Shown: positions 1-64,000 of the stretch, one piece after another
Layout of the letters: each line of letters opens with the position of its first letter
Position numbering within the stretch: the first letter of the stretch is position 1
NCBI GenBank assembly: GCA_013076295.1
Contig: RQOL01000532.1
Span: forward strand, 4,278,001-4,342,000
Direction of reading: 5' to 3'
DNA from: Sanderia malayensis
Lineage: Eukaryota > Cnidaria > Scyphozoa > Semaeostomeae > Pelagiidae
Length of the DNA: 64,000 nucleotides
Notes under the pieces: model-generated
Database searches by the model: none
What the model was told of the DNA's origin: nothing
Seen by the model: only the letters and a program-made list of their open reading frames with translations
Made by a program: the position numbers and the translations under genes

Positions 1-139
1 AATTCAATTAATCCGCAGCAAGGAAACCTTCCTTCATAGTCAGTAGAAAATATTTAAAAAATATTTGTCATCAGTGATGCAATGCAAGACAATGCATTTT
101 TCGTCTGATATTGCCAGTCTAATATTTCAATACTTGTAA

Positions 140-724
140 GTGGGCAGGGTACAACGCCTCATCACCATTGAACACTCATACTGATGAGGTAGGAGGTAGT
201 TTCTATCCGAACGTAAGAATGAGAATTGTTAGACACTACTATTTCAATAAAGTTTAAGCGCAATTCCATATTGAGCAACATCTTGTAGATTTTTAAATAT
301 GTGAGTACCTTGTCAGCGATGTGGCATTGCAACCGAATTTGCACTCTACTCTTCTTCCAATGCATTCCAATGAAATATGACTAGCCAGTTCTCTTCTTGC
401 CATGTCCTTCTGGCAATGATCGCATTGGACGAGTTCCATTGGGCGAAGTCCTCTCTGTTCCACAGCGTCCCGTCGTAACACAGTCTCATCGCAACCAGCG
501 TTCGGACACCCAATTGACACTAGGTCACAATCATCCAAATGGCCTTTGACAATTGCTACTGTGCAAGAGAACCCATACCGTGCCGATAAGCTTTCAACCA
601 GAGTTCTCAGACTGTAGTTCGTTACTGGATATGCTTCCAGGGCAGTTCTGCACACTAGACAATATTTCTGGCTGCTATTTTGGCATGTTCGGCATATTGT
701 ATGTCCGCATTTTCCATGTAAATA
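140..724 (-). pseudogene. RING/TRAF-type zinc-finger gene, decayed copy I
   Basis: Diverged duplicate of the gene at 11240-11924. The second half of a RING finger is visible at about 714-650 (CGHTICRTC, then a C-x2-C pair), followed by a zinc-finger region down to about 305 where the splice donor of copy II is conserved. It is damaged. The first C-x2-C pair of the TRAF-like finger, present in copy II as CKLC, has been deleted at about 575. The RING motif CPVC of copy II reads CLVC here. The last exon (about 215-140) stops soon after MVMRRC because a Cys codon became Tyr and the sequence diverges. Copy II is the better guide to the gene. The RING/TRAF call rests on Cys/His spacing only. Confidence 0.55.
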
Positions 725-837
725 TCAAGGTATTTGAACTTCATAATGAATGTAATGATGAGAAGCGAGTATTCTTTTACGACCTTTATATGTATTGAAC
801 AAACACGTCAACAAGAGATTTTGCATTAATGGTGTCT

Positions 838-1110
838 TACTGACCACGCTGAACAGTTGAGGCCTGTGCTATAACTACACAATATTTCAATCGATGAGCT
901 TGTCATTCTTTCTATTCTACGTTGCCACTTTGGTGCTCTACACTGTTCAGATTATCTGCAACTGCTTTCCATTTTTCTCCCCTCTCCATGCTTCCCTGCT
1001 TCGAAATCCACAATTCTGAAGCCAAAAGCTCTTTTAATAGTAAATCATCATGATTTGTCAACCACTGAAATCTCTTCCTGACATGTTCGCGATTATTTTT
1101 AGGAGCTCAA
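838..1110 (-). pseudogene. Myb/SANT-like domain fragment, copy I
   Basis: In the duplicate at 12050-12310 the minus strand reads HVRKIFQWLTNHDDL, then after a frameshift GRKWKAVADNLNS. This resembles the Myb/SANT-like domain found at the start of some transposon-linked proteins, which has an HD..L segment and a W..IA..LN segment. Copy I carries the same sequence with further small changes. It ends beside a good GT donor (about 838 here, 12046 in copy II) just upstream of the RING segment, so it could be a 5' exon of that gene. It is broken in all frames; the domain assignment is tentative. Confidence 0.25.
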
Positions 1111-1136
1111 ATCAAAATTGCAATCAGTACTTCTGT

Positions 1137-1200
1137 TGCAGTTGATACGTTTTGGGCCTGTAATCTTTCTATTGCAGTTGATACGTTTTGGGCCTGTAAT
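1137..1200. repeat. 35-36 bp minisatellite, 2 units
   Basis: The unit contains TTGATACGTTTTGGGCCTGT. There are two units here and three in the duplicate at 12347-12440. The last unit runs directly into a TGTAATGG(T)AGGCAGGTTG motif shared with the putative LTR ends at 2264 and 14029. Confidence 0.8.
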
Positions 1201-1737
1201 GGTAGGCAGGTTGACCGAAGAAACAACGTTTTCTACAACTTTTATTTTCTTCAACTAATAGTAGCTTTAATGGAAATATAAGGAAACAAATTGAATATAT
1301 GACAACGAAACAAATAGAAAAATAATAGAAAAGAATGAATATATGATAACGAAACAAAGCAGTTACGAGTCTTACAGCGCAACCCCAAAGCCGCGCAACG
1401 CAGCCATCGTGCTCACATCCAAATGGGGCTGTACCACAGCTGGTACCTGCACCAGCATTGGCAAAAAAAGAGTTTTTTCTCCTGATGCAGTGTTCGTATG
1501 CATGGTAATACGTGTTATCATCTCTTTTTTCTCACAACTGTATTAAATGAAACTTTTTCACTACACGAACCCCTTTCTATTTGTTTCATCCATGTTAATT
1601 TTTGTCTGGATTTTCCGCAGCAATAAGATAAAATAAACTATAACCATCCTACCCGTCTTAGAGATTCCCCATTTTATATGCTATCGCGTTCCTGTAATTG
1701 CCGTTCCCCCTTTTAGAAAGAGCCGCTGCCAGCATGC

Positions 1738-2175
1738 TTGACATTCCATCTGGATTACTTGCGAAAATTCACTCACTGTCTCTCATCGTCCTTGTTTTCT
1801 CGCAGCCAATGTGCTGTACGCGGACCTTCTCATATCTGCCGGGCTGAACCTCTCGATCAGCGATCTCTTTACGGCTTGGTAGTCGGCCTTTTCTTCTTCT
1901 GGTACCTTCTCAAAATGGTCACCAGTTGGTCGTCTCAAGTATGCGGACACCATCCTTCCACATTTCGCCGTGTCCCATTCGTTGGCTCTTGCTATTCTTT
2001 CAAACGAAACGAACCAATCAATCACATCTTCATTGGGATAGCCATAAAAACGGTCTGGATGCACCAGAATCGAACGACTTGCTCCAAAGTTGATCTGTGC
2101 ATCACCACTGCCACTCGCCTCGTTACTTGTTGCTGTTCTTCTTCTCGTAGTTATTCTTCTTAAAGCGTTTTAGCG
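1738..2175 (-). pseudogene. LTR-retrotransposon gag remnant, copy I
   Basis: The minus-strand frame reads SGSGDAQINFGASRS, then HPDRFYGYPNEDVIDWFVSF and RANEWDTAKCGRMVSAYLR, ending at KQGR followed by TGA at about 1781. This has the look of a Ty3-like gag: an Asp-Trp-x-x-x-Phe-Glu helix and a W..A..A..YL segment. After the stop, coding-like sequence (ETVSEF) continues but soon shifts frame. No reverse transcriptase, protease or integrase was seen nearby. On the minus strand the segment upstream, near 2264-2245, reads ..ATTACA then TTGGTGACAGGAG, which looks like an LTR end plus a primer-binding site. The element is therefore a fragment: one LTR edge, a leader and a gag. Confidence 0.6.
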
Positions 2176-2261
2176 CACAACCTTTAGCGCTGGCTAGAGA
2201 TCGTAGATTTTATTTCACCTAGCCTCTAATTAATCGAATCCTATCTCCTGTCACCAATTGT

Positions 2262-2300
2262 AATGGTGGGCAGGTTGGCCGAAGAAACAACGAGTTATTT
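2262..2300 (-). mobile_element. Putative LTR edge next to primer-binding-like site
   Basis: TGTAATGGTGGGCAGGTTGG begins here on the plus strand. The same start with one or two changes occurs at 1195, 12440 and 14029. On the minus strand it is the 3' end of an LTR ending in ..TTACA, followed by TTGGTGACAGG, in the right place for a tRNA primer site ahead of gag. The LTR length could not be fixed, because the copies diverge after about 35 bp. Confidence 0.4.
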
Positions 2301-2355
2301 ATGAAACAAGTGTCTCTTCATCATAACAGTTCATTAACAGAACTGACAGAACTAA

Positions 2356-2661
2356 CTAACCAACTCGACAAATTACAGCGTTTAAATTAATTTCTGATAA
2401 GGTCACTCTTGGTCGGACACGCTCAGGTTGCTTTTCTAAGTCAGCAAGTTCTTGTAGCTCTTGCTCTGTTATGGTGTCTTCGTCCAGCGATTTGTTTAAG
2501 TCTGTGAAGAATTGGTCTTCTCGTCGTAGTTTTTGCACATAGTGGCTGATGGTGAGCAAGTTGTTTGTAGCATGTTTGAGTTCTTGGTGCGATTTTCTTA
2601 TGTGGTCTGAGCACATGATGATGTGGCGGTCGATGATTTGGTTTATTTTTTTTCTGTCCAT
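2356..2661 (-). CDS. Hypothetical 101-aa charged protein, copy I
   Basis: An open frame from ATG to stop, 101 codons, starting MDRKKINQIIDRHI. It is rich in Lys, Arg, Glu and Asp and probably alpha-helical or coiled-coil (ELKHATNNLLTISHYVQKL). The duplicate at 14124-14429 is open over the same length. By eye about a dozen bases differ and about ten of these change the residue, so there is no sign of protein-level constraint. It lies just upstream of the gag remnant on the same strand, inside or beside the LTR-like region, and may be part of that element. I recognise no domain. Confidence 0.35.
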   Translation of the reverse strand: MDRKKINQIIDRHIIMCSDHIRKSHQELKHATNNLLTISHYVQKLRREDQFFTDLNKSLDEDTITEQELQELADLEKQPERVRPRVTLSEINLNAVICRVG

Positions 2662-3009
2662 ATCTGAAATTGTAAATGGATAGTATAGTTCTTTGTTTAG
2701 ATTTGCTGTAAGGGAAATGTAATTAAGATAAGAATTAGGAGAAAAATGAGATTACAGATGAATGAAGTTGTAGATGATACTCACCGATGAGAAGTACGTA
2801 ATAGTATGTACGTTGAACCAAAATTTGTTGATTGTGTTTCGTAGGTCGCAGAGGTTGTGATTGGCAAAAATTTATTAATGATATCAAACTTTATTGGTAT
2901 AGGCTTTTTTAGGTCCGTTCTAGTGCCATTTTATTCCTGCTTACTTTATGTAGATCAATCACCGATCAAAACAGATATATGTGCTTTGAGGGTTTCATCT
3001 GGTTTAAAA

Positions 3010-3625
3010 AATGTTTATGACAATTGAATTCTGCATGCAATTGTCTTGCTTCCTGGCTGTTTATCTTTCCTTCCAGTTCTCGCACACAACCTATACGTCG
3101 TTGAGATTCAATGTCGGCACCAGGGTGTTTCATGGAACGTATCTAGTAGCGCAAGGTAGATGTTGCCACTTGTGACTGGATGGTTGGCCTTCACTCCCAA
3201 ATCGTTATTATTGAGCCAGGGAAAGGAGCACTTGAGTACAGAACCGTTGCTTTTTGATATTATGAGTTATATTAACACTAATATCTTTAACACAGGCGCC
3301 CGCATTTAAATTGAAAACATACGTCTCTTCGGATTGGTTGTTAATGAAGCTAATTACGTTATCAACAATTTCCCGTTTATCCACCGTGTGGCAAATATGT
3401 AACGCAATGAATTGTATGGCATACCTGTAATGTCGCAATTGCCGTGCTGTTGGCTATGGATCCTGTTGACTTACATGGCTGCTGCAGCTGTATTTATAGG
3501 TTGGGTACCTTGGGGTTGCTCCATCTGAATAGAGGACAGTCATTGTCGGTCTTGCTCTGCAACTCTGTCACGTTCTTTTCCTTCTAGAAATCCAAGATAC
3601 GTCAGTAAGCCTTCTTCGTCGTAAT
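3010..3625 (-). pseudogene. Ulp1/C48-like fragment plus unknown exon, copy I
   Basis: Decayed copy of 14751-15395. The frame around 3438-3208 reads REIVDNVISFINNQSEE and ends in CTQVLLSLAQ. In copy II the same place has WINGEIVDHVISLINNQ, which resembles the W-hydrophobic-N-D/G-E-I-[IV] start of Ulp1/C48 cysteine proteases, but the catalytic His-Asp-Cys region is absent. A second segment (about 3200-3010) encodes VKANHPVT...RRIGC...LHAEFN-type sequence, also found as a longer ORF at 15629-16093. Copy I is broken by small indels. The protease suggestion is weak. Confidence 0.3.
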
Positions 3626-3824
3626 TCATGTAATGCCATATACATGTTTCATTGCATGATGGGCATGGTGCCACGTCGCAGCAGGTTCCGCATTTCATAT
3701 CTCCATTAATTTCCACCCTGTTTTTTGTCAAGGTTTGCTGTTGCACTCAGATGGAAGGTCAAAACACAAGATAATGATTTGATTAAATTGAAAAGTGCAT
3801 TAAAATATATGTACACAATAAACG

Positions 3825-3891
3825 CCGACAATGACAACGATCCAATTTTCGATTTCTCCTCCGTCGAACATTGGATCGTTGTCGTTGTCGG
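3825..3891. repeat. Near-perfect 21-bp inverted repeat (hairpin)
   Basis: The left arm 3825-3845 (CCGACAATGACAACGATCCA...) and right arm 3871-3891 pair at 20 of 21 positions around a 25-nt loop. It sits just left of the end of duplicated copy I and outside any supported gene. It could be a small MITE, a hairpin RNA or a chance fold-back. Confidence 0.7.
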
Positions 3892-4311
3892 AACACGGTC
3901 GTGCTCCTCGTCTAAAGAAATCTTCAACCCTGAAATTGAGATGGAGCATAGAAATAACATGGACTATAGATAAATACGCAATATTAACCTAAATAGGATA
4001 TATCTTCAAAGAGATACTTTGAAACAGCTTGAGGAAACAAGTGTTTGTTCCACTGTTTATATTTATCACAGGGCTCCTCAGTGTGCCATGGATTTGAATA
4101 TGACGAACTTGTCCTATCAGTTAATTTTAGTTTTATAGATAGGCAGAATAGACAAATAGAATATGATGATCACCTGACGCGCTTACTTTTTCTTGTGGCC
4201 ATGGGGCAAATCACTCAAGAGAAATTAGAAATTACCATTACCAAAAATTATTTACCAAAAATTCCAATATTTCAGCATAAATTCCATTCCAAAGTATGAC
4301 GGATTACTTAC

Positions 4312-4876
4312 AGTGCTTGGCGACGTCGGGAATCCTCTTCTGGGGGTAAAGCGCCAGCAAAAAGAGATACATCCTTCTGCCTCTCACCTTTTAGAATAAA
4401 AGTCAAATTGTCTAAGTTTCAAAGACAGGCAGGACAACGCGTGAATCACAAAATATATTCATGATTTTTACTCACAAAAATGACGAAACGTCTGTTATCG
4501 TCATCTTCAGCATCGTCGTCTTCGTCATCTGCTAAATTGCCTTCATCCTCATCCTCATCACCAAAATCTATTTGAAACATAAAAAATGGTTTGGGATTAT
4601 TTTCCACACATTTGGGGCGCAAAAGATTGCGAATAATTTGTACATGCGTCGAACATTTAGCGACCAAGATCCTCCATGAGCAAACAGATGGGCACGAGTG
4701 AAGGAAATCGGATAAAATAAAAAAGAATTTACCGTTAGGTCTCGGTCTCTTGCTACAAAGAAAGAGAGAGTGAAGAAAATCCGGAGACACTGATAAACAT
4801 GAAATGCACACAATAAATTTTACTGTAATCATAAAACGAGGAAAAATTATATTTACCGAGTAATTCTTCCGTCCAT
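4312..4876 (-). CDS. Spliced unknown gene with acidic stretch and two 20-nt exons
   Basis: Four exons are in consistent phase on the minus strand: 4876-4857 (MDGRIT), 4752-4733 (KRPRPN), 4567-4476 and 4387-4312. Each junction has a usable AG acceptor and GT donor (GTAAAT, GTAAAT, GTGAGT, GTAAGT). The joined frame stays open for about 71 codons and then runs into the last GTAAGT; any further exon was not found. The third exon is highly acidic (GDEDEDEGNLADDEDDDAED) and the fourth has a basic then hydrophobic run (RRMYLFLLALYPQKR), like the start of some Harbinger-type transposases. The sequence just upstream of the ATG (about 4877-4920) is repeated upstream of another ORF at about 16045-16092. 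The function is not recognised. The 20-nt exons make the model uncertain. Confidence 0.35.
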
Positions 4877-5460
4877 GATAAAAGGGGTGAAATTATACTT
4901 GCATTTCGATTTTATTGAGCACACAAAATACACAAAAAACGACACAATTATATTTTTCCTTTCATTGTTTTCGCAAAATCCAGAGCTTCTTTACGGCATA
5001 CGAAAACGGTAGTCGACACACGACAAAATCGACAACGGCACAGTATCTCCAATACTGCTTCGGTTCCGTAAAATAAATAAATATATATATATATTTCCGT
5101 CGACAACAATTCAAAATGAAGCCGCAATTAACGTTTTGTAAAAGCCGCAATTAACCGTGGCTCTAAAAATTCATCTGAAATCCACATGGTTTCTCCGTTT
5201 GCTAGCTTAACAAAACATTTCATTTCTAGCCGTCCTTTTGTCAAAGCCAATAGTTACATTTTTTATTTACTTGTTTCTTTCTTTCTACTGTCCAAATTAA
5301 AATCATTTTTTTCAATCAATTGTTCATTATTTGCATCAGCAGCCAAATCATTGCTATTTACAGTGTTTCTTTATCAAGTCAATCTTCTCCACTCCACCCG
5401 GTTCCAATTATCCAGCGATTCAACAATATTCTCTTTGTCTTCGCCTCCAAACTTGTGGAT
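4877..5460. other. Intergenic, with short shared 5' sequence
   Basis: Positions 4877-4920 match 16045-16092 almost base for base (AAAAGGGGTGAAATTATACT). The minus strand at 5460-5230 contains coding-like fragments (DIHKFGGEDKENIVESLDNW) in shifted frames. These are probably the decayed C-terminal tail of the recombinase element to the right. Nothing else was seen. Confidence 0.4.
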
Positions 5461-5465
5461 ATCAA

Positions 5466-7110
5466 TTACCGATTTTCTGGGTTGCCTTGCCTTCTAACAG
5501 CTCTTTCAGAACTAACATGTTCCCGTTGTTTTCTGATTTGTGGTGTGTTAAAGTTTGCAGCATAACCTGGCTCATAGCCACTGAAATCTTGCATAACATA
5601 AATCTCTGAGCCTGTTGTTGTGTGACGTGACGTGACGTCAGGTGCCCGAAACAAATTAAAACTGGCACGTGTAATCTCTTCGAAAGTCCCATCGATGCCT
5701 GCAGCTTTTTGTGCAAGCGGGGTGTTCGCCAAACTCTGGCGTTTTCCGCTTTCCAGATATTCTCCTTGTCTTGATTGTTTGGAACACAATGGAAAGTCGG
5801 CGAAACGGTTGAACTCCTCCTGCAACTTTTCCCGAAATGCGTCTTGCATACTTGTGCATACTTGAAACATTAATGCCGCAATTTCCAACCAAATGGAACT
5901 TGCGGCTTCTGTTACTAGATGTTCTACCGCGTGTACAGTATTGTTCTCCGGCAGTGTGTAATACCGCAGCCTCTGCGTCCTGGGCCTGTAACGCATCAAT
6001 CTAGCCAGAGAATCTGTTATTGCCTTGTTTGATTTGTTTCCATTCAGTAGGAAGTTAACGCAAGCCTTTCTCATGTTAGTAGTTGTTAGTCGTAGGCCGG
6101 AGAATTCCGTGAAAGCCGTGGATATATATTGGGAGAAGGCAGCTGAACTCGAATAGGACGAACCATCTTTCTGCACAAATAAAGACTCGTGAGTGTTGCC
6201 ACTTGGCAATCTTTGCCTGTGTTTGTCAACATACTTAGTTATGTTACTAACCAAGTATCCAATGTTGGTAATGTCTATTACCTGCGAACCATAGGTCCAA
6301 CGTCCAACTGTTCAAAGATAAAAGCCTGTTTTGTGACATTTCCAAAGTCAATCACATTTGTATTTATAAATTGAGCAATATTGGTGGCTGACAGACGAAA
6401 CGTCTCATTTTATTATGATTTTACAGGTAGATCTGGTTTATATTTGCGGAAAATAAATTTTACTGTCCCATCACTCTCCATGCATAGGTAGTTGTTCTCG
6501 TCCATGGTCATATGCTTGCTCTTCTTTCGGCAATCCCTTAGTACCAAGTGAACAAAATCTAGATTTCTTCCCAGATTGCATGCCGTAAATATCAATAGCA
6601 ATAAGTAGTTCATAAATATACGGGCTTCTTCTTGGGGTGAACCGTCGAAGTTGTTGATAGTGGTTTTCATTTTCTTGATTACGGTCAAGATCTCTGCCCA
6701 AAAGAACGTTTCGTCTTTCGCCTTTAAGGGTTCCGACATTCGTCTTTCTCGTTCGTACGCCGTTTGTGCCTGACGCTGTAAGTTTTCCACTTCCACCAGA
6801 CATTTGACAAGGTGGGGTTGGTTTTTGCCTCTGATCTACCATAGTGTTTCCCATACTTGATCCTCATAATTTTTTGAAGGCTGTTTAACTCTCGGAAAAG
6901 TGTTTAGAGTTGATTCATGTGCTGCATAATGTTTTTCAAATAACATTTTTTGTTGAATTATTTCTCCACATTCTGGGCACTGATAATGTTCTGCATCTTC
7001 CCTTTTGAAAGACTTGTCTTTGTGACGTGCTTTGCATGGCATCATGCCCAATCTTTCATACCGTACGATTCGCTTTGCATTTAGATGACACTTGTCGATG
7101 TGACGCCTAA
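5466..7110 (-). mobile_element. Zinc-finger plus tyrosine-recombinase element, unit A
   Basis: Minus-strand order: (1) about 7110-6840, C2H2-like fingers, with HIDKCHLNAKR then YQCPECGE...KHYAAH. (2) About 6796-6413, a middle domain ending VKFIFRKYKP. (3) About 6290-5466, a recombinase core reading YGSQVIDITNIGYLV, then ESLFVQKDGS, TTTNMRKACVNFLL and LARLMRYRPRTQRLRYY. Part 3 resembles the C-terminal half of Crypton-type tyrosine recombinases: an LRK arginine box, a box II of the type M-x-H-S, and a tyrosine seven to nine residues later. Here box II reads MRYRP, so the usual His is Tyr. The parts are in different frames with stops between them, so the unit is dead or needs introns I could not define. 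Only unit A keeps the catalytic core; units B and C end before it. The Crypton label is inference from motif order. Confidence 0.5.
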
Positions 7111-7589
7111 ACTTGGATTCAAAAAACTCTGTTTTAGAAATAGGACGCAGTTTGCAATGATAATGTTTCCTTCTTTCGGTGCATAATTTGTCCTTTTCTG
7201 CACATGAGAAGGCAAAGACTGAGCAGTCAGGTGATGACTCAAAATGACCAAGAGAATAAAGCCATTATTCCTGATAACTTCTTTCGTTTTTCCTTTCCTG
7301 CTCCTGCCTCATTACCACTTTTCCTCTTTGGCGACTGCCCTCTGCTTTCCATGCTAAGCCTCCTCATCTATTGTCCCTTTTCAATATCTGCTGCTACTTT
7401 ATCTCCCCTTTCCTTTGCTGCCACACTCTTCATTTGTGGTGAACGAACTCCTGTGGAATTTCTTGGAATGTCATTTCTCGATATACTCATTGTATGCTGG
7501 ACATTTGTTTTAATTCATCTTTGAATTCGACCAACGTAGAAACACAAATGTTTTCAAGAGTTCATTACGATCAATTTTACATATAGCTT

Positions 7590-7995
7590 TCTTTCGCGCA
7601 ATATATCTTTCAACGCACCCAAACACACGGCGCACGATGACACTTGCAATTCTCTCCGAGCCTTGTCACACGAAACATCGCCACACTGGCCCAATCCACA
7701 ACGGCTGCTCGTCGCTGTTCGGCACTGAAATGGAAATACTCCCTCTCGTCGTCCTACAACTCCACGTACTGGTGTGCTCCAGCCAATCCCTCCGTATAAA
7801 CTCGCCGCAAACCGTGCATCGCCAACGACCGACACGTCATCATGTGCTCGAGCAGTCGCCACGGTATGCACACCGCCTCTCCTCCTCTGCCCATGGCCTC
7901 CGGCACGTCCATCCCTCAACGCACGCCAACCTATTGTAGGCGAGCGTCTCCTCCAACACTTTGCGCAAAAACGCCTGTCTGAAACACGAACCTCC
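7590..7995. repeat. GC-rich spacer, copy 1
   Basis: About 400 bp, clearly richer in G+C than the surroundings, placed between units A and B; a second copy is at 9325-9737. Minus-strand frames stay open for over 100 codons (for example 7919-7554), but the two copies differ by small indels that shift frame. At its right edge it is fused in frame-like fashion to the recombinase sequence (LVSNMGGSCFRQAF), replacing the catalytic region seen in unit A. The origin is unknown. Confidence 0.6.
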
Positions 7996-9324
7996 CATGT
8001 TACTAACCAAGTATCCAGTGTTGGTAATGTCTATTACCTGCGAGCCATAGGTCCAACTGTTCAAAAATAAAAGCCTGTTTTGTGACATTTCCAAAGTTGA
8101 TCAATTTGTATTTATAACATTTTATTATGAAAATTATTTTTATTATGATTCTACAGGTAGAGCTGGTTTATATTTGCGGAAAATAAATTTTACTGTCCAT
8201 CACTCTCCATGCATAGGTAGTTGTTCTCGTCCATGGTCATATGCTTGCTCTTTTTATCGGCAATCCCTTAGTATCAAGTGAACAAAATCTAGATTTCTTC
8301 CCGGATTGCATGCTGTAATATCAATAGCAATACGTAGTTCATAAATATACGGCTTCTTCTTGGGGTGAACCGTCGAAGTGTCGATAGTGGTTTTCATTTT
8401 CTTGACTACGGTCAAGATCTCTGCCCAAAAGAACGATCGTCTTTCGCCTTTAAGGGTTCCGACATTCGTCTTTCTCGTTCGTACGCCGTTTGTGCCTGAC
8501 GCTGTAAGTTTTTCACTTCCACAGACATTTGTCAAGGTGGGGTTGGTTTTTTATTGTTGTTGCCTCTAATCTACCATAGTGTTTCCCATACTTGATCCTC
8601 ATAATTTTGTGCAGGTTGTTTAACTCTCGGAAAAGTGTTTAGAGTTGATTCATGTGCTGCATAATGTTTTTCAAATAACAACTTTTGCTGAATCCTTTCT
8701 CCGCATTCTGGGCAGTGATAGTGCGCCCTATCTTCCCTTTTGAGTGACTTTTCTTGGTGAAGTGCTTTGCATGGCATCATGCCCAATCTTTCATACCGCA
8801 CGATTCGCTTTGCATTTAGATGACACTTGTCGATGTGACGCCTAAACTTGAATTAAAAAAACTCTGTTTTAGAAATAGGACACAGTTTGCAATGATAATG
8901 TTTCCTTCTTTCGGTGCATAATTTGTCCTTTTCTGCACATGAGAAGGCAAAGACTGAGCAGTCAGGTGATGACTCAAAATGACCAAGAGAATAAAGCCCA
9001 TTATTCCTGATAACTTCTTTCGTTTTTCCTTTCCTGCTCCTGCCTCATTACCACTTTTCCTCTTTGGCGACTGCCCTCTGCTTTCCATGCTAAGCCTCCT
9101 CATCTATTGTCCCTTTTCAATATCTGCTGCTACTTTATCTCCCCTTTCCTTTGCTGCCACACTCTTCATTTGTGGTGAACGAACTCCTGTGGAATTTCTT
9201 GGAATGTCATTTCTCGATATACTCCATTGTATGCTGGACATTTGTTTTAATTCATCTTTGAATTCGACCAACGTAGAAACACAAATGTTTTCAAGAGTTC
9301 ATTACGATCAATTTTACATATAGC

Positions 9325-9737
9325 TTTCTTTCGCGCAATATATCTTTCAACGCACCCAAACACACGGCGCACGATGACACTTGCAATTCTCTCCGAGCCT
9401 TGTTCACACGAAACATCGCCACACTGGCCCAATCCACAACGGCTGCTCGTCGCTGTTCGGCACTGAAATGGAAATACTCCCTCTCGTCGTCCTACAACTC
9501 CACGTACTGGTGTGCTCCAGCCAATCCCTCCGTATAAACTCGCCGCAAACCGTGCATCGCCAACGACCGACACGTCATCATGTGCTCGAGCAGTCGCCAC
9601 GGTATGCACACCGCCTCTCCTCCTCTGCCCATGGCCTCCGGCACGTCCATCCCCTCAACGCACGCCAACCTATTGTAGGCGAGCGTCTCCTCCAACACTT
9701 TGCGCAAAAACGCCTGTCTGAAACACGAACCTCCCAT
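9325..9737. repeat. GC-rich spacer, copy 2
   Basis: Second copy of the 7590-7995 spacer, between units B and C. Open minus-strand frames are at 9833-9492 and 9609-9247. They are probably by-products of high GC content, since no family is recognisable. Confidence 0.6.
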
Positions 9738-11075
9738 GTTACTAACCAAGTATCCAGTGTTGGTAATGTCTATTACCTGCGAGCCATAGGTCCAACTGTT
9801 CAAAAATAAAAGCCTGTTTTGTGACATTTCCAAAGTTGATCACATTTGTATTTATAAACATTTTATTATGAAAATTATTTTTATTATGATTCTACAGGTA
9901 GAGCTGGTTTTATATTTGCGGAAAATAAATTTTACTGTCCCATCACTCTCCATGCATAGGTAGTTGTTCTCGTCCATGGTCATATGCTTGCTCTTTTTAT
10001 CGGCAATCCCTTAGTATCAAGTGAACAAAATCTAGATTTCTTCCCGGATTGCATGCTGTAAATATCAATAGCAATACGTAGTTCATAAATATACGGGCTT
10101 CTTCTTGGGGTGAACCGTCGAAGTTGTCGATAGTGGTTTTCATTTTCTTGACTACGGTCAAGATCTCTGCCCAAAAGAACGATCGTCTTTCGCCTTTAAG
10201 GGTTCCGACATTCGTCTTTCTCGTTCGTACGCCGTTTGTGCCTGACGCTGTAAGTTTTTCACTTCCACCAGACATTTGTCAAGGTGGGGTTGGTTTTTTA
10301 TTGTTGTTGCCTCTAATCTACCATAGTGTTTCCCATACTTGATCCTCATAATTTTGTGCAGGTTGTTTAACTCTCGGAAAAGTGTTTAGAGTTGATTCAT
10401 GTGCTGCATAATGTTTTTCAAATAACAACTTTTGCTGAATCCTTTCTCCGCATTCTGGGCAGTGATAGTGCGCCCTATCTTCCCTTTTGAGTGACTTTTC
10501 TTGGTGAAGTGCTTTGCATGGCATCATGCCCAATCTTTCATACCGCACGATTCGCTTTGCATTTAGATGACACTTGTCGATGTGACGCCTAAACTTGAAT
10601 TAAAAAAACTCTGTTTTAGAAATAGGACACAGTTTGCAATGATAATGTTTCCTTCTTTCGGTGCATAATTTCTCCTTTTCTGCACATGAGAAGGCAAAGA
10701 CTGAGTAGTCAGGTGATGACTCAAAATGACCAAGAGAATAAAGCCCATTATTCCTAATAACTTCTTTCGTTTTTCCTTTCCTGCTCCTGCCTCATTACCA
10801 CTTTTCCTCTTCGAGTGGCAGGCGACTGCCCTCTGCTTTCCATGCCTCCTCATCTATTGTCCCTTTTCAATATCTGCTGCTACTTTATCTCCCCTTTCCT
10901 TTGCTGCCACACTTTTCATTTGTGGTGAATGAACTTCTGTGGAATTTCTTGGGATGTCATCTCTTGATATATTTAATTGGATACTGGACAGTGGTTTTAA
11001 TTCATCTTTGAATTCGACCCACGTAGAAACACAAATGTTTTCAAGAATTCCTTACGATCAATTTTACATATAGTT

Positions 11076-11239
11076 TTTCATTGGTTGCAATTTGCTCTTA
11101 CTATAGGCTATAATGAAAACAATTTAAAAAACAAAATTTCTAAGTGAATGTTTTTATACGACATGATATTTGTTGTTTCTTATATGTTTCAAACAGTTAT
11201 TTCCTTGAAATCATAGTTGAAAGCAACACAAGAATGTAC
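11076..11239. other. Short non-coding gap
   Basis: AT-rich sequence between the right end of unit C and the last exon of the RING/TRAF-type gene. It may hold that gene's 3' region. No other signal was seen. Confidence 0.5.
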
Positions 11240-11924
11240 CTGAATGCCGGTTTGCATAGCTTCAAGTATTTTGCTATTTTCTGTTTGCCATAACCGAATA
11301 TGCAAGTCCTTTGATGATCTGTTGTGGTGAATCATTTGGCCATGGTTTCCCCAGAACTTGCACGTGGGCACGGTACAACGCCTCATCACCATCGGACACT
11401 CGTACTGATGGGGTAGGAGGTTGTTTCTATCCGAATATAACAATGAGGATTGTTAGACATTAGGTGCAATGCCATATTGAGCAACATGTCGTAGATTTGT
11501 AAATATATGAGTACCTTGTCAGCGATGTGGCATTGCAACCGAATTTGCACTCTACTCTTCTTCCAATGCATTCCAATGAAATATGACTAGCCAGTTCTCT
11601 TCTTGCCATGTCCTTCTGGCAATGATCGCATTGGACGAGTTCCATTGGGCGAAGTCCTCTCTGTTCCACAGCGTCCCGTCGTAACACAGTCTCATTGCAA
11701 CCAGCGTTCGGACACCCAATTGACACTAGGTCACAATCATCCAAATGGCCTTTGACAATTGCTACTGTGCAAGAGAACCCACATAGCTTGCACCGTGCCA
11801 ATAAGCTCTCGACTACAGTTCTCAGACTGTAGTTTGTTACTGGACTTGCTTCCAGGACAGCTCTGCACACTGGACAATATTTCTGGCTGCTGTTTTGGCA
11901 TGTTCGGCATATTGTATGTCCGCA
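11240..11924 (-). CDS. RING/TRAF-type zinc-finger protein (partial), copy II
   Basis: Two exons in matching phase: from about 11924 down to 11515, and 11426-11240. The first starts inside a RING finger (CGHTICRTCQ, then CPVC). It continues with TRAF-like Cys/His modules: CKLCGFSC, then H-L-D-D-C, QCDHCQKDMARRELASHISL, and CKFGCN. The second exon adds YECPMVMRRC and TCKFWGNHG. The arrangement fits a RING E3 ubiquitin ligase with TRAF/SIAH-type fingers, which would act in the cytosol, but the first C-x2-C pair of the RING was not found. It should lie in an upstream exon (a GT donor exists at about 12046). Splice sites used: donor ACAAG/GTACTC, acceptor GGATAG, and a further donor CATTCAG/GTACAT at 11240, so the gene should continue left. 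Copy I is decayed; this copy may be functional or part of a mobile block. Confidence 0.5.
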
Positions 11925-12049
11925 TTAAAAAAGTTATTAGAACTTCATAATGAATATAATGATGAGAAACGAGTATTCTTTTACGAACTTTATATGCATC
12001 TAAGAAACACGTCAACAAGAGATTTTGCATTAATGGTGTCTTACTCACC

Positions 12050-12310
12050 ACGCTGAACAGTTGAGGCCTGTGCTATAACTACACAATATTTCAATCGATG
12101 AGCTTGTCATTCTTTCTATTCTACGTTGCCACTTTGGTGCTCTACACTGTTCAGATTATCTGCAACTGCTTTCCATTTTTCTCCCCTCTCCATGCTTCCC
12201 TGCTTCGGAATCCACAATTCTGAAGCCAAAAGCTCTTTTAATAGTGGCTAAATCATCATGATTTGTCAACCACTGAAATATCTTCCTGACATGTTCGCGA
12301 TTATTTTTTG
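12050..12310 (-). pseudogene. Myb/SANT-like domain fragment, copy II
   Basis: The minus strand reads HVRKIFQWLTNHDDL at about 12300 and, one frame over, GRKWKAVADNLNS near 12170. The switch of frame and a stop in between show decay. The likely relationship is to Myb/SANT-like N-terminal domains of transposon-linked proteins, by motif memory only. Confidence 0.25.
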
Positions 12311-12346
12311 GAATTCAAATCAAAATTGCAATCAGTACTTCTGTTG

Positions 12347-12440
12347 CAGTTGATACGTTTTGGGCCTGTAATCTTTCCATTGCAGTTGATACGTTTTGGG
12401 CCTGTAATCTTTCTATTGCAGTTGATACGTTTTGGGCCTG
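12347..12440. repeat. 35-36 bp minisatellite, 3 units
   Basis: Three units of the repeat seen twice at 1137-1200. They end at a TGTAATGGTAGGCAGGTTGG motif, which is followed by about 200 bp (12440-12660) not present in copy I. Confidence 0.8.
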
Positions 12441-13504
12441 TAATGGTAGGCAGGTTGGCCGAAGAAACAACGTTTTCTACAATACAACTTTTATTTTCTT
12501 CAACTAATAGTAGAAGCTTTGATTTTCCCTCTGCTACCTGACCTCTACGACCAGTAGCAAACTCTAGTTTCCCTGATCCTTTTCTTCTACGGGTAGTTCT
12601 AATCGCTGGACCCCACGACTCGGCGACTCTCGGATCCACGACTCAAAATACGACCCCTGTTTTTAAAACTGCCCAATTTGCATTATTTTCCGCTGTAATT
12701 ATTGTATCGAGGTCAAAGGCACTGTTTTGAAGTATGAAACGCAGTTTGGTGAGCATAGGAACAGAACGAAATGCTTTTCGAGTAAGCAATTTTGTCGAAA
12801 AAAGCACGAGAACAGTTTTAGAGTATTTCATATAAGTATTTTAAACGCAGACAAATGAAGGCAGAATACTGACAACAGAAACATATATCAATATAAGTAT
12901 ATGAATATTATAATATTATGATAATGGAAATATAACGAAACCAATTGAATATATGACAACGAAAGAAATACAAAAATAATAGAAAAGAATGAATGTATGA
13001 TAATGAAACAAAACAATTACGAGTATTTCTTACAGCGCAACCCCAAAGCTGCACAACGCAGCCATGGTGTTTGCATCCAAATAAGGACGTACCACAGCTG
13101 GTACCTGCACCAGCATTGGCAAAAAAAAGGTTTCTTCTCTTGATACAGTGTTCGTATGGGTGGTAATATGTGTTCGCAAGTCTTGCATGCATTTCGCCGG
13201 CCGGATCAATATATTGTCTTTCTTCTTTGGAGACAATGACCACTTGTCATAAGCGTTATCATTATTACATTTACTGTTATTCTATCATCTCTTTTTTCTC
13301 ACAACTGTATTAAATGAAACTTTTTCACTACACGAACCCCTTTCTATTTGTTTCATTCATGTTAATTTTTGTCTGGATTTTCCGCAGCAATAAGATAAAA
13401 TAAACTATAACCATCCTACCCGTCTTAGAGATTCCCCATTTTATATGCTATCGCGTTCCTGTAATTGCCGTTCCCCCTTTTAGAAAGAGCCGCTGCCAGC
13501 ATGC

Positions 13505-13942
13505 TTGACATTCCATCTGGATTACTGGCGAAAATTCACTCACTGTCTCTCATCGTCCTTGTTTTCTCGCAGCCAATGTGCTGTACGCGGACCTTCTCAT
13601 ATCTGCCGGGCTGAACCTCTTGATCAGCGATCTCTTTACGGCTTCGTAGTCAGCCTTTTCTTCTTCTGGTACCTTCTCAAAATGGTCACCAGCTGGTCCT
13701 CTCAAATATGCGGACACCATCCTTCCACATTTCGCCGTGTCCCATTCGTTGGCTCTTGCTATCCTTTCAAACGAAGCAAACCAATCAACCACATCTTCAT
13801 TGGGATAGCCATAAAAACGGTCTGGATGCACCAGAATCGAACGACTTGCTCCAAAGTTGATCTGTGCATCACCACTGCCACTCGCCTCGTTACTTGTTGC
13901 TGTTCTTCTTCTCGTAGTTATTCTTCTTAAAGCGTTTTAGCG
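13505..13942 (-). pseudogene. LTR-retrotransposon gag remnant, copy II
   Basis: Same gag frame as 1738-2175: HPDRFYGYPNEDVVDWFASF, then RANEWDTAKCGRMVSAYLRG, ending KQGR and the same TGA. Differences from copy I (V/I, A/V, G/R, K/E) are scattered. An LTR-like edge follows at 14029 (TGTAATGGTAGGCAGGTTGA). There is no pol. Because the stop is shared with copy I, the gag was already truncated before the block was duplicated. Confidence 0.6.
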
Positions 13943-14123
13943 CACAACCTTTAGCGCTGGCTAGAGATCGTAGATTTTGTTTCACCTAGCCTGTAATTAA
14001 TCGAATCCTACCTCCTGTCACCAATTGTAATGGTAGGCAGGTTGACCGAAGAAACAACGAGTTATTTATGAAACAAGTGTCTCCTCATCATAATCAGCTC
14101 ATTAACAGAACTGACAGATCTAA

Positions 14124-14429
14124 CTAACTAACTCGACAAATTACAGCGTTTAAATTAATTTCTGATAAGGTCACTCTTGGTCGGCCACGCTCAGGTTGCT
14201 TTTCTAAGCCAGCAAGCTCTTGTAGCTCTTGCTCTGTTATGATGTCTTCGTCCAGCGATTTGTTTAAGTCTCTGAAGAATTGGTCTTCTCGTCGTAGTTT
14301 TTGCACATAGTGGCTGATGGTGAGCAAGTTGTTTGTAGCATGTTTGAGTTCTTGGTGCGATTTTCTTATGTGGTCTGAGCACATGACGATGTTGCGGTCG
14401 AGAATGCGATTTATTGTTTTCCTGTCCAT
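14124..14429 (-). CDS. Hypothetical 101-aa charged protein, copy II
   Basis: Open from ATG (MDRKTINRILDRNI) to stop over exactly the same 101 codons as 2356-2661. The core HATNNLLTISHYVQKLRRED is identical; changes cluster at both ends. It is predicted helical and has no recognised domain. It lies upstream of the gag remnant on the same strand. Confidence 0.35.
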   Translation of the reverse strand: MDRKTINRILDRNIVMCSDHIRKSHQELKHATNNLLTISHYVQKLRREDQFFRDLNKSLDEDIITEQELQELAGLEKQPERGRPRVTLSEINLNAVICRVS

Positions 14430-14750
14430 ATCTGAAATTGTAAATGAAAAGTATAGTTCTTTGTTTAGATTTGCTGTAAGGGAAATGTTATTAACATTAG
14501 AATTGGGAAAAAAGATGTGATTACAAATGAATGAAATTATAGATGATACTCACCGATTAGAAGTCCGGGATGAAGTTTTCGTTGATGATTGTTGTTGTTG
14601 GTAGGTTGTAGAGTTGTGATTGGAAAAAGGTTATTAATGATATCAAACTTGGTTGGTATAGGCTTTTTTAGATTCGTTCTAGTGCCATCTGCTTACTTTG
14701 TGTAGATCAATCACCGATCAAAACAGATATATGTGCTTTGAGGGTTTCAT

Positions 14751-15395
14751 CTAGTTTAAGAAATGTTTATGACAATTGAATTCTGCATGCAGTTGTCTTG
14801 CTTCCTGACTGTTAATCTTTCCTTCCAGTTCTCTCGCACAACCTATACGTCGTAGAGATTCAATGTCGGCAACAAGGTTTGTTTCATGGAACGTATCTAG
14901 TAACACAAGGCAGATGTTGCTACCTGTGACTGGATGGTTGGCCTTCACACTCAAATCGTTATTATTGAGCCAGGGAAAGGAGCACTTGAGTACAGAACCG
15001 TTGCTTTTTGATATTACGAGTTATATTAACGCTAATGTCTTCAACACAGCCGCCTGGATTTAAATTGAAAGCATACGCCTCTTCGGATTGGTTATTAATT
15101 AAACTAATTACGTGATCCACAATTTCTCCATTGATCCACCGTGTGCCAAATAGGTAACGCAATGGATTGTATAACATACCTGTAATGTCGCAATTGCCTG
15201 TAATGTCGCAATTGCCGTGCTGTTGGCTGTGAATCCTGTTGACTAACATGGCTGCTGCAGCTGTATTAATAGGTTGGGTACTTTGGGGTTGCTCCACATG
15301 ACTCTGAATAGAGGACAGCCATTGTCGGTCTTGCTCTGCAACTCTTTCACGTTCTTTTCCTTCCAGAAATCCAAGGCACGTCATTAAGCCCTCTT
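14751..15395 (-). pseudogene. Ulp1/C48-like fragment plus unknown exon, copy II
   Basis: From 15384 downward the frame reads MTCLGFLEGKERERVAEQDR, followed by NPLRYLFGTRWINGEIVDHV and ISLINNQSEEAYAFNLN, ending LLSLAQ and a stop at 14962. RWINGEIVDHVISLIN resembles the opening helix of Ulp1-family proteases, but no His/Asp/Cys triad follows. Below it (14954-14751) is VKANHPVTGSN...RRIGCARELEG...LHAEFNCHKHFLN, a paralogue of the C-terminal half of the ORF at 15629-16093. There is an 18-bp tandem duplication at about 15180-15215 (GTAATGTCGCAATTGCCT). Confidence 0.3.
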
Positions 15396-15632
15396 CATCA
15401 TAATAATCTTTCCCGATATAGGCAATGAGGACTTTTCCACTCTTCTCTTCTGCAAGTGGGCAAGTGCTTCACGCAGTACACCTTCGCATGGAATGCCATC
15501 TCTGAAGTTTCTGCGGTTGTCAGCGCGTGTTGCAGAAGATGGTGCATGAATGTAGCCTTTTATTATCCCTTTTTTTGAGATTCGTTCTAGTAGTGCCATT
15601 TTATTCCTGCTTACTTTATGTGGATCAATCAC
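15384..15632 (-). other. Short ORF of unknown status
   Basis: An 82-codon open frame (MIDPHKVSRNKMALLERISK) between the Ulp1-like fragment and the ORF to its right. Its start region also appears upstream of copy I (about 2930-2960) and at 14680-14710, so it belongs to the repeated element. No domain was recognised. Confidence 0.25.
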
Positions 15633-16093
15633 CGATGAAAACAGAATATGTGCTGTTTAGGTTTCATCTTATTTAAGAAATGTTTATGACGATTAAATTC
15701 TGCATGCAGTTGTTCTGCTGCCTGGCTGTTCACTTCTTCTTTTAGCTCTTTTATGCACCCTATCCGTCGTAAGCATTCAACATCTGCACCTGGATTGCAT
15801 GATGAAGTGTCCAGTAGCGCCAGGTGTATGTCGCTGCCTGTCACTAGATGATTGGCTTTCACACCCACATCATTATAATCCAGCCAAGGGAAGGAGACAG
15901 TGAAGATTCCTTCTTTTGCCACAATCACATTGGCCTCTGATTCCACAGCCACGCGACCAGCTTTGGGGTAGGAAAAATTTGGTTCATGACGATTATTAAC
16001 CGATTGTACTTGATTGTACTGTTTCTGCAATCTTAACGTGTCCATGATAAAAGGGGTGAAATTATACTTACATTTCGATTTTATTGAGATCAC
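15629..16093 (-). CDS. Unknown repeated-element protein, about 137-154 aa
   Basis: Open minus-strand frame. The first plausible ATG starts MDTLRLQKQYNQVQSVNNRH (16044). It contains FTVSFPWLDYNDVGVKANH, GSDIHLALLDTSS, CLRRIGCIKELKEEVNSQA and LHAEFNRHKHFLN. Shorter decayed versions of its C-terminal half occur at 14751-14954 and about 3010-3200, so it is a multi-copy sequence. The 5' flank (16045-16092) is shared with 4877-4920. I recognise no family. It is the least decayed version in the window. Confidence 0.35.
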   Translation of the reverse strand: MISIKSKCKYNFTPFIMDTLRLQKQYNQVQSVNNRHEPNFSYPKAGRVAVESEANVIVAKEGIFTVSFPWLDYNDVGVKANHLVTGSDIHLALLDTSSCNPGADVECLRRIGCIKELKEEVNSQAAEQLHAEFNRHKHFLNKMKPKQHIFCFHR

Positions 16094-16099
16094 AGTCAG

Positions 16100-17018
16100 G
16101 GAGTCACTGTTTTCCTCGCGTTTTAATACCAGCTTTTAGTTCCCCAAGAGTTCTCCTCCATGGAAGAAAAATTGACAAGAAACCGATCAAGTATTTATCC
16201 ACCAATTCATGATCATCATATGCTCTGTTTTTATTGGAGTATTACTATTTATAAAAAGTTATGAAAAAGTTTAGTTTTTTTATATCCATCCAACATTTTG
16301 CTTGAATTGTATTGTACGGAATTCACGTGGCACAAACTCCCGTCTGCAATTCTGTGACTAAATGAGATCAGGAATCGTGCGGGGATAAATCAACACTTAT
16401 CTCCGGACTTTGTAGCGCACGTTTCATAAATCTTGTGACATCGGAATTTGTTTCTACGCAATCAATCTGTTGTGTTCACATCGTGTTGATGTTGAAGTTT
16501 ATACTATCAAAATTCTGCATTAATCTCATCATCAGAAATTGTAAACAATGTTGATATACACAAAACTAAGAACCACTTTGAGGCATACATTTCGCATACA
16601 GTTTCGAATCTACTTTAGTGGCAGGATAGTGGCTAGTGAGATATATTTAAGATATATGTCCATGATCATCGGACCAGAATAGTATACAGTGGGAATGGCA
16701 AGAGAATTGTCGTTGTCACTAAACTTTAGGGATAATTTAGAGGCATGCTTGTTGAGGGATAAATATCGGGATAATCTATTTCCTCATCGAAGTGTGATAA
16801 TAATAATATGTGAAAATAGGAATTATCACGATAATTTAATGTTAAATTGCTGTATAGGGATAAAAACATAGCCAACCCGAAAATATAGGGCTAATAATTT
16901 TTGCTGTGTGCATCAAGGATGTGCTTCTTATTTCAGAACGTTGGGGAGACATTATTGGAGATGTCTAAGCTGTTTTTTCCAGCCTTGAAAAGAACCATCT
17001 CTCCCTCAAAACATCCTT
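16100..17018. other. Gene-free stretch
   Basis: AT-rich sequence with no supported coding region. A cluster of GATAATTTA/GGGATAAT-type words lies at about 16725-16840. Otherwise I see nothing in it. Confidence 0.5.
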
Positions 17019-17309
17019 TTAAAAAACTTCTTGACCTTCGGATAACTCCAGCTTGTACTTACCCTCGGGTAAGATTTCAGTCACTTGAGCAACAACATTT
17101 GCAGGAGTAAAGGGGTCTTCAGTCTTTATGGAAGACATTTTCACAGCTGGATTTTTTATGAGCACACAATCTCCAACATCTACTTTTGGAATATCTATTG
17201 TGAAGCTCGCTTGGGAATTACATTTATTTAACAGTGCGGTATGATGTTCGAGAGAGACATTCTTGTTTTTCTGATACATAATAGGTGCAGAAATTAATCC
17301 TTGCCACAA
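17019..17309 (-). pseudogene. Integrase C-terminal-like fragment
   Basis: The minus-strand frame has KVDVGDCVLIKNPAV, then DPFTPANVVAQVTEI and EGKYKLEL. The VGD-hydrophobic-V core followed by a basic/variable stretch and a Y-K-L strand resembles the C-terminal beta-barrel of retroelement or Ginger-type integrases. No DDE core was found next to it. A single fragment; tentative. Confidence 0.35.
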
Positions 17310-17649
17310 AAATTAAAAGATGCGCCAGATGCACAAGACTATATGCTGTTGGCAACGCAAGCATATGGAGTCACCGAAGGTGCGGCTGCCGATGACGAAG
17401 AGACAGATATAGAAGAGATTAGCACATCTGGTGAAGTCAATAGTAAGGTAGTATCATCTGCAGATGAACAATTCACGGAATGCATGTCAATTTCTGCAAT
17501 ACGTTAAAGCCAGACAAAGCCAAGAATTCTAAATTCGGGCTCTGACCAAGAAACTGGCTTTCTTAAAAGCCAACAACACTCTAGTGAGATGCTACACGAT
17601 GCAGCAGTTGATGCAGCAGATGTTTTCAGGAGTTTGCCGGCTATGTTTC

Positions 17650-18420
17650 TATAATTTTAAGTAGCTTAACATAATAATCGCAAAAATTAATCCTTGCCAC
17701 ATAATTGTTGTGAGAACAACCCCTTCCGTCCAATGGGCTTTGCTTTTGTGGAGATAAATGGCTTCGATCCTCTCCAAAACACCCACTTTGGCAACAGCGG
17801 CTTCAATAAGGCAAACATTGTATTAAAGATGGCAAGTGATTGAATTCCAGTATGAAATTTAATTTTTTTCATCAGATTGAGTTAAAGATGCTGACATTCT
17901 TTGCGAGCTTTTACAGACTTTTTTTTTCAATTTGAGGGATTTCATTTCTTGTCACAGCTTGGCAACATTATCCTTTAAGTCATCCGTTTCTTTCTTAATT
18001 AAGTCTAGTTCATCAGAGAGCGAGCCCATGTTTAAACATTTGCTACACTCTTCTTTGCTCAAAATATGTGAATTGTTGCAATCATTAATGTTTAAGGCCC
18101 TTTCATCAGATAATGCTTCGAATTCAGTTGTGTGTGATACCTTTGATGCAATTCGGGAGTGGTCATAGCAAGCTCCCTTCTAGGTATTTTAGCAGGCCTA
18201 TCATAATCCAAATCTAAACTAGGGTTTGGGTTGTTCAAAGTGGGTCTTCCATCCACAAAATGTTTTGAGCAGACCATATCATTTTGGCCTAGATTCCATT
18301 CCTTGTTTCCTTTTTTACTCGTCGGAGAAGTCGTACCCATTCCTTCCTCTTGTCAGAATTCATTTTTACACTCGGAAAAATGTGCAGTTTGAATGGAAGA
18401 ACACAGGGACAATCCTTGTG
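17650..18420 (-). pseudogene. THAP/Harbinger-like transposase remnant
   Basis: At about 18370-18150 the minus strand reads RKEWVRLLRRVKK, then one frame over NKEWNLGQNDMVCSKHFVDG followed by RPTLNNPNPSLDLDYD. This is the C-terminal half of a THAP zinc finger (W...R, then CSKHF, then a tail with P). The frame changes at a run of six A residues. At 17872-17687 comes KFHTGIQSLAIFNTMFALLK followed by a W residue and RGSK, which resembles the helix-turn-helix segment ahead of DDE endonuclease domains in THAP-bearing Harbinger/ISL2EU-type transposases. The DDE core itself was not found. Confidence 0.45.
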
Positions 18421-18611
18421 TGTTTGGGCTTCATGTTCAACACATTCCTTCCTCTCCTAAACCTTGATCTTGTATCTGCTGTTCGTATAGCCAATCACTG
18501 CGTAATTTCCATTCACCACATCTCCTCTTTCTTGTTAAGAAAGGTAGTTTGCAAGAGCTTAGTACTTACAAGAGCTTTTAAGAAAACTGTCCCAAAGATT
18601 ACAGACAACGA

Positions 18612-19004
18612 TTACACATTATCCAAGATGGTGTGATGATCAACTGCTCCAGCTGTCATGTATGCATATGTCGATGCAGATTGGGGGTTGGCGGAGTGAA
18701 ACTTATCAGCCATAAATAAGGCTGTGACAGCAACTCCTTGAATATTGAGCTTTGGAATGTTGGGAATTGCACGAAGGATGTCTTGAAATAATTGAATAGT
18801 GAGGAAGGTAACATTAACAGCAAGGTCAAATGTTTCGCAAAGCTCACTTACCCAAATGAGTGTTGTGATAAATCCGTCTTTATTGAGGATTTGCTGCTCC
18901 AGGTATTTAGGCATAATGTAAGACTATTTGTGCATTCGTAAGAAACGAATGGTTCTTGTTTGAGGAATAACCTCATCGAAAGTAGTTGTTTTAACGTTGA
19001 GCAT
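18612..19004 (-). pseudogene. Cyclin-box ORF with one in-frame stop
   Basis: Single reading frame of 131 codons from ATG at 19004 to a stop at 18612, interrupted only by TAG at 18926-18924 (codon 27). Before the stop: LNVKTTTFDEVIPQTRTIRF. After it: GFITTLIWVSELCETFDLAV and a run ending GVAVTALFMADKF, then AYMTAGAVDHHTIL. This follows the cyclin N-terminal box: [IL]-x-W-[MV]-x-E-[LV]-x-x-x-[FY]-x-L, then the LQLLG..A.L[IL]A.K helix, then Y..[IM]T..A. The second cyclin fold is missing and the frame closes early, so this is a truncated, probably dead gene, or a start at the ATG after the stop (18914) is used. It has no introns and its own TATA box. Substrate and partner kinase cannot be told. 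Confidence 0.5.
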
Positions 19005-19037
19005 GGTGAGTAGAGTGAGACAAAAAGAGAGCCAGAG

Positions 19038-19045
19038 TTTATATA
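19038..19045 (-). promoter_or_regulatory. TATA box for the cyclin-box ORF
   Basis: The minus strand reads TATATAAA 34-41 nt upstream of the ATG at 19004, which would put transcription start only a few bases before the ATG. Confidence 0.5.
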
Positions 19046-19121
19046 GCAATTTTGATTGACATATTATAAAATGACATGATAAGTATAATAATCAGATAAA
19101 GAAAATTTCAATGAACGAAAA

Positions 19122-19720
19122 TTACAATGAATCGTCCAAGTAAAAGGCTCTGTAGCGTTGCAGTTTTACGAGTGGCGCAATATCTCGCGGCAATGTTGGT
19201 GCCCCAATAAACTCAAGATCCAGAAATCTGAGCCCAATCTCTTTTGTAATGACACGTTCAAAGTTCCTACCTTCGAGACCACTATTGCTATGCCATTCCA
19301 CTGCAACCAGTCTTTGATTGCCGTCAACGCCCTTTCGCACCTTCCTGAAGGAAGGTTCTTCCCTTGAAGCTCTTCTTCGTGCGGGTAATATGGTATTCCA
19401 GCTATATTTTGAAACGTGTATCTCCAAGTTCTCCGATCCTGTGGATGGAGATCTTGCAGTCCACAGCACGGATCGAAGTTGAGTGTGATCTTCAGTTTAT
19501 CCAACGCTTCTTCATCTCTTGCCCTACAAGGCGTTGAAATGTTCTCTAAGTTGAGAAATTGTACGTCCAACATTCTTGCGATATACGATTCAAAATGTAT
19601 ACCTTTACCCGCTAGCATGGTTATGCCATTCCAGCTCAACCATTCCCGAAGCAATGGAATGGCACCATCGCAGCTAGCGGGAAAACCATATGTGCAGCCG
19701 TCGATTTACATACTGCCACG
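19122..19720 (-). pseudogene. Internally duplicated ORF of unknown family
   Basis: The minus strand carries two related modules. In the 19654-19166 frame, REWLSWNGITMLAGKGIHFE is echoed later by KDWLQWNGIAIVVSKVGTL. DRRTWRYTFQNIAG is echoed upstream of 19720 by DRRTWQYVNRR. The module boundaries are in shifted frames, so this is a decayed tandem duplication. TPCRARDEEALDKLKITLNF between them is well formed. I do not recognise the family. Confidence 0.35.
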
Positions 19721-19935
19721 TTCGCCGGTCCTTGAATCGATTGCACGGAATGAAGTTCAATGTGATGTGCCGGTCATTAAAAACAGCAACGTTATTCGCC
19801 GAATGCATTTGCTGTTGTGATCACTTCTGCAAAATCGATTTTGAATGTAATGAATTGATATAAAGCATATCTGTTCCATCCTGACAAATGTGAAGAAGTG
19901 AATAAGTTTGTCTGTTCGCTCTGCTTAAATTTAGA

Positions 19936-20090
19936 ATGAAAGCCATTGTTTTTGGGGAAAGTTCTTTTAGACCTGATTATGGAAAATTGTCTACTCTTCG
20001 TGCATATTTTCCAAATGTTCCTATTATTGCACTTGCAGCTACAGCTCCACCTTCTTATGTCAAGCTAATCATCGAATCTCCAGGGGCGGA
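19936..20090 (+). pseudogene. RecQ-like helicase fragment, cut by a transposon
   Basis: The frame reads FRPDYGKLSTLRAYFPNVPI, then IALAATAPPSYVKLIIES, and ends at 20090 where a hAT-like terminus begins. FRPDY..L..LR..FPNVP..AL.ATA is the segment around motif III of RecQ-family DNA helicases. Neither the Walker A nor the DEAH box is present upstream. Only about 50 codons remain. Such RecQ-like fragments are often part of mobile elements in invertebrates. Confidence 0.5.
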
Positions 20091-20129
20091 TCCAGGCCAA
20101 AATCTGACTGGTGCAATCTATGGGATTTT

Positions 20130-20167
20130 AAAAGCCCATAGATATATGAATATATCTATGGGCTTTT
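20130..20167. repeat. Perfect 18-bp palindrome
   Basis: Arms AAAAGCCCATAGATATAT and its exact complement are separated by two bases (GA). It sits 40 bp inside the hAT-like left end. Confidence 0.85.
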
Positions 20168-20422
20168 AGGAAACTTGACACTAAAAGTTCACCACCCGGG
20201 ATTAGCACTTTCTTAAGTGGCTTCTTGTTTTTTTGCCTTGCTTGTCGAGAAGGTTCTCGAATGTAACTAGATACATAGTAACATCATAAGCAATTCGAGA
20301 CTTCCTTTTTTTATCTTTTGTTTTCCATTGTTGTTCTTATTTTGTGGTTGTTGGGAAGCTTTTTCGTATAATAAATAAGTGAAATATTTGTATCAGAGAG
20401 TTGAGATTATTTATAATATACT

Positions 20423-20896
20423 TTATTTTACGACTGATACGACGCCTAACGAAAGGTTGACTTCAAATTCAACACACAGGCTTCCTCGACTAATGAGCCT
20501 TTCGTTACATTGCTTGGTTCTATTCCTTGCTTTGTAGTTACTAAGAACTTTAGAGTAAGAACTTTTGTACCGATCAAAGACTGTTCTACTAACTTTAGAA
20601 TAGTATTTAATGTCACCCCAAGAAGAGAAATAAATACAAAAAGCTAAATACCTGGCGGGCATCATTTCAAAAGCAGCTCTCTCGTTAATTTCATTAGTTG
20701 GTAATTGTAAGCAAGCAAACTCATCTCTGCTTATGATAATCTGCTTCTTGTGAAACTCGACATTGGTATCGTTAATTACTTTCGTTACATGGCTACGAAT
20801 ACATCTTAATTTCTGTATCTTTTCTTCTTCGAGGATCGCTTTACTTTGTGTGATTGCTTCGACTTGTAATAAGTACGGACTAACGCTAGCCATCAT
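20423..20896 (-). CDS. Hypothetical 157-aa protein inside hAT-like element
   Basis: Open frame of 157 codons. The first codons may read MMASVSPYLLQVEAITQSKA. It then has EEEKIQKLRCIRSHV and QIIISRDEFACLQLPTNEIN, and its tail is basic (NYKARNRTKQCNERLISRG). It has no transposase hallmark (no BED finger, no hATC motif) and no recognised domain. It could be a host gene between two unrelated repeat ends or a cargo ORF. Confidence 0.35.
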   Translation of the reverse strand: MMASVSPYLLQVEAITQSKAILEEEKIQKLRCIRSHVTKVINDTNVEFHKKQIIISRDEFACLQLPTNEINERAAFEMMPARYLAFCIYFSSWGDIKYYSKVSRTVFDRYKSSYSKVLSNYKARNRTKQCNERLISRGSLCVEFEVNLSLGVVSVVK

Positions 20897-21445
20897 TCAA
20901 TAACGTATGAAGAGTGTGTTGAAGTTCAGGACTTTAGTTAGATCAGAAAATATCAACATTCCGATGAATACGTAATAATGACGTTTTGCCCCAGTCAGCC
21001 CTGCATTTTCATTGGTAGATTGGCCTTTGCACCAGTGAAAACTCATTTCATTGGCTAATGTTGAAATTTGGATACAATAAAACCCGGGTCACTGGTGCAG
21101 TAGAAAGCTGTGACGTGTTTCTCATACAACGGGCAACAAGTTTTCACAACCATTCTGCGTGAAACTGGTCTAGCTTTTACAGCATTCCATACTACATGGT
21201 ATGGCATGAAGCTCTGCTTGACCCAGACTGTCAGCCTATGTGAATGTCATAAGTCAATGAATTATATAAGCATAGTCCGCAGAAAGTGTAAATATCAATT
21301 GGATTCAGTGTGGACCTCGAATAACTAATTTCATCTGCACTTATTGTCAACTATATTTTGTGTGAACGTTATTATTTAACCGATTACGTCACGGTCTTTG
21401 GGAGAATCTGACTGGTGCAGTTGCACCAGTCTAGATCCGCCTCTG

Positions 21446-22908
21446 TTCTGCATACGAGATTTCAAGTTTTATGTTTAGAACAAGCTTTCCGACCTAGAAT
21501 TCGACAACCGCAAAATCATAACCGACCCAAACTATAACATTCAGATCCCCCAAAAAAGATATCTCATATTAATCCCCAGCAAGGAAACCTTCCTCTGACA
21601 TCCAACGAGGCAACAAGCCTCAGCAATTGCGATAAGTAATGGAATGGCGGAACGATAAATAACAGGGGATAGCAATCTAAAACATATAATGTCCGTCGCC
21701 ATACATAAAACGTCCTTTCAACAATTTATCTTCTTATGCGTTTATATTTTTTACTTCTTCACACTTTTGGTAGTTCTTTGTATCGCTATCGTTGTTGTTC
21801 CATTTATTATCATATCATTACGATTGAAATACCAGCAACTCTAGATACCATTTCATCTTGTGTCTAGCATTCGAAACTTCATGCTTTTTTGTCTTGGCTT
21901 TGCACTTGCAATTGCTAAAAATATCACTATATTAACTCTGCCATTAATTTCTTCACACTTGCTACACTTAAGAGTAACATTTTTGTGGGTTTAAATGAAA
22001 ATCTAGGGTACGATACGACACTGGAGAAAATCAATTTCGGATGCCTTGCAGAAAATATTTTTTGGCAAAAACTTACAGCAATTGTTAAAATTTTACAACT
22101 GAAGTCATTTTTCAACTCTTTGTGAAAAAAATATGACAATGTTTAAAGGTCTAATTTGTGGCCAAAGTTTATCTATACAACCACCTTCGTACTTATATAT
22201 TGTGTTATTTTAGCGCAAATTATGCAATGGTATAGTAGCGTATGGTATAGTAGTATAGTTGCTATAGTATATTGCAGTAAACTGTATTAATGTGTTATAT
22301 TCTTGACCTGTTGTTATATTGTATGTAAATTCCTGTCAAATCAGTAAAATGTTGTCGCCATAGTAGCTATTTAAGCAGAATATTGCAGCCATAGTATTCA
22401 ATAGTTTTTGCAATAATTTCCTTTGTTATCAATCAAGTATCTGACAATTCGATAAGTCTTTAAAACTGTAAATCGCCTTCAGAATTATTTGACTCAATTT
22501 ACTTCCATGACAACTATGTTGGCTTGACTAAAGTCTCCATGTTACGCACAAAGGAAATTAATCCAATTACGCCCGCAATTAGCGAAACGTAAATGCGTAA
22601 AGACTTTGATACCATGTGCTCTGCCTAAGATGCACATACCATACCTATATGCGCTGCGTTTCATTTAGCTCTTTCTATTGTCCACCTGTGTTCATACGTG
22701 CAAGACGACGTAAACAACAGCGCACCTACGCTTTTTTATGCTCACTCATAATGAGTATTTAAAGTCCCACAAAAAGCTATCTGTGTCTACAATTGTCTTA
22801 CATGGTCTGCGCCATATTGTTCACGCTAATGCTACGTTTGAATAGCTCCAAGGAATTAGTATATACGTAAGGCGGTCTCATACGCAGGAGACGATATTCA
22901 ATTATCAA
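21446..22908. other. Intergenic, AT-rich
   Basis: Positions 21568-21594 (TAATCCCCAGCAAGGAAACC...) match 8-33 at the very start of the window at about 25 of 26 bases. The 22200-22290 region has reiterated TATAGTA words. No coding region was supported. The promoter of the gene at 22909 should lie at the right edge. Confidence 0.5.
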
Positions 22909-23721
22909 ATGAAGCTGGTCTTGCAGAGAGTATCTTGTGACAAGTTAAAAGCGGTTGGCAAGAAAAGGAAAGGTTTTGCGAAATTGAGTCAGGAAGAGTT
23001 GACATCGACGTTGATCGGAACATATAGACTTCGACAAGAAGCTACAAATTGTAGTAATATAAAAAAGGCAGGCACAGAGAGTAGGACGAAAGGAATTACA
23101 AATAGCAAGGATACAGAAAGTACAGAGACTATCACAGAGCGCAGTTGTACGGAGACAACAAAGAGTCCTAACACAGCGACAGCGACAGCGACAGAAAGTT
23201 ATAGCATAAAAATCGAAGAAAACAGTGAAACAGAAATGAGAAGATTAAGAGCAGACTTTGGCGTATCAAGATATCGTTCGTTATCATGCAACGAACTAGA
23301 TTCGATTGAGGGGATATACATTGAAGAGCAGCATAAAACACCGTCGCAAAGCAATGGTGCTAAATATGATGCTGAGTATAGTGTAAAGAATAATGGTAAA
23401 GCTCAGTGTAATGATGGGCACAGTGATAAATGCTACAAAGTTGGCTTCTTGCGTCGTGTTTTCGGAAAGCGACACAAGAAAATGAAAAGGTCCAAGAGCC
23501 AGGAGCACATTTCTTCAACAGCATTGAATATATCGATTAAAGATGTAATGGATAAGGATCTGAGGAGAACTAGCAATTCAGCTGAAATGTGGCAAGGTAG
23601 TCCGTTCCAGCACAGACGGAGAATGGGCATTTGTGAAGAAGATGAATATACAAGGGAACAGTTTTCTGAAATCTTGAGGGTGTTTATTGTCAAAAAGAAC
23701 ATGGACGATTATTGCTTTTGA
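22909..23721 (+). CDS. Intronless orphan gene, 270 aa
   Basis: One uninterrupted frame from ATG to TGA, by far the longest single-exon ORF outside known genes. The N-terminus MKLVLQRVSCDKLKAVGKKR is basic, with no signal peptide. Residues about 55-105 are Ser/Thr/Glu-rich with TES/TET reiterations (TESTETITERSCTETTKS). About 185-205 is very basic (FLRRVFGKRHKKMKRSKSQE), a possible nuclear signal. The C-terminus is mixed (REQFSEILRVFIVKKNMDDY). There is no membrane span and no recognised domain. It is probably a low-complexity regulatory or cytoplasmic protein; function unknown. Codon use looks like real coding sequence and no repeat of it is seen elsewhere in the window. Confidence 0.6.
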   Translation: MKLVLQRVSCDKLKAVGKKRKGFAKLSQEELTSTLIGTYRLRQEATNCSNIKKAGTESRTKGITNSKDTESTETITERSCTETTKSPNTATATATESYSIKIEENSETEMRRLRADFGVSRYRSLSCNELDSIEGIYIEEQHKTPSQSNGAKYDAEYSVKNNGKAQCNDGHSDKCYKVGFLRRVFGKRHKKMKRSKSQEHISSTALNISIKDVMDKDLRRTSNSAEMWQGSPFQHRRRMGICEEDEYTREQFSEILRVFIVKKNMDDYCF

Positions 23722-24282
23722 GTAAAATCGACGTCTTTTAAATCGCTCCAGAATAGGTGCGTTTGTGATGACATGACAAGCATCAGCCCGTGTGTAAATA
23801 TATTTCATTTCTTCTAATTTTGTATTATTAATTTTGTCAAAATTTTATCTATTTAGTGTCTGACAAAGCCATTTCTGAGCTGCCCTGTCTGAATATGTGA
23901 ATGACATGATAAAGTAAAGCAGGTTAAGTTCAACCGATGCAGATGAAGTGAAACTACGAAGCTAACGTTAAGTCAAAATTTGCCATCATTTTTAAGCCAG
24001 AGTATAATGCAATGGTAACTGAGTTTTGCTTAAATGTTCCACTATGGAAAATAAGGAGTAATGAATTATTTTGCTGTTTTCAACTATGTTTTAGCAAGTT
24101 AAAAAAGTATTTATTGCGTTGTGTTATAAACTTTATATAAAAGAAGCTGTTAGAACCTTTTAGTACCAGGGCCTATGCTCAATAAAAACGTATCCTTTTG
24201 CATGTCCAAAACGTCCAAAATCGAGCCAACCAATCTCAGTTGACTCAATCACTCCTGCCTGGTCAAAAAATGATATGTATGA

Positions 24283-24325
24283 ATGTATTTGTATGTATGT
24301 ATGTATGTATTTATATGTAAAAATG
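24283..24325. repeat. (TATG)n microsatellite
   Basis: Roughly ten imperfect TATG/TGTA tetranucleotides. Confidence 0.8.
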
Positions 24326-24722
24326 TATGTTTGTCACACAGTGAAAATATCGACTTCATTGGTAAAGTTTTTAATGATCTTCATTGTGGTAAATTGAAAG
24401 GGAATCGACGTCAGTACATGAGTGGAATATGGGGGAGTTTTGTGCAATTTGTTGATGGTGCTGTGGGAATTGACGCATAATGAATGACGCGTGTGGCTCG
24501 CGGTTTTCCTGCAGATCATATCAATATCGATTCAATTCAATTCCATCAGACGTCTAACTATGCACAAATTTTTTCCTCGTTTTCGGAATAATTAAGTGTC
24601 CCTTTGTTTCGACAAAAACAAAAATTCGACAAATAGCACACACAAACAGAAACAAACAGAAAGTAGGCCATCTTGATTTTGACTGTGGTGCTGAAGAGGA
24701 AACAAGAGAAAAGGCAATAAAT

Positions 24723-25253
24723 ATGAAGACAGTCTTCGCTTCTGGTCTCGTTCTAGCGAGCCTGGCATTTGTTATTTCATTCATGGGACAATCAGTTGAT
24801 GCAACTACGACAGATGCAGATTGCCAGAAAAAGAATTCAAGTTGCTATACTTGCACTGAATTATATTCGTGTTATTGGTGTAAGCCTTCGAAGCAATGCA
24901 GAAAATATCCTGTTGGCTCTATCGTACCGAGAGATTGTACAAAACATCAGTGGTTTTATAAACAGTGTACAGTGGCTGGTTACTGGTTGATCATTGTTGT
25001 GCCATGTGTGGGGATATTTCTTCTGATCTGTCTGGGCTGTTGTATTTACTGCTGTTGTTGCAGAACTTCAAAGGCCAAGAAAGAGGAAAAATATAAATTG
25101 GAAACTGCTCGTTTGAACAAGGATAAAGAACGAAGAAAGGCTGCCCAGTCCCAAAAGAAATCAGACAGAGCAAAAAAAGCTGACGAAGTTCGCAAGAAAT
25201 ACGGTCTATATCAACACGAATCGTCGTATCAAAAGCTTCAAGACATGGACTAA
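24723..25253 (+). CDS. PTTG1IP: PTTG1IP (PBF)-like type I membrane protein
   Basis: 176 aa. Signal peptide at residues 1-28 (VFASGLVLASLAFVISF then VDA). A short Cys-rich PSI-like ectodomain at about 33-82 (CQKKNSSCYTCTELYSCYWC, then KQC, DC, KQC). One membrane span at about 86-112, followed at once by a Cys cluster (CCIYCCCC). A long basic helical cytoplasmic tail (KDKERRKAAQSQKKSDR) ends in RKKYGLYQHESSYQKLQDMD. That order and the RKKYGL tail are the hallmarks of PTTG1-interacting protein, a glycoprotein that binds securin in vertebrates and shuttles between membrane and nucleus. Length is close to the human protein (about 180 aa). There is no intron in the coding part, whereas vertebrate genes have several. 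Poly(A) signals AATAAA follow at 25334 and 25446. Confidence 0.85.
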   Translation: MKTVFASGLVLASLAFVISFMGQSVDATTTDADCQKKNSSCYTCTELYSCYWCKPSKQCRKYPVGSIVPRDCTKHQWFYKQCTVAGYWLIIVVPCVGIFLLICLGCCIYCCCCRTSKAKKEEKYKLETARLNKDKERRKAAQSQKKSDRAKKADEVRKKYGLYQHESSYQKLQDMD

Positions 25254-25333
25254 ATCTATTTTGCTAGGCCTGTTTTATGTTGTGGGCCGTATTTTGTAAT
25301 CTTTTGCAGTTAATATGATAAGCACAGCAAAAT

Positions 25334-25451
25334 GAATAAAAAGCGAGAGAACATAATCTTCTTCTGTTAATCTATTAAGTATAACATTTGAATTTTCTTT
25401 CACCTTTTTCCTTTTTTACTTTCTGTTATATTGTACTAGTTTTCTAATAAA
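25334..25451 (+). terminator. Poly(A) signals downstream of PTTG1IP-like gene
   Basis: AATAAA words occur at about 25334 (TGAATAAAAAG) and 25446 (CTAATAAACA), 80 and 190 bp after the stop codon. Confidence 0.5.
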
Positions 25452-28104
25452 CAATATCAAGAAAATACAGTAATAATTAATAAATTCACTTTTGAATGTA
25501 AAGGAAACAACCTTTGGCATTCTATTGTTTGTCTCACAGTTGATGATTTACAGTCGAGGGAATATGTTTTGAATGTCCCTGAATAATTCACAATGCTTTA
25601 AATAAGTTGATAATAATAATTCTATTAACAAGCCCATCCAGCCTGCTTAATGGCCTGTGGTTCCTGTTATAACAGAAGCTTGCCAAATTTATGGCACTTG
25701 TAATATTTTCCATTGTGCATTTTAACAATTTATATCTACAGCTATAGAATACAAGTTGCTCAATTTGAAGTGAATTATATAAAAGTATGTATTTAAACAA
25801 AATTTATGCTGCATACTGTGTTCTGGTAAACAGTTGAGGAGATTTTGAATTGTGCATCAAGAGATGACACTCAAGCAGATGTTTTTGCAAAGCTGGGTAA
25901 CTAAAATGCATCTGGTCGTGGGTTACAGAACAAAATTCCATGGAAATTTAAGAAATTTGGGATTAAATTTAGTGAACATGAGAAAACTGAAGCAACATCA
26001 TCTTCAATAAGCACCCAAATGGAAATTGTACCACCCTAGCACCCTGTAATTGTATCTGCTGAGCATGTTATTTCAAATCAACCAACAATAATTAATTAAC
26101 CTTCTGAAAATGAGATGCATGCTGTCAGTAAACGATTACAAAGAGTAATCACCAGCAGAATGTAAACATACCAGGTGCAAGATGTGCAGAATTTCGAATC
26201 AGAGGAAAAAAGGTGTGTTCAATTAAAAAGCAATCAGGCAAAAGGTGAAAATTGCAGCTGGATAGGCCTGGGCTGGGTGAGTGAAATTGTGAATACTGGT
26301 TTTGTTATATGTAGCTGTTGTAATTTAAATGAAGGTACCCCACACCACACCACAGGATCTATCAAAGAATAATTGTTAGAATTTAGTTGATAATCAGAGA
26401 AAGCATACCTGACTGGGTTTGTCAAAATTTGTTTTTTCAACTGAATATCCTCGTTTGTTGTTGGTATATTTCTGGAGGCCCAAAAGATTTGGACTTTTTT
26501 CATTTCTTCCAAACAAGAATGTCGACCCTTGGTAATGGCCTTTGTGCAGATCTCCTCTCTCCTCTCTACTTGGAAAATTCGAACAAACCATTTGGTCAAA
26601 TGTCAAATTTCTGAGATTTTATATTGTACATGGGTCATATGATACATATGCTTTGATGAATTTAACCGGAAGTCTTTTTTTGATGACGTCACAAACCCCC
26701 AACATTTCTTTGGACCGAAGGCAACGTAACCTTTTCCGTTGATATTAGAATTTTCAATTTTTGATCACAGTTAAATCTTTGTCAATGATGTCATGTCATT
26801 GAACCTTGCAGAAACAAAAAATTGATTTTGTCATGTTCAGATATTCATGAGAGACAAGAACAACTTTGTTAGAAATCTGTCAACCTGGTGCCTTAAGGGC
26901 TCTTTATCCGGGCCTGATTTAACGCCGGGGCCCTTTCAACGCACCTTATGCTGAAAATATTTCTCTGAAAATTTCTGTTTCAGCCAAGTTTGCTTTAAGT
27001 TCATGTACAAAATGTGCGTACATGTCTATTATGAGAAATGTCTACGATACGGTTCCCATATATACGTTTTTTTATAAGAAACCTAGATTTAGACGCCCTA
27101 AAATTTAAGAAACTTTTAGAACTACAAGGAAATATTTAAGGAACATTAGAAATTTCGGAACCACGTTTTTCCTTTACGGATTCAACAAATGTCAACTACA
27201 GTAAGTGTGTTTTATGTGCTAAGCATAACATTGTCGGCTCTATATGACGATTTTTCGCATTGACGATTTTTCTTTGTTATAATACTAATATTTTGCCACA
27301 TCCACGTTTTTTTCTTCGTTTTCACTGCAACCACTTTCATTAAATTAAGAAACTTTTAAAATACTTTTAGAACTAAAATGTGGCTAAAAATTAAGAAACT
27401 TTTACTACTAGGCCTTGAGCCAGGTTTCTTATTAAAAAAAACATGTAAGTGATAGAAAATTAACACCGCTTTTCGAGAAAGTTTCCAAATATTTAGCCCC
27501 TACGAAACGCCACATAACGAAAATGAACGCCATTTGAGGTCGGCGCAAGAAGGTAAAAACAGAGTTATGAACGTTTTAAAGATTAGCGTTTATTGTTTGT
27601 TGCAGATGGAAACAAGGACATTGTCATCATCTTTCTTCTGGCCCCACTCAAGCTCGCTTTCATTGCCATTTTCAATCTGATTCTTATAATTCATTCCATG
27701 CTTTTGCTGTTTACTAATTCTTTTAGTCTTAGTGTTTTGCCATGCTTGTGTAAAATACCCCAGGGAGAGTATTAATGAGTAGTATTAAAGTATGAATCAT
27801 ACGAACTGGCTTTTAACAGGAAGACTTTTATATTCAGAATAATAATAACTGGGAAACGCCTACAACTCTTTTCAACTAACATAGCAATTCTCACAGCAAT
27901 CATTCATATCAGAGCAATTGCAGAGATCAGTGCAGCTCAGCCCTACCTTCATTCAATACAACAATTTCAAAACCAGCGTTTTAATGCTAGTAAGGTCTAA
28001 CAACTGATGATGCCCTCGTGTACTTGATTCAAATCATTCGGGCCAGGTTGGTGATGTAGGCAAGTTATTATACGAGCATTGCTTAACAGTTTCTTTTTTT
28101 CGAA
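25452..28104. other. Gene-poor stretch
   Basis: No supported gene. A weak coding-like segment at about 25856-26036 (plus strand: DDTQADVFAKLGN, stop, then NKIPWKFKKFGIKFSEHEKT) recalls the tail of copia-type polyproteins but is too short to call. At 27060-27440 several ATTAAGAAACTTTTA words recur. Confidence 0.4.
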
Positions 28105-28329
28105 ATGTTGTTTGTACCAGATGGAACATTGGTAACTCGTCCAGCCCAGTTCGGCGTCGTTGGCTTGATCATGATTTTCTGGTATATCGGGTCAAGAGGG
28201 GTGTGGGGCTTAATAATAATTTTTCACGGGTTTGCACTTTTCTCCCTTTGTTCGATATTCTTTCTGACATTGCTTTGTTCTTTTTTCATACTTGTTGCAA
28301 AGCAGAAGTATATTCTGTCAAACGATTGA
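28105..28329 (+). CDS. Possible small membrane protein, 74 aa
   Basis: ATG frame of 74 codons: MLFVPDGTLVTRPAQFGVVG, then two or three strongly hydrophobic runs (IIIFHGFALFSLCSIFFL). It ends KQKYILSND. A RPAQ motif ahead of membrane segments is reminiscent of MARVEL/CMTM proteins. A splice-acceptor-like TTTGTACCAG overlaps its start, so it may instead be an internal or last exon. AT-rich DNA can produce hydrophobic ORFs by chance, so confidence is low. Confidence 0.2.
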   Translation: MLFVPDGTLVTRPAQFGVVGLIMIFWYIGSRGVWGLIIIFHGFALFSLCSIFFLTLLCSFFILVAKQKYILSND

Positions 28330-31183
28330 GATAAAGTGGATGGCTGGTAATTCAACTCAATTTCAAGACATACAAGTGGCTACTGCTGTTATTTGGTAGA
28401 TGTTTGGTATCAACAGTCAAAGCCATCTTTCGCATCGACATGCGTGTCATATCGTAATGTAAGTTTGATTTGCATTCTTTGTGCGCATGTGTCGTGCAGT
28501 GTATTCCCACGTTCAATCCATTGCAGGCACCGCATATGTATTTGATTGGACATCAGCGTTCTTTCCGTCGGCGGTCGCCGGGCCTAGGTGTTAAAATGCT
28601 ACTGGGTTTTTTCAACACTTTCGGCATGGGGATAAGAGCACTCGCTATTTCTTTGGGGTAAGTAGGTTTGGGAGAGTGCTCTGGCAAAATGCGGAAATTG
28701 GGGGTGTAGTAGCAGTCTTACACGGGGAAGCACTGACCCGTATTGGGAAGAGAGGGCATCGCCCTTTTGGCGGAGTTTTTTCTTCCCTCTGATTTTTTCT
28801 CAAATTTTTTTAGCTCTTTTTTATAAATAAAATAATTATGTTTTGTTTTTTAGACTAAGAATATAATTCACTTTCGAACTCAAGGCGATGCCTCTGAAAT
28901 AAATCTCCCACTGGTTGAGTTGCGCCCAGCACCAAAACTTCTCATGCAAAAGCTTCGATGCCTTCATCAGATATGAATATAGATCCATGAAAAGCGTGAA
29001 GATGGAAAATGCAACTAAAGCCATCCTGGAAATGTCTTGACCGGTTGCATGTGGGAGTTGTTGAAGGGCGCATGCGATTTGTCTTTGGCTCACGACGCTG
29101 TTCAAGATGTGGAATGTGCACTATTCCCAAGTGGTATCGCTTTGGGCCAATGGAATTGTAGAAGAAACCTGATTGGATGAAAGCAAGTGGTCTTATTTTT
29201 TGATATTTTCATTCTTCCTACATGTGATGTGTTTCTTTTGCTGCTCGGGTTCGCGAAGAGGAGATGTTTTGCCATCATGACTTTTATGGTTTCCTTCATG
29301 GTTCAAAAGATGGATTCAAAATTAATTGGTTGAAAAAAGTTCTTGGTAGTTACAAACTGCAGGAAGATACATGTAAGTTTTATTCTACTTATATTAATTT
29401 CACTGTAGTAAGTTGTGGCTTTGATAATTTTTGGCATAGTAGAGTTTCACTTGGAATAGCAAGTAGGCCGGAAACGGACAAGCGTTTCAAAGTAGGCCTA
29501 CGCTCTTCTTTTCACAGAGTCGAAATGACCATATTCATTAACTTTTCTGATGAATTTTTATCAAAATGGCTTAATTAAAATTAATATTTCTTTGTTCTTT
29601 TTTTATTTTAAAGCTGGTCTATACTGAAAGGTTAATGTTGGAGAAGAGGCAGACAGAATCCGATGTCGATGTTGCAGGATTGTGATTATTACGGTGAAAG
29701 TAAACACGAAGTCATAGCTGACAATGAAACTGCCAGAAGGTTGTGAAATTTCAACAGAACGAAACGATGGAGCTTGTTTCGTGAAGAAACGAAGAACCAC
29801 GAGTACTTGATGTCGATTCAATCGAATGTATGAAGAAGATCAAGATTCAGCCGTAATTAGCAACGTGTCCCAGGAAACGGAATGATCAGAAAAGGGAGAT
29901 TGGTTACCACTTGGTTCTCTGGGAGCCAACCCGAGAGAAGATTAGCAGACGCCGCCAAGATATAACCTTCGTCGATAACTTGAGGACTGACACAGAACTG
30001 GAACAGGACTGACCCAAAATGTATTCAGAAATGCTGAATTGTGAAGCATTTCTGACACATTTTTCTTCGGTAACACATCAGATTGAGTCGCGTGGCAGCT
30101 CCATCCAAGTAAGTAAGTATGTGTGCATATTATAGCTCTAATTTCCGAGTTTAATTTCCTAATATAGTTAATGCATTAACGCAGTGCACTTCACAAAACT
30201 TTTGTCTCGTGACTTAATAAATGTCCCTATTGTATAATCTAAATGATCATTATATTTATTTAACATTGAAAAATGTCGTTAATTGTTTTCTTTCATTACA
30301 TTACCTCGATTGTCTTTAGTTTGATTGCTTTTTGCTTCTTTTTGTCGATTTATGTTTGGAACAAAAATAAACAATGTCGACTGCATATTATATTTTCTAT
30401 GAATTCATACTTATCAAAAGATGTAAATATTAATTTTTACTTCTCGACATTTTAAACTTGGTGTTGAGTAATTATCTTTAAACTATTATATCTGATTTAC
30501 TAAAAACGCAACAAAATAAAATTGCAATAAAATGATTTTATAACTTGTCGCTACGTGTACGGACCAACGATCTTATTTTTAATTTATCTTCTTTGTTGAT
30601 ATCTTCTTCGTCATCTTCTACACTTATAATTTTTCTTGATGGTTTGCACGGTCTTCTTTTCCAAACGAGGTCATCTTCATGCTTTTAGAACATCTTTGTC
30701 CTAAATTATCTTCCCGAACCTGAAAATATAATTAGTGTTATATTAAATATGGAAATAAATAAAAGTTGTAAAAAGGAGAGCTTTGATCTCTGAACTGAAT
30801 TGTCGCATATTTGATTATGAAGACATTTCAGGAAGATTTAGACATATTTCCTAAATATCTTCTGTCCGAAACTTTTCTTGGCAGGCAATCTTAAAAATGA
30901 TAATAAATTTTCATTGTTTAATTGGTAAAACTTAAAATAAACAAATAGGGGGCGTAAAACAGAAGCGTAAAAAGCCTTGTTAATGAACTTTCATATTAAT
31001 GAAGAATATAATTGTAAATAGAACATAAATAAACTTACATGGCATCAGACCCTGGTTCGGCCATGTTTTTCCAACAATCTTCTCAAGCTATCAATTAAAA
31101 AATAATCATGCATTAGTGAAGCTACAGCGATAACAGTGTAAGTTTAAGACAACGCAAGGAGCAAAAAACAGAACGAGCCTGAA
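28330..31183. other. Gene-poor stretch
   Basis: No convincing gene. A locally GC-rich patch lies at about 28550-28790. A minus-strand coding-like fragment at about 30680-30540 (ISVEDDEEDINKEDKLKIRS) has a stop two codons before its usable region and no matching acceptor. Confidence 0.4.
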
Positions 31184-31381
31184 GGCTTACTACAAACGTC
31201 GTGCTGGCACCTTGCCGCATACTAGAAATTTGTACTCGAACCAGGCGCTAGCACGACGTCTAGTGCGAATGTAGATTAAATTTCTGCCACGACGTCTGAC
31301 TTGAACAGGCGTTGCAAGACGGGCTAGTTTCATGCCAGAAATGCAAACAGCACGACGCAGGCACAACATTTGTAGTAAACC
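31184..31381. mobile_element. MITE with CACGACG reiterations
   Basis: The ends are inverted repeats: left GGCTTACTACAAACGTCGTG, right (inverted) GGTTTACTACAAATGTTGTG. The interior repeats CACGACG or its complement at about 31197, 31251, 31279 and 31350. Total length is about 198 bp. It has no coding capacity and CCTGA-like words lie at both flanks. Confidence 0.6.
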
Positions 31382-32631
31382 TGACTAGATTAGGCCTAGA
31401 AAACAGCTTACCTGGAATTACGATGACAGATGCTTTGACATATCTTTCTCGGCCATTAACATCATCTAAATTGTTTCTCTTGACTCGAATCAGTATTTGC
31501 TATAACCATTGACAATATGAAAAAGCTTCCAATCTATTTTGCTGTTTTTTCAACGGGCGAGTGTCTTCCTGGATTCTCTCTCAACGTTTGTTCTCTGCTT
31601 CTCTACTTTGGGCGATTGAATTCAGCGCAAAGGTTGAATAATCCGCGTGCCAAAGGTTTTGTACTCATGAAGCAGACTGGGCGCTAAAACAGTCATCCAA
31701 AGACCATATTAGGCTTCTCATTCACACGAGAGCCGGAAATGCCAATCTTAGATACCGCTGGTAAGATGGGCTCGATGTTATGACAATTCAAGAAATCGAT
31801 ATTAAACGCATGCGTACCGTAAAATCTCTCACACGCGTATGCAGCTTGATCGTAACCTGATTAACCAGAGTGACAATTGTTTAAAACTTCTTCTGTATTT
31901 CATTAATTTTGTTTAGTTTTAATGAAAAAACATTTCTATCAAGCCCCATGCAAGATATAAGCAATCACGTGATACTCTGCCCTAAAATGTTTTATTTCGG
32001 TGTGAATTTTAACATAGAAATGTCAAAAATTATAATAAAACTCAAAACCCAATATGTCATCCCAAAGGTCTAATCAAGTACTATTCAATGGTATTATTTT
32101 TTACACCCTTACAATGAACCAATAAAAATACGGTGGCATTTCATGCAAAATGTGTAAAAATGACGTCATTAAAAACAATACTTCCGCATTTTACCTTATT
32201 CTCAGACCTTGCATGTAATTCATATAAAAGTTATTTGCTAGATTGTTTGAACTGGGCTAAATAAAGATTTCACTATAAAGAAGTGCAAGTTTTTTTCTTA
32301 GGTTACCTTTGTCAATGTATTAAGAAAAGAATAAAATTTTTACCTCTTTAAAGATGCGCCCAAAAAATTGGTCATTTCGCAGTTGCTTTCAAAACAACTT
32401 CATGCCATAAAAATGCTGAGCTAGAAAACAAAAAGGTTAATTAGAAAACTATGCACGGTATATTATACAGATAAATAGCAATAAATTACGGTTGAATGTG
32501 GGCCTAAATATTCACCTGCTCGCTTCAATTCAACTTTTTGAATTGAGCTCTAGCACTGCAAAATAATCGACGTCCCCAGATTGCAGAAAGTAAAATAAAA
32601 GAATGCACAATAGAAATTTACCTGTCTTCGT

Positions 32632-32745
32632 TATATGTTTACGTTCAAAATTAATTCCATCACATGCAACCATGAAGAAAACCAGGATCGATAATTTGAC
32701 AACACTTCTTCTTTTCTGAGGCGCGAAGCAACAAAAAAGGCGCAC
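32632..32745 (-). CDS. Possible first exon of a secreted protein
   Basis: The minus-strand ATG opens MRLFCCFAPQKRRSVVKLSI followed by LVFFMVACDG, a plausible signal peptide, then INFERKHITKT ending at a good donor (ACAG/GTAAAT). A candidate next exon with acceptor TTTTCTAG at about 32421 would close after about 11 more residues, giving a peptide of about 50 aa. The model rests on splice signals only; no family is recognised. Confidence 0.25.
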
Positions 32746-33263
32746 GTAGGAAGAAAGGAAATATCAAAACCGAGAAGAATTTGCTTCTCCATCAAGATAA
32801 CATAATATATCTATTATAATATCTTGCTTGCATCCAATCAAATTCGTTCTGTAACTCCATTGGTTCAAAATGACACGACTTGGGAGCTGAGCAAATTCCA
32901 TTGCTTTTGCAAACAACCAATAGCATGAAAAACAAAGCACCACTTACTTGGTAAAAAACTAAAAATTTTATTATTGAATAGATGAGCTGTACAACTACAC
33001 GAGCAGCCGAATTTTATACTGCAGTTGCTGACGTACATTCAACAATTTTATTGAAAAAGTAATTGTTTATTGATAGCTATTGTAAAAGCCTTTGCTAAAT
33101 TTTCTGAATTTGATAAATTTCTAGGTAAAAAGTCAATGTTGCGCGGGCACATTCTTGGGGAATTTCAAAGAAAGACGATTTTAATTTTTAATTGACAAGC
33201 AACAGCAATAACACTCAATTTTATCAAACGTGTCAGCTCTCTTCTTAATAGCAACTTGCTAAG

Positions 33264-34849
33264 TCACGCGTGTCTAAGAAAAATTGATCTTACCCAAGAG
33301 GTCCAAGTTCTTGAGCCTCGTTTTCGTATATTCCTTTCATCTTGTAGTAGCCTCAGTTCCTTGAGATATTTAACTTCATCTCGTGTCATCCTTTCGCACA
33401 TGGCTCTCGCCACAAATGGAACATCTTTTCGCAATTTTAGCAACCTCACATCTGCCGAATCAGTTTTCGATGACGTGTATATACCCTTACGTAAGCACAC
33501 CTCGGCCATAATCTTATTCTTATAGCGAAGCAGTTTGACGTCGTCCCAAAAATCTTGCCCCATAGAGTTCAGAACCTTCCAGAAAGTCTTATTATAGTGG
33601 TTATATAGCTGCACGTCGGCATAGCTCCAGCGTCGAATCTTACTCTTCAATTTATTGGTTATGTTTCGCTTACGGTATCGTTCGTTCAGATTGAAGTACA
33701 CCAGATCATCCAACTCTAAGCATAGCAAACGTTTGAGCAAAACAAGTGACTCATCAAAGTACTCCTTTATCATGACGAAATCAAATTCAGCATCCAAATG
33801 CTTGATTGCCTCACGAATTCTATTCTTGTTGTCAAAATCCCTTGACTCTAGGCCTAAATCATAGAACATGCCATTACGAATCAGCTTCAACCTGTCACTG
33901 TTGATTCGCAAATCTTGCGTGAGGACATAATTGACAAGAACACTCTGCGGATCGATGAAGAACTTTTCAAGTGGGTCCGACGAATTGTCCATGCCAAGGA
34001 TCTTATCAAGAGTCATGTAGGAAAATGTGCTCTCAAATTGAGTAACTGGGTCCCTGAGTATGGTTAAGTAAAGCGTATCGTTTGGCATTAATTGGTTCAT
34101 AATTTTCTTGTTATAACGTGCATGGTTGCAGAGTATGTTTGGAGTCGAACCGTTCAGTGGGTGAAATGAGTCCAGCTGGAAGTACCATGGCCAATCCAGA
34201 CGATTTTGTCCGACCTTTGGAAGAACAAAATTCAATCCTCGTGACTCACCAAATCTATTGAGTATATTAGTGACGGTACTACTGCCCGCTTTGTGGGTCT
34301 TAATGAATACGATATTTTTCTTTGGCGTACAGCGATACCTGCAATATAATGAAAGAGTTAGCTATTGGCAGCATGCAAGAATAAGAAAGGCTGCAAGTCA
34401 AAAGAGATACTTTCTGGCATTTCTTACTATCGGGAATGGTGGAACTTCCTTCCATAATTCATAAACAGCTACACAATAATAAATGGCAAAAATCTGACGA
34501 CAATAAAGACTGCATACGTTGGAAGGAAAATAATTCGCAGGTTAAATAAGTTGGTACTAACTAAATTAAATAAAAAATTCCATAATTTCACTCACTTCTT
34601 TGGAATATTAGCATTTATAGCAACATCGCTATCAATTTCCATGTTCATGGAAGTTGTTTTCCTGGCCAAGTCTTTGTTACAAACATAATAACGAAGAAAT
34701 ATGGGTACTATAATACAATTGATCAGCAGCACAAATAGACAATATTTCAGTTTTAGGAAAAAATTTCGCATCATTTTCTGGCTGGTAAAACTAGATATGA
34801 AGAAGTTGTTTTTGCTCGTTGTATATCTAAGCTTGGAGTCTCTTGGCAT
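33264..34849 (-). CDS. Galactose 3-O-sulfotransferase (Gal3ST family)
   Basis: Two exons: 34849-34596 and 34338-33264, 442 aa. The split Lys codon joins exactly (AA/G), with donor GTGAGT and acceptor TTGCAG. It is a type II Golgi membrane enzyme: short cytosolic tail, a membrane anchor at about residues 28-52 (LKLKYCLFVLLINCIIVPIF), a stem, then the catalytic domain. The PAPS-binding 5'-phosphosulfate loop is IVFIKTHKAGSSTVTNIL (about 94-111), and the 3'-phosphate site is LTILRDPVTQFESTFSYM. N-glycosylation sequons (NGS, NDT, NSS) are present. The family moves sulfate from PAPS to the 3-OH of galactose in glycolipids and glycans; human members are 420-490 aa, so length fits. The acceptor sugar cannot be told from sequence. 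It is divergent (head to head) with the TRP gene, 1.3 kb apart. Confidence 0.85.
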
Positions 34850-36183
34850 TGGAATATCAGCAAAGCATCAGAATCTATTATGAAGCCTTTCTTTTCAAAC
34901 TACACCTACCGTTAGATCACATCTATACGGTAAATTATCATTGGAGGTAAAGTATTCCACTTCAGATCCATCGTGAACTGCTTGATGCTTATAAAATCCG
35001 GTATTTTATTTTCTTCTCCTTCTTTTCTCAAAATTGTCTTTGTTTATCAGAGCAAAAATACATATCTTTTCAAGCCTGTTGATGCTTCCTTGATCAAACT
35101 CACATAACCAGGTAGTTACATAGTCTCAAAATCAATTCCATAATTTTCGATTTGAAGAATCTGACATGATTTTCATTTCAAGCTATTGCAGTTTTAAGAA
35201 TGCCATTCATGCAAAGCGTTATTCATCAAATAAGACAAAAAGATCAGGGCCTAAACTATATATCTACCAACAAAGGCAAACCAAGGACGGTCAATTGGAA
35301 CCAGCATAACCCAATTGACCGATTGGTCAACAGATCATGAGTACCTGTTGAGAATAGTAACCCGGTTAAATTATCAAGCAACAATTACAACCAAAACAGT
35401 AAAACACAGATACACAGATAATACAATCAAATCTTGATATTTCGAGTTAGCTGGATAACTGGTCTTTTAATACAACTAACTCCCAGCTTGATGAACATCT
35501 AATATAACACGGTACTTCTTGTTCGTTATACCGGGATTCTTCCACTCCATTTTACTCAAAACAATGACTTTTCAGTTAAAGCTTTAGAAAATACAGTTTC
35601 ATCTAGCTGAGTTGCATTTAAAGGAAAGAAACGCAATGATGAGCGTGAGTTCATACTCGAACACAGGTCCTATTCTCTGGACAAAAGATCTTTCGTTCAA
35701 GCTTTAATCAGTTGCAAAATATTCTGGAAAGATGACTAAGCCACATATGAGGAAAACAAGTAGTTAATATAAATTATACAGTGAAGTTTTGTAATGCCAC
35801 AAATAGCATTATATAACCAAACTCCATGCTCTTATAGCAACCATATTATTTAAGAACTAAACCACTAACAAAGCAACGTAGTCAAGCGAAATGGAATCCC
35901 TTTCAAATCTGTGCGAGGCATATGAGTGTAACGAATCAATTGTTTAAAAAGACTCTTTATTTATAACTATTTTGAAATTCAACACAACCGTAGGCCAAAG
36001 ATATCGAAAAATCAGGTTGGAATATTGAAGAGTGAAATTTAAGTTGAGCATCTCCAACAACTAATAAAAACTCAAACAAAACTGTTCTATATTAAGCCAG
36101 CAACGTGTTTGAAGGGCATACGATAAAAGCAAGTGGAACGCGGCAGTGGTAATCAGCAAAGCAGACTGAAGCTATTTTTGAAA
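34850..36183. other. Intergenic between divergent genes
   Basis: 1.3 kb between the Gal3ST start (minus) and the TRP start (plus), so it must hold both promoters. No clear TATA or repeat was seen. Confidence 0.5.
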
Positions 36184-39100
36184 ATGGTGCTTTCAACCTC
36201 CAATGGGCAATACAAAACCGAGCGAAGGTCTTCAACACGCAAAAGAAGGAATCCAATTTTACAAGATGAAGCTTCAAATACAAAAGAGAGTGAGCTACCA
36301 GGAAAGCTCTGCATTGAAACCAATTCAAACAAAACGAAAGAGTCCACGAAGAGCGGACTCGCTGGCAGCGAAGAGCTTTTGGCCTATTTTCACCGCCTTT
36401 CAGGTAAAGAAACCCATGGTGAATTGATTGACGTGCAATACATCGTGGCATTACTTGCAGCCGGGGCAGATATAAACGTCACGGACAGATATGGACAGAC
36501 AGCATTGCACGCAGCGGCACGCGACTGGCACCCAGATGTAGCGCGGTTTTTGATCGACAACGGCGCGGACGTAAACAAGCAGGATATATTCGGTAGAAGT
36601 CCGATTTTTATAGCAGCCGCACTTGACTATGCAGAGATGATAGAGTTCCTTGCCAGCAAAGGAGGTTAGTATAAATGCAGTGGAATTCTGATGTAATGAG
36701 ACATACTCTCTTCCATAGTATCATGCACTCAGGTATAGTCCGCCAAGTGTCCATTGAACGGCTTCATAGCAAATGTAAAGCATTATTTGAATATCCTTTT
36801 CTTTTAACTACTTCCATAAATGTTTCCAAATTCAATTCCTATTGTTTAGAAGTGTTGGCTTCTTTGGGGGGTCTTGGTCCCAGTTCCCTTGGCGAGACTT
36901 CTGAGCACATGCGTTCGATTTGGAGCAGTACGAGTACGAACACAACCAGTCAACGTTAGCCGCAGCCAACTCTGATTCACGAACCGAATTTACTTACTAT
37001 AGTTATATCTTTATATGTATTATCTTGTTGCTACCATTAAGGGAAATTATTCCGTACTCGATACCTTTTTTATGCATGCTTAACCTTACGACACAACACC
37101 TATTTAGCTAGGACTCTTTCTCATTAATACTCTACAAGCGTCCCCGTGTCTTGGCTAAAATCGTCATCTAAATTACTTGTATCCAAAGTAACACCAAAAG
37201 TATCCGAAATGGTTGTACTACGGGGCATTCCATCCTTTATAATTTCTTTCTGTCTGTGTATTTACAAGAAAATTCCTCGAAAGGGTCCGACCAAAAGGCC
37301 GACTCAAAGATGGGCAAAAATTGACAAATAAACGGAGAGATAGAGATATATTTCTGAAAAATTGTTAACGTTCCCTGCATTTATTAGAAGCCCTTTGACA
37401 AAGCTTTGACAAAGCTTCCGTAAGAGGTTTGGATACTTCGTTAGATGGGGCCGGGTGCGACATTGTCACGTTAAACTAATTTCAACCAGGTACTCCACAA
37501 AACGTTGAACGTCAAACAAAAACCTCTCAGGCCACCACAAACATAATGCAACTACTGTAATGCTGCTATTATTAGTTTTAATATTTTAGGGGGGCTTCTA
37601 TTCGAGGGACGCGCTTAAAAGAGGGAAGCGTTTATTAATAAACATCTAATGATGATTACACTTAGCGTGAAACTCTGAGAAACAACTAAAAAAGTCTGGT
37701 TCCAGAAGTATAATTTTAAAAAACATCTAAATATCTATTTCAAAGTCATCATCAACATCGTCTTCCTCGATGATGTTAAAAGAAGGACCAGCTTTGGTTC
37801 TGTGTGTTTCATATACACGCCCCTCTACAAGGGGGCGTTTAATAGAGGGGGCGTTTATTAAAAATAATTTTAATATAGGGGGCCTTTATTCGAGGGGGCG
37901 TTTAATCGAAGCATTACGGTACATGACTTTCCTTGCAGCAAATATTCACATGAGAACATTTGGGGAAATGCAAGTGCCTCTACATTACGCTGCAAAAAAC
38001 GAAGCAGTCTCTTCAATAAGATGCCTCATAAAGCTTGGCGCAGATACCTCAGCAAAGGATTATAAAGAAAGAGTTCCACTATACATAGCTGTCTATCATG
38101 GTAGGTCAAAATCTAGGTTAGTTCAAACTGAAAAGATTGCTTTAGAGCCCTTATCATGCATCCTTATACACACTATACAACAACTGTTACTTCTTTCTAA
38201 TCGGAGCCACATTCAAATCTCACACAAACACTCTAGGCTGTGATGATGCTGTGGAGTATCTATTGGACATTGGATGCCCCGCAGCAGTCTATGATAGCAA
38301 AGGAGAATCGGCAATTGCAATGATGGTTGAGAAGATGCCATCAATCGCTTACAAAGCATTGCATCAATTCATTATTACAGATGAAGTGGCTGGCAGAAAA
38401 ACGTATTTTCTGAGCTCGTTAGATTCGGCTCAATTGAAAGGCAACGATGAAAGAAAAACTGTTTTAGATGTAAGTAGCTAATGTATTGTGCCGTTAGATC
38501 AATTCATTGGCTAGCTAGCATTTCTAAATAATTACTTTTCATAACGCTTCGGCGCTGAACAGAGCCTCACACACCAAAAAGAGGCCTGACACTGATTACG
38601 ATAAGAAATTGACCATGTTGCAAAGGGAGTATCACTCATAAGCAACTTTTTTCATCAAATGTAAAACTGGTAACTGTAAGTGGGTATGATAATTATGCTA
38701 GTAACAATACTGCTTATGTTTCTATTTCAGTTGATAGTGAAATACAATGAAGTGGATCTACTGTATCATCCTCTGATTAGAAGACTTATGGAACTGCAAT
38801 GGAAACAATATGGGTTTCGTGGAGCTATGCTGTACCTAGTGATTAACCTTGTTTACGTTCTACTCTGGACTGCGTTGGTAATTATATATGGTGCCAAGCG
38901 CGATGCTTTCAGACCCAAATACTACTGGAATCTCATATTGGCATTTATCGCTTTGACCATGAACATCATATTTATGGTTGAGGTAAGAAATTGTTGTTGA
39001 TAATCAAGACCCCAGGTCCACGAAAAATTGTTACATTTTGTGCACTAAAGACACCGTTCAATCAGCTAAGGGCATTTTGACTCGCGACGCGCATGCGCAA

Positions 39101-42100
39101 GCAAGTAGATGTTGGTGAGTGGGGAAAAATGTTGTGTTCTGTTTTCGTGTCAGTGTCCTGTGTTTCTGTTTACTTTGCCCATATAAGGCATGTGCCTCAG
39201 ATTCAAACGTTCACCTTAGATTTGAAGTGAGGCTACCAAGTATGATATCACTTTGCAAGTTTTTCATTGGATAAAATGTAAACTTGTTGAAACAACAAAA
39301 AAACATGACGTACCATACTAGATGCTGGGCACGCTGTGGCAGGGGGGGACCACGAGCACGATCATGCACGGAAACGGAGAGCATTTTTGACTCGTTGTTG
39401 GAAGCATCAGGTGAAAAGAAGAACATTTTCTAGTTGTTTTGAAAAATGAAAGTTTTCTAACCTTGATGAAACAAGATCGAAAACTGAAGTCAAAATATTT
39501 GCTTGAGTGGTCTCAAAACAAATGTTTTTTGAATTTGCTGCGTTCAATCCTGAAAATTAAATCCAGAGTATTCAATTTTGCTCAAGCTCAACTTTTAGGC
39601 TCGCAAGTGTGATTTGATATTACTTTCTTCACTTTCTCGATTATACAGTGAAATAAAAGCCATCTGTCGCGAGTCACCTCAAGGTTCCTTTGATTAAAAC
39701 TAACGTTCACACTGTTGTTTAATTTGTTACGCATGGTAGGCGCGAAAGCTTCGGTACTTTCACTGAACTATATACTTTTTAACGCCACAGCAAATCTATG
39801 CCATGCGAAAGACTGGATACTCCGAACGATTGTGGAAGAAAGAGAGGATAGAAAACATAGAAGAAGATAAAAGATTCTGCCACCCACAATGGCCAGACGA
39901 AAGAAAGTCATTAGAGGCCCAGATTGATGTATACGACAGGATGGTTGGCGACCATTACAAAAACCCATGGAATTATATGGATTGCATCTCTGCAATTGGT
40001 ATAATTATCTTGTGGTGCTTGCAATTTGCAAGGCTGTACGGCAACCTGTTCAACTTGGCAATGCGCGTTACCATTGAAATTAACATAATAATCATCATAG
40101 TTCTAACTTGGTTAAGGTTTATGAAAGCCTGCAAAGCGTTTCCAATTTTTGGACAGTTCATTGTAATTCTTGGTAAGACCATCTGCTAATGCATTCGTTG
40201 TGAGTTAATTCATCCTTGTATGTCTAATGTGTGTGCATGTGGTCAGTTTGCACCTGCTAATTGGACCTTGGTGCGGAGTGGAGGTTGACATCAGATAGAG
40301 GCCAAAACATAATGATCTCAATAATTCTAAAATTGCATATTATTTAAATGTATAGGCATTTTAGTTAAACTTGGATCTGGAAAATAAAATCCAGAGTGCG
40401 ATACAGCGAATTTGACATAATGGGCATTTAAAGGATCAGCGGTACTGTCCCATAAGAACAGGTGTCCACTATATAAAATTGGTGACTCCGATATGGTTAA
40501 ACAAATGTTCAATTTTAAATAAATTTTTCATATCATGTCGTTTGATGTTGAAATGTATTATATTTTGCCTTATATATTTTTACTTCTCCTGCAGGAAGCA
40601 TTATAACTGCGATTGGGCAGTTCGCCGTTCTCTTCCTGATATTTTTCGTTCCATTTACTGCGGCATTTTGGATTTTCTTTGGTGGTGACAAAAATGCGGC
40701 TACCATTTCCCAAAAAGTGAAACCAGGTCTTGCTGAAGCATTTCGCAAATACAATGATGTGGTAAAGTTACCATTATTTGATTAACAGCACTAAAATCAA
40801 GTTCAATCTCTCCCTGGTCTGAAATATACTCTTCAACACTGGATGATATTCCTTCATAGTAATAATGAGATGGTATTACTTCATTACAATTATCATCATA
40901 AAATTCCTGCAAATGGAATGATATTCCACTACTGTGAAACTCCTCAAAAGTAGCTACTAAAACAACTCCTGGCCGCATCCAGCTTAGAAGAAGCACTATT
41001 TATTAAACCCAGCATTTATCTCTTAATGTATCATTTAACCAACTAGTAACCTTTACTCAATTGCAGGTATACACCGTGTGGACATTGACTCTCGTAATTG
41101 GCTTTCCATTAAAGGCAATACAGGCAATTGAAAAATACATCGCAAACATCTACGTATCGACCTACTATTTCTTTATGTCTGTTGTCTGTTTGAACCTGTT
41201 CATAGCCTTGCTGTCACTAACCTTCAGTCGGTTGTACAATTTGGCATACAAGTATGCCCTACTTGAGCAGGCAAAATCAAACCAGTTCATTTGGATGTTT
41301 CTTCGGCGAAACAGCAGGAGACAGTTGGACAAATTTCTTCAAAACAAATGCAGTCCTCTGGTATGTAGATTGCAAACTTGCTCTTCCTTATACTTGTGTA
41401 TTCATATGAACACCCTCTTATACATGTTTTCGTGTAGACACCCGGTGTCTCTACCATTTGCCATTTGCCGTTTTTCACCAGTTTATTGCCTTGGTTTAAA
41501 GCTTTCCCAAGGATGTGGTTCACAACATTCAATGCCAACGTAAACGACACGACCCTTAAAATTCCTTAACAGCCCCCTTCCCCTCAACGCCAAAAAACCC
41601 CACGGACCCTGCTGGTTATCAAATGAGAAAAATAAAATCTAACCTCGAATTGTTGAATCCTTAAAAATTCAAATATGTTATAAATGGCTAAGACTTGATC
41701 TTATTCTTGCTCCACGGGCATAAACATTAATGGAACTATCCCTGATAGCATCAGAGATTTTGCTTTCATCCTATTGTGTGTATCAGGGGAAATGGCGAAC
41801 ACACCTGTATACGTCTACAGTGATAAAACGTCACCTTTCGAAAAGCACAGCTTTGCACTGCTATAAGCGGACTGTGTTGGGTATTAGGAGGGGGTTAGTA
41901 ATGCGGGATTTCCTTACTTTTAGATTGAAAAACTTGGCTTCAGAGAATCCAAAAGGAAAACTGACGAACCAGCGGGTAATCGGTGGGAAAGCGTGAAACG
42001 TGAAGGCAACAATTTGATCACTCTTTTAAATGAGAAAGCTGACAAATCCAGTCATCAACAAAGGTTTGCGCTGAAGAAAATTGGTCATCAACTCGCGGCT

Positions 42101-42313
42101 GTCGAAAGAAATCAACACGATTATGAGGCTGCTCTTTCATCCTTGCACAAACTGAAAGTTGAGAATATGAAAATACTGAAGCTTCTAGGTGGGTAACTGA
42201 TCGCTTGCTACTGTAACGTAACACGGCCGCATACAAGGATATGAGAGACAAAAAACTCATTTATCTCATTTATTGCAGGTTTACAAGTGAAGAAGAAAAA
42301 TTCAGATAGATGA
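36184..42313 (+). CDS. Ankyrin-repeat TRP cation channel (TRPA-like), 756 aa
   Basis: Nine exons join in one frame: 36184-36664, 37939-38100, 38237-38469, 38731-38982, 39791-40172, 40595-40761, 41067-41360, 41924-42188, 42279-42313. The total is divisible by three and all junctions are GT-AG. A basic, Ser-rich N-terminus is followed by 4-5 ankyrin repeats (for example DRYGQTALHAAARDWHPDVA, then MQVPLHYAAKNEAVSSIRCL). A linker leads to S1 (exon 4, YLVINLVYVLLWTALVIIYG), S2-S4 (exons 4-5), S5 (exon 6, FAVLFLIFFVPFTAAFWIFF), the pore loop at the exon 6/7 junction, and S6 (exon 7, FFMSVVCLNLFIALLSLTFS). The C-terminus is predicted coiled-coil. The ankyrin number and the HPLIRRLMELQWKQYG link before S1 point to the TRPA branch, but at 756 aa it is shorter than TRPA1. 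The pore reads TLTLVIGFPLKA and lacks the acidic residue usual after the filter Gly. If exon 8 is not spliced it ends at TAA 42194-42196, at almost the same length. Ligand or stimulus unknown. Confidence 0.85.
37589..37922. repeat. G-rich MITE-like repeat in TRP intron 1
   Basis: GGGGGC(G)TTTA/TTCGAGGG words recur (about 37590, 37624, 37830, 37845, 37877, 37897). It ends CGAAGCATTACGGTAC. Opposite-strand GCCCCTCTACAAGGGGGCGT at about 37818 gives fold-back potential. No coding function. Confidence 0.6.
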
Positions 42314-42968
42314 ATGAACCACGTGAGAAAACAAGACTCAAGGTTAAATATTAGTTATTAATCAGAGGTTTACTTTTTGCTTTTTTGCTATTTTCGGGTT
42401 GGAAATTAATAATACTTGTAATGCAGCTAATGTCACCATAATCAACCATTACTCATTATTCAATGCTTCTAAAAAGAGATATCTAATGGTATTGGCGGCG
42501 GTAGATCTCTGCAATTGAAGCAAGGCATATTCTGCCAACAATTACTTATCAAGCATGAATCAGATCTTGCAATCTGCAACGATGTTCATGTAAAGTTCTT
42601 TGCGTTGATATTCTAATAAATCAGGCGTACACATGACCAATCACAGTAATCCAGCAACATGAGCTGTCGCACGGTGCCTCTTTTCGAACAAGCAACATCT
42701 GAAAAATCCTTAACTCATCAACGCTGTAACCCAGCAGCCAAATCTCTAAATAAAATTCTTGTAGTGAACCAAGCACTGGTTACATCGCACTGATGTAAAA
42801 TGTTGCAGTGGTACAAGTTGCTGCTCCACAGCCATAAGAACAACCCAGTGCTCCATATTCTCTTTCCATAAGGTATTTTTTGCATTGTTCATAGCACTCT
42901 ATGCTGTTCTCTCTTTTGGCGGACGAGTCGGTTGATTCTATAGCATACTAAGATACCACCTCTTTGTG

Positions 42969-45900
42969 CTATAGAAAATCATCATCTCCTATTTTCCCCA
43001 GGTACTCACATATAGAGTCATAACCTAGTTTTGTAATATGTTTATTATGAAGCAGTTGAACATGGGCCGAACATCTGTCAGGATTCCTGTCTAACAGTTT
43101 TCCAATCTACAAGGCATAAGAATTGGTTGCATAAGCTTTTCAGGTTTCCTGTAGGTATGAGGCCACTGATGATTTATACACCCTACCATACTCTTCTATT
43201 GCCAAACTGTATACCCGATATAACTAGATTTGCTTGAAAAGCAACAGGAATAGCTAATGGTTGCCCTTGTAATAGGCATGCTGCATAGCTGATAGTAACT
43301 ACAAATGCTTCAAGGCTTTAGTCTCCAATCGACAAAAAATAATGTTTCAGTAGAGTAAGAGCATCTTGCAAAAGAAGTTGTTGGAATCTAAAGCAAGGAG
43401 CTGGAGTAATAGTAGCAGTACCAATGCACAGACCCAAGACAGTTGAAATCTAAAGCAAGGAGCTGGAGTAATAGCAGCAGTACCAATGCACAGACCCAAG
43501 ACAGTTGAAATCTAAAGCAAGGAGCTGGAGTAATAGTAGCAGTACCAACGCGCAGACCCAAGACAGTTGAAATCTAAAGCAAGGAGCTGGAGTAATAGTA
43601 GCAGTACCAATGCACAGACCCAAGACAGTTGAAATCTAAAGCAAGGAGCTGGAGTAATAGTAGCAGTACCAACGCGCAGACCCAAGACAGTTGAAATCTA
43701 AAGCAAGGAGCTGGAGTAATAGTAGCAGTACCAACGCGCAGACCCAAGACAGTTGAAATCTAAAGCAAGGAGCTGGAGTAATAGTAGCAGTACCAACGCG
43801 CAGACCCAAGACAGTAAACGTGAACACATGCCAAACTAGCTAGCAACAAACCAAATATATCGCTCTGCAGTACACTGCATCAACGTTGACTCTCATAGTT
43901 AGCTTTCTACTGAAGGCATCGCCATTGAAAAAACCCTGCAAACATTCATGTATCGATCTACTATAACCTTACGTCTGTTTAAACCTGTTCACAGTCTTGC
44001 TATCATTAACCTTTAATCAGGTATACAACTCGGTGCATGTGCCTTGCCTTCGGTAAGCGCCGAAAAACCCCACATCTAAAAGATCGTAGTACTCTCACCC
44101 CTTTGCAAACAAACAACGATCTTCTGGTAGACAAAGAGTTGTAGTTTAAACGCGTATAAATGAGTAAGGAAATATCATGTGCAGAAACAGAGCAGAAGAA
44201 AATGAGGAGCCACTTACCTGTCCTTTGTATTTCCCATCTACAACCATAACAAGAGAGCCTTCTCGTTTTGGAATGACTGATTCAAGGTCATCCTGGGGAA
44301 CGTCTTCACACATAATAAAGAATAAAAAAAAATTAGAGAAGTCGATACAAATATATATGCAAATGATGAATTATAACATAATAGTAAAGATGATGAAGGA
44401 AAAATTGAAAGAAAAAGAGCTAGAGGAAGGCAGAGGCTCACTTCCATCTCAAGTCTCAGCCATTGGATGAAGATAAGCAAAAAAGAAATAATCAGAACAG
44501 AAAAGGACAGAGAATTATGGAGAGCCATGGCCGCCAACGTTCTGGCAGAACAGGGCACTTAGAGAGAGAGAGAGTAAAGACGATGAACTAAAGAAGGGAA
44601 CAGACAGGATGAAGAAACACAATATATGGTACTGGTAGAACAAATTGTTCATGAAAATAGGACTGGTTATTCACCTTCAATCAGTTTACCATCTTCTGTT
44701 TTACAAACACAGTATTCTTTGCTCACAATATCTACTATATCAATCTAGAAAAAAAAACAAGTCAGATGAAGTCAACTACTTGTTTATTACCATGAATAAG
44801 AAAAATGAACCAAACGTCTTGATGCAGGATGCTCTCTGCTGTGGTTGATTGCAATGCTTGCTGGCATGGGATTGACGTACCTTTTTGTAATAGAATCTTC
44901 CTTTTCTGAATGACTTACTGATAACACGAACGCGAATATTTGGAAACAACCAACTTGGCGTGTTTCTAGAAGCTGTCTTTCTACTAATTGATGCTCTAAA
45001 ATAACAAATATAGGAAGCACAATAAAGCAAATGACAGTATCATACAGGAATACAAACCAAGTAATCCCATTAATAAAATGCAATGAAATATGAAGACTAG
45101 AAATGATATGATAAGCAAAAAAGCTAGCACTTCTCAAGTAAACATCAAAAAACGACAGTACCAAACATGAAGTAGATTTGGTACAAATTACACTAAATAA
45201 TAAAAGACCTACTTGCTATCTTCTTCGCCATTCTTCTTTCGTTTCGCTTCTATCGACCGGTCTGTAGATTCGATTTTCCTTTTTCCTGCAAAACATAAGT
45301 TCTTCAATTGAAATAGTTGTTCAATTGAAATAGTATTTTGAGATCGAGAATCAACCACTTAGGCAACTAATATATGGCAAATCCAAGCACGGTACTTCTA
45401 ATCCATTACTATTGAAAAATTTATCATATGGAATATTTTGAGGCAAAATATCTGAAAGAGTAAAGAGAAATAACTCTAGCAAATAGATTAACCAAACCTG
45501 AAGCACTTGTTTGATATTCATCTTCGCTAACCAAGGTAATATAGTATTGACTTATTGTTGCTTGCTAGAGCAAAAAAGATACAGTTTGAATAAAGCAAGA
45601 ATATAAAAATTGCATGCCCAGCTTGAGCTTAAAAATCATACAGGTACCAAAATGCCTTAAAACTATCGGGAAGAAACGTGGATCGTGGGGAATCTGTAAG
45701 AAGCATGGATGTATGGACTCGCATCTGACAGCTATATGCGTGAAATCCAGGCTGTGTGCATTGGGAGCAGCATCACATAATCCATTTGCGATAAATTTAA
45801 GTCATCTGAGTCATTCATACTTGCTGACCAAGAGTTAGCTTGACTGTCACCCTTGCATTGTCTTCATCAACAGCAATAATCTGCGCAAACAATTAATAAA

Positions 45901-48854
45901 TATTAACTTATTCGTGTGCTTGGATTTATATGCAGCGATGCGCATGATCTTCCTATCAGTACTGAGTGTGAACTTGATAATAAAGTATGTTACCTTTCCA
46001 TAAATTCCCTCATGAGCACCACGTTCAATTAAACAAAATGCACCGGGAACATACCCTGGAAATGAAGACATGGAACAGAATTAAAAAAATACAGTGGAAC
46101 CTTCACATAACGAAAACCCAGGGAGCAAGATTTATTGTCCACTGTTAATAACAATAGTCCAAGCTAGCTCCATAGTTCAATATTTGGATGAAATAAAATA
46201 CTTTGATGCAAAGAGGAATGAAGTGTTCCCCAATAGAGGCTTTATTACGAAAACAAGCCATGAAGAAAATAGTATGATTTTCAGCCCTTTGTGTATCAAT
46301 TATACCAGAATCTTTCGTTTATAATATTGCATTCAATATTCAATATACCAGAATCTTTCGTTTATAATATTGCATTCAATATTGATGATATGACAAAGAT
46401 TATGAGTTTAATAGTTTGAACATAGCGTGATAATAAAATGTACCTTGAGGATGTTTGTAGACTGATTCACTGATTCCCTTAAAATGTCTCACTTTGCCAC
46501 TTTTCTCCACAATTGGGCCAGCTGGCTGTAAAAATATTAAATATATTACACATCCAATATCAGAAAATCAAACAGTGGTTAATCAATAGAAACTAAAAGA
46601 AAAACCATGCAGGATTGAGTTATCCGTAAATTCAAAGAAGTATTATTACTAATGGCCCATGCATTCAGGAGATATTACCTGAACATTTTTTCTTTCTCCA
46701 AGTTTTCTCCGTCGCTGTTTGATCTCTTCTTGTTTCTTCTCAGCACCCAGGCCAAGACCTTTGTGCCTTGGAATAAACTCTATAGGTTCCGCTAGTCTAG
46801 AAGCAACATCAAGCATTGATTCAAGTAAGCAAGCCAGAACTTGGGGTTGCCGGCAGATAAAGGTTTAGTAGCATTTTGATGCGAAAAATTGTCTGCACAT
46901 TTACATATGAAAATTGGAGGCAAAGGAAAATTATGGTGAAAGAAAAGAAGTTGGAATATAGAAGACTGAAGTGAAAAATCAATGATGAATAGAAGTCACA
47001 GACTAAAGTAGTTGTGATTGAAAAAAGAAACTTTGTGGTAGCATTGAACAACTCTAAACTAACCCTTTGTTTGTGAGTCCAATAGACTGTCCCTCTTTCC
47101 AGCCCATGCCACGAAGCATCGCAGCACCAAATGCAGTGACAGGGACACTCTCATAATCATCTAAATTGCTCTAAAAACAAAATCAACAATTTCACATCGA
47201 ATGTTATAAGCATCATTTTTCATCATCATTATTCATTATTCATCAGTAACTCCTGGGGCCTTTATCAGAAGAAAAGATATAAAGGGTGGAGTACATATTA
47301 GCAGAATTATAATAACAAAATTCAATGATTTCTGAAGTTGGTCAAATTAAATCAAAGGTACAGACACAAAGCTATTGAGCTAATGTATGTATAGGCATAG
47401 AAACTGCAAGATAAAGCTGCATACCACTTCTGGCATTAATTTCACATCAAGTGTGCCACTTTCCTCATTTACTGGCAACCTATTTTTCAACAGAAGAGGA
47501 ATAGCAACACTGTCTCCATTGTCATCATCATTCACATCTTTTAGCTCTGCAAGATAAATCGCAAAGATTAAAATAGCTTCAACTAAGATAACAGTGATGT
47601 AGCTGCTATGGCTTAGGTCATCCCATTCTTGCAAATCATAAAAGAGTCAAAATAACACAAACAGAAGCAATTCAACCTATTCATCATAAAAAATAATAAT
47701 AATTTATTACTAATAATGCTCTGTGGTACAAAGAAAAATTGCAATTTGCTATTTTGTTAGAAATTTCTGTGCAGTTTTTTCGCTTCAAGACAAAGAAAGC
47801 ATGAACACAATTAAAAAACTAAGACATACTATTTAGATTCTTGACAAGTATCAAGCTTATCCTTCAAATTATTAAATATTACGTAATTTGGATGACAAGT
47901 TCAAATTTATTGAATTTCTTCGTAGCCCACTTAGAAAATCTTTTGTGGACAATTTTCATGGAACAAATTTTGAGTAGATTGCTGCTCAAGAAACTCATTC
48001 TCAAAACCTGTCAATATACAGATTTCTTGCAAATATTTGATGCTATGTCTCAATGCCATATTTGATTGACTAGTGAAATACTTCCCCAAGAGGAAAGATT
48101 GTTACTTTATTATGATATTTTCTTAGCAAAATAAAAAAGAATGGTCTATAATGGATTGAAAAGAAGAAGTAAAGATTGGGATGTACTAAAAAGCATCTCA
48201 CAGTTGGGGACACAAAGACAGCATGCAAGAGGTGAACATTATGATCATTGATTGAGCACATGCCATATGCCTCCCTGGTTCAGATGTTCCTGGACAAAGA
48301 CTAAAACTGATGATAATAGAGATATTAAAGAAGATTAAAATGAAACAAACATCTTTACCTCTCAGTAATTCATCTGCAGCTTCTTTATCAACTTGACTAT
48401 AACTAGAATTATTTTTCTGTTTCAGTGGAATAACAAGTTTTGTTTTCTCCTTTTTGGGCTTCTGGCTAAAATTAAATAAAAGTTGGCTGATGATTTGATT
48501 TCAGCCAAAACAATAAATGGTTTTGGAAGCCAGCGAAGGAGAGGGATTGACATCTTAGCTGTAAGAAAATAACAAAGCTACGGTAGCGGCAATAATACAT
48601 CATTCAATTTTAGACATTGCATGAAGAAAAAGATATCATATCACATTTGCCTCGATAAAAAAAATATTTATACCCGGCTGTACGCAAAGCAGAGTAGTCT
48701 ACGACAAGCAATTTTTATGGGCCTACCTTTTAAGTTCATGTCCTTCAGCCGAAGTGATATAGTCAATATCATCGTCACCTTCATTTCTTGTCTTGAGCTT
48801 TGTTGTTGCATGTTTTGATGTAGATATTTTAAAGGATAAATTCTGGCTCTTCAT
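42969..48854 (-). CDS. GPKOW: GPKOW: G-patch and KOW-motif splicing factor
   Basis: Fourteen minus-strand exons: 48854-48727, 48466-48359, 47546-47425, 47170-47064, 46796-46679, 46525-46444, 46055-45994, 45880-45821, 45564-45498, 45285-45213, 44995-44881, 44744-44675, 44303-44218, 43106-42969. Phases agree at every junction except inside exon 2, which holds one extra base. Corrected length is about 444 aa (human about 476). Landmarks: N-terminus [28 protein letters not shown]-patch [19 protein letters not shown] then [16 protein letters not shown]; first KOW region [60 protein letters not shown]; second [23 protein letters not shown]; and the end [19 protein letters not shown] (yeast Spp2) works in the nucleus with the DEAH helicase DHX16/Prp2 in spliceosome activation; the G-patch is the contact. 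It converges with the TRP gene (0.65 kb between stops). Confidence 0.9.
43381..43814. repeat. 62-bp minisatellite, 7 units
   Basis: AATCTAAAGCAAGGAGCTGG recurs at 43385, 43447, 43509, 43571, 43633, 43695 and 43757, a constant 62-bp step. Units differ at a few sites (ATGCACAG vs ACGCGCAG, AGTAGCAG vs AGCAGCAG). It lies in the last GPKOW intron. Because 62 is not a multiple of 3, the ORFs across it are meaningless. Confidence 0.95.
43866..44036 (+). pseudogene. Decayed copy of the TRP pore/S6 exon
   Basis: This plus-strand segment aligns with TRP exon 7 (41067-41240) along its length. Shared stretches include ACATTGACTCTCGTAATTGG vs ACGTTGACTCTCATAGTTAG, TTAAAGGCA vs CTGAAGGCA, GAACCTGTTCATAGCCTTGC vs AAACCTGTTCACAGTCTTGC, and CACTAACCTTCAGTC vs CATTAACCTTTAATC. 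It has stops and indels. It lies inside the last intron of GPKOW, on the opposite strand to that gene, just right of the minisatellite. Confidence 0.75.
46300..46388. repeat. Exact tandem duplication of about 45 bp
   Basis: ATACCAGAATCTTTCGTTTA and the next 25 bases occur twice back to back in a GPKOW intron. The copies are identical, so the event is young or an assembly artefact. Confidence 0.85.
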
Positions 48855-50583
48855 AATTTCATTTCTTGATCAACCCAAGCCCAACAACTGAAACAATCCC
48901 CTTCAGTACAGCGCGTCACATGGTTAGAACGCGCATGCGTGGATGCGAGAGCCTGAGCAGGAAATGGTTTTCATGGCAAGATAGAAATCAGTGATGGAAA
49001 AGAAAAGCAAACTACTACTACCTCGGGGAAAAAATAAGTCAGAAACCCAAAGTTCAATGTTCAATGACCATATGAGGTCAAATAATGCCTTCTTACAATG
49101 ATTACAGCTAATAGCATCGAGTTTCCAATTATATGAGCATGCAAGAAAAAAAGCATAATCACTCTCACTAAATACAATTTGACAATTTCAGTCGTGCTTT
49201 GAAAACGTGTGCTGCTTATCAGTCATAGTAAATAAAAGAAACACGCGCGTGTTTGCTCTATTGACTATGGTTCAGTAATCCTTAAAATTTGGGGGCGGGG
49301 ACAGTGGTACGTGACAAAGAAGACAGCAACGAACTGCCACTAACTAAACTATCTAATGTTTACTCTACAAACGGTGAGTAGCTAAAATAAATGATATGAA
49401 ATCATTCAGAATATGAAATCATTCAGATTCAAAAACCGAAGGAGGCGATGCCAACTTTTCGAACAAAAGGTAAAAAGACTCTAAGGACTTTTTGGATAAT
49501 ATCTTCAAGGTTCATAATCATAATACAGCATAGCAAAGAGATTATCAGCGAAACACAAAACACTAATGATTGAATATATGAATACAGTTCTAGTTTGTAT
49601 CTTGTATCAAAATTGAGTCCTGACAATGAAACTGGGGAATTCTCAGATGAACCATTTCAGAGAACTTAGAGGAAGCTGGACTGCTAATCACTCTTGATGA
49701 TGTCATACTGACGACGAGTGTCAATCAACCAAGTAAAATGATGAGGTGAATCCTGCTATATTTGTATTGGATGGCTGAAGGAAACGTTGGCTTTTTATGG
49801 AGTTTTTTGTTTGACCACACCTAGCATGCATTTCTAAGTGATAGTTAAGAAAGTACTTTCACACTTTCTTGCTATTTGTATTTCGTATGTGCCTATACAA
49901 AGTATTGCAGTGACTTTCTTAATTATTGCTTGGTCAATAAATCATATAGGAATCTTGAGGAAATATATTTTGCAAATTTTACATATAGTTTATTGCCAGT
50001 AAAATTTTCGGATGGTAAAAGTTTCGGACTTTCAAGTTTTCGGACTGTGTATTTGTCCGAAAATAAAACCGTCCGAAATTTTTGGCGACTAGTGCAAATC
50101 TGAAAGTGACAGTGACATTTCAGACTATTGACTAAGTCGAGAATTTTCTCGACAGTTACTCTCGGAAATCTTTATTCTCTTCCTCAAGTTGGTAAAATGT
50201 ATTTCAGTCACATGATGTGAGAGAAAAGCAACAAAAAGGGATGATATAAGCGTTGCTGACAAAGCAGAGGTGAGTCCCTTCGTGAGAGCCAATCCTTATA
50301 AAACAAACCCCTAACCCGTGTGTTCGGGTGTTCGAATTAGAACGAGTTTTGACTGAATTTTCATTCTCAATCAATTCAAAATTATTAGCGTTGATTTAAA
50401 TGAAAGTCAATTAATCTTTGCAATAGCACGCATTCTTATAAACTTTTCATCTCTCCCGAAAAGAACCTTTTCTTAAAAAGTCGTCAAAATTTCCTTGGTT
50501 ACAACCCTGTCTGCTTTTATGCCAACGACCCTCTTCCTCTGATGTGTGTCAAACGTAGCCCTCTTTCCCTTGTTTTTAAACAG

Positions 50584-50786
50584 CCGAGAAAGACCCATTC
50601 GTGCTGCAAACCATCGGTTATTATTGCGGCTTGTGCAAACTCTGCCGTTGGTGTCAAAGAAGATTCAAGAAATGCAGAAGTGGTTACATCAAGAAGATTT
50701 GCAGCCTGTGCAAGTACTGCCGCTTGATTTTTTACAGGCGATTATTGGCACGTTATCGCCGAACACGTTTCCGCCGCATAGGCTGA
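50584..50786 (+). pseudogene. Cationic Cys-rich peptide gene, copy 1 (exon 3 only)
   Basis: Counterpart of exon 3 of the intact genes, with acceptor TTTTTAAACAG. 67 codons from AEKDPFVLQTIGYYC to RRTRFRRIG and TGA. All 8 cysteines keep their spacing although about a third of the other residues differ, so this copy is older than the others and its Cys frame was under selection. The TGA replaces the first repeat Tyr codon, and Arg-rich repeat sequence continues in frame beyond it. Upstream, the unit jumps from the region before exon 1 (GAGTCCCTT at about 50273) straight into intron 2, so the signal-peptide and acidic exons are deleted. As it stands it cannot make a secreted precursor unless it splices to a distant exon. 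Confidence 0.7.
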
Positions 50787-51590
50787 CGCCGGCTACGTTT
50801 CCGTCGTTTTAGTTACCGTCGTCTAAGATGGAATTAAACGTGGGAAGAGCATTGTTGACTCAGTTACTACTTATTGTTGCTTTTTATTTTTACGTTAAAT
50901 TCCTTTCTTATTTGCTGATCATCAAAAAGAAAACATTATGTGGTTGTTATTTTGTTGTTGTAAATCTTTCGAATCATCCCATGATTCACTGCTTATTGAT
51001 TTGTGTCGCAAGCAGCCAAGAAAACATTAAAGACATACGAAGGAGCCAAATAGACCCTTGTTCAAAATAAAACGCAATGCGCACGACACAATCAGTGAAC
51101 CAGTTGGAATCTGATTGGAAAATAAGATGTGTAATTACTGAACTTTAAGCTGTAATGCAATTTAAAACTAGACTTTGAAAATATCCAAGCCAATAAAGCT
51201 AAACCTTGAAAATGTTAAAACTTTGAGAATACGTTTGGTTAAGTTTGGGAAAGAGAAATAAGTAGAGGGAGTGTAATGTTAATCACATTTATGTTAATGA
51301 TATGTCAGTCCCAGGCCTTCGTGGCATATAGATAGACTTGATAGCACAAGACTATAAGATGGCGTTTGTCTTGGGTCCTTGGAGCACACAAAAGAAAAAC
51401 TCTACATCAAAGTTGTGCAAAAATAGTATACTTGGGGTCGGTTTTATACATGATTGCTTACAGGCACTGTATGCTCTGTGGTCCCTAAACACTGCAAAAC
51501 AAAGCTGCGAAATTCTCTTTGCTACAATGGATTACTAAAATGAAATTGCTTGTCACGTCTTTCATCACATAAGAATGAAAATGAAACAAC

Positions 51591-51651
51591 CTTGAGGAAA
51601 AAAGAAGTCGGAGACCCAAAATGACTTTGTCAAATCATGCAGTATCCATTT
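51591..51651 (-). pseudogene. Dynein exon fossil in unit 1
   Basis: 61-nt relic (KWILHDLTKSFWVSDFFFPQ). The acceptor TTTTAG of the true exon is TTTTCG here. A further truncated relic (TTTGGGTTTCTGACTTATTT on the minus strand) is at about 49019-49050. Confidence 0.75.
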
Positions 51652-53249
51652 CGAAAACTATTATTAATAAAAGTATATGTCAAATGATCAACCCAAAGTA
51701 ATGTTTCAAGAATCAGGCTTGTTAGCGGAAAAGAATCAGATTTCAAAGTTCAGTTCAATGTTCAATGACTATAGGAGTTCAAATAATGCCTTCTTACAAT
51801 GATTACAGCTAATAGCATCGAGTTTTCATTTACGAGCATACCAGAAACGCATAGCCCTCAATAAATAGTAAAATTCTTTTCTGAAGTAGTGTGTTGAAGG
51901 AGTGTACCGCTTAGTCAGTAACCCTAATCTTCCGACATAAATGGCAATCCATAATTACCGAATTGAAACAAGGAAATTTTGTTAAAAAAGTCAACTAGAA
52001 TCAAAAGTTGGGGAGTGGAGGGTGTTAAAAGGTATGGCACTCAAGGAACATCCAATATTATAATGAATGTAACGATAACAAAACAGAACTAGTACAAGTA
52101 AATAGGTCGTGAATAAGAAAAGCATAAAGATCAACATTTTAGCGTCCAACTGCGCAGTTACATAATCAGTCCATATATAGATAAAATAGTAGTAATAATA
52201 ATGATAACAAAGATAAAGATGCGAGTCATTTCAACAGAGGGCGCAAGACTGATACATGATGAACAATAGAGCGACGAACTGTCACTATTTTCCTAATGCT
52301 TACTGTGCAAAAGATGAATAGCTAAAATAAACACAAATGAAATCATTCAGATTCACCAACTGAACAAAGCGATGCTAGTTTCATTGCAATGTCTGAGTCG
52401 GAAAATGACAGTGAAATATCAGACTATTGACTAACTCAAGGAGTTTTTCGTCAGTTATTGCAAGAAATTTTATTCTCTTCCTCAATTTGGCAAAATGTAT
52501 TCAGTTACATGATGTTTGATCCAAAACAGAAAGGCAACAAAAAGGGTTGATATAAGCGTTGCAGAAAAGCAGAGGCGAGTCCCTGGGTTTACATTTCGTG
52601 CTGGTTTATGCGTCTTTTCTGGTTTACTAAAAGTTAATGACAACTTGACTCAATCTTCTTCCTTGTTCAACACAAACATTTGATTGATTGATTGACTTGA
52701 TTGGATTGGATTTCCTTGCTGGTTCAAAGCAAACAAAAAAGTAAACAAATGCAATTTTTAATTCTCCCAAAGCAATGTTTAAAGAATCAGGCTTATTAGC
52801 GGAAAAGGCCAAATATGGTCAGGTTTCAAAGTTCAGTTCAATGTTCAATGATTATAGGAGGCCAAATGATGCCTTCTTACAATGATTACAGCTAATAGCA
52901 TCAAGTTTTTATTTACGAGCATACCAGAAACGCATAGCTCTCAATAAATAGTAAAATCCTTTCCCGAAAACGCTCTTCACAATATTAAGTAGTGTGTTGA
53001 AGAATTGTACCGCCTAGTCAGTACTCCAAATCTTTCAACATAAATGGCAGTCCATAATTACCGAATTGAAAGAAGAAAGTGAAGTCAAAAATCTTCTTCC
53101 TTGTTCAACACAAACATTTGATTGATTGATTGACTTGAGTTGATTTCCTTCCTTGTTCAAAGCAAACAAAAAAGTAAATAAAAAGTGAAGTCAAACTCAG
53201 ACTTACTCAAAAGACATCAAAAATCCAAGCCAGCAAGTCAGAAGCAAAG

Positions 53250-54075
53250 ATGAAGCTTTGGATTTTATTGCTTGTTTGTGTTGCTTTGTGCAGCAAAGGT
53301 AAGTAATGCAAGTTTGCATGCTTTGTATACAAGCTATGCATATGCATAGTTTCATTCTATACCAAATACCATTTCAGAATACAATCAACCCAAAGTAATC
53401 ACATCTGTACATGCGAATTTAAAGAATTTAAAACTTTTCGTTTCAGGTGCTTTAAGCAGTGAAGATGATGGCCAGAAGCAACAGGTTTCTGTTGAAGATG
53501 AACTAAATGACCATGAACCCAGTGACGATGAGCCAAGTGACGATGAAGATAGTGAAACCGAGTTAGAACAATCTGATGATGATCCAGATGAAGTTGAAAC
53601 GCAAGGTAACCGTAACCACTTTACAATAGCACGCTTCCTTATAAATATTTCATCTCTCCCGAAAAAGACCTTTCCTTGAAAATTGGTCAAAATTTCTTTG
53701 GTTACAAACAACCCTGTCTGCTCTTATGTCAACGACCCTCTTCTTCTGATGTGTGTTAAACGTAAATCATAGCCCTCTTTCTCTTGTTTTTGAACAGCCG
53801 AGAAAGACCCATTCGTGGTGAAAGCGATTGCCTATTATTGCGAGATGTGCAGATACTGCCGTTTGTGTAAAAGAGGCCTGAAGAGATGCACACGTGGCTA
53901 CCTGAAGACGGCTTGCAGCCAGTGCAAGTACTGCCGCCCCAGCTACTACAAGCGATTATTGACACGTGTTCGCATCAGAATTCCCCGTATACGTATCCGC
54001 CGCATAGGCTACCGCCGTATACGTATCCGCCGCATAGGCTACCGCCGTGTACGTTTCCGCCGTATAAGATGGTAA
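53250..54075 (+). CDS. Secreted cationic Cys/Arg-rich peptide precursor, copy 2
   Basis: Three exons: 53250-53298, 53447-53605, 53798-54075 (161 aa; GT-AG, all junctions phase 1). Exon 1 is a signal peptide (MKLWILLLVCVALCSK). Exon 2 is an acidic pro-region of about 53 residues dominated by Asp/Glu (SDDEPSDDEDSETELEQSDD). Exon 3 is a 92-residue basic domain starting AEKDPFVVKAIAYYC. It has eight Cys spaced C-x2-C-x2-C-x2-C-x6-C-x8-C-x2-C-x2-C, then an Arg/Ile tail with two 10-residue units of the RRIGYRRIRI type, ending RRIRW. Acid pro-part against basic mature part, with signal peptide, is the usual plan of antimicrobial peptide precursors. The split of domains by exons supports processing near the exon 2/3 border, though no dibasic site is there. 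Function is inferred; a DNA/RNA- or polyanion-binding secreted protein is the alternative. Confidence 0.8.
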
Positions 54076-54299
54076 ACGTGGGAAGAGCATTGTTGACTCA
54101 GTGACTACTTATTGCTGCTTTATATTTTACGTTAAATTTTTATTATATTTGCTGATCATCAAGAAGAAAACATTATGTGGTTGTTATTTTGTTGTTGTAA
54201 ATCTACCGAATCATCCCATGATTCACTGCTCATTGATTTGTGTTGCAAGCAACCAAGAAAACATTAAAGACATACGAAGGAGCCAAATAGACCCTTTTT

Positions 54300-54312
54300 A
54301 AAAATAAAACGC
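54300..54312 (+). terminator. Poly(A) signal of peptide gene copy 2
   Basis: AAAAATAAAACGC lies about 230 bp after the stop. The same word follows copy 1 (51066), copy 3 (57501) and copy 4 (60690). Confidence 0.5.
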
Positions 54313-54974
54313 AATGAGCTCGACACAATCAGTCAACCAGTTGGAATCTGATTGGAAAATAAGATATGCAAATACGGAACTTTAAGCTGTAATGCAATTT
54401 AGAATTAGACTTTGAAAATATCCAAGCCAATAAAGCTAAACCTTGAAATTGTTAAAACTTTCAGCATACGTTTGTTTAATTTTGGGAAAGAGAAATAAGT
54501 AGAGGGAGTGTAATGTTAATCACATTTATATTAATTATATGTCAGTCCCAGGCTCCCGTGGTATATAATAGACTTGATAGCACAAGACTATAAGATGGCG
54601 TTTGTCTTGGGTCCTTTCTGAACTTTGCATAGGGAGCACACAAAAGAAAAACTCTACATCAAAGTTGTGCAAAAATAGTATACTTGGGGTCGGTTTTATA
54701 AATGTTTGCTTACAGGCACTGTATGCCCTCTTTAATACTTCTGTAGCTCGGTCGTCCCTGAACACAGATGTAAAATAACAACAGCATGAATCCAAAAGAT
54801 ATCAGAATGCTTGGTTTCTTACATGATTCTAAACAGCTAAGAAATTTTAGGAAATACAAAAACATAGAAGCTTAAAAGCAAAACAAAGCTGCAAAATTCT
54901 CTTTGCTACAATGGATTACTAAAATGAAATTGCTTGTCACGTCCCTCATCGCATAGGATTGAAAATGAAACAAC

Positions 54975-55035
54975 CTTGAGGAAAAAAGAAGTGGGAGACC
55001 CAAAATGAATTTGTCAAATCATGCAGTATCCATTT
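54975..55035 (-). pseudogene. Dynein exon fossil in unit 2
   Basis: A 61-nt match, same length, to the dynein exon 63679-63619. The frame is still open (KWILHDLTNSFWVS...FFFPQ). The acceptor AG is changed to CA (TTTTCAAAATGG); the donor side reads CAAG/GTTG. Confidence 0.75.
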
Positions 55036-56418
55036 TGAAAACTATTATTAATAAAAGTATATGTCAAACGATCAACCCAAAGTAATGTTTCAAAAATCAG
55101 GCTTATTAGCGGAAAAGGCCAAATAGGGTCAGGTTTCAAAGTTCAGTTCAATGTTCAATGACTATAGGAGTTCAAATAATGCCTTCTTACAATGATTACA
55201 GCTAATAGCATCGAGTTTTCATTTACGAGCATACCAGAAACGCATAGCACTCAATAAATAGTAAAATTCTTTTCTGAAGTAGTGTGTTGAAGGAGTGCAC
55301 CGCTTAGTCAGTAACCCTTATCTTCCGACATAAATGGCAATCCATAATTACCGAATTGAAACAAGGAAATTTTGTTAAAAAAGTCAACTAGAATCGAAAG
55401 TTGGGGAGTGGAGGGCGCAAGACTGATACGTGATGAACAATAGAGCGACAAACTGCCACTATTTTCCTAATGCTTACTGTGCAAAAGATGAATAGCTAAA
55501 ATAAACACAAATGAAATCATTCAGATTCACCAACTGAACAAAGCGATGCTAGTTTCATTGCAATGTCTGAGTCGGAAAGTGACAGTGAAATATCAGACTA
55601 TTGACTAACTCAAGGAGTTTTTCGTCAGTTATTGTCAGAAACTTGAATCTCTTCCTCAATTTGGTAAAATGTATTCAGTTACATGATGTTTGATCAAAAA
55701 CAGAAAGGCAACAAAAAGGGTTGATATAAGCGTTGCAGAAAAGCAGAGGCGAGTCCCTGGGTTTACATTTCGTGGTGGTTTATGCGTTTTTTCTGATTTA
55801 CTAAAAGTTAATGACAACTTGACTCAATCTTCTTCCTTGTTCAACACAAACATTTGATTGATTAATTGACTTGATTGGATTTCCTTGCTGGTTCAAAGAA
55901 AACAAAAAAGTAAACAAATGCCATTTTTAATTCTCCCAAAGTAATGTTTAAAGAATCAGGCTTATTAGCGGAAAAGACCAAATAGGGTAAGGTTTCAAAG
56001 TTCAGTTCAATGTTCAATGATTATAGGAGGCCAAATAATGCCTTCTTACAATGATTACAGCTAATAGCATCGAGTTTTCATTTACGAGCATACCAGAAAC
56101 GCATAGCTCTCAATAAATAGTAAAATCCTTTCCTGAAAATGCTCTTCACAATATTAAGTAGTGTGTTGAAGAATTGTACCGCCTGGTCAGTACTCCTAAT
56201 CTTTCAACATAAATGGCATTCCATAATTACCGAATTGAAAGAAGAAAGTGAAGTCAAAAATCTTCTTCCTTGTTCAACACAAACATTTGATTGATTGATT
56301 GACTTGAGTTGATTTCCTTCCTTGTTCAAAGCAAACAAAAAAGTAAATAAAAAGTGAAGTCAAACTCAAACTTACTCAAAAGACATCAAAAATCCAAGCC
56401 AGCAAGTCAGAAGCAAAG

Positions 56419-57274
56419 ATGAAGCTTTGGATTTTATTGCTTGTTTGTGTTGCTTTGTGCAGCAAAGGTAAGTAATGCAAGTTTGCATGCTTTGTATACA
56501 AGCTATGCATATGCATAGTTTCATTCTATACCAAATACCATTTCAGAAAACAATCAACCCAAAGTAATCACATCTGTACATTCGAATTTAAAGAATTTAA
56601 AACTTTTCGTTTCAGGTGCTTTAAGCAGTGAAGATGATGGCCAGAAGCAACAGGTTTCTGTTGAAGATGAACTAAATGACCATGAACCCAGTGACGATGA
56701 GCCAAGTGACGATGAAGATAGTGAAACCGAGTTAGAACAATCTGATGATGATCCAGATGAAGTTGAAACGCAAGGTAACCGTAACCACTTTACAATAGCA
56801 CGCTTCCTTATAAATATTTCATCTCTCCCGAAAAAGACCTTTCCTTGAAAATTGGTCAAAATTTCTTTGGTTACAAACAACCCTGTCTGCTCTTATGTCA
56901 ACGACCCTCTTCTTCTGATGTGTGTTAAACGTAAATCATAGCCCTCTTTCTCTTGTTTTTGAACAGCCGAGAAAGACCCATTCGTGGTGAAAGCGATTGC
57001 CTATTATTGCGAGATGTGCAGATACTGCCGTTTGTGTAAAAGAGGCCTGAAGAGATGCACACGTGGCTACCTGAAGAAGGCTTGCAGCCAGTGCAAGTAC
57101 TGCCGCCCCAGCTACTACAAGCGATTATTGACACGTGTTCGCATCAGAATTCCCCGTATACGTATCCGCCGCATAGGCTACCGCCGTATACGTATCCGCC
57201 GCATAGGCTACCGCCGTGTACGTTTCCGCCGCATAGGCTACCGCCGTATACGTATCCGCCGTATAAGATGGTAA
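56419..57274 (+). CDS. Secreted cationic Cys/Arg-rich peptide precursor, copy 3
   Basis: Exons 56419-56467, 56616-56774, 56967-57274; 171 aa. Signal peptide and acidic pro-region read the same as copy 2. In the Cys domain one residue differs (YLKKACSQC for YLKTACSQC). The tail is 10 residues longer than in copy 2, with three RRIGY units instead of two, by gain of one 30-bp repeat (CGCCGCATAGGCTACCGCCG...). Intron sequences are also nearly identical to copy 2, so the two are very recent duplicates or kept alike by gene conversion. The promoter side carries AAAGTAAATAAAAAGTGAAG about 65 nt before the ATG, a weak TATA candidate shared by copies 2-4. Confidence 0.8.
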
Positions 57275-58182
57275 ACGTGGGAAGAGCATTGTTGACTCAG
57301 TGACTACTTATTGCTGCTTTATATTTTACGTTAAATTTTTATTATATTTGCTGATCATCAAGAATAAAACATTATGTGGTTGTCATTTTGTTGTTGTAAA
57401 TCTACCGAATCATCCCATGATTCATTGCTTGTTGATTTGCGTTGCAAGCAGCCAAGAAAACATTAAAGACATACAAAGGAGCCAAATAGACCCTTGCTTA
57501 AAATAAAACTCAATGCGCTCGACACAATCAATGAACCAGTTGGAATCTGATTGGAAAATAAGATATGCAAATACTGAACTTTTAGCTGTAATGCAATTTA
57601 GAATTAGACTTTGAAAATATCCAAGCCAATAAAGCTAAACCTTGAAAATGTCAAAACTTTGAGAATACTTTTGGTTAAATTTGGGAAGGAGAAATAAGTA
57701 TAGAGGGAATGTAATGTTAATCACATTTATGTTAATTATGTCAGTCCCAGGTCCCCGTGGTATGTAGATAGACTTGATAGCACAAGACTATAAGATGGCG
57801 TTTGTCTTGGGTCCTTTCTGGAATTTTTATGGCATTTGAAAGGAAGCACACAAAAGAAAAACTATATACAAGTTGTGCAAAAATAAAATACTTTTGGTTG
57901 GTTTTATAAATGTTTGCTTACAGGCACTGCATGCCCTCTTTAATATTTCCGTAGCTCTGGCATCCTTTAACACAGATGTAAAATAACAACAGCATGAATC
58001 CAAAAGATATCAGAATGCATGGTTTCTTACATGATTCTAAACAGTTAAGAAATCTCAGGAAATACAAAAACATAGAAGCTTAAAAGCAAAACAAAGCTGC
58101 GAATTTCTCTTTGCTACAATGGATTACTAACATGAAATTGCTTGTCACATCCTTCATCACATAAGAATGAAAATGAAACAAC

Positions 58183-58243
58183 CTAGAGGAAAAAAGAAGT
58201 CGGAGACCCAAAATGACTTTGTCAAATCATGCAGTATCCATTT
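58183..58243 (-). pseudogene. Dynein exon fossil in unit 3
   Basis: Same 61-nt dynein-exon relic as 54975-55035 (KWILHDLTKSFWVSDFFFP). The acceptor AG is lost; the CAAG at the 3' edge became CTAG. Confidence 0.75.
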
Positions 58244-59622
58244 TGAAAACTATTATTAATAACAGTATATGTCAAATGATCAACCCAAAGTAATGTTTCA
58301 AGAATCAAGCTTGTTAGCGGAAAAGAATAAGGTTTCAAAGTTCAGTTCAATGTTCAATGACTATAGGAGGCCAAATAATGCCTTCTTACAATGATTACAG
58401 CTAATAGCATCGAGTTTTCATTTACGAGCATACAAGAAACGCATAGCCCTCAATAAATAGTAGAATTCTTTTCTGAAGTAGTGTGTTGAAGAAGTGTACC
58501 GCCTAGTCAGTAACCCTAATCTTCCGACATAAATGGCATTCCATAATTACCGAATTGAAACAAGGAAATTTTGTTAAAAAAGTCAACTAGAATCAAAAGT
58601 TGGGGAGTGGAGGGCGCAAGACTGATACGTGATGAACAATAGAGCGACGAACTGTCACTATTTTCCATATGCTTACTATGCAAAAGATGAATAGCTAAAG
58701 TAAACACAAATGAAAACATTCAGATTCACAAACCGAACAAAGCGATGCTAGTTTCATTGCAATGTCTAAGTCGGAAAGTGACAGTGAAATATCAGACTAA
58801 TGACTAACTCAAGAAGTTTTTCGTCAGTTATTGTCAGAAACTTTATTCTCTTCCTCAATTTGGTAAAATGTATTCAGTTACATGATGTTTGATCAAAAAC
58901 AGAAAGGCAACAAAAAGGGTTGATATAAGCGTTGCAGAAAAGCAGAGGCGAGTCCCTTGGTTTATATTTCGTGCTGCTACATGCGTGCTTTTCTTGTTTA
59001 CTAAATGTTAATGACGACTTGTTGACTCAATCTTCTTCCTTGTTCAACACAAAGATTTGATTGATTAATTGACTTGATTGGATTTCCTCGCTGGTTCAAA
59101 GCAAACAAAAAGTAAACAAATGCCATTTTCAATCCTTCCAAAGTAGCTAATGTTTAAAGAATCAGGCAGTAGCAGAAAAGACCAAATAGGGTCAGGTTTC
59201 AAAGTTCAGTTCAATGTTCAATGACTATAGGAGGCCAAATAATGCCTTCTTACAATAATTACAGCTAATAGCATCGAGTTTTCATTTACGAGCATACCAG
59301 AAGCGCATAGCTCTCAATAAATAGTAAAATCTATTTCTGAAAATGCTCTTTACAATATTAAGTAGTGTGTTGAAGAATTGTACCGCCTGGTCAGTACTCC
59401 TAATCTTTCAACATAAATGGCAGTCCATAATTACCGAATTGAAAGAAGAAAGTGAAGTCAAAAATCTTCTTCCTTGTTCAACACAAACATTTGATTGATT
59501 GATTGACTTGAGTTGATTTCCTTCCTTGTTCAAAGCAAACAAAAAAGTAAATAAAAAGTGAAGTCAAACTCAGACTTACTCAAAATGCAACAGAAATTCA
59601 AGCCAGCAAGTCAGAAGCAAAG

Positions 59623-60462
59623 ATGAAGCTTTGGATTTTATTGCTTGTTTGTGTTGCTTTGTGCAGCAAAGGTAAGTAATGCAAGTTTGCATATACTTTA
59701 TATACAAACCATGCATAGTTTCATTCTATACCAAATACCGTTTCAGAAAACAATGAACCCAAATTAATCAGATATGTACATGCGAATTTAACGAATTTAG
59801 CATTTTTCGTTTCAGGTGCTTTAAGCAGTGAAGATGGTGGCCAGAAGCAACAGGTTTCTGATGAAGATGAACTAATTGACGATGAACCAAATGAAGATGA
59901 ATCAAATGATGATGAAGATAACAAAACCGAGTTAGAACAATCTGATGATCATCCAGACCAAGTTGAAGCGCAAGGTAACCACATTTTCACTCTCAACCAA
60001 TTCAAACTTATTAGGGTTGATTAAAATGAAAGTGAATTAACATTTTGCAATAGCACTTCCTTATAAATATTTCATCTCTCCCGAAAAATATCTTTCGTTG
60101 AAAATTGGTCAAAATTTCTTTGGTTACAAACAACCCTGTCTGCTCTTAACGACCATCTTCTTCTGATGTGTGTTGAACGTAAATCGTAGCCCTCTTTCTC
60201 TTGTTTTTGAACAGCCGAGAAAGACCCATTCGTGGTGAAAGCGATTGCCTATTATTGCGAGATGTGCAGATACTGCCGTTTGTGTAAAAGAGGCCTGAAG
60301 AGATGCACACGTGGCTACCTGAAGACGGCTTGCAGCCAGTGCAAGTACTGCCGCCCCAGCTACTACAAGCGATTATTGACACGTATTCGCATCAGAATTC
60401 CCCGTATACGTATCCGCCGCATAGGCTACCGCCGTATACGTATCCGCCGTATAAGATGGTAA
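59623..60462 (+). CDS. Secreted cationic Cys/Arg-rich peptide precursor, copy 4
   Basis: Exons 59623-59671, 59816-59974, 60215-60462; 151 aa. The signal peptide is identical to copies 2 and 3. The acidic exon differs at about a dozen residues (DEDELIDDEPNEDESNDDED) but keeps its length and overall charge. The Cys domain is identical to copy 2. The tail has only one RRIGY unit, so it is 10 residues shorter than copy 2 and 20 shorter than copy 3. Intron 2 is longer and keeps sequence (AATGAAAGTGAATTAA) also found before copy 1 exon 3, which places copy 4 closer to the ancestral arrangement. An outward face of acid/basic charge balance is kept despite change, which suggests the pro-region works as a neutraliser. 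Confidence 0.8.
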
Positions 60463-61358
60463 ACGTGGGAAGAGCATTGTTGACTCAGTGACTACTTATT
60501 GCTGCTTTATATTTTACGTTAAATTTTTATTATATTTGCTGATCATCAAGAAGAAAACATTATGTGGTTGTTATTTTGTTGTTGTAAATCTTTCGAATCA
60601 TCCCATGATTCACTGCTTATTGATTTGTGTCGCAAGCATCCAAGAAAACATTAAAGACATACAAAGGAGCCAAATAGACCCTTGTTCAAAATAAAACGCA
60701 ATGCGCACGACACAATCAGTGAACCAGTTGGAATCTGATTGGAAAATAAGATATGCAAATACTGAACTTTAAGCTGTAATGCAATTTAAAAGTAGGCTTT
60801 GAAAATATCCAAGCCAATCAATGTAAACCTTGAAAATGTTAAAACTTTGAGAATACGTTTGGTTAAGTTTGGGAAAGAGAAATAAGTAGAGGGAGTGTAA
60901 TGTTGATCATATTTATGTTCATTATGTCAGTCCCAGGCCTTCGTGGTATATAGATAGACTAAATAGCACAATACTATAAGATGGCGTTCGTCTTGAGTCT
61001 TTCCTGAACTTTGTATAGGGAGCACACAAAAGAAAAACTATATACAAGTTGTGCAAAAATAAAATACTTTTGGTTGGTTTTATAAATGTTTGCTTACAGG
61101 CACTGCATGCCCTCTTTAATATTTCCGTAGCTCTGTCATCCTTTAACACAGATGTAAAATAACAACAGCATGAATCCAAAAGATATCAGAATGCATGATT
61201 TCTTACATGATTCTCAATAGTTAAGAAATCTCAGGAAATACAAAAATATAGAAGCTTAAAAGCAAAACAAAGATGCGAAATTCTCTTTGCTACAATGGAT
61301 TACTAAAATGAAATTGCTTGTCACGTCTTTCATCGCATAGGAATGAAAATGAAACAAC

Positions 61359-61420
61359 CTTGAGGTAAAAAAGAAGTCGGAGACCCAAAATAACTTTGTC
61401 AAACCATGCAGTATCCATTT
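61359..61420 (-). pseudogene. Dynein exon fossil in unit 4
   Basis: Relic of the dynein exon with one inserted base (62 nt). It reads KWILHGLTKLFWVSDFFF and then shifts frame. Its HGL matches the true exon better than the HDL of other units. Confidence 0.75.
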
Positions 61421-61990
61421 TGAAAACAATTATTAATAAAAGTATACGTCAAATGATCAACTCAAAGTAATGTTTAAAGAATCAGGCTTAATAGCGGAAA
61501 AGGCTAAATAGGGTAAGGTTTCAAAGTTCAGTTCAATGTTCAATGACTATAGGAGTTCAAATAATGCCTTCTTACAATGATTACAGCTAATAGCATCGAG
61601 TTTTCATTTACGAGCATACAAGAAACGCATAGCTCTCAATAAATAGTAAAATTCTTTTCTGAAAACGCTCTTCACAATATTAAGTAGTGTGTTGAAGAAT
61701 TGTACCGCCTAGTCAGTAATCCTAATCTCTCGACATAAATGGCATTCCATAATTACCGAATTGAAACAAGAAAGTAAAGTCAAAAGAGTCAACTAGAATC
61801 CAAAGTTTGGGGGGGGGGGGAGTGGAAGGCGCAAGACTGATGCGCGTGACAAAAAATAGAGCGACGAACTGCAACTGACTATCCTTGTAATATTTACTAT
61901 GCAAAAGATGACTAGTGAAATAAACACGACTGAAATGATTCAGATTCACAAACCGAAAAAAGCGATGCTTGCCCAGAAAACTTTATTTCT

Positions 61991-62452
61991 GTTCCTCAAG
62001 TTGGTAAAATGTATTTTAGTTACATGATGTTCTACTCATTCTACAAACTATACTGCAACATCTTCAGTTCGGTTATACAACTTTCAGTCAGGTGTTGTTC
62101 AACGGAGATGCAAAAATCCTCGCGATGGGTTGCAAAGGAGAAGGAAGCTTCATGTTAGCTCACACAAAAAACGAGCATGCGCAGATACGAGAAGCAAAGT
62201 AGGAAAGTTCAAGGAGTTGAATTGCAATAACGATTTACAAAATGTTGTGCGTGATACGTTATGATAACATGAATAAACACAATAATGGAAAATACTGATT
62301 AGATAAAAGCGACTTTTTACACAGTGGGTCACTTGTTACTGTACCATTTTGTACGAATCCGAACAGGACAGTGCATATGAAAAATCTTTAAAAACAAGCA
62401 GTTAACCCAAACAGAATAAACAAAGTATATTATACAACCTGATGCAAAGTCT
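61991..62452. other. Intergenic between peptide array and dynein end
   Basis: No gene was seen. The region should hold the dynein 3' UTR; AT-rich words resembling poly(A) signals on the minus strand occur near 62415. Confidence 0.5.
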
Positions 62453-63964
62453 TTAATCATTCAGTTGGCAGAGCAAGGCAGTTCCCTTGGATATCCAATA
62501 ATCTTGTCCCAAATGTGTTGGCAAATACACCGAAACTACGAAGTTTGTTGAATGTCCTGCGGAAATAAAAATAAAAACTTTAGCAAGTATATATGTTGCT
62601 AATCATTAGCAAAACGTAGTCAATAGGACTTCGTTTGCAGCTACATCGTAGAAAATTACACCAATCAACAACCGGGATCCTTTTCAATTGCCCCATCAAC
62701 TGACACTACAATACATACATACCTGTATTACATACATACATACATACCTGTGGTAGAATACATACCTGTGGTTGAAAGTACTCCTGCTCTAAGTGCAGTT
62801 TTATACAATGGAGAACAGTACTGCATTGGGTCTGGAGTAAGATTCATTCCGGGCTCCATGTGCATAATAGGGAGATTCTGAAAAGATATTTAAAACATCA
62901 TAACAACATATATAGCATCAAAAGGCACTAAATTTTCAGCAGAGTCTTGAAGAGGGTCTAAGGATGTCTCGTCGCATTGGGTATTCACAACTTTTATTAT
63001 GAAACAAGTCAACTGGCAAGGTATTTAGTTCATTATAGCGACAAATCAATTTATATAAGGATTTCAAGTAAGAGAGCTTCTTTAAATTCTAATCGTCCTT
63101 GCATCCAAAGAATGTATTCACATTTGGCCATGTGTAAAGCATGCATAACTAATGTCATCTTTAGTTGTTGCATTTCTAGAGCAAAACCTCTTGAAAGAGA
63201 TCATGTTTCTACTTACACTAGTCATCTCTGCTGGTAAGGCATCAGCCAGTTGCATTTTCTCATCGTCCCATCGCCCAGCTTCAATGAATAAACCATGCAC
63301 CAATACACCGTCTTCAGGAGTGCTCAGCTCTTTGTCCATTTCTAACTCTTCACCGTGTTGCAATTTGGACATGGCCTCGTTAACTTGCTCCTGGTTTCTG
63401 TACGTTGGTAGAATGTTATACTTGAATGACAGTTGATCGATTGGCTGGTTGTATTTTCTTGCATGGTTCTGAAGTGTACCAGTTAGGAATCCTAGGAAGT
63501 ACAAGAAAATAGTAATTTAAGAGTAAGACAGAGGTGCAACTTTCCCTTTCCTGTACGGTGGGTTACTAAAATGAAATTGATGCACTCGTTTTTCATCGCA
63601 TAGGAATAAAAAAACTACCTTGAGGAAAAAAGAAGCCAGAAACCCAAAATGACTTTGGCAAACCATGCAATATCCATTTCTAAAATTATTATTATTAAAT
63701 GTAAATGTCAATGTCAAGGCAAAAGGTTAAAAATCAAGTTTATGAGCGGAAGAAGATTCAGGATTCAATGTTTAGTTTAATCAATATAGGAGGTCAAACA
63801 AGAGCTTCTTATGACAGAAAATAAGGTAATAGCATAAAGTCTTGTTCACGAATAAAACAGAGCATTCATACCTCGATAAAGTTTATTCTAAGAACAAGAT
63901 CCTTAACCCATGATGCTAGCGGCTTCAAAGATGGATAGGCAGCATTCTCCCAAAGAGTAGGTAC
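62453..63964 (-). CDS. Axonemal dynein heavy chain, C-terminal 214 aa (DNAH6-like)
   Basis: Five last exons on the minus strand: 63964-63872, 63679-63619, 63491-63217, 62877-62766, 62556-62453 (stop TAA). All phases agree. In order they encode [60 protein letters not shown]...[40 protein letters not shown], and [20 protein letters not shown]...[13 protein letters not shown]. This is the C-terminal domain of a dynein heavy chain: the [12 protein letters not shown] loop, PLYKT.RAG.LSTTGHSTN, and the WI.KG.ALLCQL ending. The gene continues beyond the right edge of the window; the AAA+ motor is not seen. The wording is closest, from memory, to DNAH6 (inner-arm, single-headed); the subtype is unproved. 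The intron flanks of the 61-nt exon are the source of repeats in the peptide array. Confidence 0.9.
62709..62765. repeat. (CATA)n microsatellite at dynein splice donor
   Basis: CATACATACATAC runs abut the donor of the 62877-62766 exon. TACCTGTGGT appears twice (62745 and 62764), so the donor itself is duplicated. Confidence 0.75.
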
Positions 63965-64000
63965 CTACAGAGCAAAACAAATCGATAGCATGAATTCTGA

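What the first reader, a model, noticed from the sequence alone, without database searches (positions are those of the whole stretch)
50584..60462. Tandem family of secreted peptides: acidic pro-region, 8-Cys domain, Arg-rich repeat tail
Seen: three complete three-exon genes and one relic encode signal peptide / Asp-Glu-rich exon / basic exon with eight Cys in fixed spacing and an RRIGYRRIRI-type tail. Known: charge-balanced precursors with tandem gene copies are typical of antimicrobial peptides. Inference: an undescribed host-defence peptide family. I recall no named family with this Cys spacing joined to such a tail.
Basis: partly seen in the sequence, partly recalled or inferred. Interest (0 to 1): 0.88.

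Follow-up and report, generated by a model that had tools for sequence, protein, structure and literature searches.

The report
Jellyfish cysteine-arginine secreted peptide family
A jellyfish genome carries a tandem cluster of genes for small secreted peptides, each with a negatively charged guard segment, a knot of eight cysteines and a positively charged arginine-rich repeat tail; they look like antimicrobial peptides of an unnamed family, although no test of that was found.

Summary
Three intact three-exon genes and one exon-3 relic lie where stated; a fourth intact gene starts 6.2 kb beyond the window. The genome is almost certainly the scyphozoan Sanderia malayensis: the contig length equals the published scaffold N50 to the base. 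The eight-cysteine pattern is real. It recurs, all eight kept, in two proteins from other sources that this genome does not encode as such (46-55% identical). No curated family or solved structure tried matches.

The window genes are one branch of a larger set. At E 1e-3, 48 further places in this genome match a cysteine-free sister precursor: acidic stretch, 'xPF' junction, [RP]-R-hydrophobic-x-hydrophobic pentads. Most sister ends that were read are Gly or Gly-Lys, as for amidation. Sister and window genes share signal-exon and 3' DNA, so the cysteine module was gained or lost between alike ends. An intronless copy with the exact splice junction indicates that a sister gene is transcribed and spliced.

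Most likely these are antimicrobial peptides held inert by an acidic pro-segment, working like Hydra periculins/arminins and mussel myticalins, without shown kinship to any. Function, and expression of the window genes, are untested. Polycation glue or matrix protein, or venom component, remain live rivals.

The parts
53250..53298 (+). gene 1 exon 1: signal peptide MKLWILLLVCVALCSK(G)
   Evidence: GT donor at 53299, phase 1
53447..53605 (+). gene 1 exon 2: acidic pro-region, 24 Asp/Glu and 1 Lys/Arg
53798..54075 (+). gene 1 exon 3: 8-Cys domain plus Arg pentad tail, stop included
   Evidence: tail array 53985-54066
56419..56467 (+). gene 2 exon 1: signal peptide
56616..56774 (+). gene 2 exon 2: acidic pro-region, identical to that of gene 1
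56967..57274 (+). gene 2 exon 3: 8-Cys domain plus longest tail of the three
   Evidence: tail array 57154-57265
59623..59671 (+). gene 3 exon 1: signal peptide
   Evidence: whole protein equals P0001
59816..59974 (+). gene 3 exon 2: acidic pro-region, 22 Asp/Glu and 2 Lys/Arg
60215..60462 (+). gene 3 exon 3: 8-Cys domain plus shortest tail
   Evidence: tail array 60402-60453
50584..50837 (+). relic: exon 3 only, all eight Cys in register, in-frame TGA in the tail, no exons 1 and 2 upstream
54076..54165 (+). start of the 3' flank of gene 1; with the tail it matches the cysteine-free sister genes at 80-81% over 174-219 bp

Best explanation
These are prepropeptides of a scyphozoan antimicrobial peptide family. 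Proposed working: the signal peptide sends the chain into the secretory route. The acidic exon-2 segment pairs with the basic exon-3 part and keeps it inert and soluble inside the cell. Cleavage near the conserved 'DP(F)' junction frees a cationic peptide with two tools: a compact helical head held by disulfides (four, if all eight Cys pair), and an Arg/hydrophobic pentad tail. The tail would bind anionic bacterial surfaces (LPS, teichoic acid, lipid head groups) and the head would help to disturb the membrane. Cysteine-free sister genes would supply the tail alone. Shown: the gene anatomy, the Cys pattern kept in relatives, the shared ends with the sister genes, the size of the family, and, from an intronless copy, splicing of one sister gene. 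Inferred: secretion, cleavage, disulfide pairing, antimicrobial action, and release into mucus, gut or egg surface.
For: Anatomy and charge split. All eight Cys, DP, YC, CKYC, a Tyr and a Leu are invariant in 6 of 6 aligned cores, two of them from proteins of other sources, P0008 and P0010; P0008 matches this genome at 52-58% only, P0010 at 39-52% where the match covers its Cys core. A B-type sister query gave 117 rows; the 71 rows with E up to 1e-3 merge into 50 places, 2 of them window genes 1 and 2. Four B-type copies read carry AKR before EPFFRR and end in RWG; C-type copies mostly end in WGK, FGK or IGK, fitting convertase and amidation processing. A and B genes share signal-exon DNA (77-79% over 62 bp) and tail plus 3' flank (80-81% over 174-219 bp). 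An intronless copy of a B gene is identical at 401 of 417 positions, the other 16 being a 1-base and a 15-base gap, and crosses the exact splice junction. One relative, L054, adds a basic C-terminal stretch that looks like an amphipathic helix (by eye). Pentad counts are reached by at most 1 of 1000 shuffles in 9 of 12 tails. The AlphaFold2 model from 7 sequences has a helical Cys domain, block pLDDT 66-81. Analogues: Hydra periculin/arminin (PMC10945409, passages), mussel myticalins (PMC12294457, passages); a C-terminal poly-Arg tail can turn an inert helical peptide into a potent one (PMC12371492, abstract).
Against: No transcript or peptide of the window genes was seen; the public proteins are predicted models, and one (P0002) leaves the frame after residue 113. 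The window genes lack the KR site of their B-type sisters (AEKDPF, or AENDPF in gene 4) and genes 1-3 end in W, not G. Tail beta-amphipathicity does not exceed shuffles at the 5% level in 10 of 12 tails; pentads fail in 3 of 12 (gene 4, P0008, P0012). No kB-like site lies near the cluster. Core dN/dS of 2.4 between genes 1 and 4 is not significant (19 against 2 changes, p = 0.38). No fold match, but only 4 chains were compared. Some C-type copies are out of frame or could not be modelled (6 of 9 signal exons).
Confidence: 0.6

Rival explanations
1. Structural or adhesive polycation. The acidic pro-segment and the Arg/Tyr-rich tail form a complex coacervate, as in marine glues, cuticle or mucus, and the Cys domain cross-links it. 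Repeat-length change would then tune mechanics.
For: Tails are long, regular repeats rich in Arg and Tyr/Phe; acidic segments hold several Ser-Asp/Glu sites that could be phosphorylated (seen in the sequence); some 50 places suggest bulk product. The comparison with marine glues is recalled.
Against: KR sites and amidation-type ends in sister genes suit a processed short peptide; window peptides are small; a compact, strictly spaced 8-Cys head is unusual for a glue (judgement); one relative carries an amphipathic-looking basic C-terminus.
Confidence: 0.2
2. Venom or nematocyst-matrix component. A cationic Cys-rich peptide is stored in capsules, where it binds polyanions or acts on prey membranes.
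For: The host is a stinging jellyfish; Cys-rich, pro-segment-bearing, tandemly duplicated peptides are common in cnidarian venoms (recalled).
Against: The Cys pattern differs from the two frameworks described in the passages read (Ueq 12-1 and SCRiP, PMC5450702), and no solved chain matches by sequence beyond chance. The cysteine-free bulk of the family is unlike disulfide-rich venom peptides (judgement). No venom proteome was searched.
Confidence: 0.1
3. Multicopy neuropeptide or hormone precursor: RR sites in the tail are cut to give short repeated peptides.
For: RR in most pentads, and GK or G at the end of sister genes.
Against: Cutting at every RR would leave tri- or tetrapeptides, most without Gly at the end for amidation; no acidic spacers between units; in the window genes the tail follows a Cys domain.
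Confidence: 0.03
4. Not protein genes: repeats and chance ORFs.
For: Tail DNA is a minisatellite, open in another frame in a long sister copy (L042); introns and flanks of genes 1-3 are nearly as alike as the exons.
Against: Eight Cys kept in relatives of 46-55% identity; an identical predicted protein in a public set; exact spliced junction in the intronless copy of a sister gene.
Confidence: 0.02

Closest known systems
Periculins of Hydra
   Same: Signal peptide, opposite charges in two halves, complex Cys pattern, clustered paralogues from tandem duplication (PMC10945409, passages).
   Different: Described there as confined to Hydra, with no homologues found in other cnidarians; no Arg pentad tail is mentioned in the passages read; the periculin sequence was not in hand, so spacing was not compared.
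Arminins of Hydra
   Same: Negative N-terminal and positive C-terminal region (PMC4820302, passages); no Cys (recalled), like the sister genes here.
   Different: Described as confined to Hydra (PMC10945409); conserved acidic part with a scarcely conserved basic part; no pentad repeats known to me.
Myticalins of mussels
   Same: Signal peptide, Arg-rich cationic peptide, PRX repeats with mostly hydrophobic X in subfamily A, anionic extension, dibasic site, amidation site in many, clustered genes (PMC12294457, passages).
   Different: The acidic part is C-terminal, so the order is reversed; described as lacking Cys (abstract start); bivalve; repeats of 3, not 5.
Aurelin of Aurelia
   Same: A defence peptide of a scyphozoan; the only one isolated from scyphozoan tissue according to the 2025 review PMC12194522 (passages).
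   Different: 40 residues, likened to defensins and to sea-anemone K+ channel blockers (PMC4820302, passages); no Arg tail described there.
SCRiPs (small Cys-rich proteins, of corals by recall)
   Same: Cnidarian peptides with eight Cys (PMC5450702, passages).
   Different: Marked by a triplet of Cys at the C-terminus, which is absent here.

Membership tests
Periculin | signal peptide and bipartite charge | tested here: met
   feature from PMC10945409; signal peptide judged by eye
Periculin | sequence homology or same Cys spacing | tested here: inconclusive
   two searches of the 5.8 billion proteins returned no protein named periculin, but whether Hydra periculins are in that set was not checked and their sequence was not in hand
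Periculin | restricted to Hydra | tested here: not met
   host is a scyphozoan
Arminin | acidic N-terminal part and basic C-terminal part | tested here: met
   and sister genes
Arminin | no Cys domain (recalled) | tested here: not met
   window genes have 8 Cys in exon 3; the B-type sisters have none after the signal peptide
Myticalin | cationic peptide before a C-terminal acidic extension | tested here: not met
   order is reversed (PMC12294457)
Myticalin | dibasic site between cationic and anionic parts | tested here: not met
   window genes AEKDPF, gene 4 AENDPF; KR present in the B-type sisters
Aurelin / ShK-like / defensin | six Cys framework | tested here: not met
   eight Cys in C-x2-C rows; six Cys for defensins from PMC12194522, for aurelin recalled
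SCRiP | CCC triplet at the C-terminus | tested here: not met
   no adjacent Cys in exon 3 (feature from PMC5450702)
Antimicrobial peptide (functional class) | kills or inhibits microbes | not testable with these tools
   no activity data
Antimicrobial peptide (functional class) | secreted precursor with cationic mature part | tested here: met
   signal peptide judged by eye, no predictor run; the cut is inferred
Any Pfam, NCBIfam or PDB sequence family | score above the family cut-off, or E below 1e-3 in the PDB | tested here: not met
   gene 1 in Pfam and its exon 3 in PDB, core profile in PDB (best E 0.15), P0001/P0008/P0010 in NCBIfam; exception: P0010's tail is just over the Pfam Pentapeptide cut-off (20.3 against 20.2), judged a composition match

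The most novel reading that the evidence does not exclude
Scyphozoan jellyfish possess their own large antimicrobial superfamily built on Arg/hydrophobic pentads. One lineage grafted a new 8-Cys helical head between a kept signal/acidic front and a kept tail, making two-tool peptides. This would be the main, so far unseen, chemical defence of true jellyfish, evolved apart from Hydra's own families.
Probability: 0.45. Interest if true: 0.78.

Novelty: new variant of a known kind. Interest (0 to 1): 0.64.

Why it matters
A 2025 review names aurelin as the only antimicrobial peptide yet isolated from scyphozoan tissue (PMC12194522, passages), and periculin and arminin genes of Hydra are said to have no relatives elsewhere (PMC10945409, passages). 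A family with some 50 places in one genome would fill that gap and make a direct test possible of how jellyfish control microbes on mucus, gut and eggs. The cluster also shows a module gained or lost between conserved ends, and tail length changing by whole repeat units.

Tried and rejected

In one search gene 4 aligned badly to gene 1 outside the coding exons, and in exon 1, because the long alignment slipped; its exon 1 is 100% identical in protein.

Counts of the larger family: an early merge of 60 of the 117 rows gave 52 places; it held two weak rows (E 0.0025 and 0.29) and two window genes. The recount with the 71 rows of E up to 1e-3 gave 50 places, 2 of them window genes; the 46 weaker rows were left out. 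19 of the 50 lie on five of the smaller contigs and may be allelic or repeated assembly. One of the 50 is the intronless copy. Not every place is an intact gene. C-type models: of 9 signal exons tried, 2 gave a full product, 1 was cut off by the end of the fetched piece and 6 gave no model under my simple splice rules; at least one copy (L021/L027) runs out of frame in its tail.

Not checked: a 2025 machine screen of 111 cnidarian species reports 3130 predicted peptides (PMC11820242, outline and abstract only); fragments of this family could be among them.
Full report
WHAT IS THERE. The window holds three intact genes of the same plan and one relic, at the stated places. Exon 1 encodes a hydrophobic signal peptide, MKLWILLLVCVALCSK. 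Exon 2 encodes 53 residues with 22-24 Asp/Glu and 1-2 Lys/Arg. Exon 3 encodes 82-102 residues with 27-38 Lys/Arg, eight Cys and a repeat tail. Both introns are GT-AG and phase 1. The precursor is not exactly neutral: after the signal peptide it carries 33, 39 and 29 basic against 27, 27 and 25 acidic residues. The relic keeps exon 3 with all eight Cys and carries an in-frame TGA in the tail; no exon 1 or 2 match lies upstream of it, and two blocks that flank those exons in gene 3 lie close together beside the relic, as after a deletion.

WHERE IT COMES FROM. The window lies in a contig of 4,676,287 bases, in a genome of 184,004,477 bases in 918 contigs. The published Sanderia malayensis assembly has 184,371,355 bases, 970 scaffolds and a scaffold N50 of 4,676,287 (PMC7305137, passages). 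I take the organism to be this scyphozoan, family Pelagiidae. That is an inference, but the length agrees to the base.

MORE THAN CHANCE. The Cys pattern with a middle gap of 3-6 occurs four times in the six-frame window, at the four copies, not in 130 kb of 13 other loci from this genome, and not in 20 shuffles. A public predicted protein, P0001, equals gene 3 exactly; P0002 follows gene 1 for 113 residues and then leaves the frame; P0004 joins gene 4 (first 135 residues) to the next gene (first 91 of 110 residues). A profile search then found P0008 and P0010. P0008 is not encoded as such in this genome, the best match being 58%; its id has the same style as P0001, so Rhopilema esculentum, the other species of that paper, is a guess. 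P0010 comes from an ENA contig of 10,321 bases of unstated organism. Both keep all eight Cys, with a middle gap of 5 and 3 instead of 6, the DP junction, YC, CKYC and an Arg tail. In the window's genome the Cys core is found at five places, all in one 21-kb stretch of this contig; no other match covering the core has E under 0.01 in the three protein searches made.

THE LARGER FAMILY. Searching the genome with exon 3 also hit many loci in the tail alone. Reading some of them showed precursors with acidic stretch and Arg tail but no Cys core. B-type genes have two exons; one lies next to gene 4. Their signal exon is 77-79% identical in DNA to that of gene 1, and their tail plus 3' flank is 80-81% identical. 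They carry LAKR before EPFFRR and end in RWG. C-type genes form an array on contig 616, with three exons, a different signal peptide, DPKPFFRR, and mostly the end WGK; one copy runs out of frame. A B-type query gave 117 rows; the 71 with E up to 1e-3, merged within 1 kb, are 50 places, of which 2 are window genes 1 and 2, one is the intronless copy below, and 19 lie on five of the smaller contigs and may be allelic. Another copy (L054) has a signal-like start, acidic stretch, pentads and a basic, amphipathic-looking end, TAIKKILKKITGGGG. The common pentad is [R/P]-R-hydrophobic-x-hydrophobic. In 9 of 12 tails the number of pentads is reached by at most 1 of 1000 shuffles; gene 4, P0008 and P0012 fail that mark.

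EVIDENCE OF EXPRESSION. At 2,349,656-2,350,072 of contig 571 an intronless copy of the B gene aligns over 417 positions, 401 identical and 16 in two gaps (1 base, and one 15-base repeat unit), with no mismatch, and crosses the exact exon 1-exon 2 junction. It lacks the start of exon 1, and no poly-A was seen in the stretch printed. It is best read as a recent copy of a spliced transcript made in a cell whose DNA is inherited. It speaks for the sister gene, not for the window genes. The published gene models were made with RNA-seq support (PMC7305137, passages), but which models had reads is not known to me.

EVOLUTION. Genes 1-3 sit in repeat units about 3.2 kb apart whose flanks are 91-99% alike. 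Exon 3 of genes 1 and 3 is identical over the 168-bp codon-aligned core and has one mismatch over the 171-bp stretch, whereas exon 2 differs at 18 of 159 sites (Fisher p about 1.5e-5 with 1 of 171; one search had used 0 of 171). This suggests recent gene conversion of exon 3. Tail lengths of genes 1-3 differ by 30-bp units. Core dN/dS between genes 1 and 4 is 2.4 but not significant; between the relic and the others it is 0.44-0.70.

WHAT IT WORKS LIKE. Hydra's antimicrobial peptides are described as having a signal peptide, split charge, complex Cys patterns and clustered paralogues (PMC10945409, passages). Mussel myticalins have Arg-rich peptides, in one subfamily repeats with hydrophobic partners, a separable acidic part, dibasic cleavage, amidation sites and clustered genes, in the reverse order (PMC12294457, passages). 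A C-terminal poly-Arg tail can turn an inert helical peptide into a potent one (PMC12371492, abstract). The window genes combine these traits in a form that fails at least one listed feature of each family compared; periculin homology itself could not be decided. It is a likeness of working, not kinship.

LIMITS. No transcript, peptide, activity or cell type was seen for the window genes. The signal peptide was judged by eye. The window genes lack the KR site of their sisters, so where the mature peptide starts is open; the conserved DP(F) suggests the place. No kB-like site lies near the cluster. Literature: six tail strings occur in 0 held papers; the rows listed by topic searches (12 of 15 papers; 4 of 4; 12 of 38; 10 of 11; 8 of 1,349; 8 of 320) show no title or abstract start that describes such a family. 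A screen of 111 cnidarian species (PMC11820242, outline and abstract) may hold fragments of it. The library lacks most subscription papers.

VERDICT. A real secreted-peptide family with a Cys framework kept across three sources, unnamed in the libraries tried, part of a larger Arg-pentad set in a jellyfish; most likely antimicrobial.

Noticed in passing
C571:2349656-2350072 (L037 4656-5072): Intronless copy of a B-type sister gene with exact splice junction, 401 of 417 positions identical, the rest two gaps (one an extra 15-bp repeat unit): a recent copy of a spliced transcript.
   Followed up: yes
window 53798-54075 against 60215-60462: Exon-3 core of genes 1 and 3 has at most one mismatch while exon 2 differs at 18 of 159 sites, as if exon 3 alone had been homogenised by conversion.
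   Followed up: partly
C479:4351150-4351907 and 4508091-4508850: Two B-type genes about 157 kb apart are 95% identical over 974 bases, intron included; a recent duplication.
   Followed up: partly
C569:3792101-3793500 (L054), minus strand: Single open frame with signal-like start, acidic stretch, Arg pentads and a basic amphipathic-looking end closing in GGGG; an unusual family member.
   Followed up: partly
P0009 (JGI contig of 1,133 bases): Acidic stretch, KDP junction and PRFRF/PRIRL pentads joined to a different Cys-bearing C-terminal part: the pentad tail may be combined with more than one Cys module.
   Followed up: partly
window 254-3372 and 11460-15126: Long direct duplication (91-99% in the five pieces found); the ORF at 296-724 (minus) has a TRAF-type zinc finger by Pfam.
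   Followed up: no
window 6787-10974: Repeat units of about 1.74 kb (up to three copies, 72-100% alike) with ORFs of unknown kind.
   Followed up: no
window 43380-43815: Seven copies of a 62-bp minisatellite, 97% matches.
   Followed up: no
window 33270-34361, minus strand; 36127-36666, plus strand: Uninterrupted galactose-3-O-sulfotransferase ORF (Pfam 4.7e-73), and nearby an ORF with ankyrin repeats.
   Followed up: no
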